In this document: positions 1-64,000 of the stretch, piece by piece
Position numbering within the stretch: the first letter of the stretch is position 1
How the letters are laid out: each line of letters opens with the position of its first letter
Assembly: GCA_030753015.1 (NCBI GenBank)
Contig: JASMDC010000001.1
Location: 1 to 64,000 of the forward strand
Length of the DNA: 64,000 nucleotides
Direction: 5' to 3'
Source: Candidatus Undinarchaeales archaeon
GTDB taxonomy: Archaea > SpSt-1190 > JASMDC01
Made by a program: the position numbers and the translations under genes
The notes under the pieces: model-generated
Told to the model about the DNA's origin: nothing
The model's input: the letters and a program-made list of their open reading frames with translations, nothing else
Database searches by the model: none

Positions 1-107
1 GCGACAACGGTCGCGTCCTGGAGACCTGAATCCTGCCAACGATGAGCAAAGCTGAGAATGCTGGCTGATCGGTTGAAGTAGGGATTTTTCAGGGGCAGGG
101 TGATGGA

Positions 108-231
108 TGCTTATAAGAACGCTACGATCAACATTCAGGATCGCTCAGGGTGGGGACCACCCGATGCGCCCGTGGAGCTGGGAACAGCGTCGAAGCGGGA
201 AGCCCCTCTGCTTGGAGAGGGGTAGTTCACC
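108..231 (+). ncRNA. Orphan IS200/IS605 right-end / omega-RNA-like element (no TnpB)
   Basis: The stretch ends with the hairpin arrangement seen at IS200/IS605 right ends: GAAGCCCC, a stem CCCCTC (203-208) paired with GAGGGG (217-222), then TAGTTCAC ending at 230. A second perfect hairpin, GGGTGG (148-153) with CCACCC (157-162), lies upstream, as in TnpB guide RNAs. In known elements this segment overlaps the 3' end of tnpB and is transcribed as omega RNA, with the guide taken from the DNA just past TTCAC. Here no TnpB C-terminus is readable in the three forward frames of bases 1-107. A TATA-like GCTTATAAG lies at 109-117, so the element could have its own promoter. It may be a relic, a PATE-like non-autonomous copy or a retained guide RNA. 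The resemblance is from memory of the family, not from an alignment. Confidence 0.55.
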
Positions 232-253
232 ATGCCTCCCCGGTTCGATGCCG

Positions 254-1282
<1,029 letters not shown>

Positions 1283-1283
1283 A

Positions 1284-1628
1284 CTACATCTCCTTCTTCC
1301 TGACGATCTTGCGCATCTGGGTCGAGTGGGCGAGGGTGATGCCCGCCACCATGGCGGCACCCACGTGCACGGCCTCCATCATCTCCTCTTTGGACGCTCC
1401 CAGAGAGAGGAGCTTGTTCGTGTAGGCATCGATGCAGTAGGGGCAGTGGTGGGTCGTGGCGACCGCTAGGGCGATGAGCGCCTTCTCCCGCTCTGTGAGC
1501 ACGCCCTCGCTCGTGGCCTTGTCGTAGTAGTCGAAGAAGGCCGCGCCCTGTTCGGGGGCGTCCTCGCTGATGTTCGGGAAGTCGGCCAGGTCCTCAGGGA
1601 CGTAGTAGCTCTTGTCCATCATCATCAC
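1284..1628 (-). CDS. AhpD-like carboxymuconolactone decarboxylase family protein (arsenosugar-associated)
   Basis: A 114-residue all-helical AhpD/CMD-type protein. The CxxC redox pair sits in HHCPYCIDAYTN (about residues 60-71), the usual AhpD active-site layout with a preceding histidine. Small proteins of this type occur next to arsS in many bacteria as an arsenosugar-associated peroxidase-like family, and here the two genes are one base apart. The start is ambiguous: a GTG at 1628 is followed by three consecutive ATG codons down to 1619. A 75-nt gap separates it from the lipoprotein gene upstream, so it may have a weak promoter of its own. Its exact role (peroxide or arsenical redox chemistry) is not established. 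Confidence 0.85.
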   Translation of the reverse strand: MMMMDKSYYVPEDLADFPNISEDAPEQGAAFFDYYDKATSEGVLTEREKALIALAVATTHHCPYCIDAYTNKLLSLGASKEEMMEAVHVGAAMVAGITLAHSTQMRKIVRKKEM

Positions 1629-1703
1629 GTTCTTGGAGTGTTCTGGGGGTCGATTGAGTTCAAGGACATAACAATATCAATCTTCGCGGTCCGGTACGCT
1701 CCC

Positions 1704-2669
1704 TCACAAGCAGATCCAGAAGAACTCGACGTACGCGGGGGATGTGATGGTCCTGGTGTCCGAGGGTATGTGGATATGGTTGCCCCGGAACCCGTCGAAC
1801 TCCGGCTCGCCCGCCTCGTACACGAACCCGCACGTGCTGTACGACTCATCCTTATCGATCCGATGGACCCAGTAGCTGCGTACGATACCGGCCGCACCGA
1901 TTGAATCGTACCAGGTCAAGTCGTAGGTGAGCCGCCCGAGATCGCCCAGGGACATGATGACGTCGATGGCGGTGATGGTCCCGGGCTTGAAGGTATCGGA
2001 GCGAAGGTCATGTGAGGTGACGAGGACGTTGGTGAAGCGGAGGTCCGCAGTAGGGCCCCGGATGATGACATTGGGGACGATGACCGTTCCGTTGTTCGCC
2101 CTCTTGCGCACCACTTCCGCCCTGAACGTGGCATAGATACGCTCGAGCACCTCGGGCCGCTGATGGTACAATCGGACGTACATGCGGTCCTTGTGGGGGT
2201 AGTGGTCCATGCGATACACGTTGTTCTCGGGCCAGCCACCGTCGTAGTACGCCTGGGTCCACCAGCCGCTCTCGTCGTTGATCGTGTCGATGATGTGGGT
2301 GTCCATGTCCTCGTCAAGGTGATAGACCATCCGGATGTCCCCTCGCTCGTGGAGATGGACGAGGATGTCGAACACAGAGAAGTGCCCGTCCCGGAAGAGG
2401 TCCGGGCGGACCGTCCTCACGTTCGCCGGCTCATACCCGAAATTGCCGACACCGGTGATCATCACCTCGCCCGGCTGGTCGAAGTCCGTATCCTTGACCT
2501 CACCAAGGACCTTGTTCCCCTCCCCTAACGGGATCTGTGTGGTGTTGGCCTTCGTGAGGTCCTCGGTGACCGGTGGACGCTCCAACCGGCCGGAGGTGCA
2601 GCCTGCGCCGACAAGTAGTAGAATGGCGAGACCGGTAGCCATCATTGGATTCAGGATAGATTGGTTCAT
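1704..2669 (-). CDS. Predicted lipoprotein of unknown function
   Basis: A 321-residue exported protein. It starts with a short N-region, a hydrophobic stretch (about residues 10-22) and a lipobox-like LLVGAGC, so C24 would be the lipidated residue. The rest is soluble and beta-rich by appearance, with no motif I recognise. It begins inside the end of the TVP38 gene (ATGA overlap, 2666-2669), so the two are almost certainly translated from one message. The position within an arsenosugar-type operon suggests an envelope function linked to that pathway, but nothing in the sequence shows a reaction. Confidence 0.7.
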   Translation of the reverse strand: MNQSILNPMMATGLAILLLVGAGCTSGRLERPPVTEDLTKANTTQIPLGEGNKVLGEVKDTDFDQPGEVMITGVGNFGYEPANVRTVRPDLFRDGHFSVFDILVHLHERGDIRMVYHLDEDMDTHIIDTINDESGWWTQAYYDGGWPENNVYRMDHYPHKDRMYVRLYHQRPEVLERIYATFRAEVVRKRANNGTVIVPNVIIRGPTADLRFTNVLVTSHDLRSDTFKPGTITAIDVIMSLGDLGRLTYDLTWYDSIGAAGIVRSYWVHRIDKDESYSTCGFVYEAGEPEFDGFRGNHIHIPSDTRTITSPAYVEFFWICL

Positions 2670-3370
2670 GGTGATGTCCCTCCATCGATGTCTTCATCCT
2701 GCTGCTGCCACCGCATGCGCTTCTGGACGAGGAAAAGGACCATGATGATCATCACAGCGATGAGTATGTTGGTGATGCTGGAGAGGTCAGAAATACTATG
2801 GCCGAGGTAAACGAAGGCGAAAGCGCCAGGGATGATGCCGATGAAGGTTGCTAACGTATAATCGCGGAAGGAAACAGCGGTGAGCCCGAGGCCGTAGTTC
2901 TGGACGTCGTAGGGGGCGTTGGGGACGAGCCTGATCATGAGCACCGTCAGAAATCCGTTGCGCTCGATACGTTCATCCAGGTCCGCGAAAGAGCCCGAGA
3001 TGTAGCTCTCTACTGCCTCTCGCCCCGCGAGACGCGCGATGAGAAAGGACACCAGGGCGTTGAGCCCGCCGCCGATGACTGAGTACACCGTCCCCCACAG
3101 CGGGCCGAAGGTGAGCCCACCGATCATGGTCAGCATTCCAGAGGGGAATAACACAAGTGACCTTACCGTGTAGAACGTGATGTACGCAACCGGCGCCAGC
3201 GGACCGAAGGAGAGGAAGATCTCCTTTATTATTCGTGGATCGAGCGCCGTGTAATCCACATCGAGGGCCAGCAAGGCGATGAGGACCAGCACGAAGAAGA
3301 GGACTACCAAACCGATCTTCGCGGAGGGTCGATCCTTCCAGGACACACGAGGATCCTCGACATCGTCCAT
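2666..3370 (-). CDS. TVP38/TMEM64 family (SNARE-associated / DedA-like) membrane protein
   Basis: A 234-residue integral membrane protein with an N-terminal helix (about residues 18-38), several central segments and a C-terminal helix (about 200-218). The glycine-rich core matches the family: FPSGMLTMIGGLTFGPLWGT, an IGGGLNALVSFLIARLAGR segment and LVPNAPYDVQNYGLGLT. Relatives act in lipid scrambling or transport and are often encoded beside, or fused to, mercuric-reductase-like flavoproteins. That pairing is seen here, with the start 2 nt after the flavoprotein stop. The substrate is unknown. Confidence 0.85.
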   Translation of the reverse strand: MDDVEDPRVSWKDRPSAKIGLVVLFFVLVLIALLALDVDYTALDPRIIKEIFLSFGPLAPVAYITFYTVRSLVLFPSGMLTMIGGLTFGPLWGTVYSVIGGGLNALVSFLIARLAGREAVESYISGSFADLDERIERNGFLTVLMIRLVPNAPYDVQNYGLGLTAVSFRDYTLATFIGIIPGAFAFVYLGHSISDLSSITNILIAVMIIMVLFLVQKRMRWQQQDEDIDGGTSP

Positions 3371-3372
3371 GA

Positions 3373-4815
3373 CTACACGCTCTTGAACATACCCATTATG
3401 TAGCGCAGCCAGGGCTTATTGGTACGCTCGAGCAGCGGTTTAGCGGCTGTCTTCTTCACCAGCTCGGAGAGCGTGGGGTAGATGAACAGCGTCTGTGAGA
3501 CCTTGGACAGACCGAGCCCGGCGGACTTGGCGATAAGAAATCCCTGGATGAGTTCGGAGGCGTGAGCACCAACAATGTGAGCGCCCAGAAGGTTGTCACG
3601 TGAGTCGGTGATGATCTTGAGAAAACCCTCGGTCTCCACGTCGGTCGTGGCACGGTCGCTGGCGTCGTACCCCGTTGTGAACACCTGGAGGTCGTCATTG
3701 TACCTGTCCCGTGCCTCGGCCTCTGTGAGACCGAGATGGGCGATCTCGGGTTCGGTGAACGTGGCCCAGGCGATGTTCTCGTAGTTCACCTTTTGGCGCA
3801 CGAGGGGCAGGTTGACGAACAGGGCGTTGCGCACGCACACCATGGCCTCATAAGCGGCCACGTGGCTGAACTGGTAGGGAGGGACCACGTCGCCGCAGGC
3901 GAACACGTTCTCGTTGGTGGTCTGAAGGTACTCGTTGACCTTCAGCTGACCGCGCTCCACCTCTATTCCCGCCTTCTCCAGTTCGAGGCCTTTCAGGTTG
4001 GGCTTGCGTCCTACTGCGACGAGCACCAGAGCGGCTGAGACCTCCACGACCTTCCCGTCCGGATCCTCGAGGACGGCCACTGCACGTCCACCTTCCTTGC
4101 GGAAGGCCGTGGCCTTGTGACCTATGAGCAAGGTCATACCCTCCTTCTCGAGCTGGTCGTTGAGGGCCTGGGACACATCGATGTCCTCACGAATAAGGAT
4201 CCTCTCGGCCATCTCCACCAGGGTGACCTTCACTCCGAGGCGTGTGAGGGCCTGGCCCAGCTCGAGACCGATGGGTCCTCCCCCGAGCACGATTAGATCA
4301 GCGGGAAGCTCGTCCAGGTCGAAGATAGTGGTGTTGTCGAGGTAGTCGAGCTCGGTGAGTCCAGGTATGGGTGGGATAACCGGGCTCGAACCCGTGCACA
4401 GGATGAAACGCTTTCCCTTGATGGCCGTACCGTCCACCTCGACAGTACCGCGGTCCACGAACCGCGGAGAGCCGAACAGGACCTTGATACCGCGATCCTC
4501 GAAGACCTCGGCGGGGTGGTGGCTCTCGATCTCCTTGACGACATCCCGCACATGGGACATCACCCTGTCCGTACTAGGTGCGAATCCCTCGGGGAGCTCG
4601 ATACCATACTCCTTGGCGCGCGCGAAAGACCTTGCCACTGAAGCGGACTTGAGAAGTGCCTTGGATGGCACGCACCCGAAGCGCGTGCACTCGCCCCCTA
4701 GTCTATCCTTCTCTATCATGCACGTCTTCGTGTCCATGGCACTGGCAACGCTGGATGAGAACAGTCCGCCGGCCCCTCCACCGATGACGACCAGGTCGAA
4801 CTCTAGGCTCTCCAT
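3373..4815 (-). CDS. FAD-dependent pyridine nucleotide-disulfide oxidoreductase (mercuric reductase / dihydrolipoyl dehydrogenase-like)
   Basis: A 480-residue class I flavoprotein disulfide reductase. The FAD-binding GGGAGG lies at residues 12-17 and the redox pair C43/C48 in GGECTRFGCVPSK. A second nucleotide-binding GGGPIGLELG follows in the middle, then the FAD-contacting ACGDV, and a C-terminal dimerisation domain. The final segment has YPTLSELVKK where dihydrolipoyl dehydrogenases carry HAHPTLSE, so the catalytic histidine of true Lpd is missing. The paired vicinal cysteines of MerA are also absent. The substrate is therefore open; the TVP38 neighbour and arsenosugar context argue against a 2-oxoacid dehydrogenase role. 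TTGAAAAAC near 4842 on the minus strand could be an internal promoter about 27 nt before the start. Confidence 0.85.
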   Translation of the reverse strand: MESLEFDLVVIGGGAGGLFSSSVASAMDTKTCMIEKDRLGGECTRFGCVPSKALLKSASVARSFARAKEYGIELPEGFAPSTDRVMSHVRDVVKEIESHHPAEVFEDRGIKVLFGSPRFVDRGTVEVDGTAIKGKRFILCTGSSPVIPPIPGLTELDYLDNTTIFDLDELPADLIVLGGGPIGLELGQALTRLGVKVTLVEMAERILIREDIDVSQALNDQLEKEGMTLLIGHKATAFRKEGGRAVAVLEDPDGKVVEVSAALVLVAVGRKPNLKGLELEKAGIEVERGQLKVNEYLQTTNENVFACGDVVPPYQFSHVAAYEAMVCVRNALFVNLPLVRQKVNYENIAWATFTEPEIAHLGLTEAEARDRYNDDLQVFTTGYDASDRATTDVETEGFLKIITDSRDNLLGAHIVGAHASELIQGFLIAKSAGLGLSKVSQTLFIYPTLSELVKKTAAKPLLERTNKPWLRYIMGMFKSV

Positions 4816-4862
4816 ATCCTACTATCGGGAGCACATGTTTTTCAAGGTGTTGGTAGTCGCTG

Positions 4863-5546
4863 CTACTCGCTAAGGAGGTCCGGACGCTCGTCCAGGTACT
4901 TCATGGTCCTGGACGAGGAGAACGACGTGTGCCGGTTACGCCTAACGAGCGCTCGGACATCTGCGATGGTGTCAACGTCCCCCCAGGGCGGGAGGAAATG
5001 GAGCGTGCGACGTGCCTGGGCGAGAGCGTCGAGCGTGCACCCGAGCACCTCGAACGTGCTCCACGGGATGTCTACGAACACGTCCGCTGTGAATCCCTTG
5101 TGTGAGAAACCGATGAGGTAGTACCCACCGTCCTGGGCCGGTCCGATCACCGAGTCGTAGCCATCCAGCGCATCGAACGCCTCTCGCACCAGTGCCTGCT
5201 CCAGGTCGGGACTGTCGCTGCCCACGAGCACGACTCGTTCGTACCCCTCGTCGAAGGCCGTCCGGAAGGCGTCGGCCATCCGCGCTCCCAGATCATCGCC
5301 CTGCTGCGGTCGGTACACCCGGTCCTTGCCGAGCCAGGCGGCGATGTCATCCATGGAGCCGGGCGGATGGACGCAGACGATCACTGGCACACCGATCCCA
5401 TCCACAATAGCGAGGGCGTCCTCAACGAAGCAGCGATAGAGGTCCGCTGCCTCCTCGGTCCCCAGCTCGATGGACAGACGGGTCTTGACCTCGCCCGGTA
5501 CGGGTCGCTTGACGAACACCATCACACACCGGTCATCACCGCTCAT
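4863..5546 (-). CDS. TIGR04282-type arsenosugar biosynthesis glycosyltransferase (DUF2064)
   Basis: A 227-residue protein of the DUF2064/TIGR04282 group, a nucleotide-sugar-transferase-like fold linked to arsenosugar synthesis. Recognisable features are the N-terminal VFVKRPVPGEVKTRL, the central VLVGSDSPDL with its acidic metal/nucleotide site, and IGPAQDGGYYLIG further on. ATG at 5546 overlaps the upstream stop as ATGA and lies about 8 nt after GGAGGT; ATG at 5552 is an alternative. It is translationally coupled to the TIGR04283 glycosyltransferase, the usual partner. Confidence 0.88.
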   Translation of the reverse strand: MSGDDRCVMVFVKRPVPGEVKTRLSIELGTEEAADLYRCFVEDALAIVDGIGVPVIVCVHPPGSMDDIAAWLGKDRVYRPQQGDDLGARMADAFRTAFDEGYERVVLVGSDSPDLEQALVREAFDALDGYDSVIGPAQDGGYYLIGFSHKGFTADVFVDIPWSTFEVLGCTLDALAQARRTLHFLPPWGDVDTIADVRALVRRNRHTSFSSSRTMKYLDERPDLLSE

Positions 5547-6283
5547 CCGCATCCACCTCCATGTCCTGGATCAGGATAGTAGCGGGCCAGGGTGGTCGGG
5601 GACACACCCAGGTGGAAGAGGGCCAGGAGCACGGAGTTGCGCAGGGATGTGTAGATAAGACCTTCCTCCTCCCATCGCCGGGCAGAGGTGACCGCACGGT
5701 CCGGTAGGATGACGATGGGCTCTCCGCGACGCCTGATTCGTCCCATGAGCTCGACGTCCTCCATGAGGGGGATGTCCGCGAACCCGCCGATGCGCTGGAA
5801 GTAGTCACGCTCCATGAAGAAGGCCTGGTCGCCATAAGGTACGCGTGTAAGACGGGCCCGCAGAGAGCCCAATCGGGCGTTCAGTCGCACCAATGGATTG
5901 GTAGAATCGATGTCCGTGTCCAGGCAGCCGGCCACGAACCGCCCATCTTCCATGATTGCGTGGACGTGCTTCAGCGCTGAATCGGGCAGCCGGGTGTCAG
6001 CATGGAGGAACAGCAGCAATCGCCCTCGGGCGCGGGAGGCCCCGGCGTTCATCTGAAGGGCTCGGCCTTTGGGCGTCGTCATGGTCACAACATCGGGATC
6101 CTTGATACCTGATATGGTGCTCCCTTCGGGATCACCGTCCACGATGATTAGCTCGATGTTGCCGTCGAAGGGCAGCGAATGGACGTGCTCGACGAGCGTG
6201 TTGATGGTCTCTCCCTCGTTGATGGCGGGGACGATAATCGAGATGTACGATTCACCCTTGTCCCCTCCAGGTTCGACCGGCAT
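5543..6283 (-). CDS. TIGR04283-type arsenosugar biosynthesis family 2 glycosyltransferase
   Basis: A 246-residue GT2-fold glycosyltransferase. It begins with ISIIVPAINEGETINTLVEHV, then has the nucleotide-sugar DGDPEGST region and a DxD-like FLHADTRLP, and later FMERDYFQRIGGF and the acceptor-side MEDVELMGRIRRRG. This is the TIGR04283 type that accompanies arsS. An ATG at 6283, about 28 nt downstream of the TATA element at 6304-6317, is preferred to the upstream in-frame codon at 6331 because the latter would precede the expected transcription start. It is the first gene of the minus-strand arsenosugar-type operon. Confidence 0.88.
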   Translation of the reverse strand: MPVEPGGDKGESYISIIVPAINEGETINTLVEHVHSLPFDGNIELIIVDGDPEGSTISGIKDPDVVTMTTPKGRALQMNAGASRARGRLLLFLHADTRLPDSALKHVHAIMEDGRFVAGCLDTDIDSTNPLVRLNARLGSLRARLTRVPYGDQAFFMERDYFQRIGGFADIPLMEDVELMGRIRRRGEPIVILPDRAVTSARRWEEEGLIYTSLRNSVLLALFHLGVSPTTLARYYPDPGHGGGCG

Positions 6284-6303
6284 CGACCTCCGGGTGGAGG
6301 TCT

Positions 6304-6317
6304 GGATATATAAGCTT
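6304..6317. promoter_or_regulatory. Shared TATA element, divergent promoters
   Basis: GGATATATAAGCTT lies between divergent genes. On the minus strand it reads TTATATATCC about 28 nt before the ATG at 6283, which suits a leaderless or near-leaderless message for the arsenosugar operon. On the plus strand TATATAAG is 46 nt before the ATG at 6353, leaving a leader of roughly 19 nt that contains GGAG. Confidence 0.65.
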
Positions 6318-6352
6318 CGGGTGCGGACCATCGTCCAGGACGGAGCGAACAG

Positions 6353-7138
6353 ATGGCCATTCCGAGCCTGGTGGTGACGCCCAAGACCGCCGTCGCGGCG
6401 GCCTCATTCCTTGCCATCCTGTTGTTGGAGGGATGGCGCCCGCTCTTCCCGTTGAAGAAGGACCGCTGGCACCATCTGGCCCGCAATGCCACGATCACCG
6501 TCATCGCTTCGGTAGTGGTGTACCTCCTCTTCTCGTCCGTGAAGCTCTTGGTCGAGGCCCAGGTCCGTGCGAACGGTTGGGGCTTATTAGGCATGATACC
6601 ACTGACAGGTCTCCTACGGACCACCGTTGTCGTGGTGCTCTTCGACGCGTGGATGTACCTATGGCATAGAATGAACCACCGCATCCGTATCCTCTGGCGC
6701 TTTCATAGGATCCATCACACGGACGACGCCATGGACGTGTCCACCGCCTGGCGGTTCCATCCCGGTGAGCTGGTGCTCTCCGCAGCTGCAGGTCTTTTCA
6801 TCATAGCGCTCTTCGGGCTCACACTTCAGGATCTCCTCGTGTACGAGACGTTGATGCTGCCCGTGATCTATCTCCATCACTCCGACTTCTACTTACCGGG
6901 CAGGGTGGACCGGCTGCTGCGGACCGTCCTCGTCACTCCCTGGATGCACTGGGTCCACCACTCGAACAAGGGCCGTGAGCTGAACTCTAACTACGGGAGC
7001 ATCCTTTCTGTCTGGGACCGGATCGGAGGGAGCTTCCGTCTCCGCGACGATCCAGATGCCATAGTGTACGGAGTGAAAGGATTCGAGGACGAGGGATGGC
7101 AGACGGTAGTGGGAATGCTGCGCACGCCTCTGGCTTGA
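6353..7138 (+). CDS. Sterol desaturase / fatty acid hydroxylase family membrane protein
   Basis: A 261-residue integral membrane protein of the di-iron FA-hydroxylase superfamily. The histidine boxes are present: HRMNH, HRIHHT, and HWVHHS, with further histidines in LHHSDFY. Hydrophobic segments flank these boxes, as in the family. Members hydroxylate or desaturate lipids, sterols or carotenoids using O2. Length and order of boxes are normal, so the protein appears intact. It is divergently transcribed from the arsenosugar operon. The substrate is unknown, and O2 dependence is notable beside the oxygen-sensitive enzymes encoded elsewhere in the window. Confidence 0.85.
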   Translation: MAIPSLVVTPKTAVAAASFLAILLLEGWRPLFPLKKDRWHHLARNATITVIASVVVYLLFSSVKLLVEAQVRANGWGLLGMIPLTGLLRTTVVVVLFDAWMYLWHRMNHRIRILWRFHRIHHTDDAMDVSTAWRFHPGELVLSAAAGLFIIALFGLTLQDLLVYETLMLPVIYLHHSDFYLPGRVDRLLRTVLVTPWMHWVHHSNKGRELNSNYGSILSVWDRIGGSFRLRDDPDAIVYGVKGFEDEGWQTVVGMLRTPLA

Positions 7139-7145
7139 TGGCGAC

Positions 7146-8084
7146 CTACTGCTCTTTGGCCCATCCGAACCTGTCGTTCAGAACGTTCATGACGTAGCTT
7201 GGCGGGAGCGCGCCAATCTCAGTAATGATGAGGTCGACGTACTCGGCGGGCGTTATATCGAACACCGGGTTCCGCAATTGAACCCCTGGAAGCTCCTTGT
7301 CGGTGATCTCGCTGGTATCGCGCTCCTCGATGATCTCGAGGTCGCCCATGATGGTGCGCGGATCGAACTTCAGCGTCTGGGCTGCCACCAGGAACTGGAT
7401 GCGCGACTCCTTGGCGCACACGCCCAGGATGCTTGTACCGATCTTGTTGACCACGGCACCGTGGGCGGTTATAGAGTCGGCACCGACGACGATCAGGTCC
7501 ACCTTCTCCTTTTTCATCATGTAGCGCATGCCTGAGTCCACGATGAGCGTGGTGGGTACACCAGCTTCGCTCAGCTGCTGCGCGGTGAGGTATCCCTGGC
7601 CCCAGGGTCGGGTCTCATGGCAGATGGCACGCACGTCCTTGCCCTGTCGGTGCGCCTCAGCGATGACCGCGATGGCCGTGGACGAGTTGCAATGGGTCAT
7701 GATGGTGTACCCGTCCTCCACCCGACGGGCCCCGATACGTCCGATCTTCGGGATGGCCTCCTTCGTCTCTTTGATAAAAGCCTCAATCACTTTGGTCAGT
7801 TCGAGGCGGAATGTGTCGGGCCCCGGATTCTCAGCTGTCAGCCTGCGCGCGGTCACAAGAACGAAGTTCACAGCGTTGGGGAGGGTGACGGCCGAGGGGC
7901 GCGCTTTAGCCAGGAAAGCGCCGTCCTCCTCGAGCCGGGCCATCAGTTTTCCCACGTCGTCGGCCCGTTCCGCTGCCAAGGCGTCACGCATGGACGAGGC
8001 CGCTCCGACGGCGATCCGCTCCGCTCCGCGGATGCTCATGTCCTTTATCCGGTCGTGGGTCTCGATGACGTTCTCGGCCACCAT
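7146..8084 (-). CDS. e2b2: Ribose-1,5-bisphosphate isomerase (eIF2B-like family)
   Basis: A 312-residue protein of the IF-2B/MtnA superfamily that closely follows archaeal ribose-1,5-bisphosphate isomerase, which converts R15P to ribulose 1,5-bisphosphate in the archaeal AMP/nucleoside degradation pathway that ends at form III RubisCO. The catalytic cysteine is C132 in MTHCNSSTA and the partner aspartate D203 in VVGADSITAHG. The C-terminal NPVFDITPAEYVDLIITE is also characteristic. It differs from methylthioribose-1-phosphate isomerase in these motifs. Neither AMP phosphorylase nor RubisCO is in the window. The gene converges on the hydroxylase gene, 7 nt apart. Confidence 0.88.
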   Translation of the reverse strand: MVAENVIETHDRIKDMSIRGAERIAVGAASSMRDALAAERADDVGKLMARLEEDGAFLAKARPSAVTLPNAVNFVLVTARRLTAENPGPDTFRLELTKVIEAFIKETKEAIPKIGRIGARRVEDGYTIMTHCNSSTAIAVIAEAHRQGKDVRAICHETRPWGQGYLTAQQLSEAGVPTTLIVDSGMRYMMKKEKVDLIVVGADSITAHGAVVNKIGTSILGVCAKESRIQFLVAAQTLKFDPRTIMGDLEIIEERDTSEITDKELPGVQLRNPVFDITPAEYVDLIITEIGALPPSYVMNVLNDRFGWAKEQ

Positions 8085-8151
8085 GGACAGAGGACGGGAG
8101 GTAAAGCTATTTCAAGCTTGACATGACTTGTATAGGACGGGTGACTCATAC

Positions 8152-8736
8152 ATGCCCCGTGTTTCCAGCTTCAAGCCTCATGAGTACCACGACATCGTCG
8201 TGCTCATGTTGATATTCTCTCTGTTCTTCCTCGCCATCAGGGTGTCGGGGGACATAAAGGACCTGAACATGCTCGTGTTCACGGCCTGCACCGAGATCAT
8301 CATCCTCATCTGCATAGGTGAGCTCTGGGTCCACCTTGCTCACCTCGAGGTGCGTATCTGCTCCCAGGAGGTCGAGATCGAGAAGGTAGAGGCCGAGGAG
8401 GAGATCATCGAGCGCGAGCTCGAGGATGTACGGCGTGATGAGAAGCGCGTGGAGAGGGAGCTCGAGAAGGTCGAGGCCGAGGAAGAGGCGATCGAGCACG
8501 AGCTCGAAGAGGTCAAGAAGGACGAGGTGCGCCGCTCCCGTCTCGTAGGCCGCGTTGTCACGGAAATGGACCGCGACATCGATGAGGTGAAGCGAGAAGA
8601 GGAACTTGTCGAGAAGGAACTGGAAAAGGTGGAGGCCGAAGAGGAGCGGATGGGAAAGGAGCTCGAAGAGGTCAAGAAGAAGGAGAAGAAGGTCGAGAAG
8701 GAACTGAAACGTGTGGAGGGCAAGGAGAAGAGATAG
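8152..8736 (+). CDS. Two-helix membrane-anchored coiled-coil protein
   Basis: A 194-residue protein with two N-terminal membrane helices (about residues 16-34 and 44-63) followed by a very long charged coiled coil to the end. The coil carries recurring units of the form ELEKVEAEEE and ELEEVKK, spaced regularly, so it is internally repetitive. The in-frame ATG at 8152 is chosen over 8128 because MPRVSS begins just before the soluble lead-in. The stop touches the start of the 920-residue gene with no gap, so the two are probably one transcriptional unit and perhaps partners, since that product is also a coiled-coil membrane protein. Function unknown. Confidence 0.75.
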   Translation: MPRVSSFKPHEYHDIVVLMLIFSLFFLAIRVSGDIKDLNMLVFTACTEIIILICIGELWVHLAHLEVRICSQEVEIEKVEAEEEIIERELEDVRRDEKRVERELEKVEAEEEAIEHELEEVKKDEVRRSRLVGRVVTEMDRDIDEVKREEELVEKELEKVEAEEERMGKELEEVKKKEKKVEKELKRVEGKEKR

Positions 8737-11499
8737 ATGCCCAAGGGAGAGCCCCCCGAAGAGAAATCCCTGGTCTTCAGGGCGCCCGACCTCTATTATA
8801 TTTTTTCCTTCGACCTCATGGAGGTCGCCAAGAATCCTGCGGTCTCGGAGCTGGACCTCGACAGTCTAGGGATGAGGCTCCATGAACTTGATGTTCCTTT
8901 CTACTCGGTGAACATCCCCCAGGTCCGCCACGCTGTTTCCCTCATCGAGCGTGACCGTTCGTTCTCAGGCAAGGACTTCGCAGAATCGCTCTCCGTCATC
9001 CTAGGTACGAAGTTGACGTGGAGGGGGTTCGTGGAGCTGCGCGGGAAGACCAAGCTCCTCACCAGTTCGGACCTCAATATCATACTCCTCTACCTCCTGT
9101 GCAACAAGACTGCGGACCTTGAGCAGCTCATCGTCGAGACCGTTTCTAAGCTCACCGACGCTTTCACCATGTGTCACGGCCTGCTCTCATCCATCGAGGG
9201 TGACGAGCTCGACCTACGGAAGGACCACTCGCGCAGCAAGGACTATGTGCTGGGCGAGATGACCCGTCGGTACACGAATCTCGCTAAGTCCATGTGCTAC
9301 ATCCCGGACGGTACCGCCACCAAGGACGTCCTTGCCTCGCTGCAGAAGAAGGATTTCCACCTTGGGAACGCCCGGGAGCACGTCCGGCTGGTCGAGATGG
9401 CCGCCGAATCCCAGAATCCCAAGATGCTCCGGAAGGCCGTCGCCTACCTCAAGGCCCTCGAGTCGTTCGTGTTCGAGGCCTCAGTGCTCGTAGGACGGAT
9501 GGTGTCACTCTATCACCTCAACGTCCCCATCCCTGCGGTGGAGAACATGGAGCGCCTCAACACCGTGGAGAAGCTCGTGGAGCTCTATGCCAAGCGTATC
9601 ACCTACTTCCGCTCGATCGGTCGCGAAGGTCGCAAGCACGAGCAGGCGTTCACCGAAGAGTTCGCCACGAAGTACGTGCCCCTGCGCATCGTGCCCTCCT
9701 CCATGGAGCAGAACATAGTCCGCCTCTCCGAGGCCGAGCTCGAGCTCGTGAACGCCATCGGCGAGGTGTGCGCCCAGACCCGGCGCAAGACCGCGACCGT
9801 TACCGAGATCAACCAGTTCGTTGAGGGGAGCGAGTGGCGTGTGGCGGCGGCACTTGAGGGGCTGGCCTCGAAGAACATCATCACTCGCGTGCGCTCGAAG
9901 GGAAAGGATGCCTCGTACACCACGATCAAAGGATTCCAGTACGTATCCCGGCTCGAGGGTGAGGAGTACTGGGATGTGCTGCGCATCGGGAGCGACAAGG
10001 TCGAGGTGTTCAGTCCAGAGGTGCGCATATCCGACGCGGGGATCGTGAGCATCCGCCTGCGCGCCCGTCCCAGGACCAAGGACATGGACCTTGCCGACAT
10101 CTCACGGCTGGAATCGAAGCTCTCGGGACGGATGGTGCGAATAGCTACAGCGGTATGGCGGACGTTCGCCGTATGCTGGAACGACTGCTTCGAGCGTGAC
10201 GAGGAGGGAAGGATCCCCTTCGCCCTGGAATCGGGTATACGCATCGCAAAGACCGGCACCGTGTACCGGCGTGACGGCGACGCCTATCGTGAGGTCATCT
10301 ACCATCGCTTCGTGATCCGTCTATTCATGGACGAGCGCCTATTCCTGGACGCCGATCCCTACTCTGAAAAGAACAAGCAGGTGGTGGGACTGGCCCGCTC
10401 GGCCGCTACCGCCTGGCGTGACTACCGACCATCCTTCGTACAACGGGTCATCGAGAACGACATCTCCAACTCCACTTCAGAGCTCATACTCCTCACCGAG
10501 AAGGGGCTGCTGCTCAACATGCCGCTGGCGGCCGAGAGCGAGCAGTACCGCGGCTTCATGCAGGACCTCATCCTCACAGTGGAGCTCCTTGGGATGCGCG
10601 AGGTTATGCTGGCCCGCATCGACGCCGAGATCGATGCCCTTCTCCTTGAGCACCGCCTGGCGTTGAAGCGCAACAAGGGGGCTGAGGAGCTGGAGAAGCT
10701 GCGCTTGGCGTTCCTGGATATCGCCAAGACCAAGACGCGGTTGGTGGACGCCATCAAGCTTGACATGCATATCCAGTCCATGCTCCTTCACGACGTGCTG
10801 GACCGGACGATGAAGGAGTTCCGCATCGACGTCCTCCATACCTCGATCAAGGAGAAGCTCAACGACCTCGACGCCCTTGTCCAATCCTCCTATACCATGG
10901 AGATGCGGGAGCGGAACATCGAGCTGCAGGACCAGTTCATATCCATCTTCGACGAGATGCGTCTCATGCAGGGTACGCTGGAGATCCTGGAAATCTTCAT
11001 CATATTCGTCTACTTCGTCTACTTCGCCACGCACATCAGCGAGGCCGTGGAGAAGGTCGTGCACGAGCCGGCCCTCTCGTACGAACAGTTCAAGGCAGGG
11101 GCATTGTTCATTGGATACCTGCTCCCAGGATTGATCGGTGTCATCTTCGGTGTGGAGTACATCCGTCACGGCCGGGGAGGTGTCATCAAGAAGCATATCC
11201 GCAACATCATCGCCCGCAACGGCGGTGTCGTGTCCAAGGAGCGCCTCGTCAATCACCTTGTTGAGAACGTGGCCCACGAGAGTGAGCTCTACATAGGTGC
11301 GCTGGAAGTGGCCCTTCGACCCTTCGAACGGATAGGCCCGATCGGTCCACGGGTGCGCCGCCTGCGCCATGACATCTGCACCATCGGGCTCACGCAGGAG
11401 ATCGAGCACATCCTGGGCCACCCCGAGTCCTTCCTATTGGAGGAGCGTGATGGGGAGACTTGGGTACGACTGACACAGGACTACGGGCCTGAGGCGTAG
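8737..11499 (+). CDS. Large conserved-looking protein with winged-helix-like region and C-terminal membrane segments, unknown function
   Basis: A 920-residue protein I do not recognise. The N-terminal 330 residues are helical. About residues 340-410 look like a winged helix (LVNAIGEVCAQTRRKTATVTEI through ENIITRVRSKGK-like wing). Residues 430-560 appear beta-rich. About 610-750 form a coiled coil, ending at two hydrophobic segments (EILEIFIIFVYFVYFATHI and ALFIGYLLPGLIGVIFGVEYI), and the C-terminal 130 residues again look like a small helical/winged domain. The coiled coil followed by a short hairpin of membrane helices resembles in outline RMD1/DUF155 and CorA-type architectures, but I see no diagnostic motif for either. 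It starts immediately after the membrane coiled-coil gene. Confidence 0.8.
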   Translation: MPKGEPPEEKSLVFRAPDLYYIFSFDLMEVAKNPAVSELDLDSLGMRLHELDVPFYSVNIPQVRHAVSLIERDRSFSGKDFAESLSVILGTKLTWRGFVELRGKTKLLTSSDLNIILLYLLCNKTADLEQLIVETVSKLTDAFTMCHGLLSSIEGDELDLRKDHSRSKDYVLGEMTRRYTNLAKSMCYIPDGTATKDVLASLQKKDFHLGNAREHVRLVEMAAESQNPKMLRKAVAYLKALESFVFEASVLVGRMVSLYHLNVPIPAVENMERLNTVEKLVELYAKRITYFRSIGREGRKHEQAFTEEFATKYVPLRIVPSSMEQNIVRLSEAELELVNAIGEVCAQTRRKTATVTEINQFVEGSEWRVAAALEGLASKNIITRVRSKGKDASYTTIKGFQYVSRLEGEEYWDVLRIGSDKVEVFSPEVRISDAGIVSIRLRARPRTKDMDLADISRLESKLSGRMVRIATAVWRTFAVCWNDCFERDEEGRIPFALESGIRIAKTGTVYRRDGDAYREVIYHRFVIRLFMDERLFLDADPYSEKNKQVVGLARSAATAWRDYRPSFVQRVIENDISNSTSELILLTEKGLLLNMPLAAESEQYRGFMQDLILTVELLGMREVMLARIDAEIDALLLEHRLALKRNKGAEELEKLRLAFLDIAKTKTRLVDAIKLDMHIQSMLLHDVLDRTMKEFRIDVLHTSIKEKLNDLDALVQSSYTMEMRERNIELQDQFISIFDEMRLMQGTLEILEIFIIFVYFVYFATHISEAVEKVVHEPALSYEQFKAGALFIGYLLPGLIGVIFGVEYIRHGRGGVIKKHIRNIIARNGGVVSKERLVNHLVENVAHESELYIGALEVALRPFERIGPIGPRVRRLRHDICTIGLTQEIEHILGHPESFLLEERDGETWVRLTQDYGPEA

Positions 11500-12719
11500 G
11501 CCACCAAGCGTCCATCGAGACCCTGGAGCCTGCGTCGCGCTGACGTCATACGTGCGGTCCGCACGTCGAGGAGCCCTGCCAGGACCCGCGCATCCTGCGC
11601 CACGTCCTCGCCCGGCGACGAGCGACGGCTAACCCGGTCGTACAGAGGTGCCAGGTATTCTGGATCGATACCCAGCACATCAAGCCCTCCTGCGGCCTTC
11701 TCTAGTTCGTCGTCGACCACCTCCCACGCCGGCCGCAACCGGCCCTCGGGATCGTAGAGCTCACCGCTGAGCCCGTGACGCACAGCTTCCTCACGGTTGA
11801 GCTCCACCTGCCCGTGGTCGAGCAGCGCCGTCCCCCGGTAGTGCTCGATCAATCCCAGATAGAGAGCCACACATGCCAGCGACTCCTCTATTGTGGGCTG
11901 CTGGGGGATGGCCCGGAACTCGGTCCGCAGCGTTTGGTCCGCACCTACACGTATCCGGACCTCGTGCCAGTCTGTGGAAAGGCGACCGTCAAGTCCAGAG
12001 ACACCGGCCACGTCCTCCCACACTTCACGCTCGTCGAGGTAGTCGGCGAGGTCGTGGTAGTACCGCGGTAAGCCCGTGCGCCCCGGCAATCCCAGACAGT
12101 TCTCGATGAGGGGGAGCCTCGCCTCCGCTCTACCTGTATCACCCCCCATGAGCAGGCTGGAGTTGGCGGCTACTGCGACCACGTACGGGCTTAGCATGAC
12201 GGCATGATTGAGATCGTCCACGAGCTCGACCTCGTCACGTGCCTGGAGGTTGACGTGGATACCCGCGGTCAGCCCTTCCAGCTCCGTGCGATAACCTGCG
12301 AGCTCGTCGATGACCCGATCATATCTCCCGCTGCTCGTGACCTCGATGTCGTCGTACCACTTCACAGGGTGCGCTCCGAGCCCGAGCACCGCAGCGTCGG
12401 GCTCCGCGGAGAGGAAGCCTCCCACGCGGTCATAGAGCTGTCCGGCCATGGTATCGAACGCGTCCACGGGGTAGGGCTCCGTACGCACCTCGATGGTGTC
12501 CGTGTGCTGCTCGGTACCGTATCCCTCGTGGTCTCTGGCAAGGAAGGACGACACCGCTGTGGAGTAGGGCTGTAGATCCTTGTCGACGACCAGGAGCTCG
12601 TACTCGAGGCCTACACGTCGCTCCGACCTGCGGTACTGGTCGATGTGGGCGAGAAGATGTTCGGCCTCCTGTGCGAAATCCCTGTCCGTTAGTGTCCCTC
12701 CCGGGTCGTTACACGACAC
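11481..12719 (-). CDS. GCS2-type glutamate-cysteine ligase-like carboxylate-amine ligase
   Basis: A 412-residue protein of the GCS2 family (YbdK / archaeal GshA type), which joins an amino acid to the gamma-carboxylate of glutamate using ATP. Family features are RRVGLEYELLVVD (metal/ATP glutamates), TIEVRTEPYP, GIHVNLQ, and LRTEFRAIPQQPTIEE. In haloarchaea a relative makes gamma-glutamylcysteine, but the acceptor here is unknown. GTG at 12719 is chosen; a TTG at 12722 is adjacent and no other start lies upstream of the conserved region. The TATA at 12724-12735 is too close to serve this gene and belongs to the divergent regulator. The 3' end overlaps the 920-residue gene by 19 nt, convergently. 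Confidence 0.78.
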   Translation of the reverse strand: MSCNDPGGTLTDRDFAQEAEHLLAHIDQYRRSERRVGLEYELLVVDKDLQPYSTAVSSFLARDHEGYGTEQHTDTIEVRTEPYPVDAFDTMAGQLYDRVGGFLSAEPDAAVLGLGAHPVKWYDDIEVTSSGRYDRVIDELAGYRTELEGLTAGIHVNLQARDEVELVDDLNHAVMLSPYVVAVAANSSLLMGGDTGRAEARLPLIENCLGLPGRTGLPRYYHDLADYLDEREVWEDVAGVSGLDGRLSTDWHEVRIRVGADQTLRTEFRAIPQQPTIEESLACVALYLGLIEHYRGTALLDHGQVELNREEAVRHGLSGELYDPEGRLRPAWEVVDDELEKAAGGLDVLGIDPEYLAPLYDRVSRRSSPGEDVAQDARVLAGLLDVRTARMTSARRRLQGLDGRLVAYASGP

Positions 12720-12723
12720 CAAA

Positions 12724-12735
12724 TCAATTTAAAGG
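12724..12735 (+). promoter_or_regulatory. TATA box of the HTH regulator gene
   Basis: TCAATTTAAAGG lies about 30 nt before the ATG at 12760, the spacing seen repeatedly in this window for leaderless or very short-leader genes. Confidence 0.5.
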
Positions 12736-12759
12736 TTATCGTAGACCATCACTATTGGG

Positions 12760-13626
12760 ATGGGGGAAAACGTATTCTACGTTCACGGCTGGCACGAATG
12801 TCGTGGGATAGATGCAGCGGAACGTCACGGGACGGCATCGCTCAGCGCCCTCAGTCACGTCTGGGAGGGGCATGCGTACTACGACTGTGTCGTGCATGAT
12901 CCCGACGGCCGTGCGCTCCCTGGTATGCTGGACGATGTGCGCAGGCGTCACAACCTTCATCGCGTCCTCCTCGGCCCCGAACGGACAGGAGGGCGGCTCA
13001 TGCACATCCACACACGATACCCGGTCCGGGAGAGCCTGGCGAACCTCACCATCGACCGCGTGTCCACCCAGGTCCTGGCGCCGGTCGTGAACCGCGGCGG
13101 GGCCGAAGCTGCGGTCTTCACCGCCCCCTGTCACGATCCGCGTGTTCTGCGGGACGTGCTGGCCTCGTCCGGGATGGACTTCCGCGTCGCTGGTGACGGT
13201 GCGGCCTATCGTGAGGCGCTGGGTGCTGAGCCCGTGCTCCTCGGCTATGCAACAGCTCACTTCGGCCGCTGCTTCCCCCGGTTGCACGAGCTCGCAGGTG
13301 GACCACCTGCCGTCACCTGGGCGGGGCGTGCGGGACGAACCCTCAGGGAGCTGGCCGCGCGCGATCTTCGTTCGGTGTCCTCCAGGACCGCTCGACGTGT
13401 GGCTGTCCTGGCCGTGGTGCGTGCCGTGAGGCGTGGGGAGCGGGAATGCTCGGCCCTGCGCCGTTCGCTTGGGATGTCCAAGGCCGCCTTCTCCCGGCTC
13501 GTGACCGCCCTGGAACGGGAACGACTGGTAGAGCTCAGCCCGAACAGACGCTTCATGCGCCTCACGCCCGCAGGAGCACGCCTGGCCGCGCACGGACCTT
13601 TGTCACGAACACCTGTGGCGGAGTGA
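12760..13626 (+). CDS. Predicted transcriptional regulator with C-terminal winged helix-turn-helix
   Basis: A 288-residue protein. The last 90 residues form a MarR-like winged helix: ALRRSLGMSKAAFSRLVTAL is the helix-turn-helix, followed by ERERLVELSPNRRFMRLTPAG as the wing. The N-terminal 185 residues form one or two alpha/beta segments with paired histidines and cysteines (YVHGWHEC, HIHTRY, APCHDP) that could bind a metal or small ligand, but I do not recognise the domain. It is divergent from the GCS2 ligase and convergent with the first U32 gene, so a local target is plausible but unproven. Confidence 0.7.
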   Translation: MGENVFYVHGWHECRGIDAAERHGTASLSALSHVWEGHAYYDCVVHDPDGRALPGMLDDVRRRHNLHRVLLGPERTGGRLMHIHTRYPVRESLANLTIDRVSTQVLAPVVNRGGAEAAVFTAPCHDPRVLRDVLASSGMDFRVAGDGAAYREALGAEPVLLGYATAHFGRCFPRLHELAGGPPAVTWAGRAGRTLRELAARDLRSVSSRTARRVAVLAVVRAVRRGERECSALRRSLGMSKAAFSRLVTALERERLVELSPNRRFMRLTPAGARLAAHGPLSRTPVAE

Positions 13627-13635
13627 GGTCCCGGC

Positions 13636-14721
13636 TCACGCCCGGGGCAGGAAGGTGCGGTAGTAGCAGACCTCGTCGCGGCATGAGCCGCTGTAGCCCT
13701 CGCGGAACGTCTTTTGCGTGTGCGTGTAGAGCTCTTCGTCGCCGATGCTGTCGTCCGCAGCGAGACGGAGCAGATCAGCGATGAAGTGCACGTCCTGGAG
13801 CTTGCGACGTGTGTCATTCGAGCGCCCCGCGATCTTGACGGCCTTCACACCGGCGTTCATGAGCGTGCGCAGGACGCAGGCGCCGCAATCGATACCCGTC
13901 TTGGCATGGAAGTGCTTCTCCATCCGCGATCTGGCAGCCGCGATGCACTCCAGCGATACGGCGCCGACGGTCACAGGCTCGGTCCCGTAGTCGAGCAGAC
14001 AGGGTTCGGGCCTGAGCCCGGGAAGTCGTCGGGCCATGCGGAGCAGGCGTCGGGGCACGTGCCGGGCAGCCATAAGTGCCGCACGGCTGTGGAGGATGGT
14101 GCGCCCCAGGCCACCGCTTCGTGGGCCTTCAGCCTCCTGGAGCCCGTCCATGAAGGTGCAGAATCCGTCCACGTTCACGCAGCGGTCGTTGAGTACGAAC
14201 ACCTCAAGGTCCAGGGGCGGGTCCCGAGCCAGGTCGACGATCTCGTCAGGTGTGAGGTGCTGGGGTAGGATCGCGCGCTCGGCGCCCAGCCCTGCGAAGA
14301 ACGCAAGTGCAGCGCTATTGAACGCGGGAGAGATTGTGCTGACGTGGACCGAGATGTCCGGATGCTCGCGGCGGGCGCGGACCATGGTCGGTAGGTCCGA
14401 GATGAGGAAACCGTCGACCCCGGCGTCGACCGCATCGTCCATGAGCCGTGCCAGATGGTCAGCCTGGGCGGCGGTGTAGTAGGCGGGATTGAGCGTGAGG
14501 TGAACGGGCACCTTCAGCTCGTGCGCCCTATCAACGGCCTCGCGCAGCTCTTCGAGGTCCGAGAAGTTACCGACGACGCTGTCGCGGTCGTTGTTCGACA
14601 CGAACGTCGAGAATGAGTCCTTCCACCTCCGCGTCAGCATGCCCGCATAGAGCTCAGTGGCGCCCGCCTCCACCAGAGGCTCCACCTCCCGGACCGCGGT
14701 GAGGGGCGAGATGAGCTCCAC
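13636..14721 (-). CDS. Peptidase U32 family protein, paralogue A
   Basis: A 361-residue TIM-barrel protein of the U32 family. Despite the name, characterised relatives (UbiU/UbiV, RlhA, TrhP) carry out O2-independent hydroxylation and bind a [4Fe-4S] cluster. The start MELISPL and AGATELYAGML are typical. Seven cysteines follow a pattern shared with the other paralogues: C181/C188 (CVNVDGFC), C241, C279/C282 (DCGAC) and C347/C352 near the end (CRDEVCYY). The GTG start at 14721 lies 30 nt from the first T of TTTATC in the promoter at 14738-14754. It is convergent with the HTH regulator and divergent from paralogue B. Substrate unknown. Confidence 0.85.
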   Translation of the reverse strand: MELISPLTAVREVEPLVEAGATELYAGMLTRRWKDSFSTFVSNNDRDSVVGNFSDLEELREAVDRAHELKVPVHLTLNPAYYTAAQADHLARLMDDAVDAGVDGFLISDLPTMVRARREHPDISVHVSTISPAFNSAALAFFAGLGAERAILPQHLTPDEIVDLARDPPLDLEVFVLNDRCVNVDGFCTFMDGLQEAEGPRSGGLGRTILHSRAALMAARHVPRRLLRMARRLPGLRPEPCLLDYGTEPVTVGAVSLECIAAARSRMEKHFHAKTGIDCGACVLRTLMNAGVKAVKIAGRSNDTRRKLQDVHFIADLLRLAADDSIGDEELYTHTQKTFREGYSGSCRDEVCYYRTFLPRA

Positions 14722-14737
14722 GGGGCCGGGGGGTCGC

Positions 14738-14754
14738 CCAAGCTTGATAAAGGT
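14738..14754 (-). promoter_or_regulatory. U32-type promoter element (copy 1)
   Basis: On the minus strand this reads ACCTTTATCAAGCTTGG, a TATA-type box whose first T in TTTATC is 30 nt before the GTG of U32 paralogue A. The same 17 bases at the same distance precede paralogues D and E. Confidence 0.7.
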
Positions 14755-14783
14755 GTCGCAGCGGCCACGCCCTCGCGGACAAC

Positions 14784-14793
14784 GTTAAAAAGC
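14784..14793 (+). promoter_or_regulatory. TATA box of U32 paralogue B
   Basis: GTTAAAAAGC lies about 32 nt before the ATG at 14817. It differs from the 17-nt element of paralogues A, D and E, so B and its downstream partner may be regulated separately. Confidence 0.5.
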
Positions 14794-14816
14794 TCACCCG
14801 CCCATGAGTAGGCGGG

Positions 14817-15902
14817 ATGAAGGTCCTCTCCCCGGTCAACAACGTCAGCGAGATCGAGAAGGTGGTCTCTGCTGGAGCGGATGAAGTGTACTGCGGTGTG
14901 CTCACCCCTGCTTGGCAGGGGCGGTTTGCTCATACTGGTACCATCAACGGCAGCCCCTCGCGCTTCCACAACCTGGCCGACCTCGATGAGCTGCGCCATG
15001 TGGTGGAGGTTGCCCATGCCCACGATGCCAAGGTGTTCGCCACCTACAACTCGTACTACTACAGCCGCGATCAGTACCCTCTCCTGGAGAAGGAGGTCGA
15101 TGGTGCCGTGACGGCTGGCGTGGACGGGATCATCGCCGCCGACATAGGGCTCATGCGCACCATTGTCGCCATGGACACGGGGGTGGAGCTCCATGTCAGC
15201 GTTGTCGGAGGCGCGTTCAACTCTCGCACCGTGGCCTTCTACAGGGAGCTGGGGGCCTCGCGGGTCGTGCTGCCCAAACAGCTCACGTTGGAGGAGATCG
15301 GCTCTATCGCCGCAGACCGTGGTGACATGGTCCTTGAGTGCTTCATCCTGACCGTCGGCTGCAACAACGCAGAGGCCCTCTGTCGGTTCCAGCACGGGGT
15401 CATCGAGGCACGTCACCCGCGGCTGTCGAGGTTCGTCCTCAACAACCCCCTCCAGAGCAGCATCATCAAGGCGTACCAACGCAAGGGCGCTGGACGGATG
15501 CGGCGGTTCCTACAAGAGCATACCTTCCTCGCGGACCGTGCCGCCTGCTGCCTGCGCTACGATCTTGAGCCGATGGAGGCGATGGAGGAGAATGAGCTCG
15601 CTCGCGTCAGGTCCTGCCTGACACCCCTGCTCTCCAACGCCTTCGAGCACGAGCGGATGTACGGGTGTGGTGTGTGCGCGCTCCCGGTACTTGCGCGCAT
15701 GGGCATCTCGACGGTCAAGACCGAGGACCGGGCAGCACCGCTCGGCGACCGGCTCAACAACATCGCATTCGTCAAGGAGATGCTGAAGGAGCTGGAGCGA
15801 ACGACTAACGACGACGCCTTCTGCTCCCGCGCCCGGGAGCGGTTCGGCACTCTCCGCGGGTTCGCTTGTGACGACGACTACTGCAACCATCTGGTGGGCT
15901 GA
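14817..15902 (+). CDS. Peptidase U32 family protein, paralogue B (divergent)
   Basis: A 361-residue U32 barrel, clearly more diverged than A, C, D and E but with the same cysteine scaffold: C182/C189 (CNNAEALC), C244/C245, C284/C287 (CGVC) and C351/C356 (CDDDYC). It starts MKVLSPVNNV and keeps AGADEVYCGVLTP, matching the paralogues' first strand. It has lost their NVDGFCTF motif and the HFxGKTGxDCGAC context, so the substrate is probably different. The next gene starts one base after the stop, suggesting an obligate partner in the manner of UbiU with UbiV. Confidence 0.82.
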   Translation: MKVLSPVNNVSEIEKVVSAGADEVYCGVLTPAWQGRFAHTGTINGSPSRFHNLADLDELRHVVEVAHAHDAKVFATYNSYYYSRDQYPLLEKEVDGAVTAGVDGIIAADIGLMRTIVAMDTGVELHVSVVGGAFNSRTVAFYRELGASRVVLPKQLTLEEIGSIAADRGDMVLECFILTVGCNNAEALCRFQHGVIEARHPRLSRFVLNNPLQSSIIKAYQRKGAGRMRRFLQEHTFLADRAACCLRYDLEPMEAMEENELARVRSCLTPLLSNAFEHERMYGCGVCALPVLARMGISTVKTEDRAAPLGDRLNNIAFVKEMLKELERTTNDDAFCSRARERFGTLRGFACDDDYCNHLVG

Positions 15903-15903
15903 C

Positions 15904-16698
15904 ATGGAGAACGCCCTATATGTGACCAAGGAACGGGACCTGGATAAGTGGGAGGACCGGTACACTCGACTCCACTTCGGTCAGGAGTTCTGCCAGCGTC
16001 TACTCCCGGACCTCACCGAGCTGGACACAGCGATTAGGTTCGCCCAGGACCGGGATGCTGACCTTACCCTCGTCACCCCCTTCGTCACCGACATGGCGCT
16101 CGAGCGGGTGGCAGGGCTGATGGGGCGACTGCACGACCGGCTGCCGGGGACCGAGGTGGTCGTCAACGACCTGGGAGTCCTGACGCTCATACGCGAGCGC
16201 GGATGGGACCTGCAACCCGTGCTCGGACGTTTGCTGACGAAACAGAAGCGCGGGCCCCGGGTCACTCTGCTCGAGGAGCGCATTCCACCGGCCGCCCTCC
16301 ACCATTATCGCCGCTCTAATGCCAGCTCATCTGCCTTCCAGACGTTCCTTCAAGAGCATGGAGTGCGCCGTGTGGAACTGGACAACCTCCTTCAGGGCAT
16401 CGATGACGACCTGACGGGATCCGGGCTGTCAGGCTCGCTCCACTACCCGTATGCCTACGTCACGACGAGCCGATGCTGCCCGGTGGCCTTGTGCGGTGGG
16501 AGCGGCCTGCGGCCGAGCCTTGCCCCGTGTGGGAAAGAGTGCCTGCGGTACGGACCCTTCCGCCTCCTCACGCGGCATATGCCCGTACCGCTCGTGCTCG
16601 CGGGCACGACGCAGTTCTACCGCAACGACCACCTCCCCGATGATCTAGAGGCGCGGGGCATCGACCGGGTGGTCCATGCACCGGTACCGCCCGTCTAA
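15904..16698 (+). CDS. Small U32/UbiV-like cysteine-rich partner protein
   Basis: A 264-residue protein that looks like a shortened U32-type barrel: VVVNDLGVLTLIRE, then PVLGRLLTKQKRGPR, then HGVRRVELDN recall the order in UbiV-like proteins (a strand ending DxG, then a GxxLN-like loop, then the next strand). A cysteine group follows: C191, C192 and C197 (CCPVALC), C209 and C213, a plausible Fe-S ligand set. The ATG at 15904 is one base after the stop of paralogue B and is chosen over the upstream frame because that would lie inside B. The family link is inferred from motif order and context, not from an alignment. Confidence 0.65.
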   Translation: MENALYVTKERDLDKWEDRYTRLHFGQEFCQRLLPDLTELDTAIRFAQDRDADLTLVTPFVTDMALERVAGLMGRLHDRLPGTEVVVNDLGVLTLIRERGWDLQPVLGRLLTKQKRGPRVTLLEERIPPAALHHYRRSNASSSAFQTFLQEHGVRRVELDNLLQGIDDDLTGSGLSGSLHYPYAYVTTSRCCPVALCGGSGLRPSLAPCGKECLRYGPFRLLTRHMPVPLVLAGTTQFYRNDHLPDDLEARGIDRVVHAPVPPV

Positions 16699-16712
16699 GA
16701 GCTGCGGACTGG

Positions 16713-16730
16713 GAAGCTTTTTGAAGCTTC
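16713..16730 (+). promoter_or_regulatory. TATA element inside a perfect inverted repeat
   Basis: GAAGCTTTTTGAAGCTTC is an inverted repeat, GAAGCTT and AAGCTTC around TTTG. It lies 20-37 nt before the ATG at 16750, so the T-run could be the TATA region and the arms a protein-binding site. Confidence 0.45.
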
Positions 16731-16749
16731 AGCACACCTTCTTCGCTCA

Positions 16750-18513
16750 ATGCCGTCTCCCCTGGCGCTCCCATTCGCACTGGCGAACCTCCTGCTCATC
16801 GCCAGTGCGCTGGTGGCGTCACGACGGGAGCTGGGGGCGCTCCTACCGCACTCCCGTGACAGGCGAAGAGCGCTGTTGCTCGTGCTCCTCGTCGCTTTCA
16901 GCGTACGCGTTCTCAATCCCTACCGTCCGGTGCCTTTCGAGGACGAATGGTTCTACATAGACCAGTCCCATGCCCTGGTCCGTCACCGTCTCAACGTGTT
17001 CTGCACCCTTGGCGACATGGACGACTGCGGACGGTTCGGCGTTTTCTATCCAATAGGCTATCCTGTGGTCCTCTCGCTAGCGTCCTCGATCCTTGGGTTC
17101 AACGACATCGCAGCGCGTGCAGTAGGGATCGGAGGGGGCATCGCGACCGTGCTGATCACCTATCTGCTGGTGCGTCTTCTGACCCGTGATGATCGGACGG
17201 CGCTCGTGGCATCGCTGGTACTTGCCCTCCTTCCCATGCATATACGATACGCTATGACGACGTCCTCTGAGATGGTCTCCATGCTGACAGAGGCCCTGGC
17301 GGTTCTGGGAGCGGTCCTCCATGTCAGGACGGGGCGGTCGGCTAACGCCTGGCTCGCCGCAACGTCGCTTGCGTTCCACATGACCGTTCGGCGAGAGAAC
17401 CCACTGGCGATCATCCCGCTCCTGGCCGTTTACAGCGGGGGCGGGAGAGCTCGAAGGTCCGCCCTCCCCTGGATCATGGCCCTGGTGCTGATCGTGCCGC
17501 ATATAAGTGGATTCGGTGAGCTCAACATGGGCGCGACCTTCCATCTGAGCCCCACCCAGGCCGAGGACAGCGTGGTCCCCCTCCACCCCAAGCACATACC
17601 GCGCAACCTCTGGTACGTCCGGTACTGGCTCGATGGGTACTTCGTCCCCTTCCTCTTCACTGCCCTTGCCCTCATGGGGGCCGCGGCCATTCAGAAGCTT
17701 CCCTCACCGTACTCCCGTCTCGTCGTCTCATGGTGGATTGTCCGAATGGGCGTGTACCTTCTCAACCACTTCCGGTCGTTCACTCCTCGTTTCATGCTCA
17801 GCCTCTCGGTTCCGTTCGCCCTGGCCGCCGGTGCCGGTGCACACGCGTTATCGCCTGCGGCCTCCTTCGTCGTTGGGGCCGTATTGCTGTCGGGTGCAGC
17901 GCACCTGCCCTTCCCATACAGTGAACGCTTCGGGCTCGAACTGGCCGAGGGGGTCCGCTCGGCGATGGCAGCGGCCCACCTCCTCCTTCCACTTGCACTG
18001 CTGCTCTGGGCGGCGTGGCGGTCACGATCCCGGGAACCGCGTGCCCTGGTCGCTGTGGCGGTGGCCTGCCTGTTCCTTGTCCCGCTCCTCTACACCGTGG
18101 TGGAGTCGACCGACGGTGTGCACTACGCTCAACGTGAAGCGTTCACACTGGAGGAGCGTACGATCGATGGCTGGCGTCATCTGGTCGGTTCGGACTGTCA
18201 CGTCGTCGTCGTCGAACCCGTACGCCCGCGATACCTGTGGCGGCGACCAACGATCGTCGCCAACTTCAACTTCCTGTCCACCAAAGCCGTCCGGGACATC
18301 CTGAAGACGGACCTGGATCCGTTGCTCCGTGACGGAGAATGCGTATACTTCTATGATCCAAGGCCGAATGGTCGGACCAGACCCCTCCTCCACGAGGACT
18401 ATGTGCTCGAACTGTTGGACCGCATCGATGTCGATAAGGTAGCTCCCGATGCCACGGCACTCCTCGAGGAGATATCCCTCTACCGGGTGACGGGTCGGCG
18501 TCCATCCCCGTAG
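16750..18513 (+). CDS. Multi-spanning membrane glycosyltransferase-like protein (GT39/PMT-like)
   Basis: A 587-residue protein with about ten to twelve membrane helices in the first 440 residues and a soluble C-terminal domain of about 130. The first luminal loop carries FEDEWFYIDQSHAL, the acidic motif of lipid-linked-sugar-dependent GT-C enzymes (PMT, ArnT, AglB-like groups). A predicted role is transfer of a sugar from a polyprenyl carrier to a protein or lipid outside the membrane. The start is supported by the promoter at 16713-16730. The 3' end overlaps U32 paralogue C by 34 nt on the opposite strand. The substrate is unknown. Confidence 0.72.
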   Translation: MPSPLALPFALANLLLIASALVASRRELGALLPHSRDRRRALLLVLLVAFSVRVLNPYRPVPFEDEWFYIDQSHALVRHRLNVFCTLGDMDDCGRFGVFYPIGYPVVLSLASSILGFNDIAARAVGIGGGIATVLITYLLVRLLTRDDRTALVASLVLALLPMHIRYAMTTSSEMVSMLTEALAVLGAVLHVRTGRSANAWLAATSLAFHMTVRRENPLAIIPLLAVYSGGGRARRSALPWIMALVLIVPHISGFGELNMGATFHLSPTQAEDSVVPLHPKHIPRNLWYVRYWLDGYFVPFLFTALALMGAAAIQKLPSPYSRLVVSWWIVRMGVYLLNHFRSFTPRFMLSLSVPFALAAGAGAHALSPAASFVVGAVLLSGAAHLPFPYSERFGLELAEGVRSAMAAAHLLLPLALLLWAAWRSRSREPRALVAVAVACLFLVPLLYTVVESTDGVHYAQREAFTLEERTIDGWRHLVGSDCHVVVVEPVRPRYLWRRPTIVANFNFLSTKAVRDILKTDLDPLLRDGECVYFYDPRPNGRTRPLLHEDYVLELLDRIDVDKVAPDATALLEEISLYRVTGRRPSP

Positions 18514-19595
18514 GTTGTGGGCAGGAACTTCCGGTAGTAGCACGAGATGTCCGTGCAGGTGCCGGAGTACTGCTCGCGGAAGTCGCTCCGCGTACGCGTG
18601 CACAGCTCCTCGTCCGTAATGGTGTCATCCTGCGCAGCCTCGAGCAGGTGTGCGAGGAACCGGACGTCGATGAGCTTGCGTGTCAGGTCGTTCGTCCTGC
18701 CGTCGATCTTCACCGCTCTAACACCAGCACGCAGAAGGGTGCGGAGGACACAGGCCCCGCAGTCGATCCCGGTCTTCCCCTTGAAGTGGGATGACATTCG
18801 CTCCCGGGCAGCGGCCAATCCCTCGATGGACGCCCCTCTCACCAAGAGCGGCTCTGTTGTATACTCGAGCGTGCACGGGGGGGGGCGGAACATAGAGCTC
18901 CGCCGTACTTGCTGGAGCACGGTTCTGGGGAGGAGCCGGGCGGCCGTTAGCGCCCACCTGCTGTGGAGGAGGGCGTGACCGAGGCCAGTGTCGTGGGTAC
19001 GTGTGGCCTCCTCGACGCCATGTGTGAATGTGCAGAACCCGTCGACGTTCAGGCACCGGTTGTTGAGCACGAACACCTCGATGTCCAGAGGTGCGTCCTG
19101 TGCCAATGCTGTGATCTCGTCAGGCGTGAGCTGCTGGGGGAGCACGATGCGGGACGCTCCCAGTTCCGCGTAGAATCCCAGCGTCGAGCGGTTGAAGCAG
19201 GGGGCGAGGGTGCTCACGTGGACGGTGGTGTCCGGGTGCTCCTGGCGGGCGCGGAGCATGGTGGGCACATCGGCGATGATGAAACCGTCGATGCCCATGT
19301 CGGCCCCAGCATCCAAGACCTTTCCCACCAGCTCGCGCTGGGCTTGAGTGTAGTAGGCTGTGTTGACGGTGAGGTGGACGGTCGCTTTCCGTTCGTGGGC
19401 CCTCTCGACAGCGTTGGACAGGTCCTCCAAGGATAGGAAGTTGCCCCAAGTGGTGTGCTGCTGGTTGCCCGAAACGAGGGTCGTGTACGTACGCCTCCAT
19501 TCGGGAGTGAGCACGCCTGCATAGAACTCGGTGGCCCCTGCGTCCACAAGCGGGTCCACCTCGTCGGCGCGTGTGAGGGGGGAAAGGATCTCCAT
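18480..19595 (-). CDS. Peptidase U32 family protein, paralogue C
   Basis: A 371-residue U32 barrel of the same subgroup as A, D and E. It starts MEILSPLTRADEV, has AGATEFYAGVLTPEW, and carries the shared cysteines in CLNVDGFC, PPPC, DCGAC and CTDISCYY. It is about ten residues longer than its paralogues at the C-terminus, where it runs into the convergent GT39-like gene. It follows paralogue D by 12 nt and has an AGGA sequence just upstream of the ATG, so D and C form a two-gene operon and may make a heterodimer. Confidence 0.85.
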   Translation of the reverse strand: MEILSPLTRADEVDPLVDAGATEFYAGVLTPEWRRTYTTLVSGNQQHTTWGNFLSLEDLSNAVERAHERKATVHLTVNTAYYTQAQRELVGKVLDAGADMGIDGFIIADVPTMLRARQEHPDTTVHVSTLAPCFNRSTLGFYAELGASRIVLPQQLTPDEITALAQDAPLDIEVFVLNNRCLNVDGFCTFTHGVEEATRTHDTGLGHALLHSRWALTAARLLPRTVLQQVRRSSMFRPPPCTLEYTTEPLLVRGASIEGLAAARERMSSHFKGKTGIDCGACVLRTLLRAGVRAVKIDGRTNDLTRKLIDVRFLAHLLEAAQDDTITDEELCTRTRSDFREQYSGTCTDISCYYRKFLPTTYGDGRRPVTR

Positions 19596-19607
19596 GATAA
19601 TCCTCCC

Positions 19608-20690
19608 TTACCTGGGGACGAACTCACGGTAGTAGCAGGAGCGGTCGACGCATACGCCACTGTACTCCTCCTGGAACCGCTCCCGCGTGCGCCGGCAGAG
19701 CTCGGCATCGGTGATGCCGTCATCGCGTGCGAGCTCGAGCAGGGCCGCAAGGTAGCGCACGTCCTTGATCTTGCGCGTCGTGTCGTTGGTCCTACCATCG
19801 ATCTTGATAGCCTTAACACCGGCGTTCAGAAGAGTTCGCAGTGAGCAGGCACCGCAGTCGACACTCGTCTTCGGTCTCATGTTGGCCGAGACGTGTGCCC
19901 GAGACGCAGCCACGCTCTCTAGCGCCAATCCACCAACCGCCACCACGTCGATGTCGTAGGCCAGCATGCACGGGGGAGGGATGAGGCCGGGGAGCTTGCG
20001 GGCCAGTCCGAGCAGGCCGGCGGGCGCATGTCGCGCAAGGGCGATCGCCCAGTGGCTGTGACGGAGGGCACGCCCGAAGCGGCCAACACGGGATGCCGTG
20101 GCCTCGTGCACACCATGGGTGAATGTGCAGAACCCGTCGACGTTCGGGCATGGATTGTTCAGCACGAACACCTCGATATCGAGCGGTGTGTCCTTTGCGA
20201 GGCCGGTCACCTCCTCCAGGGCCACGTGCCGGGGGAGCACCGCTCGAGCGGCCCCAATATCGGTATAGAACTGCAGGGTCGACCGGTTGAAGCTGGGAGC
20301 GATGGTGCTCACGTGGACGGCTATGTCCGGGTACTCCTGGCGGCACCGGAGCATGGTGGGGAGGTCGGCGATGAGGAACCCGTCGATGCCCAGTCCTGCG
20401 GCGGAGTCCATGAGCCGGCCGACACGCTCGTGCTGACGGGAAGTGTAGAACGAGAGGTTGAGAGTAAGGTGGACGGGCACCTTCCGCTCATGGGCACGGC
20501 CCACGGCCTCCTCGAGCTCCTTGAGCGTGGGGAAGTTACTGATTGTAGTTTCCCGGCGGTTACTGGCGACCAGCGTTGAGAACGCCTTTTTCCACTCAGG
20601 TGTGAGCACGCCGGCGAAGAGCTCTGTGGCGCCGGCGTCGATGAGCGGATCGACCTCGTGTACGCGGCTGAGCGGAGAGAGCAGCTCCAC
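19608..20690 (-). CDS. Peptidase U32 family protein, paralogue D
   Basis: A 360-residue U32 barrel, MELLSPLSRVHEV at the start, with the shared motifs AGATELFAGVLTPEW, CPNVDGFC, DCGACSLRTL and CVDRSCYY. The GTG at 20690 is 30 nt from the first T of the TTTATC in the 17-nt promoter element at 20707-20723. It is the first gene of the D-C operon and is divergent from the HhH-GPD glycosylase gene. As for the other paralogues, anaerobic hydroxylation is the family-based prediction and the substrate is unknown. Confidence 0.85.
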   Translation of the reverse strand: MELLSPLSRVHEVDPLIDAGATELFAGVLTPEWKKAFSTLVASNRRETTISNFPTLKELEEAVGRAHERKVPVHLTLNLSFYTSRQHERVGRLMDSAAGLGIDGFLIADLPTMLRCRQEYPDIAVHVSTIAPSFNRSTLQFYTDIGAARAVLPRHVALEEVTGLAKDTPLDIEVFVLNNPCPNVDGFCTFTHGVHEATASRVGRFGRALRHSHWAIALARHAPAGLLGLARKLPGLIPPPCMLAYDIDVVAVGGLALESVAASRAHVSANMRPKTSVDCGACSLRTLLNAGVKAIKIDGRTNDTTRKIKDVRYLAALLELARDDGITDAELCRRTRERFQEEYSGVCVDRSCYYREFVPR

Positions 20691-20706
20691 TCCTGGGAGG
20701 GTGACC

Positions 20707-20723
20707 CCAAGCTTGATAAAGGT
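20707..20723. promoter_or_regulatory. U32-type promoter element (copy 2), usable in both directions
   Basis: The minus strand reads ACCTTTATCAAGCTTGG, identical to the copies at 14738-14754 and 48036-48052, and lies 30 nt before the GTG of U32 paralogue D. The plus strand reads TTGATAAAGG about 29 nt before a GTG at 20742, which starts the DNA glycosylase gene. Confidence 0.65.
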
Positions 20724-20741
20724 TCTCGGTGCCGCGGGGCC

Positions 20742-21428
20742 GTGGCAGGTCCTGACCTAGATCTGGCGCACCTGGTCCCCGAGGTCTACGAGCGACTGTT
20801 CGCGCGATTCGGCCCGCAGTACTGGTGGCCTGGGGATACGCCCTTCGAGGTCGTTGTCGGGGCGCTGCTCACCCAGAACACCGCCTGGACGAACGTGGAA
20901 CGGGCCATCGCTGCCCTGTCGCAGGCCGGTGCTCTTTCTCCCGAGGGCATTCGCGAGTTGCCCGAGACGGAACTGGCGGCCCTGATACGGTCGGCCGGAT
21001 ACTTCAATCAGAAGGCCCGACGTCTCAAAGGTCTGGTGGCGTTCATCTATAGTGCGGGAGGACTGGACGCCCTATTCTCCCGGCCCATCTCCCGGCTGCG
21101 TGAAGATCTGCTGGGTGTCACGGGAGTGGGCCCCGAGACGGCCGATTCCATCCTCCTCTACGCAGCGGGGATGCCGTCGTTCGTCATCGATGCCTATACA
21201 CGCCGCGTCTGCTCGCGGCTGGGGCTCTGCCCGTCTGACGTCACCTACGATGATCTACAGGCCCTGTTCGCCACCCACCTGCCTATAGACGTCCGACTCT
21301 ACAACGAGTACCACGCCCTCTTCGTTGCCTTGGGCAAGGACGTGTGCCGGCCCCGGTCGCCACGGTGCAGCGAGTGCCCGCTGGCGGACCTCTGCGCTCA
21401 CGCGCACAAGGTCATCGAAGGAGCCTGA
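20742..21428 (+). CDS. HhH-GPD DNA glycosylase, endonuclease III-related, with [4Fe-4S] cluster
   Basis: A 228-residue base-excision repair glycosylase. The helix-hairpin-helix LLGVTGVGPETADSILLYA and the catalytic aspartate in FVIDAYTRR are present. The C-terminal cysteines follow C-x6-C-x2-C-x5-C (CRPRSPRCSECPLADLC), the cluster loop of the Nth/MutY group. The lysine of bifunctional EndoIII (GVGRKTA) is replaced by GVGPETA, so it is more likely a monofunctional glycosylase of the thermophilic mismatch/uracil type. The start is a GTG at 20742, placed about 29 nt after the TATA element; the longer frame from 20658 would begin upstream of the promoter. Confidence 0.82.
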   Translation: MAGPDLDLAHLVPEVYERLFARFGPQYWWPGDTPFEVVVGALLTQNTAWTNVERAIAALSQAGALSPEGIRELPETELAALIRSAGYFNQKARRLKGLVAFIYSAGGLDALFSRPISRLREDLLGVTGVGPETADSILLYAAGMPSFVIDAYTRRVCSRLGLCPSDVTYDDLQALFATHLPIDVRLYNEYHALFVALGKDVCRPRSPRCSECPLADLCAHAHKVIEGA

Positions 21429-22392
21429 GGCTGTTCGTAACGACCCCCGGGTCCAGCGAGAACAGAAGGTTTAGCTCCAGATTGGCGTAGGTCCAGCACC
21501 CTGGGCACGATGGGGATTCAAGGGCCGCGAACGCTCTCTCGATCCCCGCGGTCCGGGCGTCGGGTGCAGGCCCACCTACCATGTTGAAGCATGGGTACAA
21601 CCGTCCGTCGGTGTAGATATGAGCGTAGAGGATTCCTGCCCAGCAGTACACGTCCTTCGGATGCTCTGGCCAGTGCATGAGATGCTCCAGGCCTTCCATC
21701 GAGTTACCGATCAGCCCCTCGGAGCGCTTTACCATCATGAGGTAGGTGAGGACCTCCTGCAGGCGCTCCGCGTCAGGAAGGAGCTTCTTCGCACCGGGCC
21801 CGCAGATATCGTAGTCCACGACGGGCTGGACGTACACCTTCAGGTCGTAGTGACGAGCGATGTCCAGCACGTGGTCCACGTGCTCGACGCTCTCATTGGT
21901 GAGCACCGTAGTGAGCCAGACTGTCATGCCCTCGGTCCGCGCTGCGGCGATGGCCTCCATGACCATGTCGTGGGCCCCGGGCTCCCTGACGGCGTCGTGC
22001 ACCTCCGCAGGTCCGTCGAGGGAGAGCTGGAGCAGGTCGAGCGAGGCGATGTCCTTGAGCCTGCGCGTCACCAGCGCGCCGTTGGAAACGAGCCCGGTGA
22101 AGATGCCGTTGTCCTGACATCGTCGGACGATGTCCCCGATGTCGCTTCGCACCAGTGGCTCGCCGCCGGTGAGGCCGATCCGCTGGCATCCCAGTCTGGC
22201 CAGTCCGTCGACGATGCTGTACACCTCGTCGAGGGACATCTCGTCGGCCGGCGTCCCCGGCACGTCGCAGTAGGAGCAGGCGTAGTTGCACCTGTTCGTG
22301 ACATGGAAGGATACGGACAGCGGCGTACGCCGCCCCGTCAGGTGGGCAAGCGCTACCGCCCGGGCAGCCGCGAGCTTGTTCCGAAGTCTCAC
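21412..22392 (-). CDS. Radical SAM protein (SPASM-like), paralogue 1
   Basis: A 326-residue radical SAM enzyme. The cluster motif is CNYACSYC in FHVTNRCNYACSYCDVPG near the N-terminus, followed by GLTGGEPLVRSD. The C-terminal part has single cysteines in DVYCWAG, YPCFNMVGG and CPGCW, compatible with an auxiliary cluster or a SPASM-like domain. The start is set at the GTG at 22392, 27 nt from the first T of TTTATC at 22414-22419; the longer frame to 22434 would begin upstream of the promoter. It overlaps the glycosylase gene by 17 nt convergently and is divergent from the next radical SAM gene. The substrate is unknown. Confidence 0.8.
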   Translation of the reverse strand: MRLRNKLAAARAVALAHLTGRRTPLSVSFHVTNRCNYACSYCDVPGTPADEMSLDEVYSIVDGLARLGCQRIGLTGGEPLVRSDIGDIVRRCQDNGIFTGLVSNGALVTRRLKDIASLDLLQLSLDGPAEVHDAVREPGAHDMVMEAIAAARTEGMTVWLTTVLTNESVEHVDHVLDIARHYDLKVYVQPVVDYDICGPGAKKLLPDAERLQEVLTYLMMVKRSEGLIGNSMEGLEHLMHWPEHPKDVYCWAGILYAHIYTDGRLYPCFNMVGGPAPDARTAGIERAFAALESPSCPGCWTYANLELNLLFSLDPGVVTNSLRLLR

Positions 22393-22410
22393 ACGGACAT
22401 TTCCGTGGGA

Positions 22411-22421
22411 GAAGATAAATC
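22411..22421. promoter_or_regulatory. Bidirectional TATA element between two radical SAM genes
   Basis: GAAGATAAATC. The minus strand gives TTTATC 27 nt before the GTG at 22392. The plus strand gives GATAAAT about 28 nt before the ATG at 22444. Both messages would be leaderless. Confidence 0.6.
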
Positions 22422-22443
22422 CTTTGCCCCTCACAACGCCACC

Positions 22444-23382
22444 ATGGTCCGGCGCCTGGACCTCAAAGTTGGCTATTCCTGCAACAATAACTGCCGGTTC
22501 TGCGTCGTTGCCCGCCGGCGAGCCAATCCTGACCGTGGTATCGACACGCTCGTCGCCGCGCTGGAGCGCGCACGGCCCGAGGCCACCGAGGTGGTCATCA
22601 CGGGCGGGGAGCCGTCAGTGCGCTCTGACCTCGTGGAGCTGGTAGCAGCAGCCCATCGACTTGGCTACGGTCGCATCCAGCTCCAGACCAATGGACGGAT
22701 GGTGAGCTATCGCGGCCTGGCGGACGACCTGGCCCGGGCCGGGCTCACCGAGGCGGTAGTAGCTCTCCACGGCGCCACTTCCGGGACGCACGACGGTCTG
22801 GTCCGGTCATCGGGCGCCTTCGACCAGACCCGGAGAGGGCTCGACAACCTCGTCGCAACAGGGGTGCAGGTGATCGTCAAGACCGTGGTCGTACGGCCCA
22901 ATCTCAGGGAGCTTGTGGACATCGCACGTATCGCTGTCGACAGTGGCGCCCGTGGGTACCAGGCCGCCTTCGTACATGCTGAAGGCAACGCTCGGGAGGA
23001 GTTCGACCAGGTGGTCCCCCGGATGAAGGCCGCAGTCCCACCCATTATCGAGGCTCTCGACCTCGCCGCGTCCCGGGGGCTGGACGCACACGTGGAGGCC
23101 GTGCCCCTCTGCCTATTGCCTGGAAGGGAACCCCTGGCCTCGGAGCTCTACATGCCGCCCACCGAGGTGGACAGCCCCGAGGGTCTCGACACCGATTTCG
23201 ACACGACCCGCGTTACAGAGGGAAAGTCCAAGGGCCCCCGGTGCTCCCGGTGTCGGTTCGTCGGTGTCTGCGAGGGCGTGTGGCACGAGTATCCGGAACG
23301 GTTCGGATGGGATGAGTTCGTCCCGGTCCCTGGGAACCCGGTGCGCTCGATGGCCGACCTGGCCCGGGCCCACCTCAGATGA
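22444..23382 (+). CDS. Radical SAM protein, paralogue 2
   Basis: A 312-residue radical SAM enzyme starting MVRRLDLKVGYSCNNNCRFC, with C-x3-C-x2-C and VITGGEPSVRSDL. The C-terminal region has CSRCRFVGVC, four cysteine-spaced residues that could bind an auxiliary cluster, then GVWHEYPERFGWDEF. It is similar in layout to the next gene (shared LQTNGRM, CNNxC and a C-terminal CxxC-x5-C), so the two are paralogues. The ATG at 22444 is 28 nt after the TATA element; the frame stays open far upstream only as an antisense shadow of the previous gene. The substrate is unknown. Confidence 0.8.
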   Translation: MVRRLDLKVGYSCNNNCRFCVVARRRANPDRGIDTLVAALERARPEATEVVITGGEPSVRSDLVELVAAAHRLGYGRIQLQTNGRMVSYRGLADDLARAGLTEAVVALHGATSGTHDGLVRSSGAFDQTRRGLDNLVATGVQVIVKTVVVRPNLRELVDIARIAVDSGARGYQAAFVHAEGNAREEFDQVVPRMKAAVPPIIEALDLAASRGLDAHVEAVPLCLLPGREPLASELYMPPTEVDSPEGLDTDFDTTRVTEGKSKGPRCSRCRFVGVCEGVWHEYPERFGWDEFVPVPGNPVRSMADLARAHLR

Positions 23383-24235
23383 CAGAGGTCACAGGCTCGA
23401 GCTCATCATCGCCCCAACGGTCCAAGTAGGTCAACCATAGACCGGGGCAGCGCTCGGTGATAGTGCAATGATCACAGGGGGTACCGTGACCCCGACGCTC
23501 CCAGACCGGTAGCGCACCATCCTCGCCCTCCCGCCACTCGATGGCATTGCGGAGGTGGATGGGCGATGTACAGAGAGGGAAGCCCTCGATGGTGGCGAAC
23601 CGCTCTGCCTCTAGCACTACGTTCATGGCCTTACGAAGTGGGGCTCGGATATCACTGAGCCTGGGCACGACCTCGTCCATGGCGAGATAGGCCCTTCCTG
23701 TCGGTTCGGGGAAGGCCACCTGCACCTGCGAGACGTCCCGCTTCACAAGGTCCCGGGCGATAGCGGGGAGATGTGGGACCACTGCCTTCGTAGCGACCAC
23801 ATTGGCGGCCACGAACCCGCCCAACCGTCTGATGTTCCGGATCGCTGCCATGGTCTGGCGGTGGGAGCCACGGACCTTCGTTTGCCCCTCATGGAGCTGC
23901 GCAGTGTGGCCAGAGACGGTGACGATGAACTCGGTGATGCCCGCATCGATGAGCTGGGCTGTATAGTCGGCGTAATTGAGCATACGACCGTTGGTCTGAA
24001 GCTGCATGATCGTATACCCGAGCTTCCGTGCCTCGCGCACGATCTCGAAGAGGTCGTCGCGGCAGGTGGGTTCGCCACCGGTGAGCACGAGCTCGTCCGC
24101 ACCGTCGTCCGCCGCTATCCTGAGCAGGCAGCGGACCTGATCCAGAGGGAGTTCATCGTACACGTTGGTACCGGCGCAGCAGAACGTGCATTGATTATTG
24201 CACCGCCACCCGAGACCCAGCGAGTACCGCGTCAC
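23375..24235 (-). CDS. Radical SAM protein, paralogue 3
   Basis: A 286-residue radical SAM enzyme with CNNQCTFC, VLTGGEPTCRDDL and LQTNGRMLNYADY, closely resembling paralogue 2. The C-terminus has CDHCTITERC followed by PGLWLTYLDRWG, again similar. A GTG at 24235, preceded by GAGGGGG, is chosen because the longer frame would run deep into asd. It follows asd by 10 nt, so it is probably co-transcribed with it, and overlaps paralogue 2 by 8 nt convergently. Cysteine-bearing radical SAM enzymes of this size often modify peptides, RNA or cofactors; no target can be assigned. Confidence 0.8.
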   Translation of the reverse strand: MTRYSLGLGWRCNNQCTFCCAGTNVYDELPLDQVRCLLRIAADDGADELVLTGGEPTCRDDLFEIVREARKLGYTIMQLQTNGRMLNYADYTAQLIDAGITEFIVTVSGHTAQLHEGQTKVRGSHRQTMAAIRNIRRLGGFVAANVVATKAVVPHLPAIARDLVKRDVSQVQVAFPEPTGRAYLAMDEVVPRLSDIRAPLRKAMNVVLEAERFATIEGFPLCTSPIHLRNAIEWREGEDGALPVWERRGHGTPCDHCTITERCPGLWLTYLDRWGDDELEPVTSVI

Positions 24236-24245
24236 AACGGCCCCC

Positions 24246-25304
24246 TCAACCAGGCACGATGCCCCTGCGCACCATGAGCTCGGCGTTGATGATGGATGCA
24301 CCGGCAGCGCCCCTGATGGTGTTGTGGACGAGTAGCAGGAAACGCACGCCAAGCACGATGTCGGGGCGTACCCGTCCTATGGTGACGGTCATGCCTTTTC
24401 CGCGATGTCGATCCCTGCGTGGTTGGGGCCGGTCATCCTCATCCAGGAGCATCAGTGCTCGCGAAGGCGACGTGGGGAGACCGAGGTCGGCCATGGGATC
24501 CTTGAAGTCGCGGAATGCCTTCCTCACATCCTCGGGCCCACCGTCGAGGGAAGCGAACACCGACTCGAGGTGGCCATCGGTGACGTTGACCCTTGTACAG
24601 GTGGCACTGACCTCCACCGGGGCGTCCGTGAACCCCTCCTCGACCGACCAGCTCCCAAGGATCCTCCGGGTTTCGGCTGCCACCTTCTCCTCCTCACCAC
24701 CGATGAACGGGATGACGTTGTCGATGATAGCCATGGAGGCGACACCGGGGTATCCCGCACCCGAGAGGGCCTGGAGGGTGGTCACGGCCACGCGAGAGAG
24801 GTCGAGGTCCATCAACGGGTATAGTCCCAGGGCCAGACCCGTAGTGGTACAGTTCGCATTGGTGACGATGGCACCTTCCCATCCCCGGCGTTCGCGCTGA
24901 ACGTCGATGACGCCCAGATGGTCAGCATTGACCTCGGGGATGAGGATGGGGACATCAGGGTCCATACGGTGGCTGGCGGCGTTCGTGGCCACGATACCGC
25001 CCGCGCGCGCGAAGGCCTCTTCCACCGGTCCTGCGACCGACGATGGGAGCGCGGAGAACAGCACATCGCATCCGTCCGCGCCTGAGGCAGCGGGATCGCA
25101 CGCTCCGACTGTTATGTCGCCTGCCCACTCTGGCATCGGGGCATCGAGCACCCAGTGAGCAGCATCGCTATACTGCTTCCCAGCGGACCGCTCCGAAGCA
25201 CCCAGGTACCTGACATCGAACCAAGGGTGGCCGTCTAGGAGCGATAGGAATCGCTGGCCCACCATCCCGGTAGCACCGAGAACGCCCACGCCGATGCGTC
25301 TCAT
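24246..25304 (-). CDS. asd: Aspartate-semialdehyde dehydrogenase
   Basis: A 352-residue enzyme that reduces beta-aspartyl phosphate to aspartate semialdehyde with NADPH, on the route to lysine, threonine and methionine. The N-terminal GVLGATGMVGQRFL binds NADP. The catalytic cysteine is C152 in TNANCTTTGLALGLYPL, and GGEEEKVAAETRRILG follows in the substrate-binding region. The pattern matches the archaeal/fungal type. It starts at an ATGA overlap with the zinc-ribbon gene upstream (25301-25304) and is followed 10 nt later by a radical SAM gene. Confidence 0.93.
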   Translation of the reverse strand: MRRIGVGVLGATGMVGQRFLSLLDGHPWFDVRYLGASERSAGKQYSDAAHWVLDAPMPEWAGDITVGACDPAASGADGCDVLFSALPSSVAGPVEEAFARAGGIVATNAASHRMDPDVPILIPEVNADHLGVIDVQRERRGWEGAIVTNANCTTTGLALGLYPLMDLDLSRVAVTTLQALSGAGYPGVASMAIIDNVIPFIGGEEEKVAAETRRILGSWSVEEGFTDAPVEVSATCTRVNVTDGHLESVFASLDGGPEDVRKAFRDFKDPMADLGLPTSPSRALMLLDEDDRPQPRRDRHRGKGMTVTIGRVRPDIVLGVRFLLLVHNTIRGAAGASIINAELMVRRGIVPG

Positions 25305-25582
25305 CGGCGATCCCTTCCCAGCTGTGCTTCCATGCGGGCGGCGAAATCCCGGAGCAGGCGCTCGACATCACGCTCGGTGTTGTCGTCACGTAGGAAGAAA
25401 GGGGCGAAATCGGAGATGAGGGCGTCACGCCAGTTCTGGCGCGAGACGAGCTCAACCTCTCCACGCTTGTACCGCTCCGCGTCGATATGGAGGTGCCGGT
25501 CGCACCGGTAGAACACCTCTCCATCCTCGAGGAATGTCTTGGAGACGGCGAGGCCGCCGCAGACTGAACATTTTTCTCCCAT
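25301..25582 (-). CDS. Small zinc-ribbon-like protein upstream of asd
   Basis: A 93-residue protein starting MGEKCSVCGG, with a second cysteine in YRCDRHLH, a CxxC...CxxH zinc-binding set in the first 40 residues. The remainder is helical and acidic/basic. Translation is coupled to asd through an ATGA overlap. The TATA at 25609-25620 (minus-strand GTTTAAAAAG) is about 37 nt before the ATG; a GTG at 25594 would be 25 nt away. The upstream frame to 25708 is excluded because it would precede the promoter. No function is recognised. Confidence 0.7.
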   Translation of the reverse strand: MGEKCSVCGGLAVSKTFLEDGEVFYRCDRHLHIDAERYKRGEVELVSRQNWRDALISDFAPFFLRDDNTERDVERLLRDFAARMEAQLGRDRR

Positions 25583-25683
25583 ACGGACCGTCACGGGGAT
25601 GGCGTGCCTGCTTTTTAAACCTTGGTAGATGGCCGTGCCCGGGCGCGATGCTCTATAAAAATGATGATGGTGGATGAGTTCCC

Positions 25684-26409
25684 ATGACTGAGGGCGAGGA
25701 AGAGCCACGAGAGAATCTTGAACATGACGTGCTCGTGGAGATCGCGGCCCTCAGAGACGACCTCAAGAGGGCACACGAGCGCATCGCCACGCTCGAAACG
25801 TCGCTGGACCATATGCGGTCCACTGTTGTGGCCTCAGCGACCAAGGGGCTCGAGGGATTCCAGAAGACGACAATGAAGGACCTTAAGCTCGTCGACGCAC
25901 GTGTCAACGAGAACACCGGTGCGCTCTCTCGTGTGAACCGTCGGGCGGACGCTCTATCCGAGGACACGGCGGCCATCGTGGTGCGTCTGGAGGACCTCAA
26001 GGACCTGCTCGAGGGCGTGGACACCGTCACTCTCGCGAACGCAACGACAAAGAACGCCCAGATTGCCCAGGACAACAAGGAGCACCTCAAGCAGCTGGCA
26101 GCCCTTCTAAGGACCCTGGAGCGCTCGATGAACCGGGAGAGCAAGACCGTCAAGGAAGAGCTCGACCGCGTGGAACGGGAGCTCAAGCTCGTCCGCCGGC
26201 TCGACAGCAGGATGGAGATACTGGAGAACCATAAGGACGACCTCGCCGGACGCTTCGCGGAACTGACCGATGTCCTCGAGTCGGTGCGGACCCATATAGT
26301 CTCCGGTGGCGAGCGGGCCCTCCCTGCCGAGTACGACAGGCTGGAGAAGGAGCGTTCCAAACTGGAGCGACGCCTTGACGACGTGGTAGCCCACATCACA
26401 AAGATGTAG
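25684..26409 (+). CDS. Soluble coiled-coil protein of unknown function
   Basis: A 241-residue protein, almost entirely charged heptad-rich helix with no membrane segment and no cysteines. A TATA-like CTCTATAAAAATG lies about 32 nt before the ATG. It is divergent from the zinc-ribbon/asd operon and stands alone. Related coiled coils serve as scaffolds in many archaea, but no specific role can be inferred. Confidence 0.7.
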   Translation: MTEGEEEPRENLEHDVLVEIAALRDDLKRAHERIATLETSLDHMRSTVVASATKGLEGFQKTTMKDLKLVDARVNENTGALSRVNRRADALSEDTAAIVVRLEDLKDLLEGVDTVTLANATTKNAQIAQDNKEHLKQLAALLRTLERSMNRESKTVKEELDRVERELKLVRRLDSRMEILENHKDDLAGRFAELTDVLESVRTHIVSGGERALPAEYDRLEKERSKLERRLDDVVAHITKM

Positions 26410-26433
26410 GGCAAGTGATGGGGTCGGGTCCCG

Positions 26434-28419
26434 TCACGGCTCCCGGCGGCGACGCGCCAGGTGGCCGGCCGCGAGGACAGCGAGCAACATCATCGGGACC
26501 GGAGTGAGCCCTGGTGCGCTCCTGCCCGAGAACACCATCGTCCTGACATTGGAGAAGCTCCAGAGCACCAGGTTCTTGGTATCAAGTGAGTCCTGTCTGG
26601 GACCGCATCCGAACTTCTTCTCTATAGCATCGCACACACGTATGGTGACGTTCGTGAACCCGAGCTTGAGCGGGGTGATGAATATGGCCATGTTCCGCAG
26701 GCCTCCGGGCACCAGTGCCATGTCGGACTGGTACTGGTCCCCTATGGCAGTGAAGTCCTTGCCCTCGAACTGGATCCCGCCCGAGGGGCTGTAGACCTGG
26801 ATGGACACGAACCTCATGGCGTGCGACGGGTTGCGCACCTGGAAGGGGAAGTAGATACGCTCGCCGAGCCGGACCGGTGTCGTGTTGTAGGGCAGGTTGA
26901 CGAAACGGTTCTGGAGCACTGAGATGACCCTCCACCCGTTCCTGCTGCATACTGCGGCCTCGGTGCTCTTCAGCGATGTGGGCTTGGATTTGTCCGCATC
27001 ACATAACCAGCCGGTCTCGCCACATACACACTTCTTGATGCACACCTTACCGCAGGCCACCGCCTCGCTCTGGGCCCTGGCGCAGGTCTCAGTGCGGTTG
27101 CACAGGGTGTCGGGAACGGTGACCCCCAAGTTATTGATGGCGTACTCACAGTCGTCCCCCACCTCACCGACGTCCCCGCATTCGAGCGGAGCCTCACCGC
27201 ACAATCCCCTGAACTTCTTGCACATGAAGGTGCAGGACAGCTTGCGGCAGGTGAATCCCTCGGCCCTGATGACCTCCTTGGGGGACGGACAGGCTTCTGC
27301 ACAGCAGTAGTCCTGCATCGGCGGCTCAGGTGAAGGGGGCCTGGTGTCCGAGCAGATGCCGGTGGCGCACTCGAGGGGCAGCTCACACTCGCACCCGAGC
27401 GTCTTCTTCTCGTTCCATGTCAGGCTTCCATAGCGATCGCACCACCAGTTTGTGTCACCGTCGTACACGCTGGTCGTGCACGCGTCGACCCGTCCCCAGG
27501 TCACGTTGCACGAGTACGTGCGCCCCCTGGCACAGAGGAGGTCCTGTTTGATGAATGAGGCCGTTCCATGGCAGCACCGGTCGAGCACCCAGCGGAAGTC
27601 CATGCAATCGCATGCCTGGATCGATGAGTCTGGCTCCATTCTTACGATATTCTCTTCGTCCCTGACACATCCCTCGGTGGGATCGCAGATGTAGTTGACC
27701 TCGCGGTACTCGTCCTCCTCGCACAGCATGTTCTGCATGGAGCACTCGTTCTTCTGCTGGTAGCTCTGCTGGCCGTCGGTCGTGCAGTACCAGTCGTAGT
27801 CCGTCCAGCACTTACCGGCCGTCTCCTGCCAGACCTCGTCAGTCGTCTCGGAGACACAGCAGCGGGGCGAATTGGATTTGTCGCTGTGTAGGCCCGCGCA
27901 CAGACCGGTGATGCACGTGTCGTTGATCTCACAGGGCTCACCGGGGCAGTGCTTCCCATTTGCTGCCTGGCCGCCGTTGCACAGGGGCCAGTCTGAGTCG
28001 TAGCAGCACGAGCCCCACGGCCGGTCGACGCATCCCGTCTCCTCCAGCTCGCCGTCCTTGTTGTCGAAGTCGACGATACAGCAGACCGCGTCCTCGTCAT
28101 CCGTCGCCACATCGATGCGGTACTCCCCGGCCTGATTGTTCTTGTTGGTGGTGATGCGCAGCGTCACGTCATCGTCCCCCGGGGACCAGAGCTGCCATGA
28201 CTGGTCGCCGGTGACGTTCATCATCTCGTCACAGTCCGGATCGTCCTCGATGTCGCACTGCATGGCCGTCACATTCACCGTGTCGGTGCAGTCCGGACAG
28301 ACGATCGCCACGCGAAGGATAACGGCACTGGTGCTGTTCACCTCCACGTTGAAGGGCGCACAGTCATGGGCCACTGCAAGGGCGAGCACCAGAATGAGCA
28401 CCGCGAGAGGGCTACGCAT
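26434..28419 (-). CDS. Cysteine-rich surface protein with signal peptide and PGF-CTERM-like tail
   Basis: A 661-residue exported protein. The N-terminus is a signal peptide (MRSPLAVLILVLALAVAHDC). The mature part holds dozens of cysteines in many short CxxxC and CC units (for example CCYDSDW, CCVSETTDE, CCAEACPSP), which points to a disulfide-rich extracellular repeat protein, plus N-glycosylation-type sequons. The C-terminus has APGLTPVP, a hydrophobic stretch and a basic HLARRRREP end, resembling archaeosortase PGF-CTERM sorting signals with L in place of F. The ATG at 28419 lies about 30 nt after the TATA shared with ychF; the longer frame to 28512 would start inside ychF. No enzyme motif is seen. 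Confidence 0.75.
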   Translation of the reverse strand: MRSPLAVLILVLALAVAHDCAPFNVEVNSTSAVILRVAIVCPDCTDTVNVTAMQCDIEDDPDCDEMMNVTGDQSWQLWSPGDDDVTLRITTNKNNQAGEYRIDVATDDEDAVCCIVDFDNKDGELEETGCVDRPWGSCCYDSDWPLCNGGQAANGKHCPGEPCEINDTCITGLCAGLHSDKSNSPRCCVSETTDEVWQETAGKCWTDYDWYCTTDGQQSYQQKNECSMQNMLCEEDEYREVNYICDPTEGCVRDEENIVRMEPDSSIQACDCMDFRWVLDRCCHGTASFIKQDLLCARGRTYSCNVTWGRVDACTTSVYDGDTNWWCDRYGSLTWNEKKTLGCECELPLECATGICSDTRPPSPEPPMQDYCCAEACPSPKEVIRAEGFTCRKLSCTFMCKKFRGLCGEAPLECGDVGEVGDDCEYAINNLGVTVPDTLCNRTETCARAQSEAVACGKVCIKKCVCGETGWLCDADKSKPTSLKSTEAAVCSRNGWRVISVLQNRFVNLPYNTTPVRLGERIYFPFQVRNPSHAMRFVSIQVYSPSGGIQFEGKDFTAIGDQYQSDMALVPGGLRNMAIFITPLKLGFTNVTIRVCDAIEKKFGCGPRQDSLDTKNLVLWSFSNVRTMVFSGRSAPGLTPVPMMLLAVLAAGHLARRRREP

Positions 28420-28442
28420 ATACAAGTATTGCGTCTCCGTAG

Positions 28443-28456
28443 ATATATTAAGCTTA
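28443..28456. promoter_or_regulatory. Bidirectional TATA element between the Cys-rich protein gene and ychF
   Basis: TATATTAAGCTTAT. On the plus strand the ATG of ychF at 28475 is about 30 nt away. On the minus strand TTAATATATC is about 30 nt before the ATG at 28419. Both would be leaderless. Confidence 0.6.
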
Positions 28457-28474
28457 TCCCGTACCCCGTCCGCC

Positions 28475-29671
28475 ATGGAGGTCGGCATCGTCGGCAAGCC
28501 CAACGTGGGCAAATCAACCTTCTTTCGCGCAGCGACCCTGGCAGAGGCCGAGGTCGCGAACTACCCCTTCACGACCATCAAGGCGAACGTGGGTGTGGGT
28601 TACACGCGGGCGCCCTGTCCCCATACGGAGCTGGGCACGCCCTGCTCCCCGCGCAACTCGGAATGTGCCGAGGGCATCCGGCTGGTCCCCATGCGCATGA
28701 TCGACGTGGCGGGACTGGTCCCGGGCGCCAGCGAGGGCAAGGGGCTGGGGAACCAGTTCCTCGACGACCTCAGGCAGGCGTCGGTGCTCATCCATGTCGT
28801 TGACGCATCTGGCACCACCGATATCGAGGGCAAGGCCTGTGACGAACACGATCCGTGCGAGGACGTGCGGTTTCTGGAGGAGGAGATCGTGGCGTGGTTC
28901 GCCAACATCCTCAAGAAGAGCTGGACCCGGTTCTCCCGACGCGTGCAGTTCGAGCACCTCAAGTTCGAGGTGGTGGTGGCGGAGCAGTTCACGGGACTGG
29001 GAGTGAACGAGGACCACGTGCGCCAAGCGCTCAGGCTCTCCGGTGTCGATGCCGAGAAACCGGCCCAGTGGTCGGACGACGACATCCACACGTTCTGCTC
29101 TGCACTGCGCGCGATAGCAAAGCCGATCATCATCGCCGCCAACAAGGCCGACAACCCGAAGGCCGCTGAGAACCTAGAAGTGCTCAAGAAGACATTCCCG
29201 GACACGCTCGTCGTCCCTACCTGCGCCGAGGCCGAACTGGCATTGCGCAACGCCGCACGCGGGGGTGTCGTGGACTACGTCCCCGGGGCCGAGGACTTCA
29301 AAATCAATGAGGATGCAAAGCTTAATGACAAGCAGCGGCACGGCCTGGAGCTCATCCGCGACCGTGTCATCCGGCCCCTGAAAGGTACAGGCATCCAGAA
29401 GGTACTGGACACCGCTGTAAAGGACCTGCTCAAGCTCATCGTCGTGTACCCCGTCGAGGACGAGAACAAATGGGCCGATGGTAAGGGCAACGTACTCCCC
29501 GACGCCTATCTGGTCCCTCAGGGTATCACCGCCCGCCAGCTCGCCTACCGGATCCACACGGACATCGGCGAGAAGTTCGTATGCGCCGTCGACGGCCGCT
29601 CCAAGCGCCGGATGGGTGAATCGCACGTGCTGGACGATGGCGCCGTCATCTCCATCATGGCGAAAAAATGA
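28475..29671 (+). CDS. ychF: Archaeal YchF/OBG-type P-loop NTPase with TGS domain
   Basis: A 398-residue OBG-family NTPase. The P-loop GKPNVGKST lies at residues 5-13, switch II is DVAGLVPGASEGKGLGNQFL, and the base-recognition motif is NKAD. The C-terminus has a TGS domain (PDAYLVPQGITARQLAYRIH through RRMGESHVLDDGAVISI). Relatives bind ATP or GTP, associate with ribosomes and act in translation or stress responses. The length is usual for the archaeal group once the ATG at 28475 is used. The 113-codon upstream extension lies antisense to the Cys-rich gene and precedes the promoter. Confidence 0.93.
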   Translation: MEVGIVGKPNVGKSTFFRAATLAEAEVANYPFTTIKANVGVGYTRAPCPHTELGTPCSPRNSECAEGIRLVPMRMIDVAGLVPGASEGKGLGNQFLDDLRQASVLIHVVDASGTTDIEGKACDEHDPCEDVRFLEEEIVAWFANILKKSWTRFSRRVQFEHLKFEVVVAEQFTGLGVNEDHVRQALRLSGVDAEKPAQWSDDDIHTFCSALRAIAKPIIIAANKADNPKAAENLEVLKKTFPDTLVVPTCAEAELALRNAARGGVVDYVPGAEDFKINEDAKLNDKQRHGLELIRDRVIRPLKGTGIQKVLDTAVKDLLKLIVVYPVEDENKWADGKGNVLPDAYLVPQGITARQLAYRIHTDIGEKFVCAVDGRSKRRMGESHVLDDGAVISIMAKK

Positions 29672-29769
29672 GCGTGCGGCCTGCTAGACAAGCTTTATAA
29701 TGTTTGATGGGGGCGTCGATGGCAGGGTGTCGTATGGCGAGAACGACGCTTTGATGCGAGGTAACGTGG

Positions 29770-29988
29770 ATGCTCGGACTTGATGAGAACGGCATCGATC
29801 CGCTTTCCGTTATCTTTGTTACCACCCTCGCCGGTGCCCTGGTGCTCCTGGCAGTCTTCCTCCTCGACATCCTCGGTGAGGAGGAGGGTGCGGAGGGGGC
29901 CCTCGTGTACCTCAAGGACGCCGCCTCCTACTTCTCCGTGGCGGTGCTCCTCTTCATAATCCTTCACATGTTCCTCGTTGAGGGTTGA
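29770..29988 (+). CDS. Small two-helix membrane protein
   Basis: A 72-residue protein with two membrane helices (about residues 13-34 and 52-70) separated by an acidic loop with DILGEEEGAEG. GAGGT lies about 8 nt before the ATG. An AAGCTTTATAATG promoter-like element at 29690-29702 is some 70 nt upstream, leaving a leader in which an 11-codon reading frame (ATG at 29720) could be a leader peptide. Function unknown. Confidence 0.6.
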   Translation: MLGLDENGIDPLSVIFVTTLAGALVLLAVFLLDILGEEEGAEGALVYLKDAASYFSVAVLLFIILHMFLVEG

Positions 29989-30079
29989 GCACCGGTACGT
30001 TCAGGCCGCGGTTCGGTGGACACCAACATTTCCATTGACAATTAGGACCCTATCGCTCTCCATAGTGAGCAGTAGGGAG

Positions 30080-30180
30080 AAAAACGGGAGGCGGAACTGG
30101 CAGCTAAACGTAAAGGACGTTTGACCGCTCAGGGAGTTTCCGCCCCCCAGGGAGCCTCGGGTGGCACACGTGGCTCCCGT
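30080..30180 (-). ncRNA. Candidate structured RNA with TATA box and U-run end
   Basis: This gene-free interval folds well. GGGAGCC (30150-30156) pairs with GGCTCCC (30172-30178), and inside it GTG (61-63) pairs with CAC (67-69). GGCGGAA (30090-30096) pairs with TTCCGCC (30138-30144), and within that AAACGT (30106-30111) pairs with ACGTTT (30117-30122). Read on the minus strand, the second stem ends in CCCGTTTTTC, like a terminator, and CTATATAC at 30202-30209 would place the transcription start near 30179, exactly at the first stem. I do not recognise the RNA; it is not tRNA, 5S or SRP-like. The strand is inferred only from the TATA and the U-run. Confidence 0.4.
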
Positions 30181-30199
30181 TGATATTTTGTCACAGGGA

Positions 30200-30270
30200 G
30201 GGTATATAGATTAGGTTAAAAAGATATATAAGGTATATACAACCTGTATTTTTTCCGTATAGATTAACAC
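30200..30270. promoter_or_regulatory. AT-rich block with several TATA-like sequences
   Basis: This block holds GGTATATAG, GATATATAAGG, GTATATAC and a T6 run in about 70 bp, between the candidate RNA and the end of the por operon. The copy at 30202-30209 could drive the minus-strand RNA. The others have no obvious gene at the right distance. An AGGT/ACCT inverted repeat surrounds GTATATAC. Confidence 0.4.
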
Positions 30271-30344
30271 ATGTCATTGAGCCGTTTTCTGGCGAGAAAG
30301 GAATGACGGGCCCCGCTTGTACGGAACCCGTCGCACTTCCCGAC

Positions 30345-31277
30345 CTACGCCTTGGGATCCTTGAGTGGGATCTCGCCCTCGATGCCATAGAAGTCACGGA
30401 TGTCCGCATCCACGCGCTTCTGCATCTCGGCGATCTCCTCATCCATGAGGTGCTTGAAGCGTCCCTGTGCTTTTACATAGGTCTCGATGGTCTCGAAGGC
30501 CTTTGGGCGGCGCTGGATGGACATCCGTCCTTCTTTGAGCTCGGAGAGCTTCCACATCCCACAAGCGTGGGCCATCCGGGCCAGCTTGATGCTCAGACGC
30601 CCCTCGTACTTCCAGCCGGCGGGGCACGGCGCGTGCACCTGGATGAAAGCGGGCCCCTTAGTATCCTTGGCTGCTTTGACCTTCTTCTGGAAGTCCTTGG
30701 GGTAGCCCACGGACGCTGTGGCCATGTAGGGGATGTTGTGCGCGGCGATGATCTTTGGGATGTCCTTCTTGAACTCCCGCTTGTATTGCCGGTTCTTGCC
30801 CACTGGTGTCGTCGTGGTCCAGGCACCGTAGGGCGTGGATCCGGAGCGCTGGATGCCCGTGTTCATGTAGGCCTCGTTGTCGTAGCAGATGTAGATGAAA
30901 TCATGGCCGCGCTCGATGGCACCCGAGAGGGCCTGAATGCCGATGTCCACCGTGCCGCCGTCGCCAGCGAAGGCAAGGATGGTGGTCTCGTCCGCGTCAC
31001 CGCGGCGCTTGAGCGCAGCCTCCAATCCGGACACTGCAGCGCCGGCCGCCGCGAACGCGATGTTCATGATCGGTACGTTGAAGCAGCTCTTGGGGTAGAG
31101 CCCCTCGATGACGGACATGCAGCATGCGGGCACCACGACCATGGTCCTCTTCCCCAACGTCTCCAGTGCCAGCCGGATAGCAAGTGATCCGCCACAGCCG
31201 GGGCAGGCGGCATTGCCAGGGAGCATCACCGTCTCGGTATCGTCCGTTCCTACGAGCTTGTCGGTCATGGTCATCAT
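30345..31277 (-). CDS. porB: Pyruvate:ferredoxin oxidoreductase, beta subunit
   Basis: About 310 residues. This is the TPP-binding subunit: AACPGCGG near the start supplies Fe-S ligands, and GDGGTVDIGIQ through YDNEAYMNTG is the TPP/Mg motif. Further ligands are in CCMSVIEG and a C-terminal cysteine. It converts pyruvate and CoA to acetyl-CoA and CO2, reducing ferredoxin. The ATGA overlap with porA favours ATG at 31277, though ATGs at 31274 and 31268 sit better relative to GGAGG. It is the last gene of the metG-porC-porD-porA-porB operon. Confidence 0.92.
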   Translation of the reverse strand: MMTMTDKLVGTDDTETVMLPGNAACPGCGGSLAIRLALETLGKRTMVVVPACCMSVIEGLYPKSCFNVPIMNIAFAAAGAAVSGLEAALKRRGDADETTILAFAGDGGTVDIGIQALSGAIERGHDFIYICYDNEAYMNTGIQRSGSTPYGAWTTTTPVGKNRQYKREFKKDIPKIIAAHNIPYMATASVGYPKDFQKKVKAAKDTKGPAFIQVHAPCPAGWKYEGRLSIKLARMAHACGMWKLSELKEGRMSIQRRPKAFETIETYVKAQGRFKHLMDEEIAEMQKRVDADIRDFYGIEGEIPLKDPKA

Positions 31278-32440
31278 GCCTCCTTGAGCCCCAGCCATGT
31301 GGGGTGCGTGGACGAGCCGCCCTTGAGGGCCTGCTCGCCGATAGTCTCGATCTGAGCTGGCGAGACCTCCCTGCCACCGATACCGGTGACATGGGACTGG
31401 ATCGCAGGACGCTCGTCCATGTCGTAGCAGGCGGCCATGATATCGCTAGCGATCTGGCCCTTGGCGCCCATGGGGATAGCGCGGTCCAGGACCGCGATTG
31501 TCCCGACCCGAGCGGCCAGCCTTCGCACGTCCTCGTCAGGGAACGGTCGGTAGGAACGGAGCTTGAGCAGCCCCACCTTCTTGCCCTTCTTTCGGAGGCT
31601 GTCTACTGCGACACGAGCGTTGCCCGCCACGGCACCGACAGCGACAAGGACCGCATCGGCGTCCTCGCACCGGTACTCCTCAACGAGCCCGTAAGGGCGT
31701 CCGAACACATCGCCGAACTCCTTACCGACCTCTGCAAGCACGCGCTTGGCCGCGGTCATGGACTCCTCGATACCGTACTTGAGCTCCATGTAGTAATCGG
31801 GGCTCATGATGTTGCCGAAGGTGGCGGGATTGTCACAGTCCATCTTGAACAGCGGCTTGCGCTTCCCGAGGAACTTGTCCACTAGCTTCTGGTCGGGCAT
31901 CACCACCTCGGCCGAAGTGTGCGAAAGGATGAACGCGTCCTGACAGAAGAACAGCGGCAGCTGGACGTCCGGATGCTCTGCGATCTTGAAGGCCTGGATG
32001 CAGGTGTCAAGCACCTCCTGGTTGTTCTCCACGTAGAGTTGCATCCAGCCGGTGTCCCTGGCGGAGATGCTGTCCTGGTGGTCGGACCAGATTGCCCATG
32101 GCGGGCCCATGGAGCGGTTGACCATGCCCATGACTATGGGCAGCCTGGCGTGGGCGGCCCAGTGGAGCATCTCGTGCATGTACGCAAGGCCGTGGGACGA
32201 GGTGGCGGTGAACACCCGCACCCCGCCAAAGGAGGCTCCGATGGAAGCCGCCATGGCCGAGTGCTCGCTCTCGACGCGGATGAACTCGCAGTCCATCTTC
32301 CCGTCGGCCACGAACTCCGAGATGTGCTCCACGATCTGTGTCTGGGGCGTGATGGGGTAGGCGGCCACCACGTCGGCCCGCGCCATACGGGCGCCGTGGG
32401 CGGTGGCCATGTTACCTGTAACGAATTCCCGAGTGGTCAT
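31274..32440 (-). CDS. porA: Pyruvate:ferredoxin oxidoreductase, alpha subunit
   Basis: 388 residues. The pyrimidine-domain motif YPITPQTQIVEHISEF and RVESEHSAMAASIGAS are present, with FTATSSHGLAYMHEML and QDSISARDTGW, the pattern of archaeal PorA rather than the shorter VorB. It overlaps porD and porB by 4 nt each. ATG at 32440 is chosen over the frame to 32491 because of the ATGA overlap with porD and the conserved [10 protein letters not shown] start. Confidence 0.92.
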   Translation of the reverse strand: MTTREFVTGNMATAHGARMARADVVAAYPITPQTQIVEHISEFVADGKMDCEFIRVESEHSAMAASIGASFGGVRVFTATSSHGLAYMHEMLHWAAHARLPIVMGMVNRSMGPPWAIWSDHQDSISARDTGWMQLYVENNQEVLDTCIQAFKIAEHPDVQLPLFFCQDAFILSHTSAEVVMPDQKLVDKFLGKRKPLFKMDCDNPATFGNIMSPDYYMELKYGIEESMTAAKRVLAEVGKEFGDVFGRPYGLVEEYRCEDADAVLVAVGAVAGNARVAVDSLRKKGKKVGLLKLRSYRPFPDEDVRRLAARVGTIAVLDRAIPMGAKGQIASDIMAACYDMDERPAIQSHVTGIGGREVSPAQIETIGEQALKGGSSTHPTWLGLKEA

Positions 32441-32709
32441 AGTGTCTCCCTCCGCATGGTGATGGCCGCAACGGGGCACTCCTCGGCGCACACGCCACAG
32501 CCTTTACAATAATCCATGTCGATGGTGATTGTCTTGGGCTCGATGCAGCCCTCGGGGCAGAACGTGACGCACAGGCCACAGGAGTTGCACTTCTCGTCGT
32601 TCTTCTCCGGCCGTTCGGTGCGCCAGTCGCCAGTGTGGCCCATGGCCCCCTTCTGGGGCACGGACATGCCACATATGGGCACCCCACGCTTCAGCTTCAC
32701 TGTGGTCAT
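32437..32709 (-). CDS. porD: Pyruvate:ferredoxin oxidoreductase, delta (ferredoxin) subunit
   Basis: A 90-residue 2[4Fe-4S] ferredoxin-type subunit. The two cluster motifs are [15 protein letters not shown] and [12 protein letters not shown]. It passes electrons from the TPP active site to external ferredoxin. It overlaps porC and porA by 4 nt, and the gamma-delta-alpha-beta order is the standard four-subunit archaeal arrangement. Confidence 0.93.
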
Positions 32710-33245
32710 ACCTTCGCCTCCTTATAGGCGCGGGTGACGGCCCGCACGTTATTCTCGGCGATTTTCCCGTCGAAGACCTTCTTGATCGCCTTCACCAGGG
32801 ACTCGAGCTTCACGATACCGGTGGCCTTGCTCAGGGCACCGAGGATGGGCGTGTTGACGATAGGCCGCCCAAGCTCCTCTTGGGCGATGGTGCGCGCGTC
32901 CACCGTCGCGACCTTCGTCCCTGTGGGAAGATCCAGCTCCTTCGCGGAGCGCTCGGTATTGACGACGACGATGCCCCCGGACTTGAGGCCGGAGGTGACA
33001 TCGAGGACCTTCAGCAGGGGGGGATCGAGCACGACGACGCAGTCGGGTTCGTGGATCTGCGTGTGGATGCGGATCTCCGCATCATCGATCCGGGTGAAAG
33101 CCACCACGGGCGCGCCCCTCCGTTCGCAGCCGAAATGTGGGAACGCCTGGGTATGGTTGTCCTCCAGAAAAGCTGCATGTGCCAGCAGCTTGGCCGCCGT
33201 AACGGAGCCCTGGCCGCCCCGGCCATGGAACCGTACCTCGTACAT
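32706..33245 (-). CDS. porC: Pyruvate:ferredoxin oxidoreductase, gamma subunit
   Basis: A 179-residue gamma subunit, starting [21 protein letters not shown], the usual signature. [18 protein letters not shown] and [14 protein letters not shown] follow. ATG at 33245 is one base after the metG stop and is preferred to the extended frame inside metG. The spacing implies cotranscription with metG. Confidence 0.92.
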
Positions 33246-33246
33246 C

Positions 33247-35277
33247 TCAGAGCACCTTGGCCCCTGCGTCCAGCTCCTTATCGATTGTGAGGAGGCCAAC
33301 GTCCTCGCCCACCTCTGCCGCCAGAAGCATACCATTCGATATGATGCCGCGAATCTTTGCGGGCTTGAGGTTGATCAGGACAACGATCCGCCGTCCGGGC
33401 AGGTCCTCGGCCTTGTACTGGTCGGCGATGCCCGCTACGAGCGTGCGCGGCTCCTCCTCGCCCACGTCCACCGTGAGCTTAAGGAGTTTCTTGGTGCCCT
33501 CCACCTGCTCGGCCGTCTTGATGACGGCCACACGGAGGTCGATCTTCTCGAACTCATCGAACGTAATCATCGGTTTTCCACCTTCTTTCTTCTTTGTTTC
33601 CTTCACGACCGACTTCGACTTCGCGGCCTTTTTCTTCTTATTCTCGTCCTCGATCTTTACGAAGAGTGGTGTGGGCTCGGGCACCGCGGTACCGGCCTCG
33701 ACAGTGACCACTTCGTCCCATGCCCGCTCCTCGGCCAGCCCCTCGCTCCCGACGGCCTCCCACATTAGCTGGGCGGACCGTGGGATGAACGGCGAGCTGA
33801 CTACCGCAAGCGCACCGACGACCTGGGCACAGAGGTTGATAGCCGTGCCCGCAGCGACAGGGTCGGTCTTCATCGTCTTCCAAGGCGCTCGGTCGTTGAA
33901 GAAACGGTTGCCCTCCTTGGCCAGCATGATTACCTCGTGGAGGGCGCCCTTCAGGTCATAGACGTCCATGCGCGCGTCGATCTTCTGCCGTGCCTTCTCG
34001 ATGGTGGCTAAAAGCTCCTGGTCCGCTTCGGCTAGAGGACCCCGTTCCGGGATCTTTCCACCGAAGAACCGGTGGGTGAACGTGAGAGTTCGGTGGACGA
34101 AGTTGCCCATGATGTCGGCGAGCTCGTCATTGATCCGTCGCTTGAGCTCGGCCATGGAGAAGTCCGTGTCCCGGGTCTGGGGTGCGTTGGCGAGCAGAGC
34201 GTACCGCCAGTAATCGACGGGATATATGTCCAGGGCCTGGTCGATCCATATGCCCACGCCACGGCTCTTGGAGAACTTCTGCCCCTCGAAGTTTAGGTAC
34301 TCGAAGCTGGCGATGTAGTGGGGGAGGTTGAAGTCCTCGCGCATACCGATGAGCATGCCGGGCCAGATGATGGTGTGGAAGGGCACGTTATCCTTCCCGA
34401 GGAAATGGATGAGCTTGGCCTCATCGTTGTACCAGTACTTCTTCCACTCGTCCGTTCTGCCCTCGTTCTCACACCACTCGATGGTGGAGGATATGTAGCC
34501 GATGGGAGCGTCGAACCATACGTAGATGACCTTGCCCTCGGCATCCTCCAGGGGAACGGGGACGCCCCACTCTATGTCCCGGGTGATGGCCCGGGGCTTG
34601 AGCCCCTCCTTGATCCATGCCAAGGGGAAGTTCCGGGCGTTGGCGGGCCAGTCGGTCTTGGCCTCCAGCCATGTTTTCAGCTCGGGTGCGAGCTTGGGGA
34701 GGTCGAGGAACCAGTGGGCTGTGATCCGCCACTCGGGTTTCGTGTGACAGGTGACGCAGTACGGTTCCTCCAGGTCCTCGGGATCGTGGACGGTCTGGCA
34801 GGCATCGCACTGGTCGCCCCGAGCGCCCTCGGCGCCACAGTTGGGGCATATGCCCTCCACGTACCGGTCCGGCAGGAAATGCTCGCACGTGGGGCAGAAC
34901 GGGAGGTTCATGTCCTCCTTGTGGATATAGCCGTTCTCGTGCAGCTTTGTGAAGAAGTGTGTGGTCATCTCGTAGTGGATCGGCTTGGTGGTCCGTGAGA
35001 AGTTATCGAACTTGATGTCGAACCGCTCGAAGCAGTCCTTGATGATGGCGTAGTACTTGTCAGCGAGCTCCCGCGGTGTTACACCCTCCTTCCTGGCCGA
35101 CACGGTGATGGGCGTCCCGTGCTCGTCGGTCCCGCAGATGTAGATGACCTCCTTGCCCTTCATCCTCAGCCAGCGGGAGTAGACGTCGGCCGGGAGGACC
35201 GATCCTATGAGGTTCCCCAGGTGAGGGATGTTGTTGACGTACGGCAGCGCCGAGGTCACGATGTAGCGTTCAGCCAT
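33247..35277 (-). CDS. metG: Methionyl-tRNA synthetase
   Basis: A 676-residue class Ia synthetase that charges tRNA-Met. The HIGH-type motif is PHLGN (residues 18-22) and the KMSKS-type motif is KFSKS. A zinc knuckle insertion contains four CxxC pairs (CPTC, CPNC, CDAC, CVTC). After the anticodon-binding domain a lysine-rich linker leads to a C-terminal EMAP/Trbp-like tRNA-binding domain ([11 protein letters not shown] through [10 protein letters not shown]). ATG at 35277 begins [20 protein letters not shown]-like CCTATTAAAATC is about 36-40 nt upstream. The frame to 35403 is an unsupported extension. Confidence 0.95.
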
Positions 35278-35466
35278 GGCCGTCCCTGTGGTTGCAGTCG
35301 GGGTAGATTTTAATAGGTTCCCCCGGAGGCCGGCGGATGCCGCCGCGTGGTGCCGTGCCGCATCCTCACATGCTTCCCTGCCGGTCAAGCCCCCGGAGTT
35401 CACCCTCTCGCGGCGTCCAACATCTTTTTAACTTTCCGGGCACTTAGTGTCTACTGGAGACCCGTG

Positions 35467-36585
35467 ATGCTCGAGGGGGAGATACGCGCGCTCGCCCAAC
35501 GTCTCAAGGGCGAGGCCGCACAGCGCAAGGACCTGGCGCATTCGCTGCGACAGGTGCACCGGGAGGTATCCATCACCGAGGTCGACGAGCACGGTGATAC
35601 TGTCATCGACGACCGGCTCATCGAGCGGGTGCAGGGGGACGCGGCCCACACCACCATCGCCGGGATCGACGGAGGGCTCCTGACCCGCGAGTGCCACGGT
35701 ATCGACATAATCATGACCCGGGCCGTGGGGGTCCGGTTCGGGTACACTGACGGCCGGATCGATCAGTGCGACTATCTGCCTGCTCCGATCGTGACGCCCA
35801 CGATCACCGTGGTGACCGAGCCCCTCTCAGAGAGCGACCTCCGGCTCCGGGCCGGGATGGAGCGCCAGATGGCCGAGCTGGCCACGGCCGCCCGGATGGC
35901 GCGCACACACGCCCCGGACCTCCTGCTCATGGACGGTTCCGTGGCGCCCCACCCTTCCCTCCAACCCCCGGCCGACTCGACAATGAAGGACATGTACCAC
36001 GCCCTCATGGACCGGTACGTGGACCTCTACAAGGCCTGTGAGCGCGCAGGCAGCCAGCTCGCGGGGGTGGTGGAGGACTCCCGGGGGACCCGGTTCTCGA
36101 TGGTGCTGGCGGACAGGATCGTCCCCAACCTGGACCCAGGGACCGTGAACGCCGACGCGGGCGACATGCTGCGCAGGAGCAGGGACACGCCCCTCCTCAC
36201 CCACCTCATGGAACAGCGGGAGCGGACCTTCGTGTTCAAGTACTCGCGACGCGCCTACGACCATCCCATGCTCCGGGACCTAGGCACGTGGGGCGAGCGG
36301 GTGCACTCGTTCTATCTCCGGACCGCGGCCCTCGACAGACCGGTCCGGGTGGACTTCCTTGTCTCGGCAGGGAACATCAGCAAGCAGGCCGACGCACTGG
36401 CCGCCACGCTCCTGGCGATCTCGGGACACCACGACCTCTACGGCATCCCCACGGTGCTCATCGAGGCCGATGGCCGGGCCAAGCTCTCCCAGGACGATAT
36501 CGAGATGGTCCACGCGCTCATCGCCGATATGATGGGCGGGCCGCCGGGATCGATGGACCTTCGACGGCATGGGAGGCCGTTCTAG
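35467..36585 (+). CDS. nurA: NurA-type 5'-3' nuclease
   Basis: A 372-residue protein with the NurA domain. The first metal-binding acidic motif is IAGIDGGLL, a second is LLLMDGSVAP, and a third region VEDSRGTRFS and KYSRRAYDHP follow. NurA works with HerA in resecting DNA ends for recombination. ATG at 35467 is preceded by GGAGA and by a TATA-like CTTTTTAAC about 35-40 nt upstream. The frame open from 35347 overlaps the divergent metG promoter region and is not used. herA is 2.1 kb downstream on the same strand, separated by two other genes. Confidence 0.88.
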   Translation: MLEGEIRALAQRLKGEAAQRKDLAHSLRQVHREVSITEVDEHGDTVIDDRLIERVQGDAAHTTIAGIDGGLLTRECHGIDIIMTRAVGVRFGYTDGRIDQCDYLPAPIVTPTITVVTEPLSESDLRLRAGMERQMAELATAARMARTHAPDLLLMDGSVAPHPSLQPPADSTMKDMYHALMDRYVDLYKACERAGSQLAGVVEDSRGTRFSMVLADRIVPNLDPGTVNADAGDMLRRSRDTPLLTHLMEQRERTFVFKYSRRAYDHPMLRDLGTWGERVHSFYLRTAALDRPVRVDFLVSAGNISKQADALAATLLAISGHHDLYGIPTVLIEADGRAKLSQDDIEMVHALIADMMGGPPGSMDLRRHGRPF

Positions 36586-36586
36586 G

Positions 36587-37807
36587 ATGGCCCGGCGCAC
36601 GACGCTCATGGTCCTTGCCTTCGTGGCTATACTGGCGGTCGGCCTCCCCCCTTCCCCAGCCATGAACGTGGACGTGACGCTCGAGCCCCCCGGAGTGGAG
36701 CGTGGCCAGACGACCGTCCTGAGGTTCACGCTGGTCAACAACCTGCGCATGCCCCGTAACGCCACGGTCGCCATCGGGCTTCCGGAGGGCGTAGCCCTGG
36801 TCAATGCCACAGTCCCACTGGGATCCGGTCTACCGCTCGTTCACGAGGCGGTGCTTGGAGCACATGAGGTCATCACAGGGGATCTTTTGCTTAGGGTGGA
36901 CGCGAACGGGCCGCGGACCGTCGCGTTCGCAGTGTCGTTCCCCGCTGGAGGCGAGGGTTCCCCGATCATCACTCTCGAGCGCGAGCTGGGGATCCTTGTC
37001 CTCGACCAGCTCCCGGTCATCCCATCGGTGACCTTCGACGATGTTCCAGCCACCGCTCCGGACGCTCCTGCGATGCTCAGGCTCCTGGGAGCTAACGCTG
37101 ATACAGAGATCGCTGTGGAGGTGATGGCGTCGTGCGAGCTCCCGGCCGGGCTCGGACCTCCGGGCGACGCGCCCAGCACGCACCTGACCGTCGGACCACT
37201 TACCATCGGTCCGAACGGGACCGTGGAGCACGAGGTTGCCCTCGTTTCAGTGCGCACCGGTGAACGGTGGCTCTCCTGCCAGACGGCCTTCCGCCCCACA
37301 GGTACCGACGACTGGATCCCCATAGAGGAGGGGGTGCCGGTAGCGCTCCACTTCCCCCAGTTCAGCCCGCGAGCATCGACGCCCGATGAAGTGGGCCCCG
37401 ATCCCGCCGTCAAGTCCACGATGCTCAAGGACGTGGCAGTGCTCCGTACAAGGACCGAAGTGGCCTTCTTCAACGGCCTGCTCACCGACGAGCAGGTGGC
37501 CGGAATGATCGCCTCCCTGGAGGAGGGGCGGACGATGGTGGAGCAGGGTTCCATGGACCGGGCCGCGGAGCGAGTGAAGGTCGTGAACGCGACATTGGAG
37601 AACGTCGCACGCCAGCGGCTCCAGGGCAGGGTACGCGCTGCTCTCGCCGTGATAGTTGTGCTGCTCGCCCTCATCGGCACGTCGTTCATCCTGCACAACA
37701 AGCCCGAGCGGGGCCGCTGCTCCTACTGTGGCCATGTCCTGGGCGTGAACGGGAGCTGTACCTACTGCTCTGATAGATACTCACGGGCGCCGGAGCGACC
37801 CATCTAG
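36587..37807 (+). CDS. Secreted/membrane protein with C-terminal helix and zinc ribbon
   Basis: A 406-residue protein with an N-terminal signal peptide (about residues 6-26), a large extracellular beta-sandwich-like portion with NEW3/CARDB-type character (VERGQTTVLRFTLVN, ATVAIGLPEGVALVNATV), a C-terminal membrane helix (ALAVIVVLLALIGTSFI) and a small cytoplasmic zinc ribbon CSYCGHVLGVNGSCTYC. ATG at 36587 lies one base after the nurA stop, so it is probably cotranscribed with nurA. A zinc ribbon on the cytoplasmic side of a surface protein suggests signalling or assembly, but I recognise no family. Confidence 0.72.
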   Translation: MARRTTLMVLAFVAILAVGLPPSPAMNVDVTLEPPGVERGQTTVLRFTLVNNLRMPRNATVAIGLPEGVALVNATVPLGSGLPLVHEAVLGAHEVITGDLLLRVDANGPRTVAFAVSFPAGGEGSPIITLERELGILVLDQLPVIPSVTFDDVPATAPDAPAMLRLLGANADTEIAVEVMASCELPAGLGPPGDAPSTHLTVGPLTIGPNGTVEHEVALVSVRTGERWLSCQTAFRPTGTDDWIPIEEGVPVALHFPQFSPRASTPDEVGPDPAVKSTMLKDVAVLRTRTEVAFFNGLLTDEQVAGMIASLEEGRTMVEQGSMDRAAERVKVVNATLENVARQRLQGRVRAALAVIVVLLALIGTSFILHNKPERGRCSYCGHVLGVNGSCTYCSDRYSRAPERPI

Positions 37808-37812
37808 GTCCT

Positions 37813-38631
37813 CTATCGGGTGACCGCCTGAACGAGCTCGGCGGCCAGCTTCTCCTCCTCCTGAGGGGAGAGCCTGACCTCTTCGGGGGTGACCTTCAGG
37901 TACTTGGCGACGCCGGCATAGATGCCCGGCAGGGACCGGAGCACGCGCTCGCGGGTGATGCCGCTGGCGGGACCGAGGGTGCCCTTCTGCACCAGGTTCG
38001 CGAGGAACCGGCCGACGAGCTGGTACTTGTCCTGCGGCAGCCCCTCACCGGACCGTCGTTTGGAGCGCATGACCTTCTCGGGCGAGATGCGGGTAGCGTT
38101 GGCCCACACGCCCATAGTCTGCTCCATCTTGTCGAGCACACCATCGATGCGCTCGAGCACATCGTCGGTTGCCTTCCGCTCACCGGCTCCCGGTCGGGGC
38201 GGTGCCCCCGGTCTCTGTTGAGCTGCCATCGTCGCCGGACGGACGCGGGGTGCCGGGCCCGCGACGGTGGTGCGGACCTGGGCAGTCGGTTTCACAGCGG
38301 GTTGGCCCTTGAGCTCCTTGAAAGCGCTGGACCGCTCCAAGGCGGTGATATGGTCCTCGAGCAGTCCGATGTCGTGCTCAAGGATCCGGGACTCGTCGAC
38401 GGTGATGGGGACCGATGCCTCCTCCTCGACCTCCTCGAAGCGGTGCTCGAGCTCACGGATGCGGCGCTCTTCGCCCTTCCACCCTTTGATACGGTCGATG
38501 TTCCCTTCCATCCAGTTGTGGAGGCGGGCCTTGTCCCGGTCGATGCGCTCGACGATCTCGCGGCTAGGACCCTCAGGTGGTGTGGTCTTCTTCATTACCT
38601 TCCGGATGACACGTCGTCCTACTGTCGGCAT
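37813..38631 (-). CDS. Coiled-coil protein with conserved-looking C-terminal domain, unknown
   Basis: A 272-residue protein. Residues 20-120 are charged coiled coil, 125-175 a proline/alanine-rich linker (ending RPGAPPRPGAGE), and 180-272 a compact helical domain. ATG at 38631 is chosen because the longer frame to 38745 lies in the herA promoter/coding region. The promoter is probably the shared TATA at 38671-38685, giving a leader of about 25 nt. Divergent placement next to herA hints at a link with DNA processing or at chance. No family recognised. Confidence 0.65.
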   Translation of the reverse strand: MPTVGRRVIRKVMKKTTPPEGPSREIVERIDRDKARLHNWMEGNIDRIKGWKGEERRIRELEHRFEEVEEEASVPITVDESRILEHDIGLLEDHITALERSSAFKELKGQPAVKPTAQVRTTVAGPAPRVRPATMAAQQRPGAPPRPGAGERKATDDVLERIDGVLDKMEQTMGVWANATRISPEKVMRSKRRSGEGLPQDKYQLVGRFLANLVQKGTLGPASGITRERVLRSLPGIYAGVAKYLKVTPEEVRLSPQEEEKLAAELVQAVTR

Positions 38632-38670
38632 TGTAAGGCCCCGTCTTAACTGGAACAGTTGTGAGTAAAT

Positions 38671-38685
38671 CTTTTTATTTAAAGG
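38671..38685. promoter_or_regulatory. Shared TATA element between herA and the coiled-coil gene
   Basis: TTTTTATTTAAAGGT lies about 27-30 nt before the herA ATG at 38703 (leaderless). On the minus strand CTTTAAATAAAAAG serves the gene starting at 38631 with a longer leader. Confidence 0.6.
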
Positions 38686-38702
38686 TGCGGTGGAAGTCAC
38701 CG

Positions 38703-40220
38703 ATGGACGAGATAGGTACCGTGATCTCTTCGCTGGAAGGGCCATCCCCCACTCGGTTCTCGTTCGTGGTACGGGAGGGCAGCGAGCCCATGCCCGTACG
38801 CAAGGACCAGTTCGTCAAGGTCGATTGTGAGGAGGGAACCCTCATCGCACGGGTCGTGGACCTGCGCAAGACGAACCGCTACTTCGCCAGGGCCGAGTCA
38901 GTCAAAGAGTACGAGCGCGGCGGTTCCACGCTGAGCGCCCTTTTCCCCACCGACCGGTGGGAGTTCCTGGTCGGCGACGCCGTCCCACTGGGTGTGCTCC
39001 GCGAAGGTGTCCAGCGCCCGTCGTTCCCCCCGTCGCCAGGCAGTAAGGTGACCTTGGCCGACAGCGAGACCCTGCGGACCTTTCTGGGCATCGAGACCGA
39101 CGGGATCCATATTGGGAGTGTGGCCCATCACGACCTGGACGCGCGGCTCAACCTCACCCGCCTCTTCCAGAAGCACATTGCCATCCTCGCGCTCTCGGGT
39201 GCTGGGAAATCCTATCTCACGACCGTGCTCATGGAGGAGCTGCTGTCGCGGCCCGCGGGCAAGGGCCGCGTAGCACTTGTGGTGCTCGACAGCCACGGGG
39301 AGTATACTTCCCTGGGCCAAGCAGACGATCCGGTGGGAGCTGGCAAGGTCACGGTGGTCGGCGGGGACGACTACCGCATCGCCGTGCCCAAGCTATCCGC
39401 CTTCGGCATCGCAGAGTACATCCCCAGGATGTCGTCCGCCCAGCGGCGGGAACTGTCGCGGGTCATCGCACGGGCGCGGGAGGAGAAGCGTGGCAAGTAC
39501 GACCTGGCCGACCTAATCGAGCTGGTGAGGACCGACGAGACCATCCACGAGAACATCGTGCCCGCACTCGTCGGCTGGCTCAACGACCTGAACGCCACCG
39601 GGCTTTTCGCCAAGAAGGACCGGCCCAGCCTCAAGCGTCTGGTCAAGCCGGGAAAGGCCGTCATCCTAGACCTCTCGCCGCTCACCAACCTTAGGGCCAA
39701 GCAGATCATCGTCACCCACGTATCGCGGACCATCTTCAAGCTCCGGCAGCGGGGCGAAGTGTGCCCCTACGTGCAGGTGGTCGAGGAGGCGCATAACTAC
39801 GTGCCCGAGGGCGAGGCGCGGGAGTGGGCGCTGTCCCGTTCCATTATCCAGAAGATCGCCCGGGAGGGGCGGAAGTTCTACGCCGGCCTCTGCCTCATCA
39901 GCCAACGACCCATCCAGCTATCCACCACTGCTCTCTCCCAGTGCAACACCCACATAATCCTCAGGGTCACCAATCCCTATGACCTCGACCACATCGGCCG
40001 CTCCAGCGAGGGCATCTCACGCGAGGTCCTGAACACCATCTCGAGCCTGCGGGTGGGCGAAGCGCTCGTCGTGGGCGCGGCGGTGAACTACCCGGCCTTC
40101 ATCAAGGTCCGCCGCCGCCGGTCCAGCGAGCCGTCCCACGCGCGGGGGCTGGAGGACGCGGCCAGCGACTACGAGAACGGTGTCGAGATCTCGGAACGCG
40201 ACGTGGACGCGTTCATGTAG
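38703..40220 (+). CDS. herA: HerA-type hexameric DNA translocase ATPase
   Basis: A 505-residue FtsK/HerA-family ATPase. The N-terminal beta-barrel (HAS-like) domain covers about residues 1-120. The P-loop LALSGAGKSYLT is at about 163-173, Walker B is VQVVEEAHNYVP, with an arginine-rich SRSIIQKIAREGRKF afterwards and QRPIQLSTTALSQCNTHIIL as sensor region. HerA pumps DNA with NurA during end resection. The ATG at 38703 is about 30 nt after the TATA element, so it is preferred to the codon at 38661 that lies upstream of the promoter. Confidence 0.9.
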   Translation: MDEIGTVISSLEGPSPTRFSFVVREGSEPMPVRKDQFVKVDCEEGTLIARVVDLRKTNRYFARAESVKEYERGGSTLSALFPTDRWEFLVGDAVPLGVLREGVQRPSFPPSPGSKVTLADSETLRTFLGIETDGIHIGSVAHHDLDARLNLTRLFQKHIAILALSGAGKSYLTTVLMEELLSRPAGKGRVALVVLDSHGEYTSLGQADDPVGAGKVTVVGGDDYRIAVPKLSAFGIAEYIPRMSSAQRRELSRVIARAREEKRGKYDLADLIELVRTDETIHENIVPALVGWLNDLNATGLFAKKDRPSLKRLVKPGKAVILDLSPLTNLRAKQIIVTHVSRTIFKLRQRGEVCPYVQVVEEAHNYVPEGEAREWALSRSIIQKIAREGRKFYAGLCLISQRPIQLSTTALSQCNTHIILRVTNPYDLDHIGRSSEGISREVLNTISSLRVGEALVVGAAVNYPAFIKVRRRRSSEPSHARGLEDAASDYENGVEISERDVDAFM

Positions 40221-40224
40221 GGAT

Positions 40225-43200
40225 TCAGTCCCCTCTCCTGACGTGAACGCCCTCTATCCGGACGGGATATGTCGCGCTCACGTTCAATGCATCGATCCCC
40301 TCCGTCATCCATGACCATTGGGTGCTCAGGCGGATGAGATAATCGTTGTATGTATCGGACGGGCCGACGTTGAACGAGAACCGGGACCCCATCGTTCCGT
40401 ACCGCACGATCACGGTCGCAGCATCGTCCGCCCTCGCCCGGATGTGGAGGTAGTTGCCGGACCGTTTATCGATGGCGGGGTCCACGGGCAGCGTGATGCC
40501 CTGCCAATCGACGACCTGCTCCTCGGGATCATCATATAGCGTGGCGATGACATCGGTCCTGTGGGCGGCATCTCGTTCATCGAACGAACCCCAGATGTAC
40601 GGCAGCTCCCTGAGGTCGAACCGCTGGGTGACCGTAGTACCAATATAATGGAACGAGCGTTTCTCGATGATCCGGGCGTCGACGACCTCGAACGTGGTGT
40701 CGGGCGGGACGTCCAGAGTAACGCTCTCGAGCTCACCGATCGTACCATCCTTGGGGAGGGGGACGGATACTTCCGTCCTCCCCTGATCATTGATGGGGAA
40801 GGGCTCGAACTTGCCGACCACGTGAGATGGGTAGCGGTGGTCGAACCTGATCAGTCCGCTGCTCTTCCTGGAGCTCACGTAGGTGAGGTTCAGGGTGCTC
40901 GATGTCCCGCGCTTTGGGCCCAGCTCGCTCGTGTTGAGCCCGTCGAGGTCGACGAAGTCCCACATCCGCAGGCAGTCCTCGCCCGTCCATGGGCATGATG
41001 TGGCACCATCGGTATCGGAAGACGCACTGGGCTCGATGATCTTCCGCGTGATAGGCAGCACGATCACAGCGGGAGTCCTCTCCTGGAACGCCGCGTCATT
41101 GGCGATCCAGAGCTCGTAGAGGTAAACACGTCCTAGGGGACGATAGTTACGATAGATGAACTCGGCGACGCGGTAACTGCGCACCTCGTTCGGAACACCG
41201 TCCACATTATCTCAGTCCATGCCTGACATCATGCACGAGGCGCCGTTCTGCTTGAACACGACGAACGGGAGCTTCCCTGCACCATACGCAGCCTCCAGCT
41301 CGTCCACGACCGAGGTCTGGATCCGTTCCGACGCCTGGGCCAGGTTATTAGGGATCGAGGTGACGATCCTCCTGTCAGCCATCACGTAGAGAAGGGGGGC
41401 GTTTGTGAAGTCGAAGAAGGTCTGCTCGGGGCTGAGGTGATGATCGAAGAACTCGACGAGGCGCCCGTACTGATCGTCATTGTCCCTCAACCTCGTCATG
41501 CCGGGTACCCAGTCATGGAAACGGAAGAGGTCGTCATCGAGCAGGATATCGATCCGCGGGAAGGCACAGATGTAAACGAGCGCCAACAGCACGAAGAACG
41601 CCTTCGCCAGATCGGCTCGTTTGATCTCGAGGTAGAACGGAAGGCACATGGCCAGGAAATAGAAGAAATAGGTACAGTATCCGACCCGGAAGAGAGTGTA
41701 GCGGATTATGGACCTGACGAAGAGGGCCGTGGAGAAGATGCTGAGGTGCAGGAGGGTCAGCTGGCGGGTCGTGAAAGGTGTTCGTTGGAAGAACCCCCTG
41801 ATGATGGCATAGCAGATATACACGACAGAGACCGAGGGGATGAGGAGGTACTGGAAGAGGATGCGCGAGATATGATGCGTCCGTGTGTCGAAGAGGGACT
41901 CCGACGTGAGGGAGCGGGCGCCCACGCTCAGGAAATCCCGATACCGTTCCAGGAGAGCGGACAGAGGGACATCACTGGTCACCAGGACGATGGCCATGTA
42001 CATCGAGGCCGTGGCCGCGAGAGCGAGGAGTAGACCACGTCCCTCGCGGACACATGGTCTTCCGGATCGGCCCGATGCCTCCGGCCGAGGAACACGTAGG
42101 CCCAGACGAGGGCGGACGACCCGAGGGAAGCGACGCACAGGTCCATCCTCCAGAAGAAGAGGAGGAACTGGTACGACCAGAAGAGCACCAGGTGGGGGAA
42201 CCTCCCGGGCCGGAGCAGCCGCGGTAGAAGGAGGATGGGAATGAGGGTGAAAAGGAGTGAGTCGTAATAGTAGGAACCGTGCATGAGGCCGAACGTCCCG
42301 TAGGCCCCCCTGATCATAGGGAGCGTCAGCACGCTGATGAACGCGAAAGTGCTCCCGGCCACGACCGAGAGGACGGCGTAGAGAATGAGCATGGCCGGTA
42401 TCATGAGGAGCCAGTTCCACAGCATGGGCTCGACGAGACGGTATCCGTTGACGAGAGAATAGACGATCTTTGGTACGGCCTCGGTCAGCCCGTGGGTGGG
42501 GAGGATGTCGATGTAGGGAACACTCCCGTAATTGAAGAGCTGGTGGGATGCGAGCATCTCTTGACCGAGGTGGTGGAGGTCGTAGCAGACATAGGACAGG
42601 ACGTGTTCGTGCCTCGCGTAGAGCGTTACTGTGGCTATGATGAGCGGGAGGTAGTACCACTCAACGATCCGGTAGCTCGTCGGACGGGTGAACGGGCGAA
42701 GGAGAGACATCAGGAAGAGGAGAACGCTCATGAGAATGAGGAGCCCGCAGGTCAACAATGCAAGGGTCTGGGGAGGGACCATCGATCTGGATGAGAGCGT
42801 GTACTGGAGCTCGTTCACGAGCGGGACCGATATCGGGATGAGCGCATACGTAATGGAGGAGAGGAGGAGGGCGTCATCGAACCGTGACCTTCCGATGGAA
42901 AGGCCCTGGAGCGCCTCGAAGATGGTGGCATAGAACAGGAAGAAGATACACACCAGGAACGGGTACGCGTACACGTGCCATGAGCTCACGGTGAATGTGC
43001 TGTTCGTCAGGATCCAGTGGACGAAGAAGAGGGGGTAGGGGAAGAGCAGCCCGTAGACGAGGACCTGACGGTCCGGGAACCACGTGTCAATGAAGGTGGC
43101 ATCGCATGTCAGTGCGATCGCCCTGGCGACGATATAGCAGTAGAGGAGGATGAGGTATACGAAGAACAGGCACATGATGTTGAAGAAGAGGACCTCCCCG

Positions 43201-43571
43201 GTCAGCAGGAAGAGGGGGAACATCGTCAGTGCGAAGAGGGATACGTCGAAGAGGAGGGCACGCAGCTCATGACCGAGCGCATTTCGTGGTTCCCGTCGAA
43301 GATGTGTGTTCACGGTCCCGAAGATCAACAGATTCCCGATGATCAGGGCTATTGACGCTCCGATGACAACGAAATAGAGGACGCCACGATAGGGGGCATC
43401 GATCCCCGAGACGACCGTGATCCCGATCGCCCTGTCCGTGAAATCCTTGAGCTCGAGCGATGTCCCGTGGAGGATGCAGTATACAACAGTAAGGCCGAGC
43501 AGGACGCTAAGAAGGTAGTCCTCGCTCTCAAGGCTCAAGCGTCTTCCTTGAATACCCCCCCTCCTTACCAC
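40225..43571 (-). pseudogene. Large membrane glycosyltransferase-like gene, broken by a frameshift and an in-frame TGA
   Basis: Three reading segments form one product of about 1,100 residues. Segment 1 (43571 to about 42040) has many membrane helices. Segment 2 (about 42040 to 41212) continues with more helices and a soluble part including FFDFTNAPLLYVMADRRIVT and KLPFVVFKQNG. Segment 3 (41211 to 40225) has VDGVPNEVRSYRVAEFIYRNYRPLG and a sugar-binding-like beta domain. Segments 1 and 2 are in different frames, joining near 42022-42055. Segments 2 and 3 are in the same frame, separated only by TGA at 41212-41214. In related bacterial proteins these KQ and VDGVPN motifs sit in one chain with an aromatic residue near the stop. 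So this looks like a GT-C-type enzyme gene in decay, or an assembly error. Confidence 0.7.
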
Positions 43572-43700
43572 ACGTCTTCAACCTTGTGGGAGTGCATCCT
43601 TTTCAAACGTCCGTCCCTCCAAAAGCCACTTTCACCCATCCTCATCGAAGGAGGGTAGTTTTAAATGGGTAGCCGCCCATCGCAGTCCTGGTAGTTAGAA

Positions 43701-44381
43701 TTGGATAGGTCGAACGCCTTCATCGCCTGCGCTCTGCTGGCCCTCGTCGCCAGCGCCGGCTGCATGGAAGGGCTCGACCTCGGAATGGACGTAGCCCTCC
43801 TGCCTCCTGTGACGGGGGTCGGAGGACCGACGCCCACCGTGGTCCCTGGCGGCCCCCGACCGACACCAGTGTCCACACCCCTCCCGTCCGCACGGCCTAC
43901 GCCGCGCCACCGTACCGGCAACGAGGTGAACTACCTCCTGGTCGCCAACTCCTGCCTCGCCTGCGATCTTGAGAAGGCGGACCTCCAGTTCGCGGAGCTG
44001 GAGGGCGCCTTCCTCGCTGGAGCCGTGATGAAGGAGGCGAACCTCATGGGCACGGTGCTCACAAAGGCCGACCTTACCATGGCGGACCTTTCCTGGGCGC
44101 GTGCACCCGGTGTCCGCATGAACAACGCCACCCTCCGGGGTGCGGACCTGTCCGACGCCTTCCTCCACGGGGCGCAGATGGCCATGGCCGACCTTAGGGG
44201 CGCGAACCTCCGGGGCGCCAGTTGCCACGACACTCAGTTCATCGACGCCGATCTCACTGGAGCGGACCTGCGGGGCACCGACCTCTGCCGCGCCCATCTG
44301 GAGGACGCCATCCTGGAGGGGGCTCTCACCAACGAGGAGACTGTGTGCGTCGACTGTATCACGAAGGGTCCATGCTGGTAG
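43701..44381 (+). CDS. Lipoprotein with pentapeptide repeats
   Basis: A 226-residue protein beginning with a signal sequence that ends in ALVASAGC, a lipobox. A proline/threonine-rich linker (about residues 35-72) precedes a right-handed beta-helix of pentapeptide repeats A(D/N)LxxA, for example ADLSWA, GADLSDAFL, GANLRGA, ADLTGADLRGTDL. Four cysteines at the ends may cap the helix by disulfides. The start is a TTG at 43701; a TATA-like GTTTTAAATG lies about 45 nt upstream. It is followed by a HAD phosphatase 46 nt later. Function unknown; surface display or protein-protein contacts are typical. Confidence 0.78.
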   Translation: MDRSNAFIACALLALVASAGCMEGLDLGMDVALLPPVTGVGGPTPTVVPGGPRPTPVSTPLPSARPTPRHRTGNEVNYLLVANSCLACDLEKADLQFAELEGAFLAGAVMKEANLMGTVLTKADLTMADLSWARAPGVRMNNATLRGADLSDAFLHGAQMAMADLRGANLRGASCHDTQFIDADLTGADLRGTDLCRAHLEDAILEGALTNEETVCVDCITKGPCW

Positions 44382-44427
44382 GAGCGAAGGGGACGGGCGA
44401 ACAGAACGAGAGAGGAAGGACAAAGCA

Positions 44428-45117
44428 ATGGGGGAGGACGGATCTGGTGACGGTGCGCGAACGACCGCTCCCCCCGTCCGCCTCGTCGTGTGGGACCTCG
44501 ACGGCGTGCTCACCGAGGTCCGCAGCATCTGGGACCATCTCTTGCGCACTCTGGGACACGGCGATGCCTGCGACGCCAACAAGGAGTTGTACTTCTCGGG
44601 TAAGATCAACTATCAGCGCTGGGCAGAACTGGACGTGGCCCTCATGCGTGGTACGCCGCGGGAACGGCTGGAGGCGCTCGTCGCCGACATCCCCCTGACC
44701 CCCGGTGCCCGCGAGGCGGTGGCCGCGGTCACCGACGCCGGGGCCGAGAACCTGATAATCTCCTCCGGCCTCAACGTGCTCGCCGAGCGCGTCAGCAGTG
44801 AGCTGAGCGTGCCCTATATCACCAACCGCCTCAATTATCGGGACGGGCTGGTGGACGGCGTCGAGGTTGTGTGTTCCCTCGACAACAAGGGAGAGCTCCT
44901 CACAGCAGCCCTGGACGAGCGGGGCCTGGGGCCGGCCGACTGTGCTGCAGTGGGCGATGCGCGACCCGACATTCCCATGCTCCAGGTGGCTGGCCACCCC
45001 ATCGCCTTCCGTGCCCATGATGAGGAGGTGCTGGCCGTGTGCTCCCAGCGGACCGATGACATGGCCGAGCTCGCGGCCATGCTCTCTCGTCTGTGCTCAG
45101 GAGGTGGGGACGGGTGA
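44428..45117 (+). CDS. HAD superfamily phosphatase (SerB-like)
   Basis: A 229-residue HAD hydrolase. The nucleophile motif is VVWDLDGVLTE, motif II is IISSGLN, the lysine is in SLDNKGEL, and motif III/IV is GDARPDIPML. The cap is of the C1 helical type (residues about 45-90), as in phosphoserine phosphatase. Substrate cannot be read; a small phosphate monoester is expected. ATG at 44428 is downstream of AGGAAGGA. Its stop overlaps the GTG of the next gene (GTGA at 45114-45117), so these are coupled. Confidence 0.82.
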   Translation: MGEDGSGDGARTTAPPVRLVVWDLDGVLTEVRSIWDHLLRTLGHGDACDANKELYFSGKINYQRWAELDVALMRGTPRERLEALVADIPLTPGAREAVAAVTDAGAENLIISSGLNVLAERVSSELSVPYITNRLNYRDGLVDGVEVVCSLDNKGELLTAALDERGLGPADCAAVGDARPDIPMLQVAGHPIAFRAHDEEVLAVCSQRTDDMAELAAMLSRLCSGGGDG

Positions 45118-47585
45118 CGGACGAGGGGACGTCCCAGGGCGGGGACAGCGATCGAAAAGGGATCCGGGACATGGACCTCCGGCAGCTTGTGGGCCTCTTC
45201 CTGATCCTATCGGGCATGCTACTGGCCATGGGCGACTTCCTGGGTCTCCTCACGCCCGAGCTCGACCTGTTCGAGAAGACACTGGCCTACCTCATGCTCG
45301 TCATCCTGTGGTACGAGTTGGACCTGCCCAAGAACGTGTTCGGCCGCGAGGACTGGCGCCTGAACAAGTTCATTCTGCTGGCATTCTACGTGATCGCGTT
45401 CAAGCACGTCATCACCCTGGAACGGTCCACGGACCTTATTCAGATCAGTGGCAGCTGGCGGGCGACTCTCCTGTTCGACTCGCTCATGTTCGGTCAGGTC
45501 ATCCTCAACCTCGTGTGCATGTACATCGCCATCACGTTCACGTTCGACCGGCCCGGTGTGCTCTACTCGGTGGTCCATATAATCCTCACAGCACTCGCCA
45601 ACGTGCGGTCGGTGGAGGTGGACAAGGTCTGGGAGCGTTTCGCCCGTTCCCCGCTGGACCAGCACCTGGACGGGAAGGAGGCGTCCGCTGTCATTGTCCT
45701 GGCGCGTTATCTCCTCTCCTACTACATCCTCCTCGCCTTCTTCCTCATAATCTTCGATCCCATCACCCAGTGGATGATCACATCCGTGGACAAGGCCCTC
45801 TTCCTCATCTCCACGCTCTACTTCCTCCACTTCTCCGAACAGATTTCGGCCTCGGGGTTCGCCAACCAGATCGACGACATGGAGCGATCGTTCATCCTAA
45901 CCATCGCGAAATTGTTCACCACGCCCCACTTGTTCCACCTTGGGTTGTCGGTCATCCTCCTCTCTCGCGGCTTCGCGGACGCGGGCTACTTCCTCATCCC
46001 GTACGTGCTGGGGAGCGAACTCGATCCGTTCTACATGGATGTGCTCTGTGAACCCAGCGGCAGGGGCCTGGGCCCCGCGCAGGAACTGATGTACAAGGAT
46101 GTCTGCCTCGAGCATCACGTGCCTCTCAAGGACCTCCTCCAGTCCGAGATGATCCGCTACCAGGGGGCGGAGCTCTGGTTCACGGTGTTCCTGTACGCCA
46201 TCGGCGTGATCAGTCTGTTCCTCCTCCTCCTCCTCCCCATGGGCATATGGTTGCTCATGATGCTGGACGTGAAGGGCGAGCAGCTCACCCGGCTCAAGTC
46301 GTACGCTCCCCTGATGGGTGTGGCGTGCGCGCTGGTGCTCACCTTCCTCTTCAATCCATGGATTACCCTGCGACGTATCAATCCACAGACGGGCATCATC
46401 GGTGTCGATATGCGTACGCAGCTGATCACCGATGCACCCTCCATTGCCGGGATGGCCATCCCCCTGGACGTCACTAGCCTCCTCATCCTCACCATGGTGC
46501 TCATCCTCGGGTTCCACGCCCTGGCCCGGCATGAAGAGCGTCGCTGGATCGTGTACTTCCTCCTCTTCAGCGTGTCCATGCTCTACATCGCCAACTACAC
46601 CGTGCTCTACGGCTTCTCGGAGATCGAGTCGCACGTGGGGAACGTGGTCAATACACTGAACCCGCGATGGGCGCCCTCGCTCAAGCCGATCACCCGGGTG
46701 ATGCTGACCAAGTTCTTCGCCGACCTGCTGGTCGTGTCCGCTGCCTTCTACCTGGGTGCCCTTCCGCTCTTCCTGTACGGGGCGGGACAGTGGGTCTCCA
46801 AGAACTTCATCGGGGGCGGAGAGGACCGGTTCGTCCTTGTCTGGATAGCGATGGGCATTGCCGGGTACACCGCGATCCTCCGCCTGGCCGCCCCGGGGCT
46901 CTCACAGTTCATGCTGCTCATCGCCTTCCTCTATGTCCTCTCTTTCTGGTCCCTCGGATCCCGGTGCGTGTTCACAGAGAGGTTGGCCCCTGCCATGGAG
47001 GGGTTCGCCGTGTTCCTCATCCTCCTGCTCCTCCACATTCTCGTGTCGGTGCTCACCGGCGAGCTGTTCGGTATCTCCGCTCATATCGGGACATTGCTGG
47101 CGAACCTTGTGGTCATCCAGGCGTCGCTCCCGTACGTGCTCATTGCGGGACGGGAGGGGTACCTGGAACGACCTGCCCTTCTTTTCATCATCGGTGCTCT
47201 TGTGCTCGGCCTGGCGTGGGGGTATGTCGGCGAGGAGCTGAGGGAGCCCACGCTCCCCCTGCCCCGGGGGACGAACCTGGTCGTATGGGTGGTGCTCACG
47301 GCGATCTTCACCGCTATTGCCGAGGAACTATGGTTCCGTGGCGTGCTCCTGCGCTCCCTTGCCAAGGCCTTCCCCTTCGAGCTCGCGTGCGGGATCCAGG
47401 CCCTGCTGTTCGCCACTGCGCACTTTGGAAGGGCCATCTCACCCATGGTGTTCCTCACGCTCGCCCTGTTCGGATACATAGCAGGGATGCTCGTGCAACG
47501 GTCGCGCTCTCTATCGGTCCCGATAGTCTTCCACTTCGCCGCCAACTTCGCCCTATTGGGCCTGCGGCACGGCCTAATCGCTTAG
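45114..47585 (+). CDS. Large multi-spanning protein with C-terminal CPBP (CAAX protease-like) domain
   Basis: An 823-residue protein with about 18 membrane helices. The C-terminal 170 residues are a CPBP intramembrane protease domain: AEELWFRGVLL holds the EExxxR motif, ATAHFGRA the first histidine and FHFAANFALL the second. The N-terminal 650 residues are hydrophobic and unlike any family I recognise. Membrane-embedded metalloproteases of this type process prenylated proteins or bacteriocins. A GTG at 45114 overlaps the HAD stop; ATG at 45171 is an alternative. The 3' end overlaps queD by 4 nt. Confidence 0.8.
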   Translation: MTDEGTSQGGDSDRKGIRDMDLRQLVGLFLILSGMLLAMGDFLGLLTPELDLFEKTLAYLMLVILWYELDLPKNVFGREDWRLNKFILLAFYVIAFKHVITLERSTDLIQISGSWRATLLFDSLMFGQVILNLVCMYIAITFTFDRPGVLYSVVHIILTALANVRSVEVDKVWERFARSPLDQHLDGKEASAVIVLARYLLSYYILLAFFLIIFDPITQWMITSVDKALFLISTLYFLHFSEQISASGFANQIDDMERSFILTIAKLFTTPHLFHLGLSVILLSRGFADAGYFLIPYVLGSELDPFYMDVLCEPSGRGLGPAQELMYKDVCLEHHVPLKDLLQSEMIRYQGAELWFTVFLYAIGVISLFLLLLLPMGIWLLMMLDVKGEQLTRLKSYAPLMGVACALVLTFLFNPWITLRRINPQTGIIGVDMRTQLITDAPSIAGMAIPLDVTSLLILTMVLILGFHALARHEERRWIVYFLLFSVSMLYIANYTVLYGFSEIESHVGNVVNTLNPRWAPSLKPITRVMLTKFFADLLVVSAAFYLGALPLFLYGAGQWVSKNFIGGGEDRFVLVWIAMGIAGYTAILRLAAPGLSQFMLLIAFLYVLSFWSLGSRCVFTERLAPAMEGFAVFLILLLLHILVSVLTGELFGISAHIGTLLANLVVIQASLPYVLIAGREGYLERPALLFIIGALVLGLAWGYVGEELREPTLPLPRGTNLVVWVVLTAIFTAIAEELWFRGVLLRSLAKAFPFELACGIQALLFATAHFGRAISPMVFLTLALFGYIAGMLVQRSRSLSVPIVFHFAANFALLGLRHGLIA

Positions 47586-48016
47586 GGGTAGGCCGCCGAT
47601 GAGCGCTCGTTCTCCCACAGCCTGACGTTGACGAGGGAGGGGACGTCCTCCACCAGTCTGTCGTGGAGCCATACCGCCAGCTCCTCGCATGTAGTGTTCC
47701 GAACGGGCAGCACTACGACATCCTCCCGCGGGAGCACCAGTGATTTGCATCCCGTGACATGGACCTCGTCCCCCTCGACGGCAACGCTGACCTCGCTGCT
47801 CTTTCCGGGGAGGAGTGTGCGGTGGTCCACCTCGTCCAGTACGGCAGCCGCCGCCGCCCTGATATCGTGGAAGTCTGCCACCATGCCCCGATCGTCCGGT
47901 TCGCCCTCGCACACGATCTCGACGCGGTAGTTATGGCCGTGGAGGCGTCCGCACGTGGGATGGCCTGCCAGGAAGTGGGAGGCCGCGAACCCGAGGCCGG
48001 AGACGGTGATCAGCAT
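47582..48016 (-). CDS. queD: 6-carboxy-5,6,7,8-tetrahydropterin synthase (QueD/PTPS family)
   Basis: A 144-residue protein of the 6-pyruvoyltetrahydropterin synthase family. Zinc ligands are H14 (AASHFL), H26 and H28 (RLHGHNY), the catalytic cysteine is C22 (PTCGRLHGH), and the distal glutamate is in LWENERSSAAY. QueD makes the CPH4 precursor of 7-deazaguanine bases, archaeosine in archaea. ATG at 48016 lies about 31 nt from the TATA read on the minus strand at 48036-48052. The gene is divergent from U32 paralogue E and shares its promoter, which may link it to tRNA modification. Confidence 0.87.
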   Translation of the reverse strand: MLITVSGLGFAASHFLAGHPTCGRLHGHNYRVEIVCEGEPDDRGMVADFHDIRAAAAAVLDEVDHRTLLPGKSSEVSVAVEGDEVHVTGCKSLVLPREDVVVLPVRNTTCEELAVWLHDRLVEDVPSLVNVRLWENERSSAAYP

Positions 48017-48035
48017 GCTCCCGTTCACCCCGCGT

Positions 48036-48052
48036 ACCTTTATCAAGCTTGG
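48036..48052. promoter_or_regulatory. U32-type promoter element (copy 3), shared by queD and U32 paralogue E
   Basis: The plus strand reads ACCTTTATCAAGCTTGG, identical to the elements of U32 paralogues A and D, with the first T of TTTATC 30 nt before the GTG of paralogue E at 48069. The minus strand reads TTGATAAAGG about 31 nt before the queD ATG. Confidence 0.65.
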
Positions 48053-48068
48053 CGTCGCTCCTTTGGAC

Positions 48069-49154
48069 GTGGAGGTCCTCTCCCCACTAACCCGCGCCTT
48101 CGAGGTGGAGCCCCTGGTGGACGCCGGGGCCACGGCCTTCTATGCAGGAGTGCTCACAGCCGACTGGCGCCGGGCCTTCTCCACACTTGTGGCGGGCAAC
48201 CAAGAGCCTGCAGTGGGGGCGAACTTCCCCTCGTTGGAGGAGCTCAAGGAAGCCGTGGAGCGCGCTCACGACCGTAAGGCGCCGGTGACCCTCACCCTCA
48301 ACCTCGACTACTACACCGACCGCCAGCGCGAGCACTTGGGCAAGTTGATGGACTCTGCTGCGGACGCGGGCGTGGACGGTTTCCTCATCGCCGACGTGCC
48401 AACCATGGTCCGTGCCCGGGCCGAACATCCTGACGTGCGCCTTCACGTTAGCACCATCGCTCCCGCGTTCAACAATGCTGCTCTGGAGTTCTACGCGGAC
48501 CTGGGCGCCAGCCGCGTGGTGCTCCCCCAGCAGCTCACTCCCGAGGAGATCGTGGCACTGGCACGCGACACTCCCGTGGAGCTGGAGGTGTTCGTGCTCA
48601 ACAACCGGTGCGTGAACGTCGACGGCTTCTGCACCTTCGTGGACGGCATGGACGAAGCGGTCAGGCCGCTCACGGGGCGTATCGGTTTCGGCCTCCTCAA
48701 CAGCCGATGGGCGCTGCAGGCGGCCCGGTTCGTCCCCAGGCGTGCGCTGCGACACATGCGTCGGCTCCCCGGCCTCCGGCCTGCACCATGCCTGCTCGAC
48801 TACAAGGTGTCGCCTGTGACCGTCGGCAACCTCCCTCTGGAGGGGATGGCCGCGGCCAGGCAGCGGATGGAGGGTCACTTCGGTGGCAAGACCGGTGTCG
48901 ACTGCGGTGCCTGTGTCCTCCGCACGCTCCTCAGGGCAGGTATCACTGCGGTCAAGATCGATGGACGGCCCAACGATATGGCGCGCAAGCTCCGGGACGT
49001 GCGCTTCATCACCGACATGCTCAAGGCCGCGAAGGATGACACTGTCCCGGACAATGCACTATACTCTCGCACACGCCGTACCTTCAACCAGGGGTACAGC
49101 GGGGAATGCACCGACCTCACCTGTTACTACCGTGACTTCCTTCCCGGGCAGTGA
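48069..49154 (+). CDS. Peptidase U32 family protein, paralogue E
   Basis: A 361-residue U32 barrel of the A/C/D subgroup with AGATAFYAGVLTADW, CVNVDGFC, GVDCGACVLRTL and CTDLTCYYRDFLP, and the same cysteine spacing. It is 30 kb from the other members. The start is the GTG at 48069, where the protein begins VEVLSPLTRAFEV like its paralogues (MEILSPL and so on). The frame from 47955 would begin upstream of the promoter. It is divergent from queD, so an RNA-hydroxylation role such as that of TrhP/RlhA is a reasonable guess. Confidence 0.87.
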   Translation: MEVLSPLTRAFEVEPLVDAGATAFYAGVLTADWRRAFSTLVAGNQEPAVGANFPSLEELKEAVERAHDRKAPVTLTLNLDYYTDRQREHLGKLMDSAADAGVDGFLIADVPTMVRARAEHPDVRLHVSTIAPAFNNAALEFYADLGASRVVLPQQLTPEEIVALARDTPVELEVFVLNNRCVNVDGFCTFVDGMDEAVRPLTGRIGFGLLNSRWALQAARFVPRRALRHMRRLPGLRPAPCLLDYKVSPVTVGNLPLEGMAAARQRMEGHFGGKTGVDCGACVLRTLLRAGITAVKIDGRPNDMARKLRDVRFITDMLKAAKDDTVPDNALYSRTRRTFNQGYSGECTDLTCYYRDFLPGQ

Positions 49155-49162
49155 CCGAGCAG

Positions 49163-50326
49163 CTACTCCGTGTCACGTCCCCGAGGCAGCGCGAACCCAC
49201 CATAGGCGAGCGTGAGCACCGTCATCACTGCCGCGAAGGCGATGGCCGGTGCGAAGTCGCCTGTGCGCGTCGCCAGGAACCCGGCCGCGAGCGGGCCGAT
49301 GACAGCACCAGCGTTGTAGGCGAAGGTCAGTGCCCCCATGCCGCGGGCCCGTTCCTCGTCACTGGTGTGGTTTGCCACGAGCGAGAGCGTGGGGACCTCC
49401 GTGAGAACGTACATGGGGAACGCCCACATCAAAATGACGGCCCAGAGCCGCATGCTCGTGTCCGGGAGCACAGGAAGAGCGAGCATCCCGAGGAACACCA
49501 CCAGGTATCCGCCGATACCGGCCAGCATGATGGATATCCCACCACCGGAACCCACCATCCTGCCAATGCGACGGGCGCTCAGGATGGCCAGGAGGGTGGC
49601 GGTGGCGTTGAGGTACCCGAGCCATGAGCCGCTCCCTCCGATGGAGATGAAGTAGAGCGGGAAGAGCGAGCTGAAACCGAACCGAGCGGTATTGAGGAGA
49701 ATACTTATGGTGCACACGGCCATCAGAGCACGGTTGCCGAAGATGAAGGAGAGGTCCATGCCGCCGACCTGCTGCTCCTTGTGGTCGTCCTCCTCGATGA
49801 GAAAGGCCATGACCACGGCCACGCCGCATCCCACGAGACCGAGGATTGCTGCGGCGTTGACCCCCCCCATCCCGAACAGGAGGCCGCCGAGAAGGGATGC
49901 TGCGAAGAACCCGCCGGAACCGGCCGTCTGGAGATCACCGGCCGCCTCTCCCGAGGATGCGCCGGAGGCGACAGTGATGTAAGCGTTGACCAGGGGATTG
50001 ACGCTGCAGTGGACGAGAGCGAGCGCGGCCACTATCACGATGAAGGCGTCGGGACCGGTCACGACGAACGGCACCGCCATGGTGAGGACCATGGCCAGCG
50101 TCCCCGCCACTAGGAATGGGCGGGTGCGTCCGTAGGCGTCCCGCAGACCCGTCCAGATGTTCACGGCGAGCAGGGTGGCCAGTGCCATCACCGTTGTGAG
50201 CGACGCCACGTGGAGATAGCTACCGCCGATCTCACGGAGGTGGAGTGAGAAGAAGAGGATGACGATGGCGTACATGCCCCAATATGAGGCAAGGATTACG
50301 TAGGGGGCGCGTGCGGCGAGGTCCAC
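49163..50326 (-). CDS. Major facilitator superfamily transporter
   Basis: A 387-residue protein with 12 predicted membrane helices in the MFS pattern, including GLRDAYGRTRPFLV in the first cytoplasmic loop and HTSDEERARGMGALTFAYN in the later half. The start is a GTG at 50326, 7 nt after the stop of the HExxH gene, so the two are probably cotranscribed. The substrate is unknown. Confidence 0.8.
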   Translation of the reverse strand: MDLAARAPYVILASYWGMYAIVILFFSLHLREIGGSYLHVASLTTVMALATLLAVNIWTGLRDAYGRTRPFLVAGTLAMVLTMAVPFVVTGPDAFIVIVAALALVHCSVNPLVNAYITVASGASSGEAAGDLQTAGSGGFFAASLLGGLLFGMGGVNAAAILGLVGCGVAVVMAFLIEEDDHKEQQVGGMDLSFIFGNRALMAVCTISILLNTARFGFSSLFPLYFISIGGSGSWLGYLNATATLLAILSARRIGRMVGSGGGISIMLAGIGGYLVVFLGMLALPVLPDTSMRLWAVILMWAFPMYVLTEVPTLSLVANHTSDEERARGMGALTFAYNAGAVIGPLAAGFLATRTGDFAPAIAFAAVMTVLTLAYGGFALPRGRDTE

Positions 50327-50333
50327 TGAAGGC

Positions 50334-51119
50334 TCACCGCTCTCGTGTGACGATATCGTACATGTCGTTGGCGGCGGCCAGTTCCTCGGGCGACACTTCG
50401 TCCAGTGCCGTCATGTAATCGTCGATCCACACGCGGGAGAACCAGCCCTTGCGCTCACCAAGCAGCCTGACCGAGGCCGCGAAGAACTCGGGCGACGGGC
50501 TCTTCTCCCACAGGCGCTGGAACTTCGCCATCCCCTCCCGCTGGGAGTCCATGAGAGCAGGGAGCCGGGCGGCCTTGTACGATGCGATGTAGTCCTCGTC
50601 GAAGTAGCCCGAGCCCTCGAGCACCGCCATCTCCGTGAATGTGGCGAAGCCCTCGGACGTGAGCTCGTCCTTCCACGTTGGATTGCCCGTGTAGTCGTCG
50701 AGGAAGGCGTGAGCGTACTCATGGACAGTGACTATCTCGGGGATCATGGCGTCCCAGAATGCGAGCTGACGGTCGATCGCTGCTGCGCGTCCCGGGTCCC
50801 AGGTATCGTTCGCCGCCTCGTCGCGCATGCGTTGGTAGCGCGGTACGCACTGCTCACGGTGCTCGTCCTGGTCCTCCAGGTACACGGCCTTGTGCATCCC
50901 CTGCAAGAGGTTGCGGTGTGGGCTGTAGAAGCCTACCTCCACACGACCTGTCAGCTCCAGCGGGTCCCGCTGAGCCTTCCGGTGGAAGTGCTTGGAGTCG
51001 AGCACGTAAGCGGGGACGTCGGGGGCACTCTCGCCGTATATCCCCTCGAGGTACGAGTCGACGAGCTCCCTGCCGTGGGCCACGAGCTCCTCCTGCTCCA
51101 CCAGGTCGTACACGGACAT
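50334..51119 (-). CDS. Predicted gluzincin-like zinc metallopeptidase
   Basis: A 261-residue soluble protein. The zinc motif HEYAHAFLDD (HExxH, about residues 136-145) is followed about 20 residues later by SEGFATFTEM, whose glutamate could be the third ligand, as in gluzincins. There is no signal peptide, so it appears cytoplasmic. ATG at 51119 lies 27 nt from the first T of the TATA at 51138-51148. It precedes the MFS transporter in one operon. The family is not identified. Confidence 0.68.
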   Translation of the reverse strand: MSVYDLVEQEELVAHGRELVDSYLEGIYGESAPDVPAYVLDSKHFHRKAQRDPLELTGRVEVGFYSPHRNLLQGMHKAVYLEDQDEHREQCVPRYQRMRDEAANDTWDPGRAAAIDRQLAFWDAMIPEIVTVHEYAHAFLDDYTGNPTWKDELTSEGFATFTEMAVLEGSGYFDEDYIASYKAARLPALMDSQREGMAKFQRLWEKSPSPEFFAASVRLLGERKGWFSRVWIDDYMTALDEVSPEELAAANDMYDIVTRER

Positions 51120-51137
51120 CGGAGCACCGACCTTGCC

Positions 51138-51148
51138 TTATAAACCTT
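51138..51148 (-). promoter_or_regulatory. TATA box of the HExxH-MFS operon
   Basis: The minus strand reads GGTTTATAAGG, 27 nt (first T) before the ATG at 51119. The message would be leaderless. Confidence 0.6.
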
Positions 51149-51198
51149 CCCGCAAGACCGTTCCGGTTCGTGCAAGGTGGGGCCGCGCTTCCAGTTCC

Positions 51199-51768
51199 TC
51201 AGGCTTCAGGGGCATCACCTACGAGTGGTATGGTCCTGCCGTACAGTACGTTTGAGACGAATGGATCACCTTCTGAGCGCCGGCGATCGTACTCCTCGGA
51301 CGAGAGGAGGATATAGTTGACCTCGCGGGAGAATCGCTCCTTCAGCTCCCGTGCTGCGTGCATGAGCCGGTCCTCATCAACGGACCCGACCACTATGAGG
51401 TCCACATCACTCTGGAGCGTGACCTCATTACTGGCGAACGAGCCGAACACGAACGCCTTCTCGATGCCGTCCATCCCGGACAATGTCTTGGCGAGCGCGC
51501 CGACGAGCCCTTCCGTCTTTAGGAACATGGACCTTAGCTCGTCGAAGATCGGTGAGGATGGATCTGCTTCGTAGAGCAGGAGGTTCCCCTTCGAGGAGGA
51601 GCGTACGATACCGGCCCGCAAGAGTCGTGCGAGCTCCCGCCGTACGGCATTGATGTTCACGTCCGACCTCCGTGCGAGCTCTCGCACATGAAGAGGTGTG
51701 TCCGGCGAGAGAAGGAGAAGAGAGAGCACTCTCGTGCGAGTTCTAGAACCGAGGATGATCTCAAGCAT
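51199..51768 (-). CDS. HTH-nucleotidyltransferase (MNT-like) fusion protein
   Basis: A 189-residue protein. The N-terminal 70 residues are a winged helix (VRELARRSDVNINAVRRELARLLRAGIV). The C-terminal part is a minimal nucleotidyltransferase with GSFASNEVTLQSDVDLIVVG, the GSxxx...DxD active site. Such proteins relate to MntA-type antitoxins (AMPylation) and to HTH-MNT regulators. ATG at 51768 is chosen because it lies 28 nt from the first T of TTTATA, while the earlier ATG at 51777 is only 20 nt away and inside the palindrome. No HEPN partner is adjacent. Confidence 0.78.
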   Translation of the reverse strand: MLEIILGSRTRTRVLSLLLLSPDTPLHVRELARRSDVNINAVRRELARLLRAGIVRSSSKGNLLLYEADPSSPIFDELRSMFLKTEGLVGALAKTLSGMDGIEKAFVFGSFASNEVTLQSDVDLIVVGSVDEDRLMHAARELKERFSREVNYILLSSEEYDRRRSEGDPFVSNVLYGRTIPLVGDAPEA

Positions 51769-51785
51769 GAATACCATATGTATTC
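51769..51785. promoter_or_regulatory. Operator-like palindrome between TATA box and start of the HTH-MNT gene
   Basis: GAATAC-CATAT-GTATTC is a perfect 6-bp-arm inverted repeat. It lies between the TATA box (minus-strand TTTATAC, about 51791-51796) and the ATG at 51768, where a repressor would block initiation. Autoregulation by the gene's own winged helix is the simplest reading. Confidence 0.5.
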
Positions 51786-51971
51786 ACTTGTATAAATATT
51801 TTATTCATTTTAACCATCTTTTCGGCGCCCTTCCTGTATGTTCCTTCCAATGATGTGGCCTTGGGTAGGGGATCTTGGAGTGGTATCATAGCTGCTCAGG
51901 CCTCTTAACGGTTGTGTACTACTCGCGGTAGTCACAATCTGATTTAACGGACGGACGACCACTAGAGTCAT

Positions 51972-52250
51972 ATGACGGGCCATGAGGGCGACCATGCACC
52001 AGATAGACGGCAACGGAACCGCTTGAAAAAGATCAAGCTCGTCCTCCCCGATGACGCCTACACGTTCATCGAGGAGCACGAGGGGGTCGACTGGAGCGAG
52101 GTCGCCCTCAACGCGATCGTGAGATATGCCCAGGACCTGGAGCTCATGGACAAGCTCGCAGGCGAGGTGGAGCTCACCAAGGACGACGTGGAGGCGCTTG
52201 AGCGCAGGATCAGGACCAGCCTCGCGAGACAGGGGAGGGGACACGTATGA
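51972..52250 (+). CDS. VapB-like antitoxin/regulator, first of a twin pair
   Basis: A 92-residue protein whose middle LVLPDDAYTFIEEHEGVDWSEVALNAIVRYAQD follows the archaeal VapB/RHH-like pattern (strand, then helix with WSEVA). The C-terminal helix ends in a charged region. A TATA-like GATTTAACGG lies about 31 nt before the ATG. The stop overlaps the next start as ATGA. No PIN toxin follows, so it is either an orphan or a regulator. Confidence 0.65.
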   Translation: MTGHEGDHAPDRRQRNRLKKIKLVLPDDAYTFIEEHEGVDWSEVALNAIVRYAQDLELMDKLAGEVELTKDDVEALERRIRTSLARQGRGHV

Positions 52251-52459
52251 GAACGAAAATAGTCGTGAAATCGGACAAGGTGCCCCAGGACCTGATAGTT
52301 CTGTCGGTCCCCGACGACATCCATACCATCATGGAGCGGCACGAGGAGGTCCGGTGGAACAAGGTCGTGGAGCACGAGATACTACGGTACATCGATGATC
52401 TCGTGTCATCTGACCGGTCGAACGATATGGTCGGCAGCAGCGGATCCCCACGAGTGTGA
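52247..52459 (+). CDS. VapB-like antitoxin/regulator, second of a twin pair
   Basis: A 70-residue protein with LSVPDDIHTIMERHEEVRWNKVVEHEILRY, aligned by eye with the preceding product (VPDD, E-H-E, W-x-x-V). The two are probably tandem duplicates encoded with a 4-nt overlap, and they may form a heterodimer. No toxin gene lies downstream; the next gene is on the opposite strand. Confidence 0.62.
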   Translation: MRTKIVVKSDKVPQDLIVLSVPDDIHTIMERHEEVRWNKVVEHEILRYIDDLVSSDRSNDMVGSSGSPRV

Positions 52460-52469
52460 ACCGGACCTT

Positions 52470-53285
52470 CTACCCGATCTTGTCCTTTACGCCACGCTCT
52501 TCCAGGTAAGCGCGCACCACGTCCATCTTAGCATCGATGTATGCTAGAGCATCCGGCTCCCGGTCCTTGTCAAAGAGCGGGCCGTAGTAGAACTTGTTGT
52601 ACATGGCGGCCTGGAGCCCGAACCAGCACCATGCCTGGGTGGGGAACGAGAGGAGCGCCTCACGGTAGCGCCTGGGAGAGAGCGCACCCTCGGCGGGCCT
52701 GACCATCCGGATGCCCGCTTCCTCGAGCGCATCGTGCACTGCGTTCTTGTTGGGGAGGCTGTAGACGGGGTTCTCGTAGGTGATGCCATGTTCCTCGTAC
52801 AGCCCGCGGAGCCGGTCCATGACTCCGCGTGTCTGTGCAGGGTAGAACGCCTCCTCCCGGCTGGCCCCGTCGGCCACGCGCCGGACATCCAGCTCGAGGC
52901 AGTCAGCGATCGCCTGGGCGTGCATGGCCAGCTTGCATCCCATGCAGATCAGAAGGAACAGGCGCGAGCCGAACCGTTGCCGGTCGGCGTCCACGTCGTC
53001 CACGGCGATACGGCGGAAGAGCGAAGTGTAATCGTTCATGTGGTGGACGAAACGGTCCTTCCCGAACGCCTCCTCGAGCTGCTTGGCGTTGATGCTCGAC
53101 TTGGAGATGTCGCGGAGACCGGGGAATGTGAGCACTCCCCTGCGCACGGTCTGCCGGTCGTAAGTGAGGAGGTGCACGGGGCGGAAACGGCGGGACATGA
53201 GCACGGCGGCAAGCGTGGAGTCGGAACCGCCGGAGTAGAGCACAGCACAAGGAGCGTCCGTCGATGTGCCCTTATCGTCGCTCAT
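52470..53285 (-). CDS. PP-loop ATP pyrophosphatase-type enzyme of unknown substrate
   Basis: A 271-residue N-type ATP pyrophosphatase. The PP-loop is LYSGGSDSTLAAVLMSRRF near the N-terminus. A cysteine pair occurs in LICMGCKLAMH, followed by VADGASREEAFYPAQT, an ATP-site-like segment. PP-loop enzymes adenylate a substrate, often in tRNA thiolation or 7-cyano-deazaguanine synthesis, but this one is not clearly TtuA, TtcA or QueC. The start overlaps the stop of the UPF0104 gene by 4 nt, so it belongs to the carbamoyltransferase/UPF0104 operon. Confidence 0.72.
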   Translation of the reverse strand: MSDDKGTSTDAPCAVLYSGGSDSTLAAVLMSRRFRPVHLLTYDRQTVRRGVLTFPGLRDISKSSINAKQLEEAFGKDRFVHHMNDYTSLFRRIAVDDVDADRQRFGSRLFLLICMGCKLAMHAQAIADCLELDVRRVADGASREEAFYPAQTRGVMDRLRGLYEEHGITYENPVYSLPNKNAVHDALEEAGIRMVRPAEGALSPRRYREALLSFPTQAWCWFGLQAAMYNKFYYGPLFDKDREPDALAYIDAKMDVVRAYLEERGVKDKIG

Positions 53286-54220
53286 GCGTCATCACCCTCC
53301 TCCTCGTCCCCTTCCTCTTCTGGGACCACATCCCCCTCGTCCTCTGGTGCCTCGGGCCACATGACCCTGGCGATGAAGGGGAGACCGATCAGCATGGGGA
53401 ACCCGCTGGCGACGATACGCTGGAGCAGGTCCGCTGTGATGATCGCCTCGGGAGGTCCCAGTCCCTTGTAGAAGGTGAGCATGGACCATTCAACGCTCCC
53501 CAGTCCACCAACGGTGATCGGCACGGCGGCCAGCATGATGGTCAGCGGCAGGTAGAGCATGACCGTGGTGAACGGCACGTCCATCCCCGCCATGGAGAAG
53601 TACAGGGTGTTCATAACGCATACGCTCAGCCACACGGCGAGGGCAAGAGCGTAGAGCTCGAGCACGTTCTGCCGTCCCAGGGCGCGGAAACTGGTGAACA
53701 CGGGATGGTCGACAAGACGCGAGGCGGCGACAGCGGCCAGTATGAAAGCGCACACGGCCACGAGGGCCCAAGTGAACTGTGTTCCCAGGACCTGGCCGGA
53801 GAACGCGAGCCCCAGGACCGATACGGTCACCAGCGCTGCAAGGTCGAAGACGTTGTCCAGGAACACCGAGGACACGCCCTTGACGAAGGGGAACAAGTGG
53901 GTCACACGCAGGTAGTTCGCCTTGAGGAGGTCCGAGGTCTTCATGGGGAGGACGACCTCGGCGGGTGATGCACCGCAGTACACCATGACCGTCTCCGATA
54001 CGGGGATGGTGCATCCCGTGTGCTGGAGGATGCGCTGCCATCGTAGCGACAGGATAGCGATGATCCCGAGCTCGATGGCGAGCGCCAGGACCAATATGGT
54101 GGAATCGATAGCTGCAAGGCGCTGGCTCACGTCCTCCATATCGATGTTGCGGAGCGTGAACCACAGCAGGAAGACCGAGAACGCCACGGGGAATAGGGTG
54201 CGGATGATTCGTTTGGGCAT
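53282..54220 (-). CDS. UPF0104 / lysylphosphatidylglycerol-synthase-like membrane protein, copy 1
   Basis: A 312-residue integral membrane protein of the UPF0104 (AglD/MprF TM-like) family, with about eight helices. GASPAEVVLPMKTSDLLKAN in the first half and PITVGGLGSVEWSML in the second are the family signatures. ATG at 54220, 8 nt after GGGAGG, is preferred to GTG at 54244. A TATA-like TTTTTAAATC lies about 65-70 nt upstream. The tail is very acidic. Relatives in archaea act in N-glycan or lipid transfer. It is followed by the PP-loop gene (4-nt overlap). Confidence 0.8.
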   Translation of the reverse strand: MPKRIIRTLFPVAFSVFLLWFTLRNIDMEDVSQRLAAIDSTILVLALAIELGIIAILSLRWQRILQHTGCTIPVSETVMVYCGASPAEVVLPMKTSDLLKANYLRVTHLFPFVKGVSSVFLDNVFDLAALVTVSVLGLAFSGQVLGTQFTWALVAVCAFILAAVAASRLVDHPVFTSFRALGRQNVLELYALALAVWLSVCVMNTLYFSMAGMDVPFTTVMLYLPLTIMLAAVPITVGGLGSVEWSMLTFYKGLGPPEAIITADLLQRIVASGFPMLIGLPFIARVMWPEAPEDEGDVVPEEEGDEEEGDDA

Positions 54221-54309
54221 CTCATGCCCTCCCGGGGCCAGCACCCGAGGCCTGCATAGGATTGGATGGGCTGTGAAGATTTAAAAAGAGGGCGGCGGGG
54301 CGGTAGCTC

Positions 54310-55242
54310 TCATCCCTCTTCCTCCTCGTCATAGGCGCCGGACAGTGCCCGGGCACCGCTCGGATCGGCGGCGTCGGACCAGATGACACGGGAAATGATG
54401 GGTAGACCCACCAAGAGGGGGAAGGCCGTGGTCACCAGGCGCTGGAGCACAGCGGCGGTGATGATCGCCTCGACAGGTCCGAATCGGCCGTAGAAGAGGC
54501 GCATGGTCCACTCCATGCTCCCCACACCGCCAACGGTGATGGGGAGGGCGGCCAGGACCACCGTCAGGGGAAGGTAGAGCATCACCGCTGTGGTTGGGAC
54601 GTCTATGTCCGCCATTGAAAAGTAGAGGGTGACGCTGGCCACCACAAGTATCCAGACGCTCAGGGCAAGGACGAAAAGCGTCGCGATAAGCCGGGGGCCA
54701 AGGGCCTGAAAGCTGGCGAACACCGGGTGATCCACAACACGGGAGGCGGCCGCAACGCCCGCTACCAGCGTACCGATCCCCGCGAGCACCCAGACCGCCT
54801 GTCCGGGCACGACCTCGCCTGAGAGCGCCACGCCCAGTGAGAGAATGCAGATCAGTGCCGCAAGGTCGAACAGGTTGTCCAGGAGGATTGTGGACACACC
54901 CTTCGCAAACGGAAGGCACTGGTGGACATGCAGGTAGTTCGCCTTGATGAGGTCGGCGGTCTTGGCTGGGAGAACGATCTCGGCCGGGGCAGTGCCTACA
55001 TACACCATCATGGCCTCGCTTAGGGGCAGCTCGCACCCGGTATGTTGGATGATGAGCCGCCACCGCAGGGAGATGAGGATGATGATGGCCACTTGGAGCG
55101 CCAGCACCGCAACGATCGGAGCTAGACCGATCCCACCAAGACGCTGGAGCACGCCGTGGGGGTCCACGTCCCGGAGGACATAGGCAAGCAAGGTCAGGGA
55201 TATGGCCACCGGAATGCCGGCCTTCAATGTCCGGGAATCCAT
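54310..55242 (-). CDS. UPF0104 membrane protein, copy 2
   Basis: A 310-residue paralogue of the previous protein, with GTAPAEIVLPAKTADLIKAN and PITVGGVGSMEWTM at the same places and an acidic C-terminus. ATG at 55242 is one base after the stop of the carbamoyltransferase gene, so they are cotranscribed; the longer frame would lie inside that gene. The tandem arrangement indicates a local duplication. The substrate is unknown. Confidence 0.82.
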   Translation of the reverse strand: MDSRTLKAGIPVAISLTLLAYVLRDVDPHGVLQRLGGIGLAPIVAVLALQVAIIILISLRWRLIIQHTGCELPLSEAMMVYVGTAPAEIVLPAKTADLIKANYLHVHQCLPFAKGVSTILLDNLFDLAALICILSLGVALSGEVVPGQAVWVLAGIGTLVAGVAAASRVVDHPVFASFQALGPRLIATLFVLALSVWILVVASVTLYFSMADIDVPTTAVMLYLPLTVVLAALPITVGGVGSMEWTMRLFYGRFGPVEAIITAAVLQRLVTTAFPLLVGLPIISRVIWSDAADPSGARALSGAYDEEEEG

Positions 55243-55243
55243 C

Positions 55244-56914
55244 TCACGCTGACCGCCGCACGACCAGGTCGTCCATGACCAGCACATCCATGCCAGAACC
55301 ACGGAAGGTGCGCACCGCCTCTTGCGGTGTGCGGACGATGGGCTCGCCCCGGTCATTGAATGACGTGTTGAGCACGAGCGGTACTCCTGTTTCCTTTGCA
55401 AAGGCCGAGATGAGGGCGTGGTACCGGGGATTGGTACGTCGGTCGACGGTCTGGAGCCGTGCGGTGCCGTTCACGTGGACGATGGCGGGGACCTCATCGC
55501 GTCGCTCCTCGCGCACTCCGTATGTGAGCAGCATAAAGGGCGACGGGTCGTTGCGGTCGAACCACTTGCCGGTCTCTTCGACCAGGATGGATGGCGCCAG
55601 CGGACGCCACTGCTCCCGTCGCTTGACCTCGTTCACCCGGGTGTGCATCGCCCGGTCCCGGGGATCGGCGAGTACGGAGCGGTTGCCCAGTGCCCGTGGT
55701 CCGAACTCAAGGGCACCCTGGACCCAGCCGACCACTTTGCCGTCGGCGAGCAGTTCCGCGGCAACGACCGCGGGATCGTCCACGCGCTCGGCATCGAAGC
55801 CCTCCGCCCGCAGCACGCGCTCTGCCTCGTCACCATCGATGCCCGGACCCAGGTATGGGTGCGTCATGGTCCACGCGGGCTCGCCCTCCTCGGCGGCCAC
55901 AAGGAGAGCCGCTCCCACAGAGCAGCCGGCATCGTTGGCCGCAGGCTGGACGAACACCTCGCGCACGTGCTCGCTGGCCAGCAGCTTACCGTTCATTGAG
56001 CAGTTGAGCGTCACTCCGCCGGCAAGGCAGAGGCGTTTGAGCCCGGTCCGGTCGTAGAGGTGGTCGGCGAGTGCGAGGGCCGCCTCCTCGAGGTCGGTCT
56101 GGAGCGTGGCGGCCAGGTTCTTGTGCTCATCGGTGAGCTTGCCCTCGTGCCGCGTCAGTCGGCGGGCGGCCCGGATCCGCTCGTTGTTGATGGCCACGCG
56201 GCCGCGCTGATATCGGGTCAAGGGGCCCAGCTCGCTGTCGTACCGCCCGTACGGGGCAAGGCCCATGGTCTTCCCCTCCCCGAACTGGCCCATGCCCAGG
56301 ATCTGGGTCACCTGGTCGTAGAGCAGGCCCAGCGAACCGCTGATGGGCAGACGCTCCATGAGCTCGAGCTCGCGACCGCGCCCTACGAACAGGGATGTCG
56401 AGTCGCGCTCACCGGCGCCGTCCATAACAAGGACCGCAGCATGATCGAACCCCGACGCGTAGTAGGCGGAAGCGGCGTGCGCCGTATGGTGGGGGACATG
56501 GACGATCCGGCCGACACGCTTGGCGATGGAGCGTAGCCAGCGCACCCGCCGGGGGTAACCGGCCACAAGCCCCTCCACATAGCTGCTCGTGTCCTGGCGG
56601 TCGGGATCCCTTACCTTGGTAGTGATGGGCTCGATGGCGTTGACGTACCGGATCACGTCATAGGTCATCCTGTACCAGCCCGCTAGCCCGATATCGAACC
56701 CAAGGGCCACGGCGTCGACGTCGTCCAGGTCCAGCCCACGCGAGCTCAGGCACCACTCCATGGCGCGGGCGGGGGGATCTCCGCCGTAGTAGAAGCCATC
56801 GGCGTGCTTGACACGGGTGAACCGCTCTTCCTCGACGGCAGCAGTCACACGCCCGTCCTCGACAAGGCAGGCAGAGCTGTCGTGGCTGATGTCCTGGAGG
56901 CCCAGCACACGCAT
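55244..56914 (-). CDS. Carbamoyltransferase (NodU/TobZ family)
   Basis: A 556-residue carbamoyltransferase, which uses carbamoyl phosphate and ATP to O-carbamoylate a sugar or related acceptor. The N-terminal Kae1/HSP70-like domain has GLQDISHDSSACLVEDG, HVPHHTAHAASAY (metal ligands), VMDGAGERDST and LAGGVTLNCSMNGKLL. The C-terminal domain has EFGPRALGNRSVLADPRD and VLNTSFNDRGEPIV. The length is usual. ATG at 56914 is 31 nt after the first T of the TATA. The neighbours suggest carbamoylation of a membrane glycan or lipid. Confidence 0.9.
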   Translation of the reverse strand: MRVLGLQDISHDSSACLVEDGRVTAAVEEERFTRVKHADGFYYGGDPPARAMEWCLSSRGLDLDDVDAVALGFDIGLAGWYRMTYDVIRYVNAIEPITTKVRDPDRQDTSSYVEGLVAGYPRRVRWLRSIAKRVGRIVHVPHHTAHAASAYYASGFDHAAVLVMDGAGERDSTSLFVGRGRELELMERLPISGSLGLLYDQVTQILGMGQFGEGKTMGLAPYGRYDSELGPLTRYQRGRVAINNERIRAARRLTRHEGKLTDEHKNLAATLQTDLEEAALALADHLYDRTGLKRLCLAGGVTLNCSMNGKLLASEHVREVFVQPAANDAGCSVGAALLVAAEEGEPAWTMTHPYLGPGIDGDEAERVLRAEGFDAERVDDPAVVAAELLADGKVVGWVQGALEFGPRALGNRSVLADPRDRAMHTRVNEVKRREQWRPLAPSILVEETGKWFDRNDPSPFMLLTYGVREERRDEVPAIVHVNGTARLQTVDRRTNPRYHALISAFAKETGVPLVLNTSFNDRGEPIVRTPQEAVRTFRGSGMDVLVMDDLVVRRSA

Positions 56915-56934
56915 GGAACGGGGGAGGTGCGCGA

Positions 56935-56946
56935 AGATTTAAAAAT
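56935..56946. promoter_or_regulatory. Bidirectional TATA element, carbamoyltransferase / Tes-like gene
   Basis: AGATTTAAAAAT. The minus strand gives TTTTTAAATC 31 nt before the ATG at 56914. The plus strand gives GATTTAAAAA about 40 nt before the ATG at 56978. Confidence 0.6.
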
Positions 56947-56977
56947 GGGTCGAGCCCATCCCCGGTCAGAGGCCTCC

Positions 56978-58312
56978 ATGGAACTACTTCGCCTTACCCG
57001 GAGCGTATGCCCGACCTGCCTGAAGGAGGTCGAGGCCCGCATAGTCGACCGGGGCGATGCAGTGGTGATGGAGAAGGGATGCGACGACCACGGACCAGTA
57101 GAGGTGCTCCTTGCTCGTGACGGGACCGCCCTGCGCGAGCTGCTGCCACTGCGAGAGCGTCTCGGGCTGGGCCGGGGCGGTGGGGAGAGCTACTCCCTCT
57201 ATGTCACCTCCCGGTGCAACGAGCCTTGCCCCACCTGCTTTGCCAACCAGTGCCTGGACGGCTACCATGAGCCCTCGGTGTTCGAGGTGCGCTCAGCGCT
57301 CGAGGGGCTGCACGCACCTCGTGTGAGCGTGTTCGGCGGCGAACCCACGGAACGTGCGGACCTGTTCGAGATAGTGTCCGCCATACGTGACGCAGGAGGC
57401 GAACCCGTCGTGTTCACCAATGGGCTCAAGCTGGTCGATCCCAACTACGCACGGGAGCTTGTCGACGCTGGTGCCCGCGAAGTGCGGCTTGAGATCGATA
57501 CCCTCGATCCGGACATCCTGGCCCGCCTGCGGGGGGCCGATGTGCTTGACGCCAAGCTCACGGCGCTCGACAACCTCGATACTCTGGGAGCCACCGCCTT
57601 TATCGAGGCCGTTGTGGTCCCGGGTGTGAACGAAAGTCCATTCGACATGCTCATGGAGCTTGCTGCTCGAACTCCCTGCGTGCGGGGGATCTCATTCAGG
57701 TCATACGCTTTTCGGCCCAGGCCAAAGGAACGGCGTGTGCAGCCGTTGCGCCCCGATGAGCTGATAGCTCTGGCCACCGAGGCCACCGATGGTGCGGTTA
57801 CCATAGCACGGGTGGTCGCCTTCCAGAAGGTGCTGGCAGCTTTCCTCCGCCTCGCCGGTCACCGCTGGTGCCCGGCCGACCTCATCTATCCTATGGTGCG
57901 TCACGGGGAGGATGTGGTCCCTGTGCACGACGTGGCGGACGTGGACGCTCTCGCAAGTGCCGTGGAGCGGACTGCCCACCTCTGGAGCACCTACCCGGCC
58001 CTGGCGACGGTCCGGCTGTCGGCAGCGGCGGCACCTCACCTTGCTGGACGCGAGGCCATGGGGCTTGGCGCCTCGGCCATCCAGCGCGTGCTCGCTGCCC
58101 TCGTCGGTCGGCAGACCTCACTGGACAGCGACCTGGTGCTCCTGTCATTCGGGGCGTTCTGCGATCCGACGGTCATCGACCTGGACCTCATGGGCCAGTG
58201 CCCCGTACGTGACCTGCTCCACCCTGAGCGACGTGCCATGTGCGCGTCCTACCTGGCGTACCTGCGAGATGCTCCCACGGACCGTCGCATCTGGAAGGTC
58301 CGAGCTCCTTAG
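56978..58312 (+). CDS. Tes/Grs-like radical SAM protein
   Basis: A 444-residue radical SAM enzyme. The N-terminus has a metal-binding pair CPTC (11-14) and GCDDHG (C35), as in tetraether synthase Tes and GDGT ring synthases. The cluster cysteines are C80, C84 and C87 (CNEPCPTC), followed by CFANQC and VFGGEPTERADL. Further cysteines occur near HRWCPAD and GAFCDP in the second half. Tes joins two archaeal lipid chains and Grs makes cyclopentane rings; this protein is somewhat short for either. The lipid link fits the UPF0104/carbamoyltransferase surroundings but is inference. Confidence 0.6.
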   Translation: MELLRLTRSVCPTCLKEVEARIVDRGDAVVMEKGCDDHGPVEVLLARDGTALRELLPLRERLGLGRGGGESYSLYVTSRCNEPCPTCFANQCLDGYHEPSVFEVRSALEGLHAPRVSVFGGEPTERADLFEIVSAIRDAGGEPVVFTNGLKLVDPNYARELVDAGAREVRLEIDTLDPDILARLRGADVLDAKLTALDNLDTLGATAFIEAVVVPGVNESPFDMLMELAARTPCVRGISFRSYAFRPRPKERRVQPLRPDELIALATEATDGAVTIARVVAFQKVLAAFLRLAGHRWCPADLIYPMVRHGEDVVPVHDVADVDALASAVERTAHLWSTYPALATVRLSAAAAPHLAGREAMGLGASAIQRVLAALVGRQTSLDSDLVLLSFGAFCDPTVIDLDLMGQCPVRDLLHPERRAMCASYLAYLRDAPTDRRIWKVRAP

Positions 58313-58799
58313 ATATTTATCGGCTCGGCTGGGATTGAGCATGCCTCGATACGGACGACTGTCGCTCCCGCTGTTATGATGGGGGCACGAAGCGCGGCCG
58401 TGCTCTGGGATGCCCTGGGGACGTTAGGGTCGATGCCTTTCAGTGGATCTACGACTGTATGGGGGATCTGCTTTTTATCCGACACCGTTTTCGGGTATCC
58501 TGCATCTCACCTTCAAATCACAGGCGGATGTCGGGTAATCCGCATACTGTTTCGGAAAAGGCGATGTTCGTGTCTGGTAAACACCACCCTGTCGAACGGA
58601 AAGCGGCGGGCTTGATAGGTGATTCTTACGCCTTTTGCACGAGGGGGCGAAGTATATCCGACGAAATGAACTAGATGAAGAAGCGAACGATTTGTTCGGG
58701 TATAAGGAGTTATACGCCATACGCTTGATTGTTGAAGGATTCGACAAGTAAATAAACCGTTACGGCCATTGAAGTGGTAAGATAACGTAACAATCGGAT
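58313..58799. other. Intergenic region, 487 nt, start of AT-rich zone
   Basis: No convincing gene. A TATA-like GATATTTATC at 58312-58321 lies about 25 nt before an ATG at 58341 that opens a 12-codon frame; the next ATG pair at 58376 opens a 79-codon frame with no recognisable content. Another TATA-like CTTTTTATCC lies near 58470. After about 58640 composition turns AT-rich. This may be the border of an acquired island. Confidence 0.5.
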
Positions 58800-60224
58800 G
58801 TGTTATTGATCGATAAGGATACAGATACTAATTGTCTATTAAAGGTCGGCATTATACTAATTATATTATTCTTTTTAATCATTCCACGCAACTCAATAAC
58901 ATGTGTAAGGCGCGAGGTGAGGCCTAGCTCCATTTTCCCTAGTTATTACGCCACAATTTCACCAACAACTCCACCCCAACCATCAATACCTCCATTAACA
59001 AAACCTCAAGAAATCTTCAATCCACGTGCTTTAGAGTATTCCCGTAAGTGGTCCCATGAGGAGAGTAATTATGAAAAGAAAGTAGATCAAGGATCTGCAT
59101 TCGAAGAAATGACAGGACTCAGAATTCTAGTGATGAGCAGCGGAAATCCCTTGATATTCTATGCCCCCCGTCATCAGTCTCAATCTATCGATTTTTATAA
59201 AGCCCAGAATTCGTGTAATCCAAGAATCAGCTCTCCTTATTACGCTCCACTAAATATCACCCGCCTCCCATCCCTACCCGTCACCATCCGCAACGTCACC
59301 CTCGCCAACGACACCCTCGCCCTGGAGCTCGTCATCGATGGCCATCCTTCGATCTACTTCCTGACGGATACGCCCTTGGACTACATCGAGTACCTCGCCG
59401 TGTGCTTGTGGGATGAGCTGGAGCGACGCAAGCCGCCCACCATCACGCTGGCCAACGGCACTGAGGCATTACTGTGGTCAGTGCGGCCAATATCGGATGT
59501 TACAGGCATGACTGAAGATGAGAGATTATTGTTCAGGGAGCGGTACGAGCGCATCTACGAGTGGGCTGAACTCAAGGATTTCACGAGCCCCAACTTCGAT
59601 GACCGTGGATTGCGTCGTCCACCGAAGAATGGGATTTTGAAATTTCTTTCATCACGTTCTCTCCGCGAGAGGCGGATGCTTCGAATGCGAGTTTTCTTCA
59701 CGGACAAGGGTGTTTTCGACCTTGACGACATGGACAAGCATAAAATCGATGACCTGCCAGTGAGACAGGACTACATCGATACCGTGAGAATGCTAGGACT
59801 CGATGTGGTCGACATTGTAGGCTCGAACAGTATCGTTGTGTTTGGTCCTCGGGAGGCGGCCCTGAAGCTCAATGACCTTCCGTATATTTCCAAGGTCAGC
59901 ACATCTTTATGTGGCTGCCATACTTGTTGTAAGATATACGAATGCTGGGGGACAGACGAGCGAATTGGATTTGACCTCGAAGAGCTAATGAAAGACCGCC
60001 GTGAAGTAGTGATTGAAATCGAGAGTTGCAATTGGGAATCACTTTGGAAAAAGATACGTTTTGTCAGTGGTCTCCGACAAGATGAGGTATTCAAGTGTAC
60101 GGATATCTTCATCGCCACACCAGACGCGGTACGACAATTAGCATCCCTTAATGAAGTGTCATGGATTAGTACTGTCTATTGCCACTCGGGTCCAGATCCC
60201 GATACTTCTTGCTGGCCATCATAA
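58800..60224 (+). CDS. Predicted secreted or membrane-anchored protein of mosaic composition, unknown
   Basis: A 474-residue protein starting from GTG, with a hydrophobic segment (about residues 15-29) then a proline-rich linker (PTTPPQPSIPPLTKP). Two C-terminal regions (about 290-370 and 385-465) end in similar units: VFGPREAALKLNDLPYISKVS and IATPDAVRQLASLNEVSWIST-like, resembling peptidase-inhibitor I9-type repeats. Cysteines cluster in CGCHTCCKIYEC. The 5' and 3' parts are AT-rich, but about 59260-59470 is GC-rich like the rest of the chromosome, so the gene is a composite. The start is uncertain. Confidence 0.55.
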   Translation: MLLIDKDTDTNCLLKVGIILIILFFLIIPRNSITCVRREVRPSSIFPSYYATISPTTPPQPSIPPLTKPQEIFNPRALEYSRKWSHEESNYEKKVDQGSAFEEMTGLRILVMSSGNPLIFYAPRHQSQSIDFYKAQNSCNPRISSPYYAPLNITRLPSLPVTIRNVTLANDTLALELVIDGHPSIYFLTDTPLDYIEYLAVCLWDELERRKPPTITLANGTEALLWSVRPISDVTGMTEDERLLFRERYERIYEWAELKDFTSPNFDDRGLRRPPKNGILKFLSSRSLRERRMLRMRVFFTDKGVFDLDDMDKHKIDDLPVRQDYIDTVRMLGLDVVDIVGSNSIVVFGPREAALKLNDLPYISKVSTSLCGCHTCCKIYECWGTDERIGFDLEELMKDRREVVIEIESCNWESLWKKIRFVSGLRQDEVFKCTDIFIATPDAVRQLASLNEVSWISTVYCHSGPDPDTSCWPS

Positions 60225-60555
60225 TTGTCCGATTTGATGGAATCCGACATATTTCTATCACAGTGTGATTCTTATGAAAGGGAGAGAACAGACCATTATT
60301 TGTAACCGTTAGCGTACGGTCGTACAACAATCGGACTCACGGTTCCGGACCTCCGTTATACATTTCGGCCCTCCACCGACACGGCCCCACATCTCCTGAA
60401 GGTTGTTGATCCATACGTCGCTTGAGAATCGCCAGGCGGGGCCGCGTCAGTGAGTCCTTGGACGTTATCCGAAAGCCCAAACGTACATTAATAGGAAAAA
60501 ATAAATAGAATCCGCTACATTAATATTAACAATATATTAAAAATGGTGTAGCAAA
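60225..60555. other. Intergenic region, 331 nt
   Basis: No gene is seen. The first 250 nt are mixed composition; the last 80 nt are very AT-rich, with AATAAATAG and CAATATATTAAAAATG, and probably hold the promoter of the abiE pair, whose first start is at 60556. Confidence 0.5.
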
Positions 60556-61056
60556 ATGGAAGGGCTCTCAAGCAAGGAGATCGAGATCGTTTCGTATCTT
60601 GAGCTTAATGGGAGGTTATTCTTCACCAAGAAAGATATCTTGCGATTCTTCAAGAACGAGAATGAGCTTGGCGTGTACCTTCATCGATTGAAGAAGAAGG
60701 GAAGGATACTGAAACTGAATAAGGAGAAATACTACCTCATACCCGTGAGAGCATTCCGGGGGCACTGGTCCGAGCACCCCTTCATAATCATTGATGAGAT
60801 GTTCAATGGGAAGGATTATGTGATTCGCGGAATGGCCGCTGCCCATTACTGGAGCCTTATCGAACAGATACCAACGACGATTGAAGTCCAATGTATGAAT
60901 CGGCAAGGGGAAAGAACGATCTTTAATTTCACGATTATCTTCAAGCGGACCCGGAAGAATAGTCTTCAAAAAGCTGTGAAAAGAAAGGTTAAGGGACATT
61001 CATTCCGCATTTCGCCGAGGGAGGATGTTGTAAATTGGCTGAACTCAAGAGGATGA
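60556..61056 (+). CDS. abiEi: AbiEi-type antitoxin
   Basis: A 166-residue antitoxin of type IV toxin-antitoxin system AbiE. The N-terminal winged helix has SKEIEIVSYLELNGRLFFTKKDI and YLHRLKKKGRILKLNKEKYYLIP. The C-terminal part carries VIRGMAAAHYWSLIEQIPTTIEV, typical of the family. AbiEi represses its own operon and counteracts AbiEii. Base composition is AT-richer than the chromosome, in keeping with transfer. The stop overlaps the toxin start (ATGA at 61053-61056). Confidence 0.82.
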   Translation: MEGLSSKEIEIVSYLELNGRLFFTKKDILRFFKNENELGVYLHRLKKKGRILKLNKEKYYLIPVRAFRGHWSEHPFIIIDEMFNGKDYVIRGMAAAHYWSLIEQIPTTIEVQCMNRQGERTIFNFTIIFKRTRKNSLQKAVKRKVKGHSFRISPREDVVNWLNSRG

Positions 61057-61794
61057 CTGAAGCCCAGTTGCGTTACCTCGCGGGGGAGAAGGGTTTCAAT
61101 CTCATCTATCTGGAGAAGGATTATTTCCTTACGATGCTGCTTTTCTATCTCAAGGATATCAGAGGGATCGTGTTTAAGGGCGGAACCGCTCTCAACAAGA
61201 TATACCTTGACCTATAAGAGATTGAGCGAGGATTTGGACTTCTCATGTACGAGGGATATCCAGAGCATCAGGAGCCAGATAGAAATGATGTTGAAGAATC
61301 ACAGATCCTTCTTTTCTGCCATCTCTTTCGACAACATGACGGAAGACTCCACACGGATGATAATTCGCTACAACGGGTATTTTCAGAGGGACAGTTCATT
61401 GATTCTGGACCTGAACAGAAAGGCTTCGGTCATTCTCGAACCGTCGGAAACTAAAGTCCCTCACTTCTATGAACAGATACCGAAGTTCTCTATCACTACA
61501 CTCTGCTAGGATGAGCTTGTCGCAGAGAAAGTACGAGCAATGATAACAAGAAACCAGCCAAGAGACTACTTCGACATCTACATGATAATCTCGAGTAATA
61601 TGAAAATCAATATGGACCTCGTCAGAAGCAAGACCAAGGAGGCTCAGGAAGAGTTCAGTATCGAACGTATCTTCAATAATGCAAGGAAGATCTATTCGAG
61701 GTGGGAACAGGACATCGGCCACCTCACGAACGAATTCGTTGATTACCATACCGTTGTGAAGGCACTGCAGAAGGAATTCAAGTACAAGAAATGA
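61053..61794 (+). pseudogene. abiEii: AbiEii-type nucleotidyltransferase toxin, frameshifted and interrupted by TAG
   Basis: The toxin is split. The first part (ATG at 61053) runs to FKGGTALNKIYLD, then the frame stops at 61215-61217. The continuation YKRLSEDLDFS is in another frame from about 61213; one extra C near 61211-61213 explains it. The second part stops at an in-frame TAG (61507-61509), after which DELVAEKVRAMITRNQPRDYFD resumes in the same frame and the gene ends at 61794. GGTALNK and the SEDLDFS acidic pair are the nucleotidyltransferase active site, and EKVRA/RDYFD are family motifs. The toxin is presumably inactive while the antitoxin is intact. Confidence 0.78.
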
Positions 61795-62005
61795 TTATAT
61801 TCATTGGGCCTCCGGATAACAATCTGGCTTGTGGCTCGCTGAGCTACGCTCGCTCGCCAACAGCCCTCCAAGGAGCACACGAGCTCCTGTCTTGAACATA
61901 GCATCCGATTATCTTATGGGGGGCCGATGCAGGTCCTTATCCGTTAGCCGACAGTGTGTTCGCTATTTGCATAACGAGATGACCTATCATCAAATATGTA
62001 GAACC

Positions 62006-62584
62006 TTATAGCTTGGGTAGGAGCCTTCCGGTCTTTTCCATGTATTCTTTATAATCGTCTCCGAACTCCTTCATCATCATCTCTTCTTCTCTGGGTATCC
62101 TTCGTATGTATAATGGGATGGACGCTAAAAAGAATGTGGGTCCTGCTATCCAGTTCTGTAGTAGCAGTGCCTGTGCGATCCCCCAAATTGAGTGTGCTGT
62201 ATACATGGGGTGTCGTATTTTTTTGTATACTCCCGTTGTTACTAGTGTTTGTTCTTCTTTGGTATCTGTTGTCAGTGAGAAGTTCTTTCCAAGATCACTA
62301 TGTGATCTCCATAGAAGCCATAGTGCGATCGCAAAGGTTGGTGCTCCAAGCCAGGCGATCCCTAGGGGTAGTTCGTAGTTGGCGAAGTCAAGCCTTTGTG
62401 TGAATATGTATAATAGGGGTAATATAAACATGGGGATGGCGACAAGGATCATTAGTGGCCCATCCGGTCCTTTGATGGCCTCCATTTTTTCTTTTTGTGT
62501 CATTCCTTTTAGGAAGTATTTTCTTATGATCGAGGCTATAAGTAGTCCAACCAGATATGCTACTTCTAGATTTGTGTCGATCAT
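62006..62584 (-). CDS. Isoprenylcysteine carboxyl methyltransferase family (ICMT/PEMT-like) membrane protein
   Basis: A 192-residue integral membrane protein with four to five helices. The C-terminal SAM-binding motif is GVYKKIRHPMYTAHSIWG followed by RIPREEEMMMKEFGDDYKEY, characteristic of the family. Such proteins methylate prenylated or small substrates. It is AT-rich like its surroundings. ATG at 62584 is the first reasonable start, with an AATAAGGG upstream. No partner gene is apparent. Confidence 0.82.
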   Translation of the reverse strand: MIDTNLEVAYLVGLLIASIIRKYFLKGMTQKEKMEAIKGPDGPLMILVAIPMFILPLLYIFTQRLDFANYELPLGIAWLGAPTFAIALWLLWRSHSDLGKNFSLTTDTKEEQTLVTTGVYKKIRHPMYTAHSIWGIAQALLLQNWIAGPTFFLASIPLYIRRIPREEEMMMKEFGDDYKEYMEKTGRLLPKL

Positions 62585-62733
62585 TTTATTGGACTTCCCT
62601 TATTTGGTATCTACCTTTCAATCTGGTGTTATTTAATATCATCGAGAATACTTCCTCCTTTCGTCCTTTTTACCTTAAGAGTATCCGTTCAAGATGAATT
62701 ATTTTGCGGACCTCATAATGTCGGCTAGCAGGG

Positions 62734-62879
62734 GGTTATGCGGCGTCGCTTTTTCCTCCAGATGACAGTAAGGGGCACATATCAGTTGTCGCCCCTCCCG
62801 CCTTAGATAACGTCCATTTGTGAGTCCGAATTGCCCCGATCACCCCACGTCACAATAATGCAGGTTATACGGCGTCGTT
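62734..62879 (+). repeat. Imperfect 17-bp direct repeat pair
   Basis: GGTTATGCGGCGTCGCT at 62734-62750 and GGTTATACGGCGTCGTT at 62863-62879 differ at two positions and lie 129 bp apart. No coding sequence lies between. This could be a relic of a mobile element or a binding-site pair. Confidence 0.4.
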
Positions 62880-62968
62880 TCGGGCGTTCAGGTTGTTGAT
62901 TGATCCTAAATGATATCGTATGCAGTTAAAATTCTACAAGACCGCCAATAACTGTTTACTCTATCATA

Positions 62969-63121
62969 ATGAAACACAAGCTCGTATCCACGGTAACTAT
63001 TATCGATTGCTCCATTATCAAGACCGCCCTCTCCGCAATCGAGCTCAACGCTATCTGGCGCCATGACCTGACCGTGGGGGAGGCGGTCAATACGCTGCGT
63101 CCGGAAAAAAGGGCCGCATGA
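62969..63121 (+). CDS. Possible small protein, 50 residues
   Basis: An ATG-started frame of 50 codons with GC-rich third positions, unlike the flanking AT-rich non-coding DNA, which is the only sign that it was or is coding. The product begins MKHKLVSTVTIID and ends NTLRPEKRAA; no motif is recognised. It may be a fragment of a larger gene. No clear ribosome binding site; an AT-rich stretch lies upstream. Confidence 0.25.
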   Translation: MKHKLVSTVTIIDCSIIKTALSAIELNAIWRHDLTVGEAVNTLRPEKRAA

Positions 63122-63397
63122 GGGGATCCAATGACCGCTATGTGTGCAGGCCACACCATCCATTAATAGAACGTGTTCGAGCGAGAAATCCCCTGTGTTT
63201 CGACCGTGAGATGAATCGCGTACCACCGACGGTGGGCGAACATGCATACAATAAACAGGCAGCCCCAATAAAAGTGGAAAAATAGTATTATTCTCGGATT
63301 CATATTTCAGTAAAAAATAGAATACTGGCACGCCGCCCCCCTTATGTATATAATGATGAATGACCTACTAATTATTAGGGGTGGATGTCAAGAATAC

Positions 63398-63853
63398 TCA
63401 CAAGGCCGGATTGTTGTTGTCCTTCGAGATGGAGAGCGCGGTCTCCAGCACGGTCAGGTAGCCACGCCTGGACGCCTCGGGCCGCTGCGGATCGGCAAAG
63501 GCCTCCTTGACCTCGGGAAGCCCGTACCCTGCGACGGCGATCTCGGTGACCAGCTCGATAAGGCCGTCCTCGCACCCGACGTAGTTTAGCGCCACGCCAC
63601 GCTCGACAACGCTGCCGTGCTCGCTCTCCGTGAGGCGCTCGTAGGGCTCCACACGATAGGTGGCGAAGGGCTCCGGGTGGTGCTGGCCAACGGTCTGGGC
63701 TATCAGGACGAGGTCCATGGGGAAGTTTCCGGAGCGCTCGGGCCGCTGATAGGGGGGCGGATCGTCTACACCGGACATCTCCACCTCCTGGACGTACATG
63801 AGGTGGGCGACCGCCCCATTGTCCTGGTTTTCATACGAGTTTTCGATCATCAT
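63398..63853 (-). CDS. Hypothetical protein, 151 residues
   Basis: A soluble protein with chromosomal GC content, so outside the AT-rich island. ATG at 63853 has AGGAGG about 5 nt upstream, and a TATA-like CTTAAATAC at about 63877-63885 lies 31 nt away. The central part MDLVLIAQTVGQHHPEPFATYRV and EIAVAGYGLPEVKEAF is probably helical; no family is recognised. The upstream 147 nt to the window end hold no gene I can support. Confidence 0.65.
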   Translation of the reverse strand: MMIENSYENQDNGAVAHLMYVQEVEMSGVDDPPPYQRPERSGNFPMDLVLIAQTVGQHHPEPFATYRVEPYERLTESEHGSVVERGVALNYVGCEDGLIELVTEIAVAGYGLPEVKEAFADPQRPEASRRGYLTVLETALSISKDNNNPAL

Positions 63854-64000
63854 AGGGCCTCCTGATACCGCCCAGTATTTAAGTGTTACTAATGGGTATG
63901 GTAAGAATAAGGTCTGTGAAGGGCTATTCCGCGGTCCTAACTAATAACAGATATTATTCGGCAGGGCCGCCGTACAGCGTTCACGCTGCCTTGGAGAGAG

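Follow-up and report, generated by a model that had tools for sequence, protein, structure and literature searches.

The described enzymes closest to those studied here are UbiU-UbiV and the RNA-modifying proteins TrhP (YegQ) and RlhA, which belong to the U32 family and hydroxylate their substrates without O2. UbiU and UbiV form a heterodimer with two clusters, the ligands of UbiV being C39, C180, C193 and C197 (motif CXnCX12CX3C), and a survey of the U32 family reported only four-cysteine motifs (PMC6747719). The oxygen donor is prephenate, which was shown for UbiUV and implied for the RNA-modifying U32 enzymes (PMC11574389). UbiU has the ligand set CX6CX16CX38C (C169, C176, C193 and C232), and TrhP and RlhA have C-x6-C-x15-C-x3-C.

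A further system, unrelated in sequence, is also relevant. QhpC is the gamma subunit of quinohemoprotein amine dehydrogenase (QHNDH). To form its cysteine tryptophylquinone, two oxygen atoms are added to peptidyl tryptophan by QhpG, an FAD monooxygenase that uses O2 (PMC7876137).

Results

The window analysed here, a stretch of 64,000 nucleotides from a Candidatus Undinarchaeales archaeon, belongs to contig C29, and the genome is 3.85 Mb in size. The original prediction described four U32 genes within 7 kb and a fifth at 48069-49154, and open reading frames occur at all of these places. They encode paralogues A (13636-14721, reverse strand, 361 aa), B (14817-15902, forward strand), C (18480-19595, reverse), D (19608-20690, reverse) and E (48069-49154, forward), which score 84-106 bits against the Pfam family Peptidase_U32 (PF01136), whose cut-off is 22.4. 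We dropped a peptidase function as a candidate, since the family name is its sole support.

The predicted pattern of C-x6-C, a single C, C-x2-C and C-x4-C is invariant across the five proteins (C181, C188, C241, C279, C282, C347 and C352 in A). Paralogues C, D and E share 57-65% identity with A, E being the nearest. B is merely 32% identical to A, and is therefore a different, older paralogue. The seven cysteines are also invariant in a 40-sequence alignment, whose members, excluding close paralogues, have 26-37% identity to A. Given this conservation in A-E and in wider alignments, the pattern is not due to chance.

A Pfam search of the genome found seven more U32 genes, all on other contigs. 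One of them, on contig C56, encodes an ordinary double-domain U32 protein resembling RlhA and TrhP. The other six encode seven-cysteine proteins and occur on contigs C32, C62, C42 and C26 (one each) and C37 (two). Together with the five in the window, the genome thus has 11 such proteins, so the expansion is real and larger than the five copies originally claimed.

The earlier work missed a gene that changes the likely functional unit. An open reading frame at 15904-16698 (forward strand) begins 1 nucleotide past the stop codon of B and has no match in Pfam or NCBIfam. Searching the genome with it revealed seven open reading frames of this type, each adjoining a seven-cysteine U32 gene. There are therefore seven pairs of a U32 gene and a partner (B and six on five other contigs), which leaves A, C, D and E as four partnerless copies. 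The partner adjoins the U32 gene in 34 of 39 related loci from a scan of reference genomes, and in all four of the other archaeal members that we read. In one Eggerthellales locus (L054), the two subunits are naturally fused. That fusion gene is adjacent to a radical SAM/SPASM gene and to a gene for a RiPP-type Cys-rich peptide. Within the archaeal genome, the distances among the seven U32 proteins co-vary with those among their seven partners (Mantel r 0.84, p 0.004), although much of this is due to one close pair of pairs.

Four cysteines in the partner (C30, C192, C209 and C213) are invariant across 21 sequences and end in C-x3-C. This is the four-cysteine layout of UbiV, except that the window's member has x16 where UbiV has x12. 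In profile-profile comparisons, the partner matches a U32 profile (E 5.5e-6), and its match to UbiV is weak (E 0.22), yet full-length with all four cysteines in register. A plain hmmsearch with the partner profile gave no match to UbiV, and the protein does not reach the 275-bit cut-off of the NCBIfam UbiV model (NF047965). No PDB sequence matched the partner. However, its AF2 model (mean pLDDT 89) matches a single PDB entry at E<=0.001, the structure 5D88 of a U32 protein. A fold search among viral structures had no hits at E<=0.001. We call the partner UbiV-like, as opposed to UbiV, since its likeness to UbiV in sequence is below significance.

Several parallel anaerobic hydroxylations had been proposed for these paralogues. 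Their kinship to O2-independent hydroxylases agrees with this proposal, but single enzymes acting in parallel do not appear to be the unit. Given the existence of the UbiV-like partner gene, several heterodimers plus four partnerless copies are more likely.

To compare cysteines, we used a joint alignment of 65 family members with 11 UbiU, TrhP and RlhA sequences. C181, C188, C241, C279, C282 and C352 are each present in all 65 members. C347 is found at the exact column in only 33 of the 65, because many members space the C-terminal pair x5 instead of x4. The first three cysteines correspond to the UbiU ligands C169, C176 and C193. However, none of the 65 members has the fourth UbiU ligand (C232), whose position is mostly taken by Trp, and none has the fourth TrhP ligand (C197). 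The earlier reading of the pattern as four UbiU cluster ligands plus an extra C-terminal pair therefore fails. Instead, three ligands are shared with UbiU and four conserved cysteines are new. Of these, C279/C282 form a CGxC motif ahead of the last barrel strand, and C347/C352 are C-terminal. Moreover, the pattern is not confined to this genome, but is conserved throughout the clade of 65 sequences.

Other residues of the U32 core are conserved (S128, N135, R149, K296 and R300), and the clade has its U32 domain in common with TrhP and RlhA, as well as the core residues HxS, N, R..LPR and K-I-x-GR. Unlike those enzymes, the seven-cysteine clade lacks the fourth ligand in C-x3-C, has CGxC in the segment preceding the last barrel strand and usually has a partner subunit.

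In a maximum-likelihood tree, the seven-cysteine proteins are a distinct clade, separated from E. coli UbiU, TrhP and RlhA with support of 100/100. Thus, A-E lie inside no known U32 family whose substrate is defined, which agrees with the original prediction. The genome's own copies group in the tree and are explained by one or two origins, so we dropped contamination as an explanation. We also dropped a simple tandem-duplication artefact, since A, C, D and E have diverged and are scattered across 35 kb.

An eighth, less strict cysteine (residue C26) is present in 50 of the 65 members. B retains it, whereas A, C, D and E have lost it, and these four form one group in the tree (100/100) on a long stem. 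Given also that the eleven U32 genes have only seven partners between them, the four might not be enzymes of their own: they could serve as alternative subunits for the existing partners, or be degenerate. We regard this as unlikely. All four keep the seven cysteines and the core residues, and unrelated solo members are common in Desulfobacterota, so the solo form seems workable.

The family profile matches that of UbiU (99.9%, E 6.7e-36), and UbiU is the best NCBIfam match of the window proteins. However, their scores of 88.9-108.5 bits do not reach the cut-off of 440 (NF047963), and neither does the 83 bits of a bacterial relative (L038). Against the TrhP model (NF011996, PRK15452), the window proteins score 55-63 bits, where the cut-off is 534. 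Like UbiU and UbiV, the pairs consist of two adjacent subunits of the U32 fold, an arrangement found for B and the six others but not for A, C, D or E.

The AF2 model of paralogue A is a U32 TIM barrel. The barrel is confident, and the loops with C188 and C241 and the C-terminal tail are below or near pLDDT 60. In a fold search, the U32 protein Mk0906 comes first (PDB 5D88; Z 17.1, 2.9 A over 189 residues), although several unrelated barrels score almost as high. Mk0906 is thus the best fold match of both subunits, but the match spans the barrel only, and PDB sequence searches found only a weak match to 5D88 (E 0.004). From the order of strands and helices, as opposed to distances, C181, C279/C282 and C347/C352 would all lie at the C-terminal face of the barrel, which is the active-site side. 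Either a fourth cluster ligand may have been recruited from among the new cysteines, or a three-ligand cluster with an open iron may accompany a separate four-cysteine site. A second metal site is possible. Among the structures returned by our sequence and fold searches, none was of a U32 hydroxylase loaded with its cluster.

Beyond this genome, a scan of reference genomes yielded 40 related loci, which belong to Bacillota, Acidobacteriota, beta-, gamma- and deltaproteobacteria and one Bathyarchaeote. Nearly all of the complete members that we read have the same seven cysteines. True members score above roughly 190 bits against the family profile, and ordinary U32 proteins score below 135 bits. 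Of 393 other archaea in our sample, 3 have members. The phylum of the Bathyarchaeote has them in 2 of 398 genomes and one deltaproteobacterial phylum in 28 of 297; the nearest relatives in the archaeon's own class have no family members. These surveys scored 5-7 candidates per genome, so their counts are lower bounds, with at least 1 or 2 copies per genome; for the archaeon itself, this limit does cut the count short. Among the genomes searched, eleven copies are exceptional.

In 17 of 39 related loci, all of them among the 34 with a partner, the pair occurs with QhpC and other qhp genes. NCBIfam matches to QH_gamma, QH_beta and a QhpD-type radical SAM maturase identify the qhp operon. The gene order on a Cupriavidus plasmid is QhpF-QhpE-QhpG, and in betaproteobacterial loci with the pair it is QhpF-QhpE-partner-U32. 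The pair therefore has the identical operon slot to QhpG, behind QhpF and QhpE, but its sequence is unrelated to that of this O2-using FAD monooxygenase, and the class of enzymes to which it belongs is O2-independent. The surroundings of the 17 loci contain no QhpG. Nor is there a QhpG-like match at E 1e-5 in any of seven whole genomes with both the pair and a qhp operon, although two positive-control plasmids did match.

Given that the pair fills the slot of QhpG and that QhpG is missing, the most straightforward interpretation is a replacement of QhpG by the pair. This interpretation holds for the bacterial relatives, not for the archaeon. Some observations count against it. An acidobacterial genome (G051) has a weak QhpG-like open reading frame (98 bits), and one qhp operon (L126) locally has neither the pair nor QhpG. 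L126 is one of two operons from a class-wide survey that found QhpC in 2 of 369 genomes, too few to show whether the pair and QhpG exclude each other. As for plasmid qhp operons, the seven-cysteine clade was absent among the 30 best of 212 matched plasmid records, and the matches were of the UbiU or TrhP type only. An open-access literature search found no paper that joins U32 proteins with quinohemoprotein amine dehydrogenase.

The archaeal pairs have other neighbours. In the window, a gene for a PMT_2 membrane glycosyltransferase-like protein (16750-18513, forward strand; Pfam PF13231, E 3.1e-7) lies 51 nucleotides downstream of the partner. With gaps of 1 and 51 nucleotides, B, the partner and PMT_2 form a putative operon. 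On contig C37, two PMT_2 genes, a radical SAM gene and a gene for another large membrane protein lie downstream of a pair and have its orientation, and on contig C32 a pair is followed by a membrane protein gene. Four of six independent pair loci are within 7.5 kb of a PMT_2 gene, compared with 13% of the genome (p 0.004 in a post hoc test). The pair on contig C62 is near DegT aminotransferase, acyltransferase and B12-radical SAM genes, that on contig C26 is near genes for sugar-type enzymes and that on contig C42 is near flavin reductase and chorismate synthase genes. The genome also encodes a chorismate mutase, and thus prephenate can be made.

Discussion

On balance, we favor the explanation that the pairs are two-subunit Fe-S hydroxylases that work without O2, probably depend on prephenate, act on large or bound acceptors and have multiplied in this archaeon. 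The usual unit would be a heterodimer of a UbiU-like subunit, such as B, and a UbiV-like subunit, such as the protein encoded at 15904-16698. Each subunit would probably carry one [4Fe-4S] cluster. The heterodimer would insert a hydroxyl group without O2, the oxygen probably coming from prephenate, and its acceptors are seemingly large or bound molecules instead of free quinone precursors. QhpG, which dihydroxylates peptidyl Trp, would have the pair as its substitute in many bacteria.

In the archaeon, duplication would have led to seven pairs and four partnerless copies. Since A, C, D and E lack a partner, they may work differently. The archaeal enzymes may hydroxylate the precursors, whether peptide, lipid or sugar, from which a surface glycoconjugate is made. 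This role is likely in that several pairs share apparent operons with PMT/GT-C glycosyltransferases and radical SAM genes. However, the neighbours of the archaeal pairs are varied and include no obvious peptide substrate, which counts against the explanation that we favor.

A more specific proposal is that an undescribed two-subunit class of U32 enzymes makes the tryptophylquinone of bacterial amine dehydrogenases without O2 and, in this archaeon, has diversified into at least seven pairs and four solo forms with several substrates. Its cluster would have three Cys ligands and an open iron for the substrate or oxygen donor, and C279/C282/C347/C352 would be a separate metal site. In this full form, we consider the proposal possible but doubtful.

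RNA and quinone substrates are less likely than precursors of surface glycoconjugates. The paralogues could hydroxylate different tRNA or rRNA positions in the manner of TrhP and RlhA, to which profile similarity is clear (E 2.1e-28 and 1.1e-22, respectively). However, the well-separated clade, the missing fourth ligand of TrhP and the frequent occurrence of bacterial members within qhp operons argue against this, as does the RlhA/TrhP-like U32 protein that contig C56 already encodes. Moreover, we know of no UbiV-type partner for TrhP or RlhA. A role in RNA modification is thus quite improbable. It is very improbable that the pairs are an archaeal UbiU/UbiV that makes a hydroxylated respiratory quinone: the two-subunit design and the top NCBIfam match are as expected, but the UbiU scores are far under the cut-off, we noticed no UbiT or other quinone gene beside any pair, seven pairs are many for a single pathway and many bacterial relatives have ties to QHNDH.

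By keeping three ligands, losing the fourth and gaining four cysteines, the clade offers a natural experiment on what the cluster of U32 proteins does, and bears on how U32 enzymes insert oxygen without O2. The apparent exchange with QhpG offers QhpC as a known, gene-encoded substrate with a simple mass readout (+32 Da), so an in vitro test of the chemistry would be practical. For the archaeon itself, the expansion suggests that anaerobic hydroxylation is unusually extensive and probably takes place in surface glycoconjugates.

Genes adjoining the U32 cluster and its relatives

Paralogue D, a seven-cysteine U32 protein (window 19608-20690, minus strand), is adjoined by a radical SAM gene (21412-22434, minus strand) that resembles the PTO1314-like family. 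This gene belongs to a trio of radical SAM genes, together with one at 23375-24352 (minus strand) and a middle member (22300-23382, plus strand) whose likeness to HxsC4-type peptide maturases (160 bits) falls short of the cut-off score of 500. Upstream of the U32 cluster is a member of glutamate-cysteine ligase family 2 (GCS2; 11481-12722, minus strand; 1.7e-15). A homologue of 6-pyruvoyl tetrahydropterin synthase/QueD (47582-48112, minus strand; PF01242, 2.5e-25) is divergent to paralogue E and overlaps its 5′ side.

In Desulfotruncus (L027:4126-4944, minus strand), a DAHP synthase gene adjoins the pair of UbiU-like and UbiV-like genes divergently; DAHP synthase catalyzes the opening reaction on the route to prephenate, the proposed oxygen donor. 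In two small archaeal genomes (L075 and L076), the divergent gene that adjoins the pair encodes a HemN/HemW-like radical SAM protein.

The whole 3.85-Mb archaeal genome holding the window, compared with only 0.6-1.1 Mb in class-level relatives, has 42 PMT_2-like (membrane glycosyltransferase-like) matches (E<=0.01). Near the window's right end, genes for an LPG_synthase_TM flippase-like protein (53282-54244) and a complete carbamoyltransferase (55244-56914), both on the minus strand, suggest a lipid or natural-product gene group.

A natural UbiU-like/UbiV-like fusion occurs in Eggerthellales (L054:944-7551). The same region contains two radical SAM genes, one of the SPASM and one of the B12 type, and encodes a 157-aa peptide with many C-x-C motifs; it looks like an undescribed RiPP cluster.
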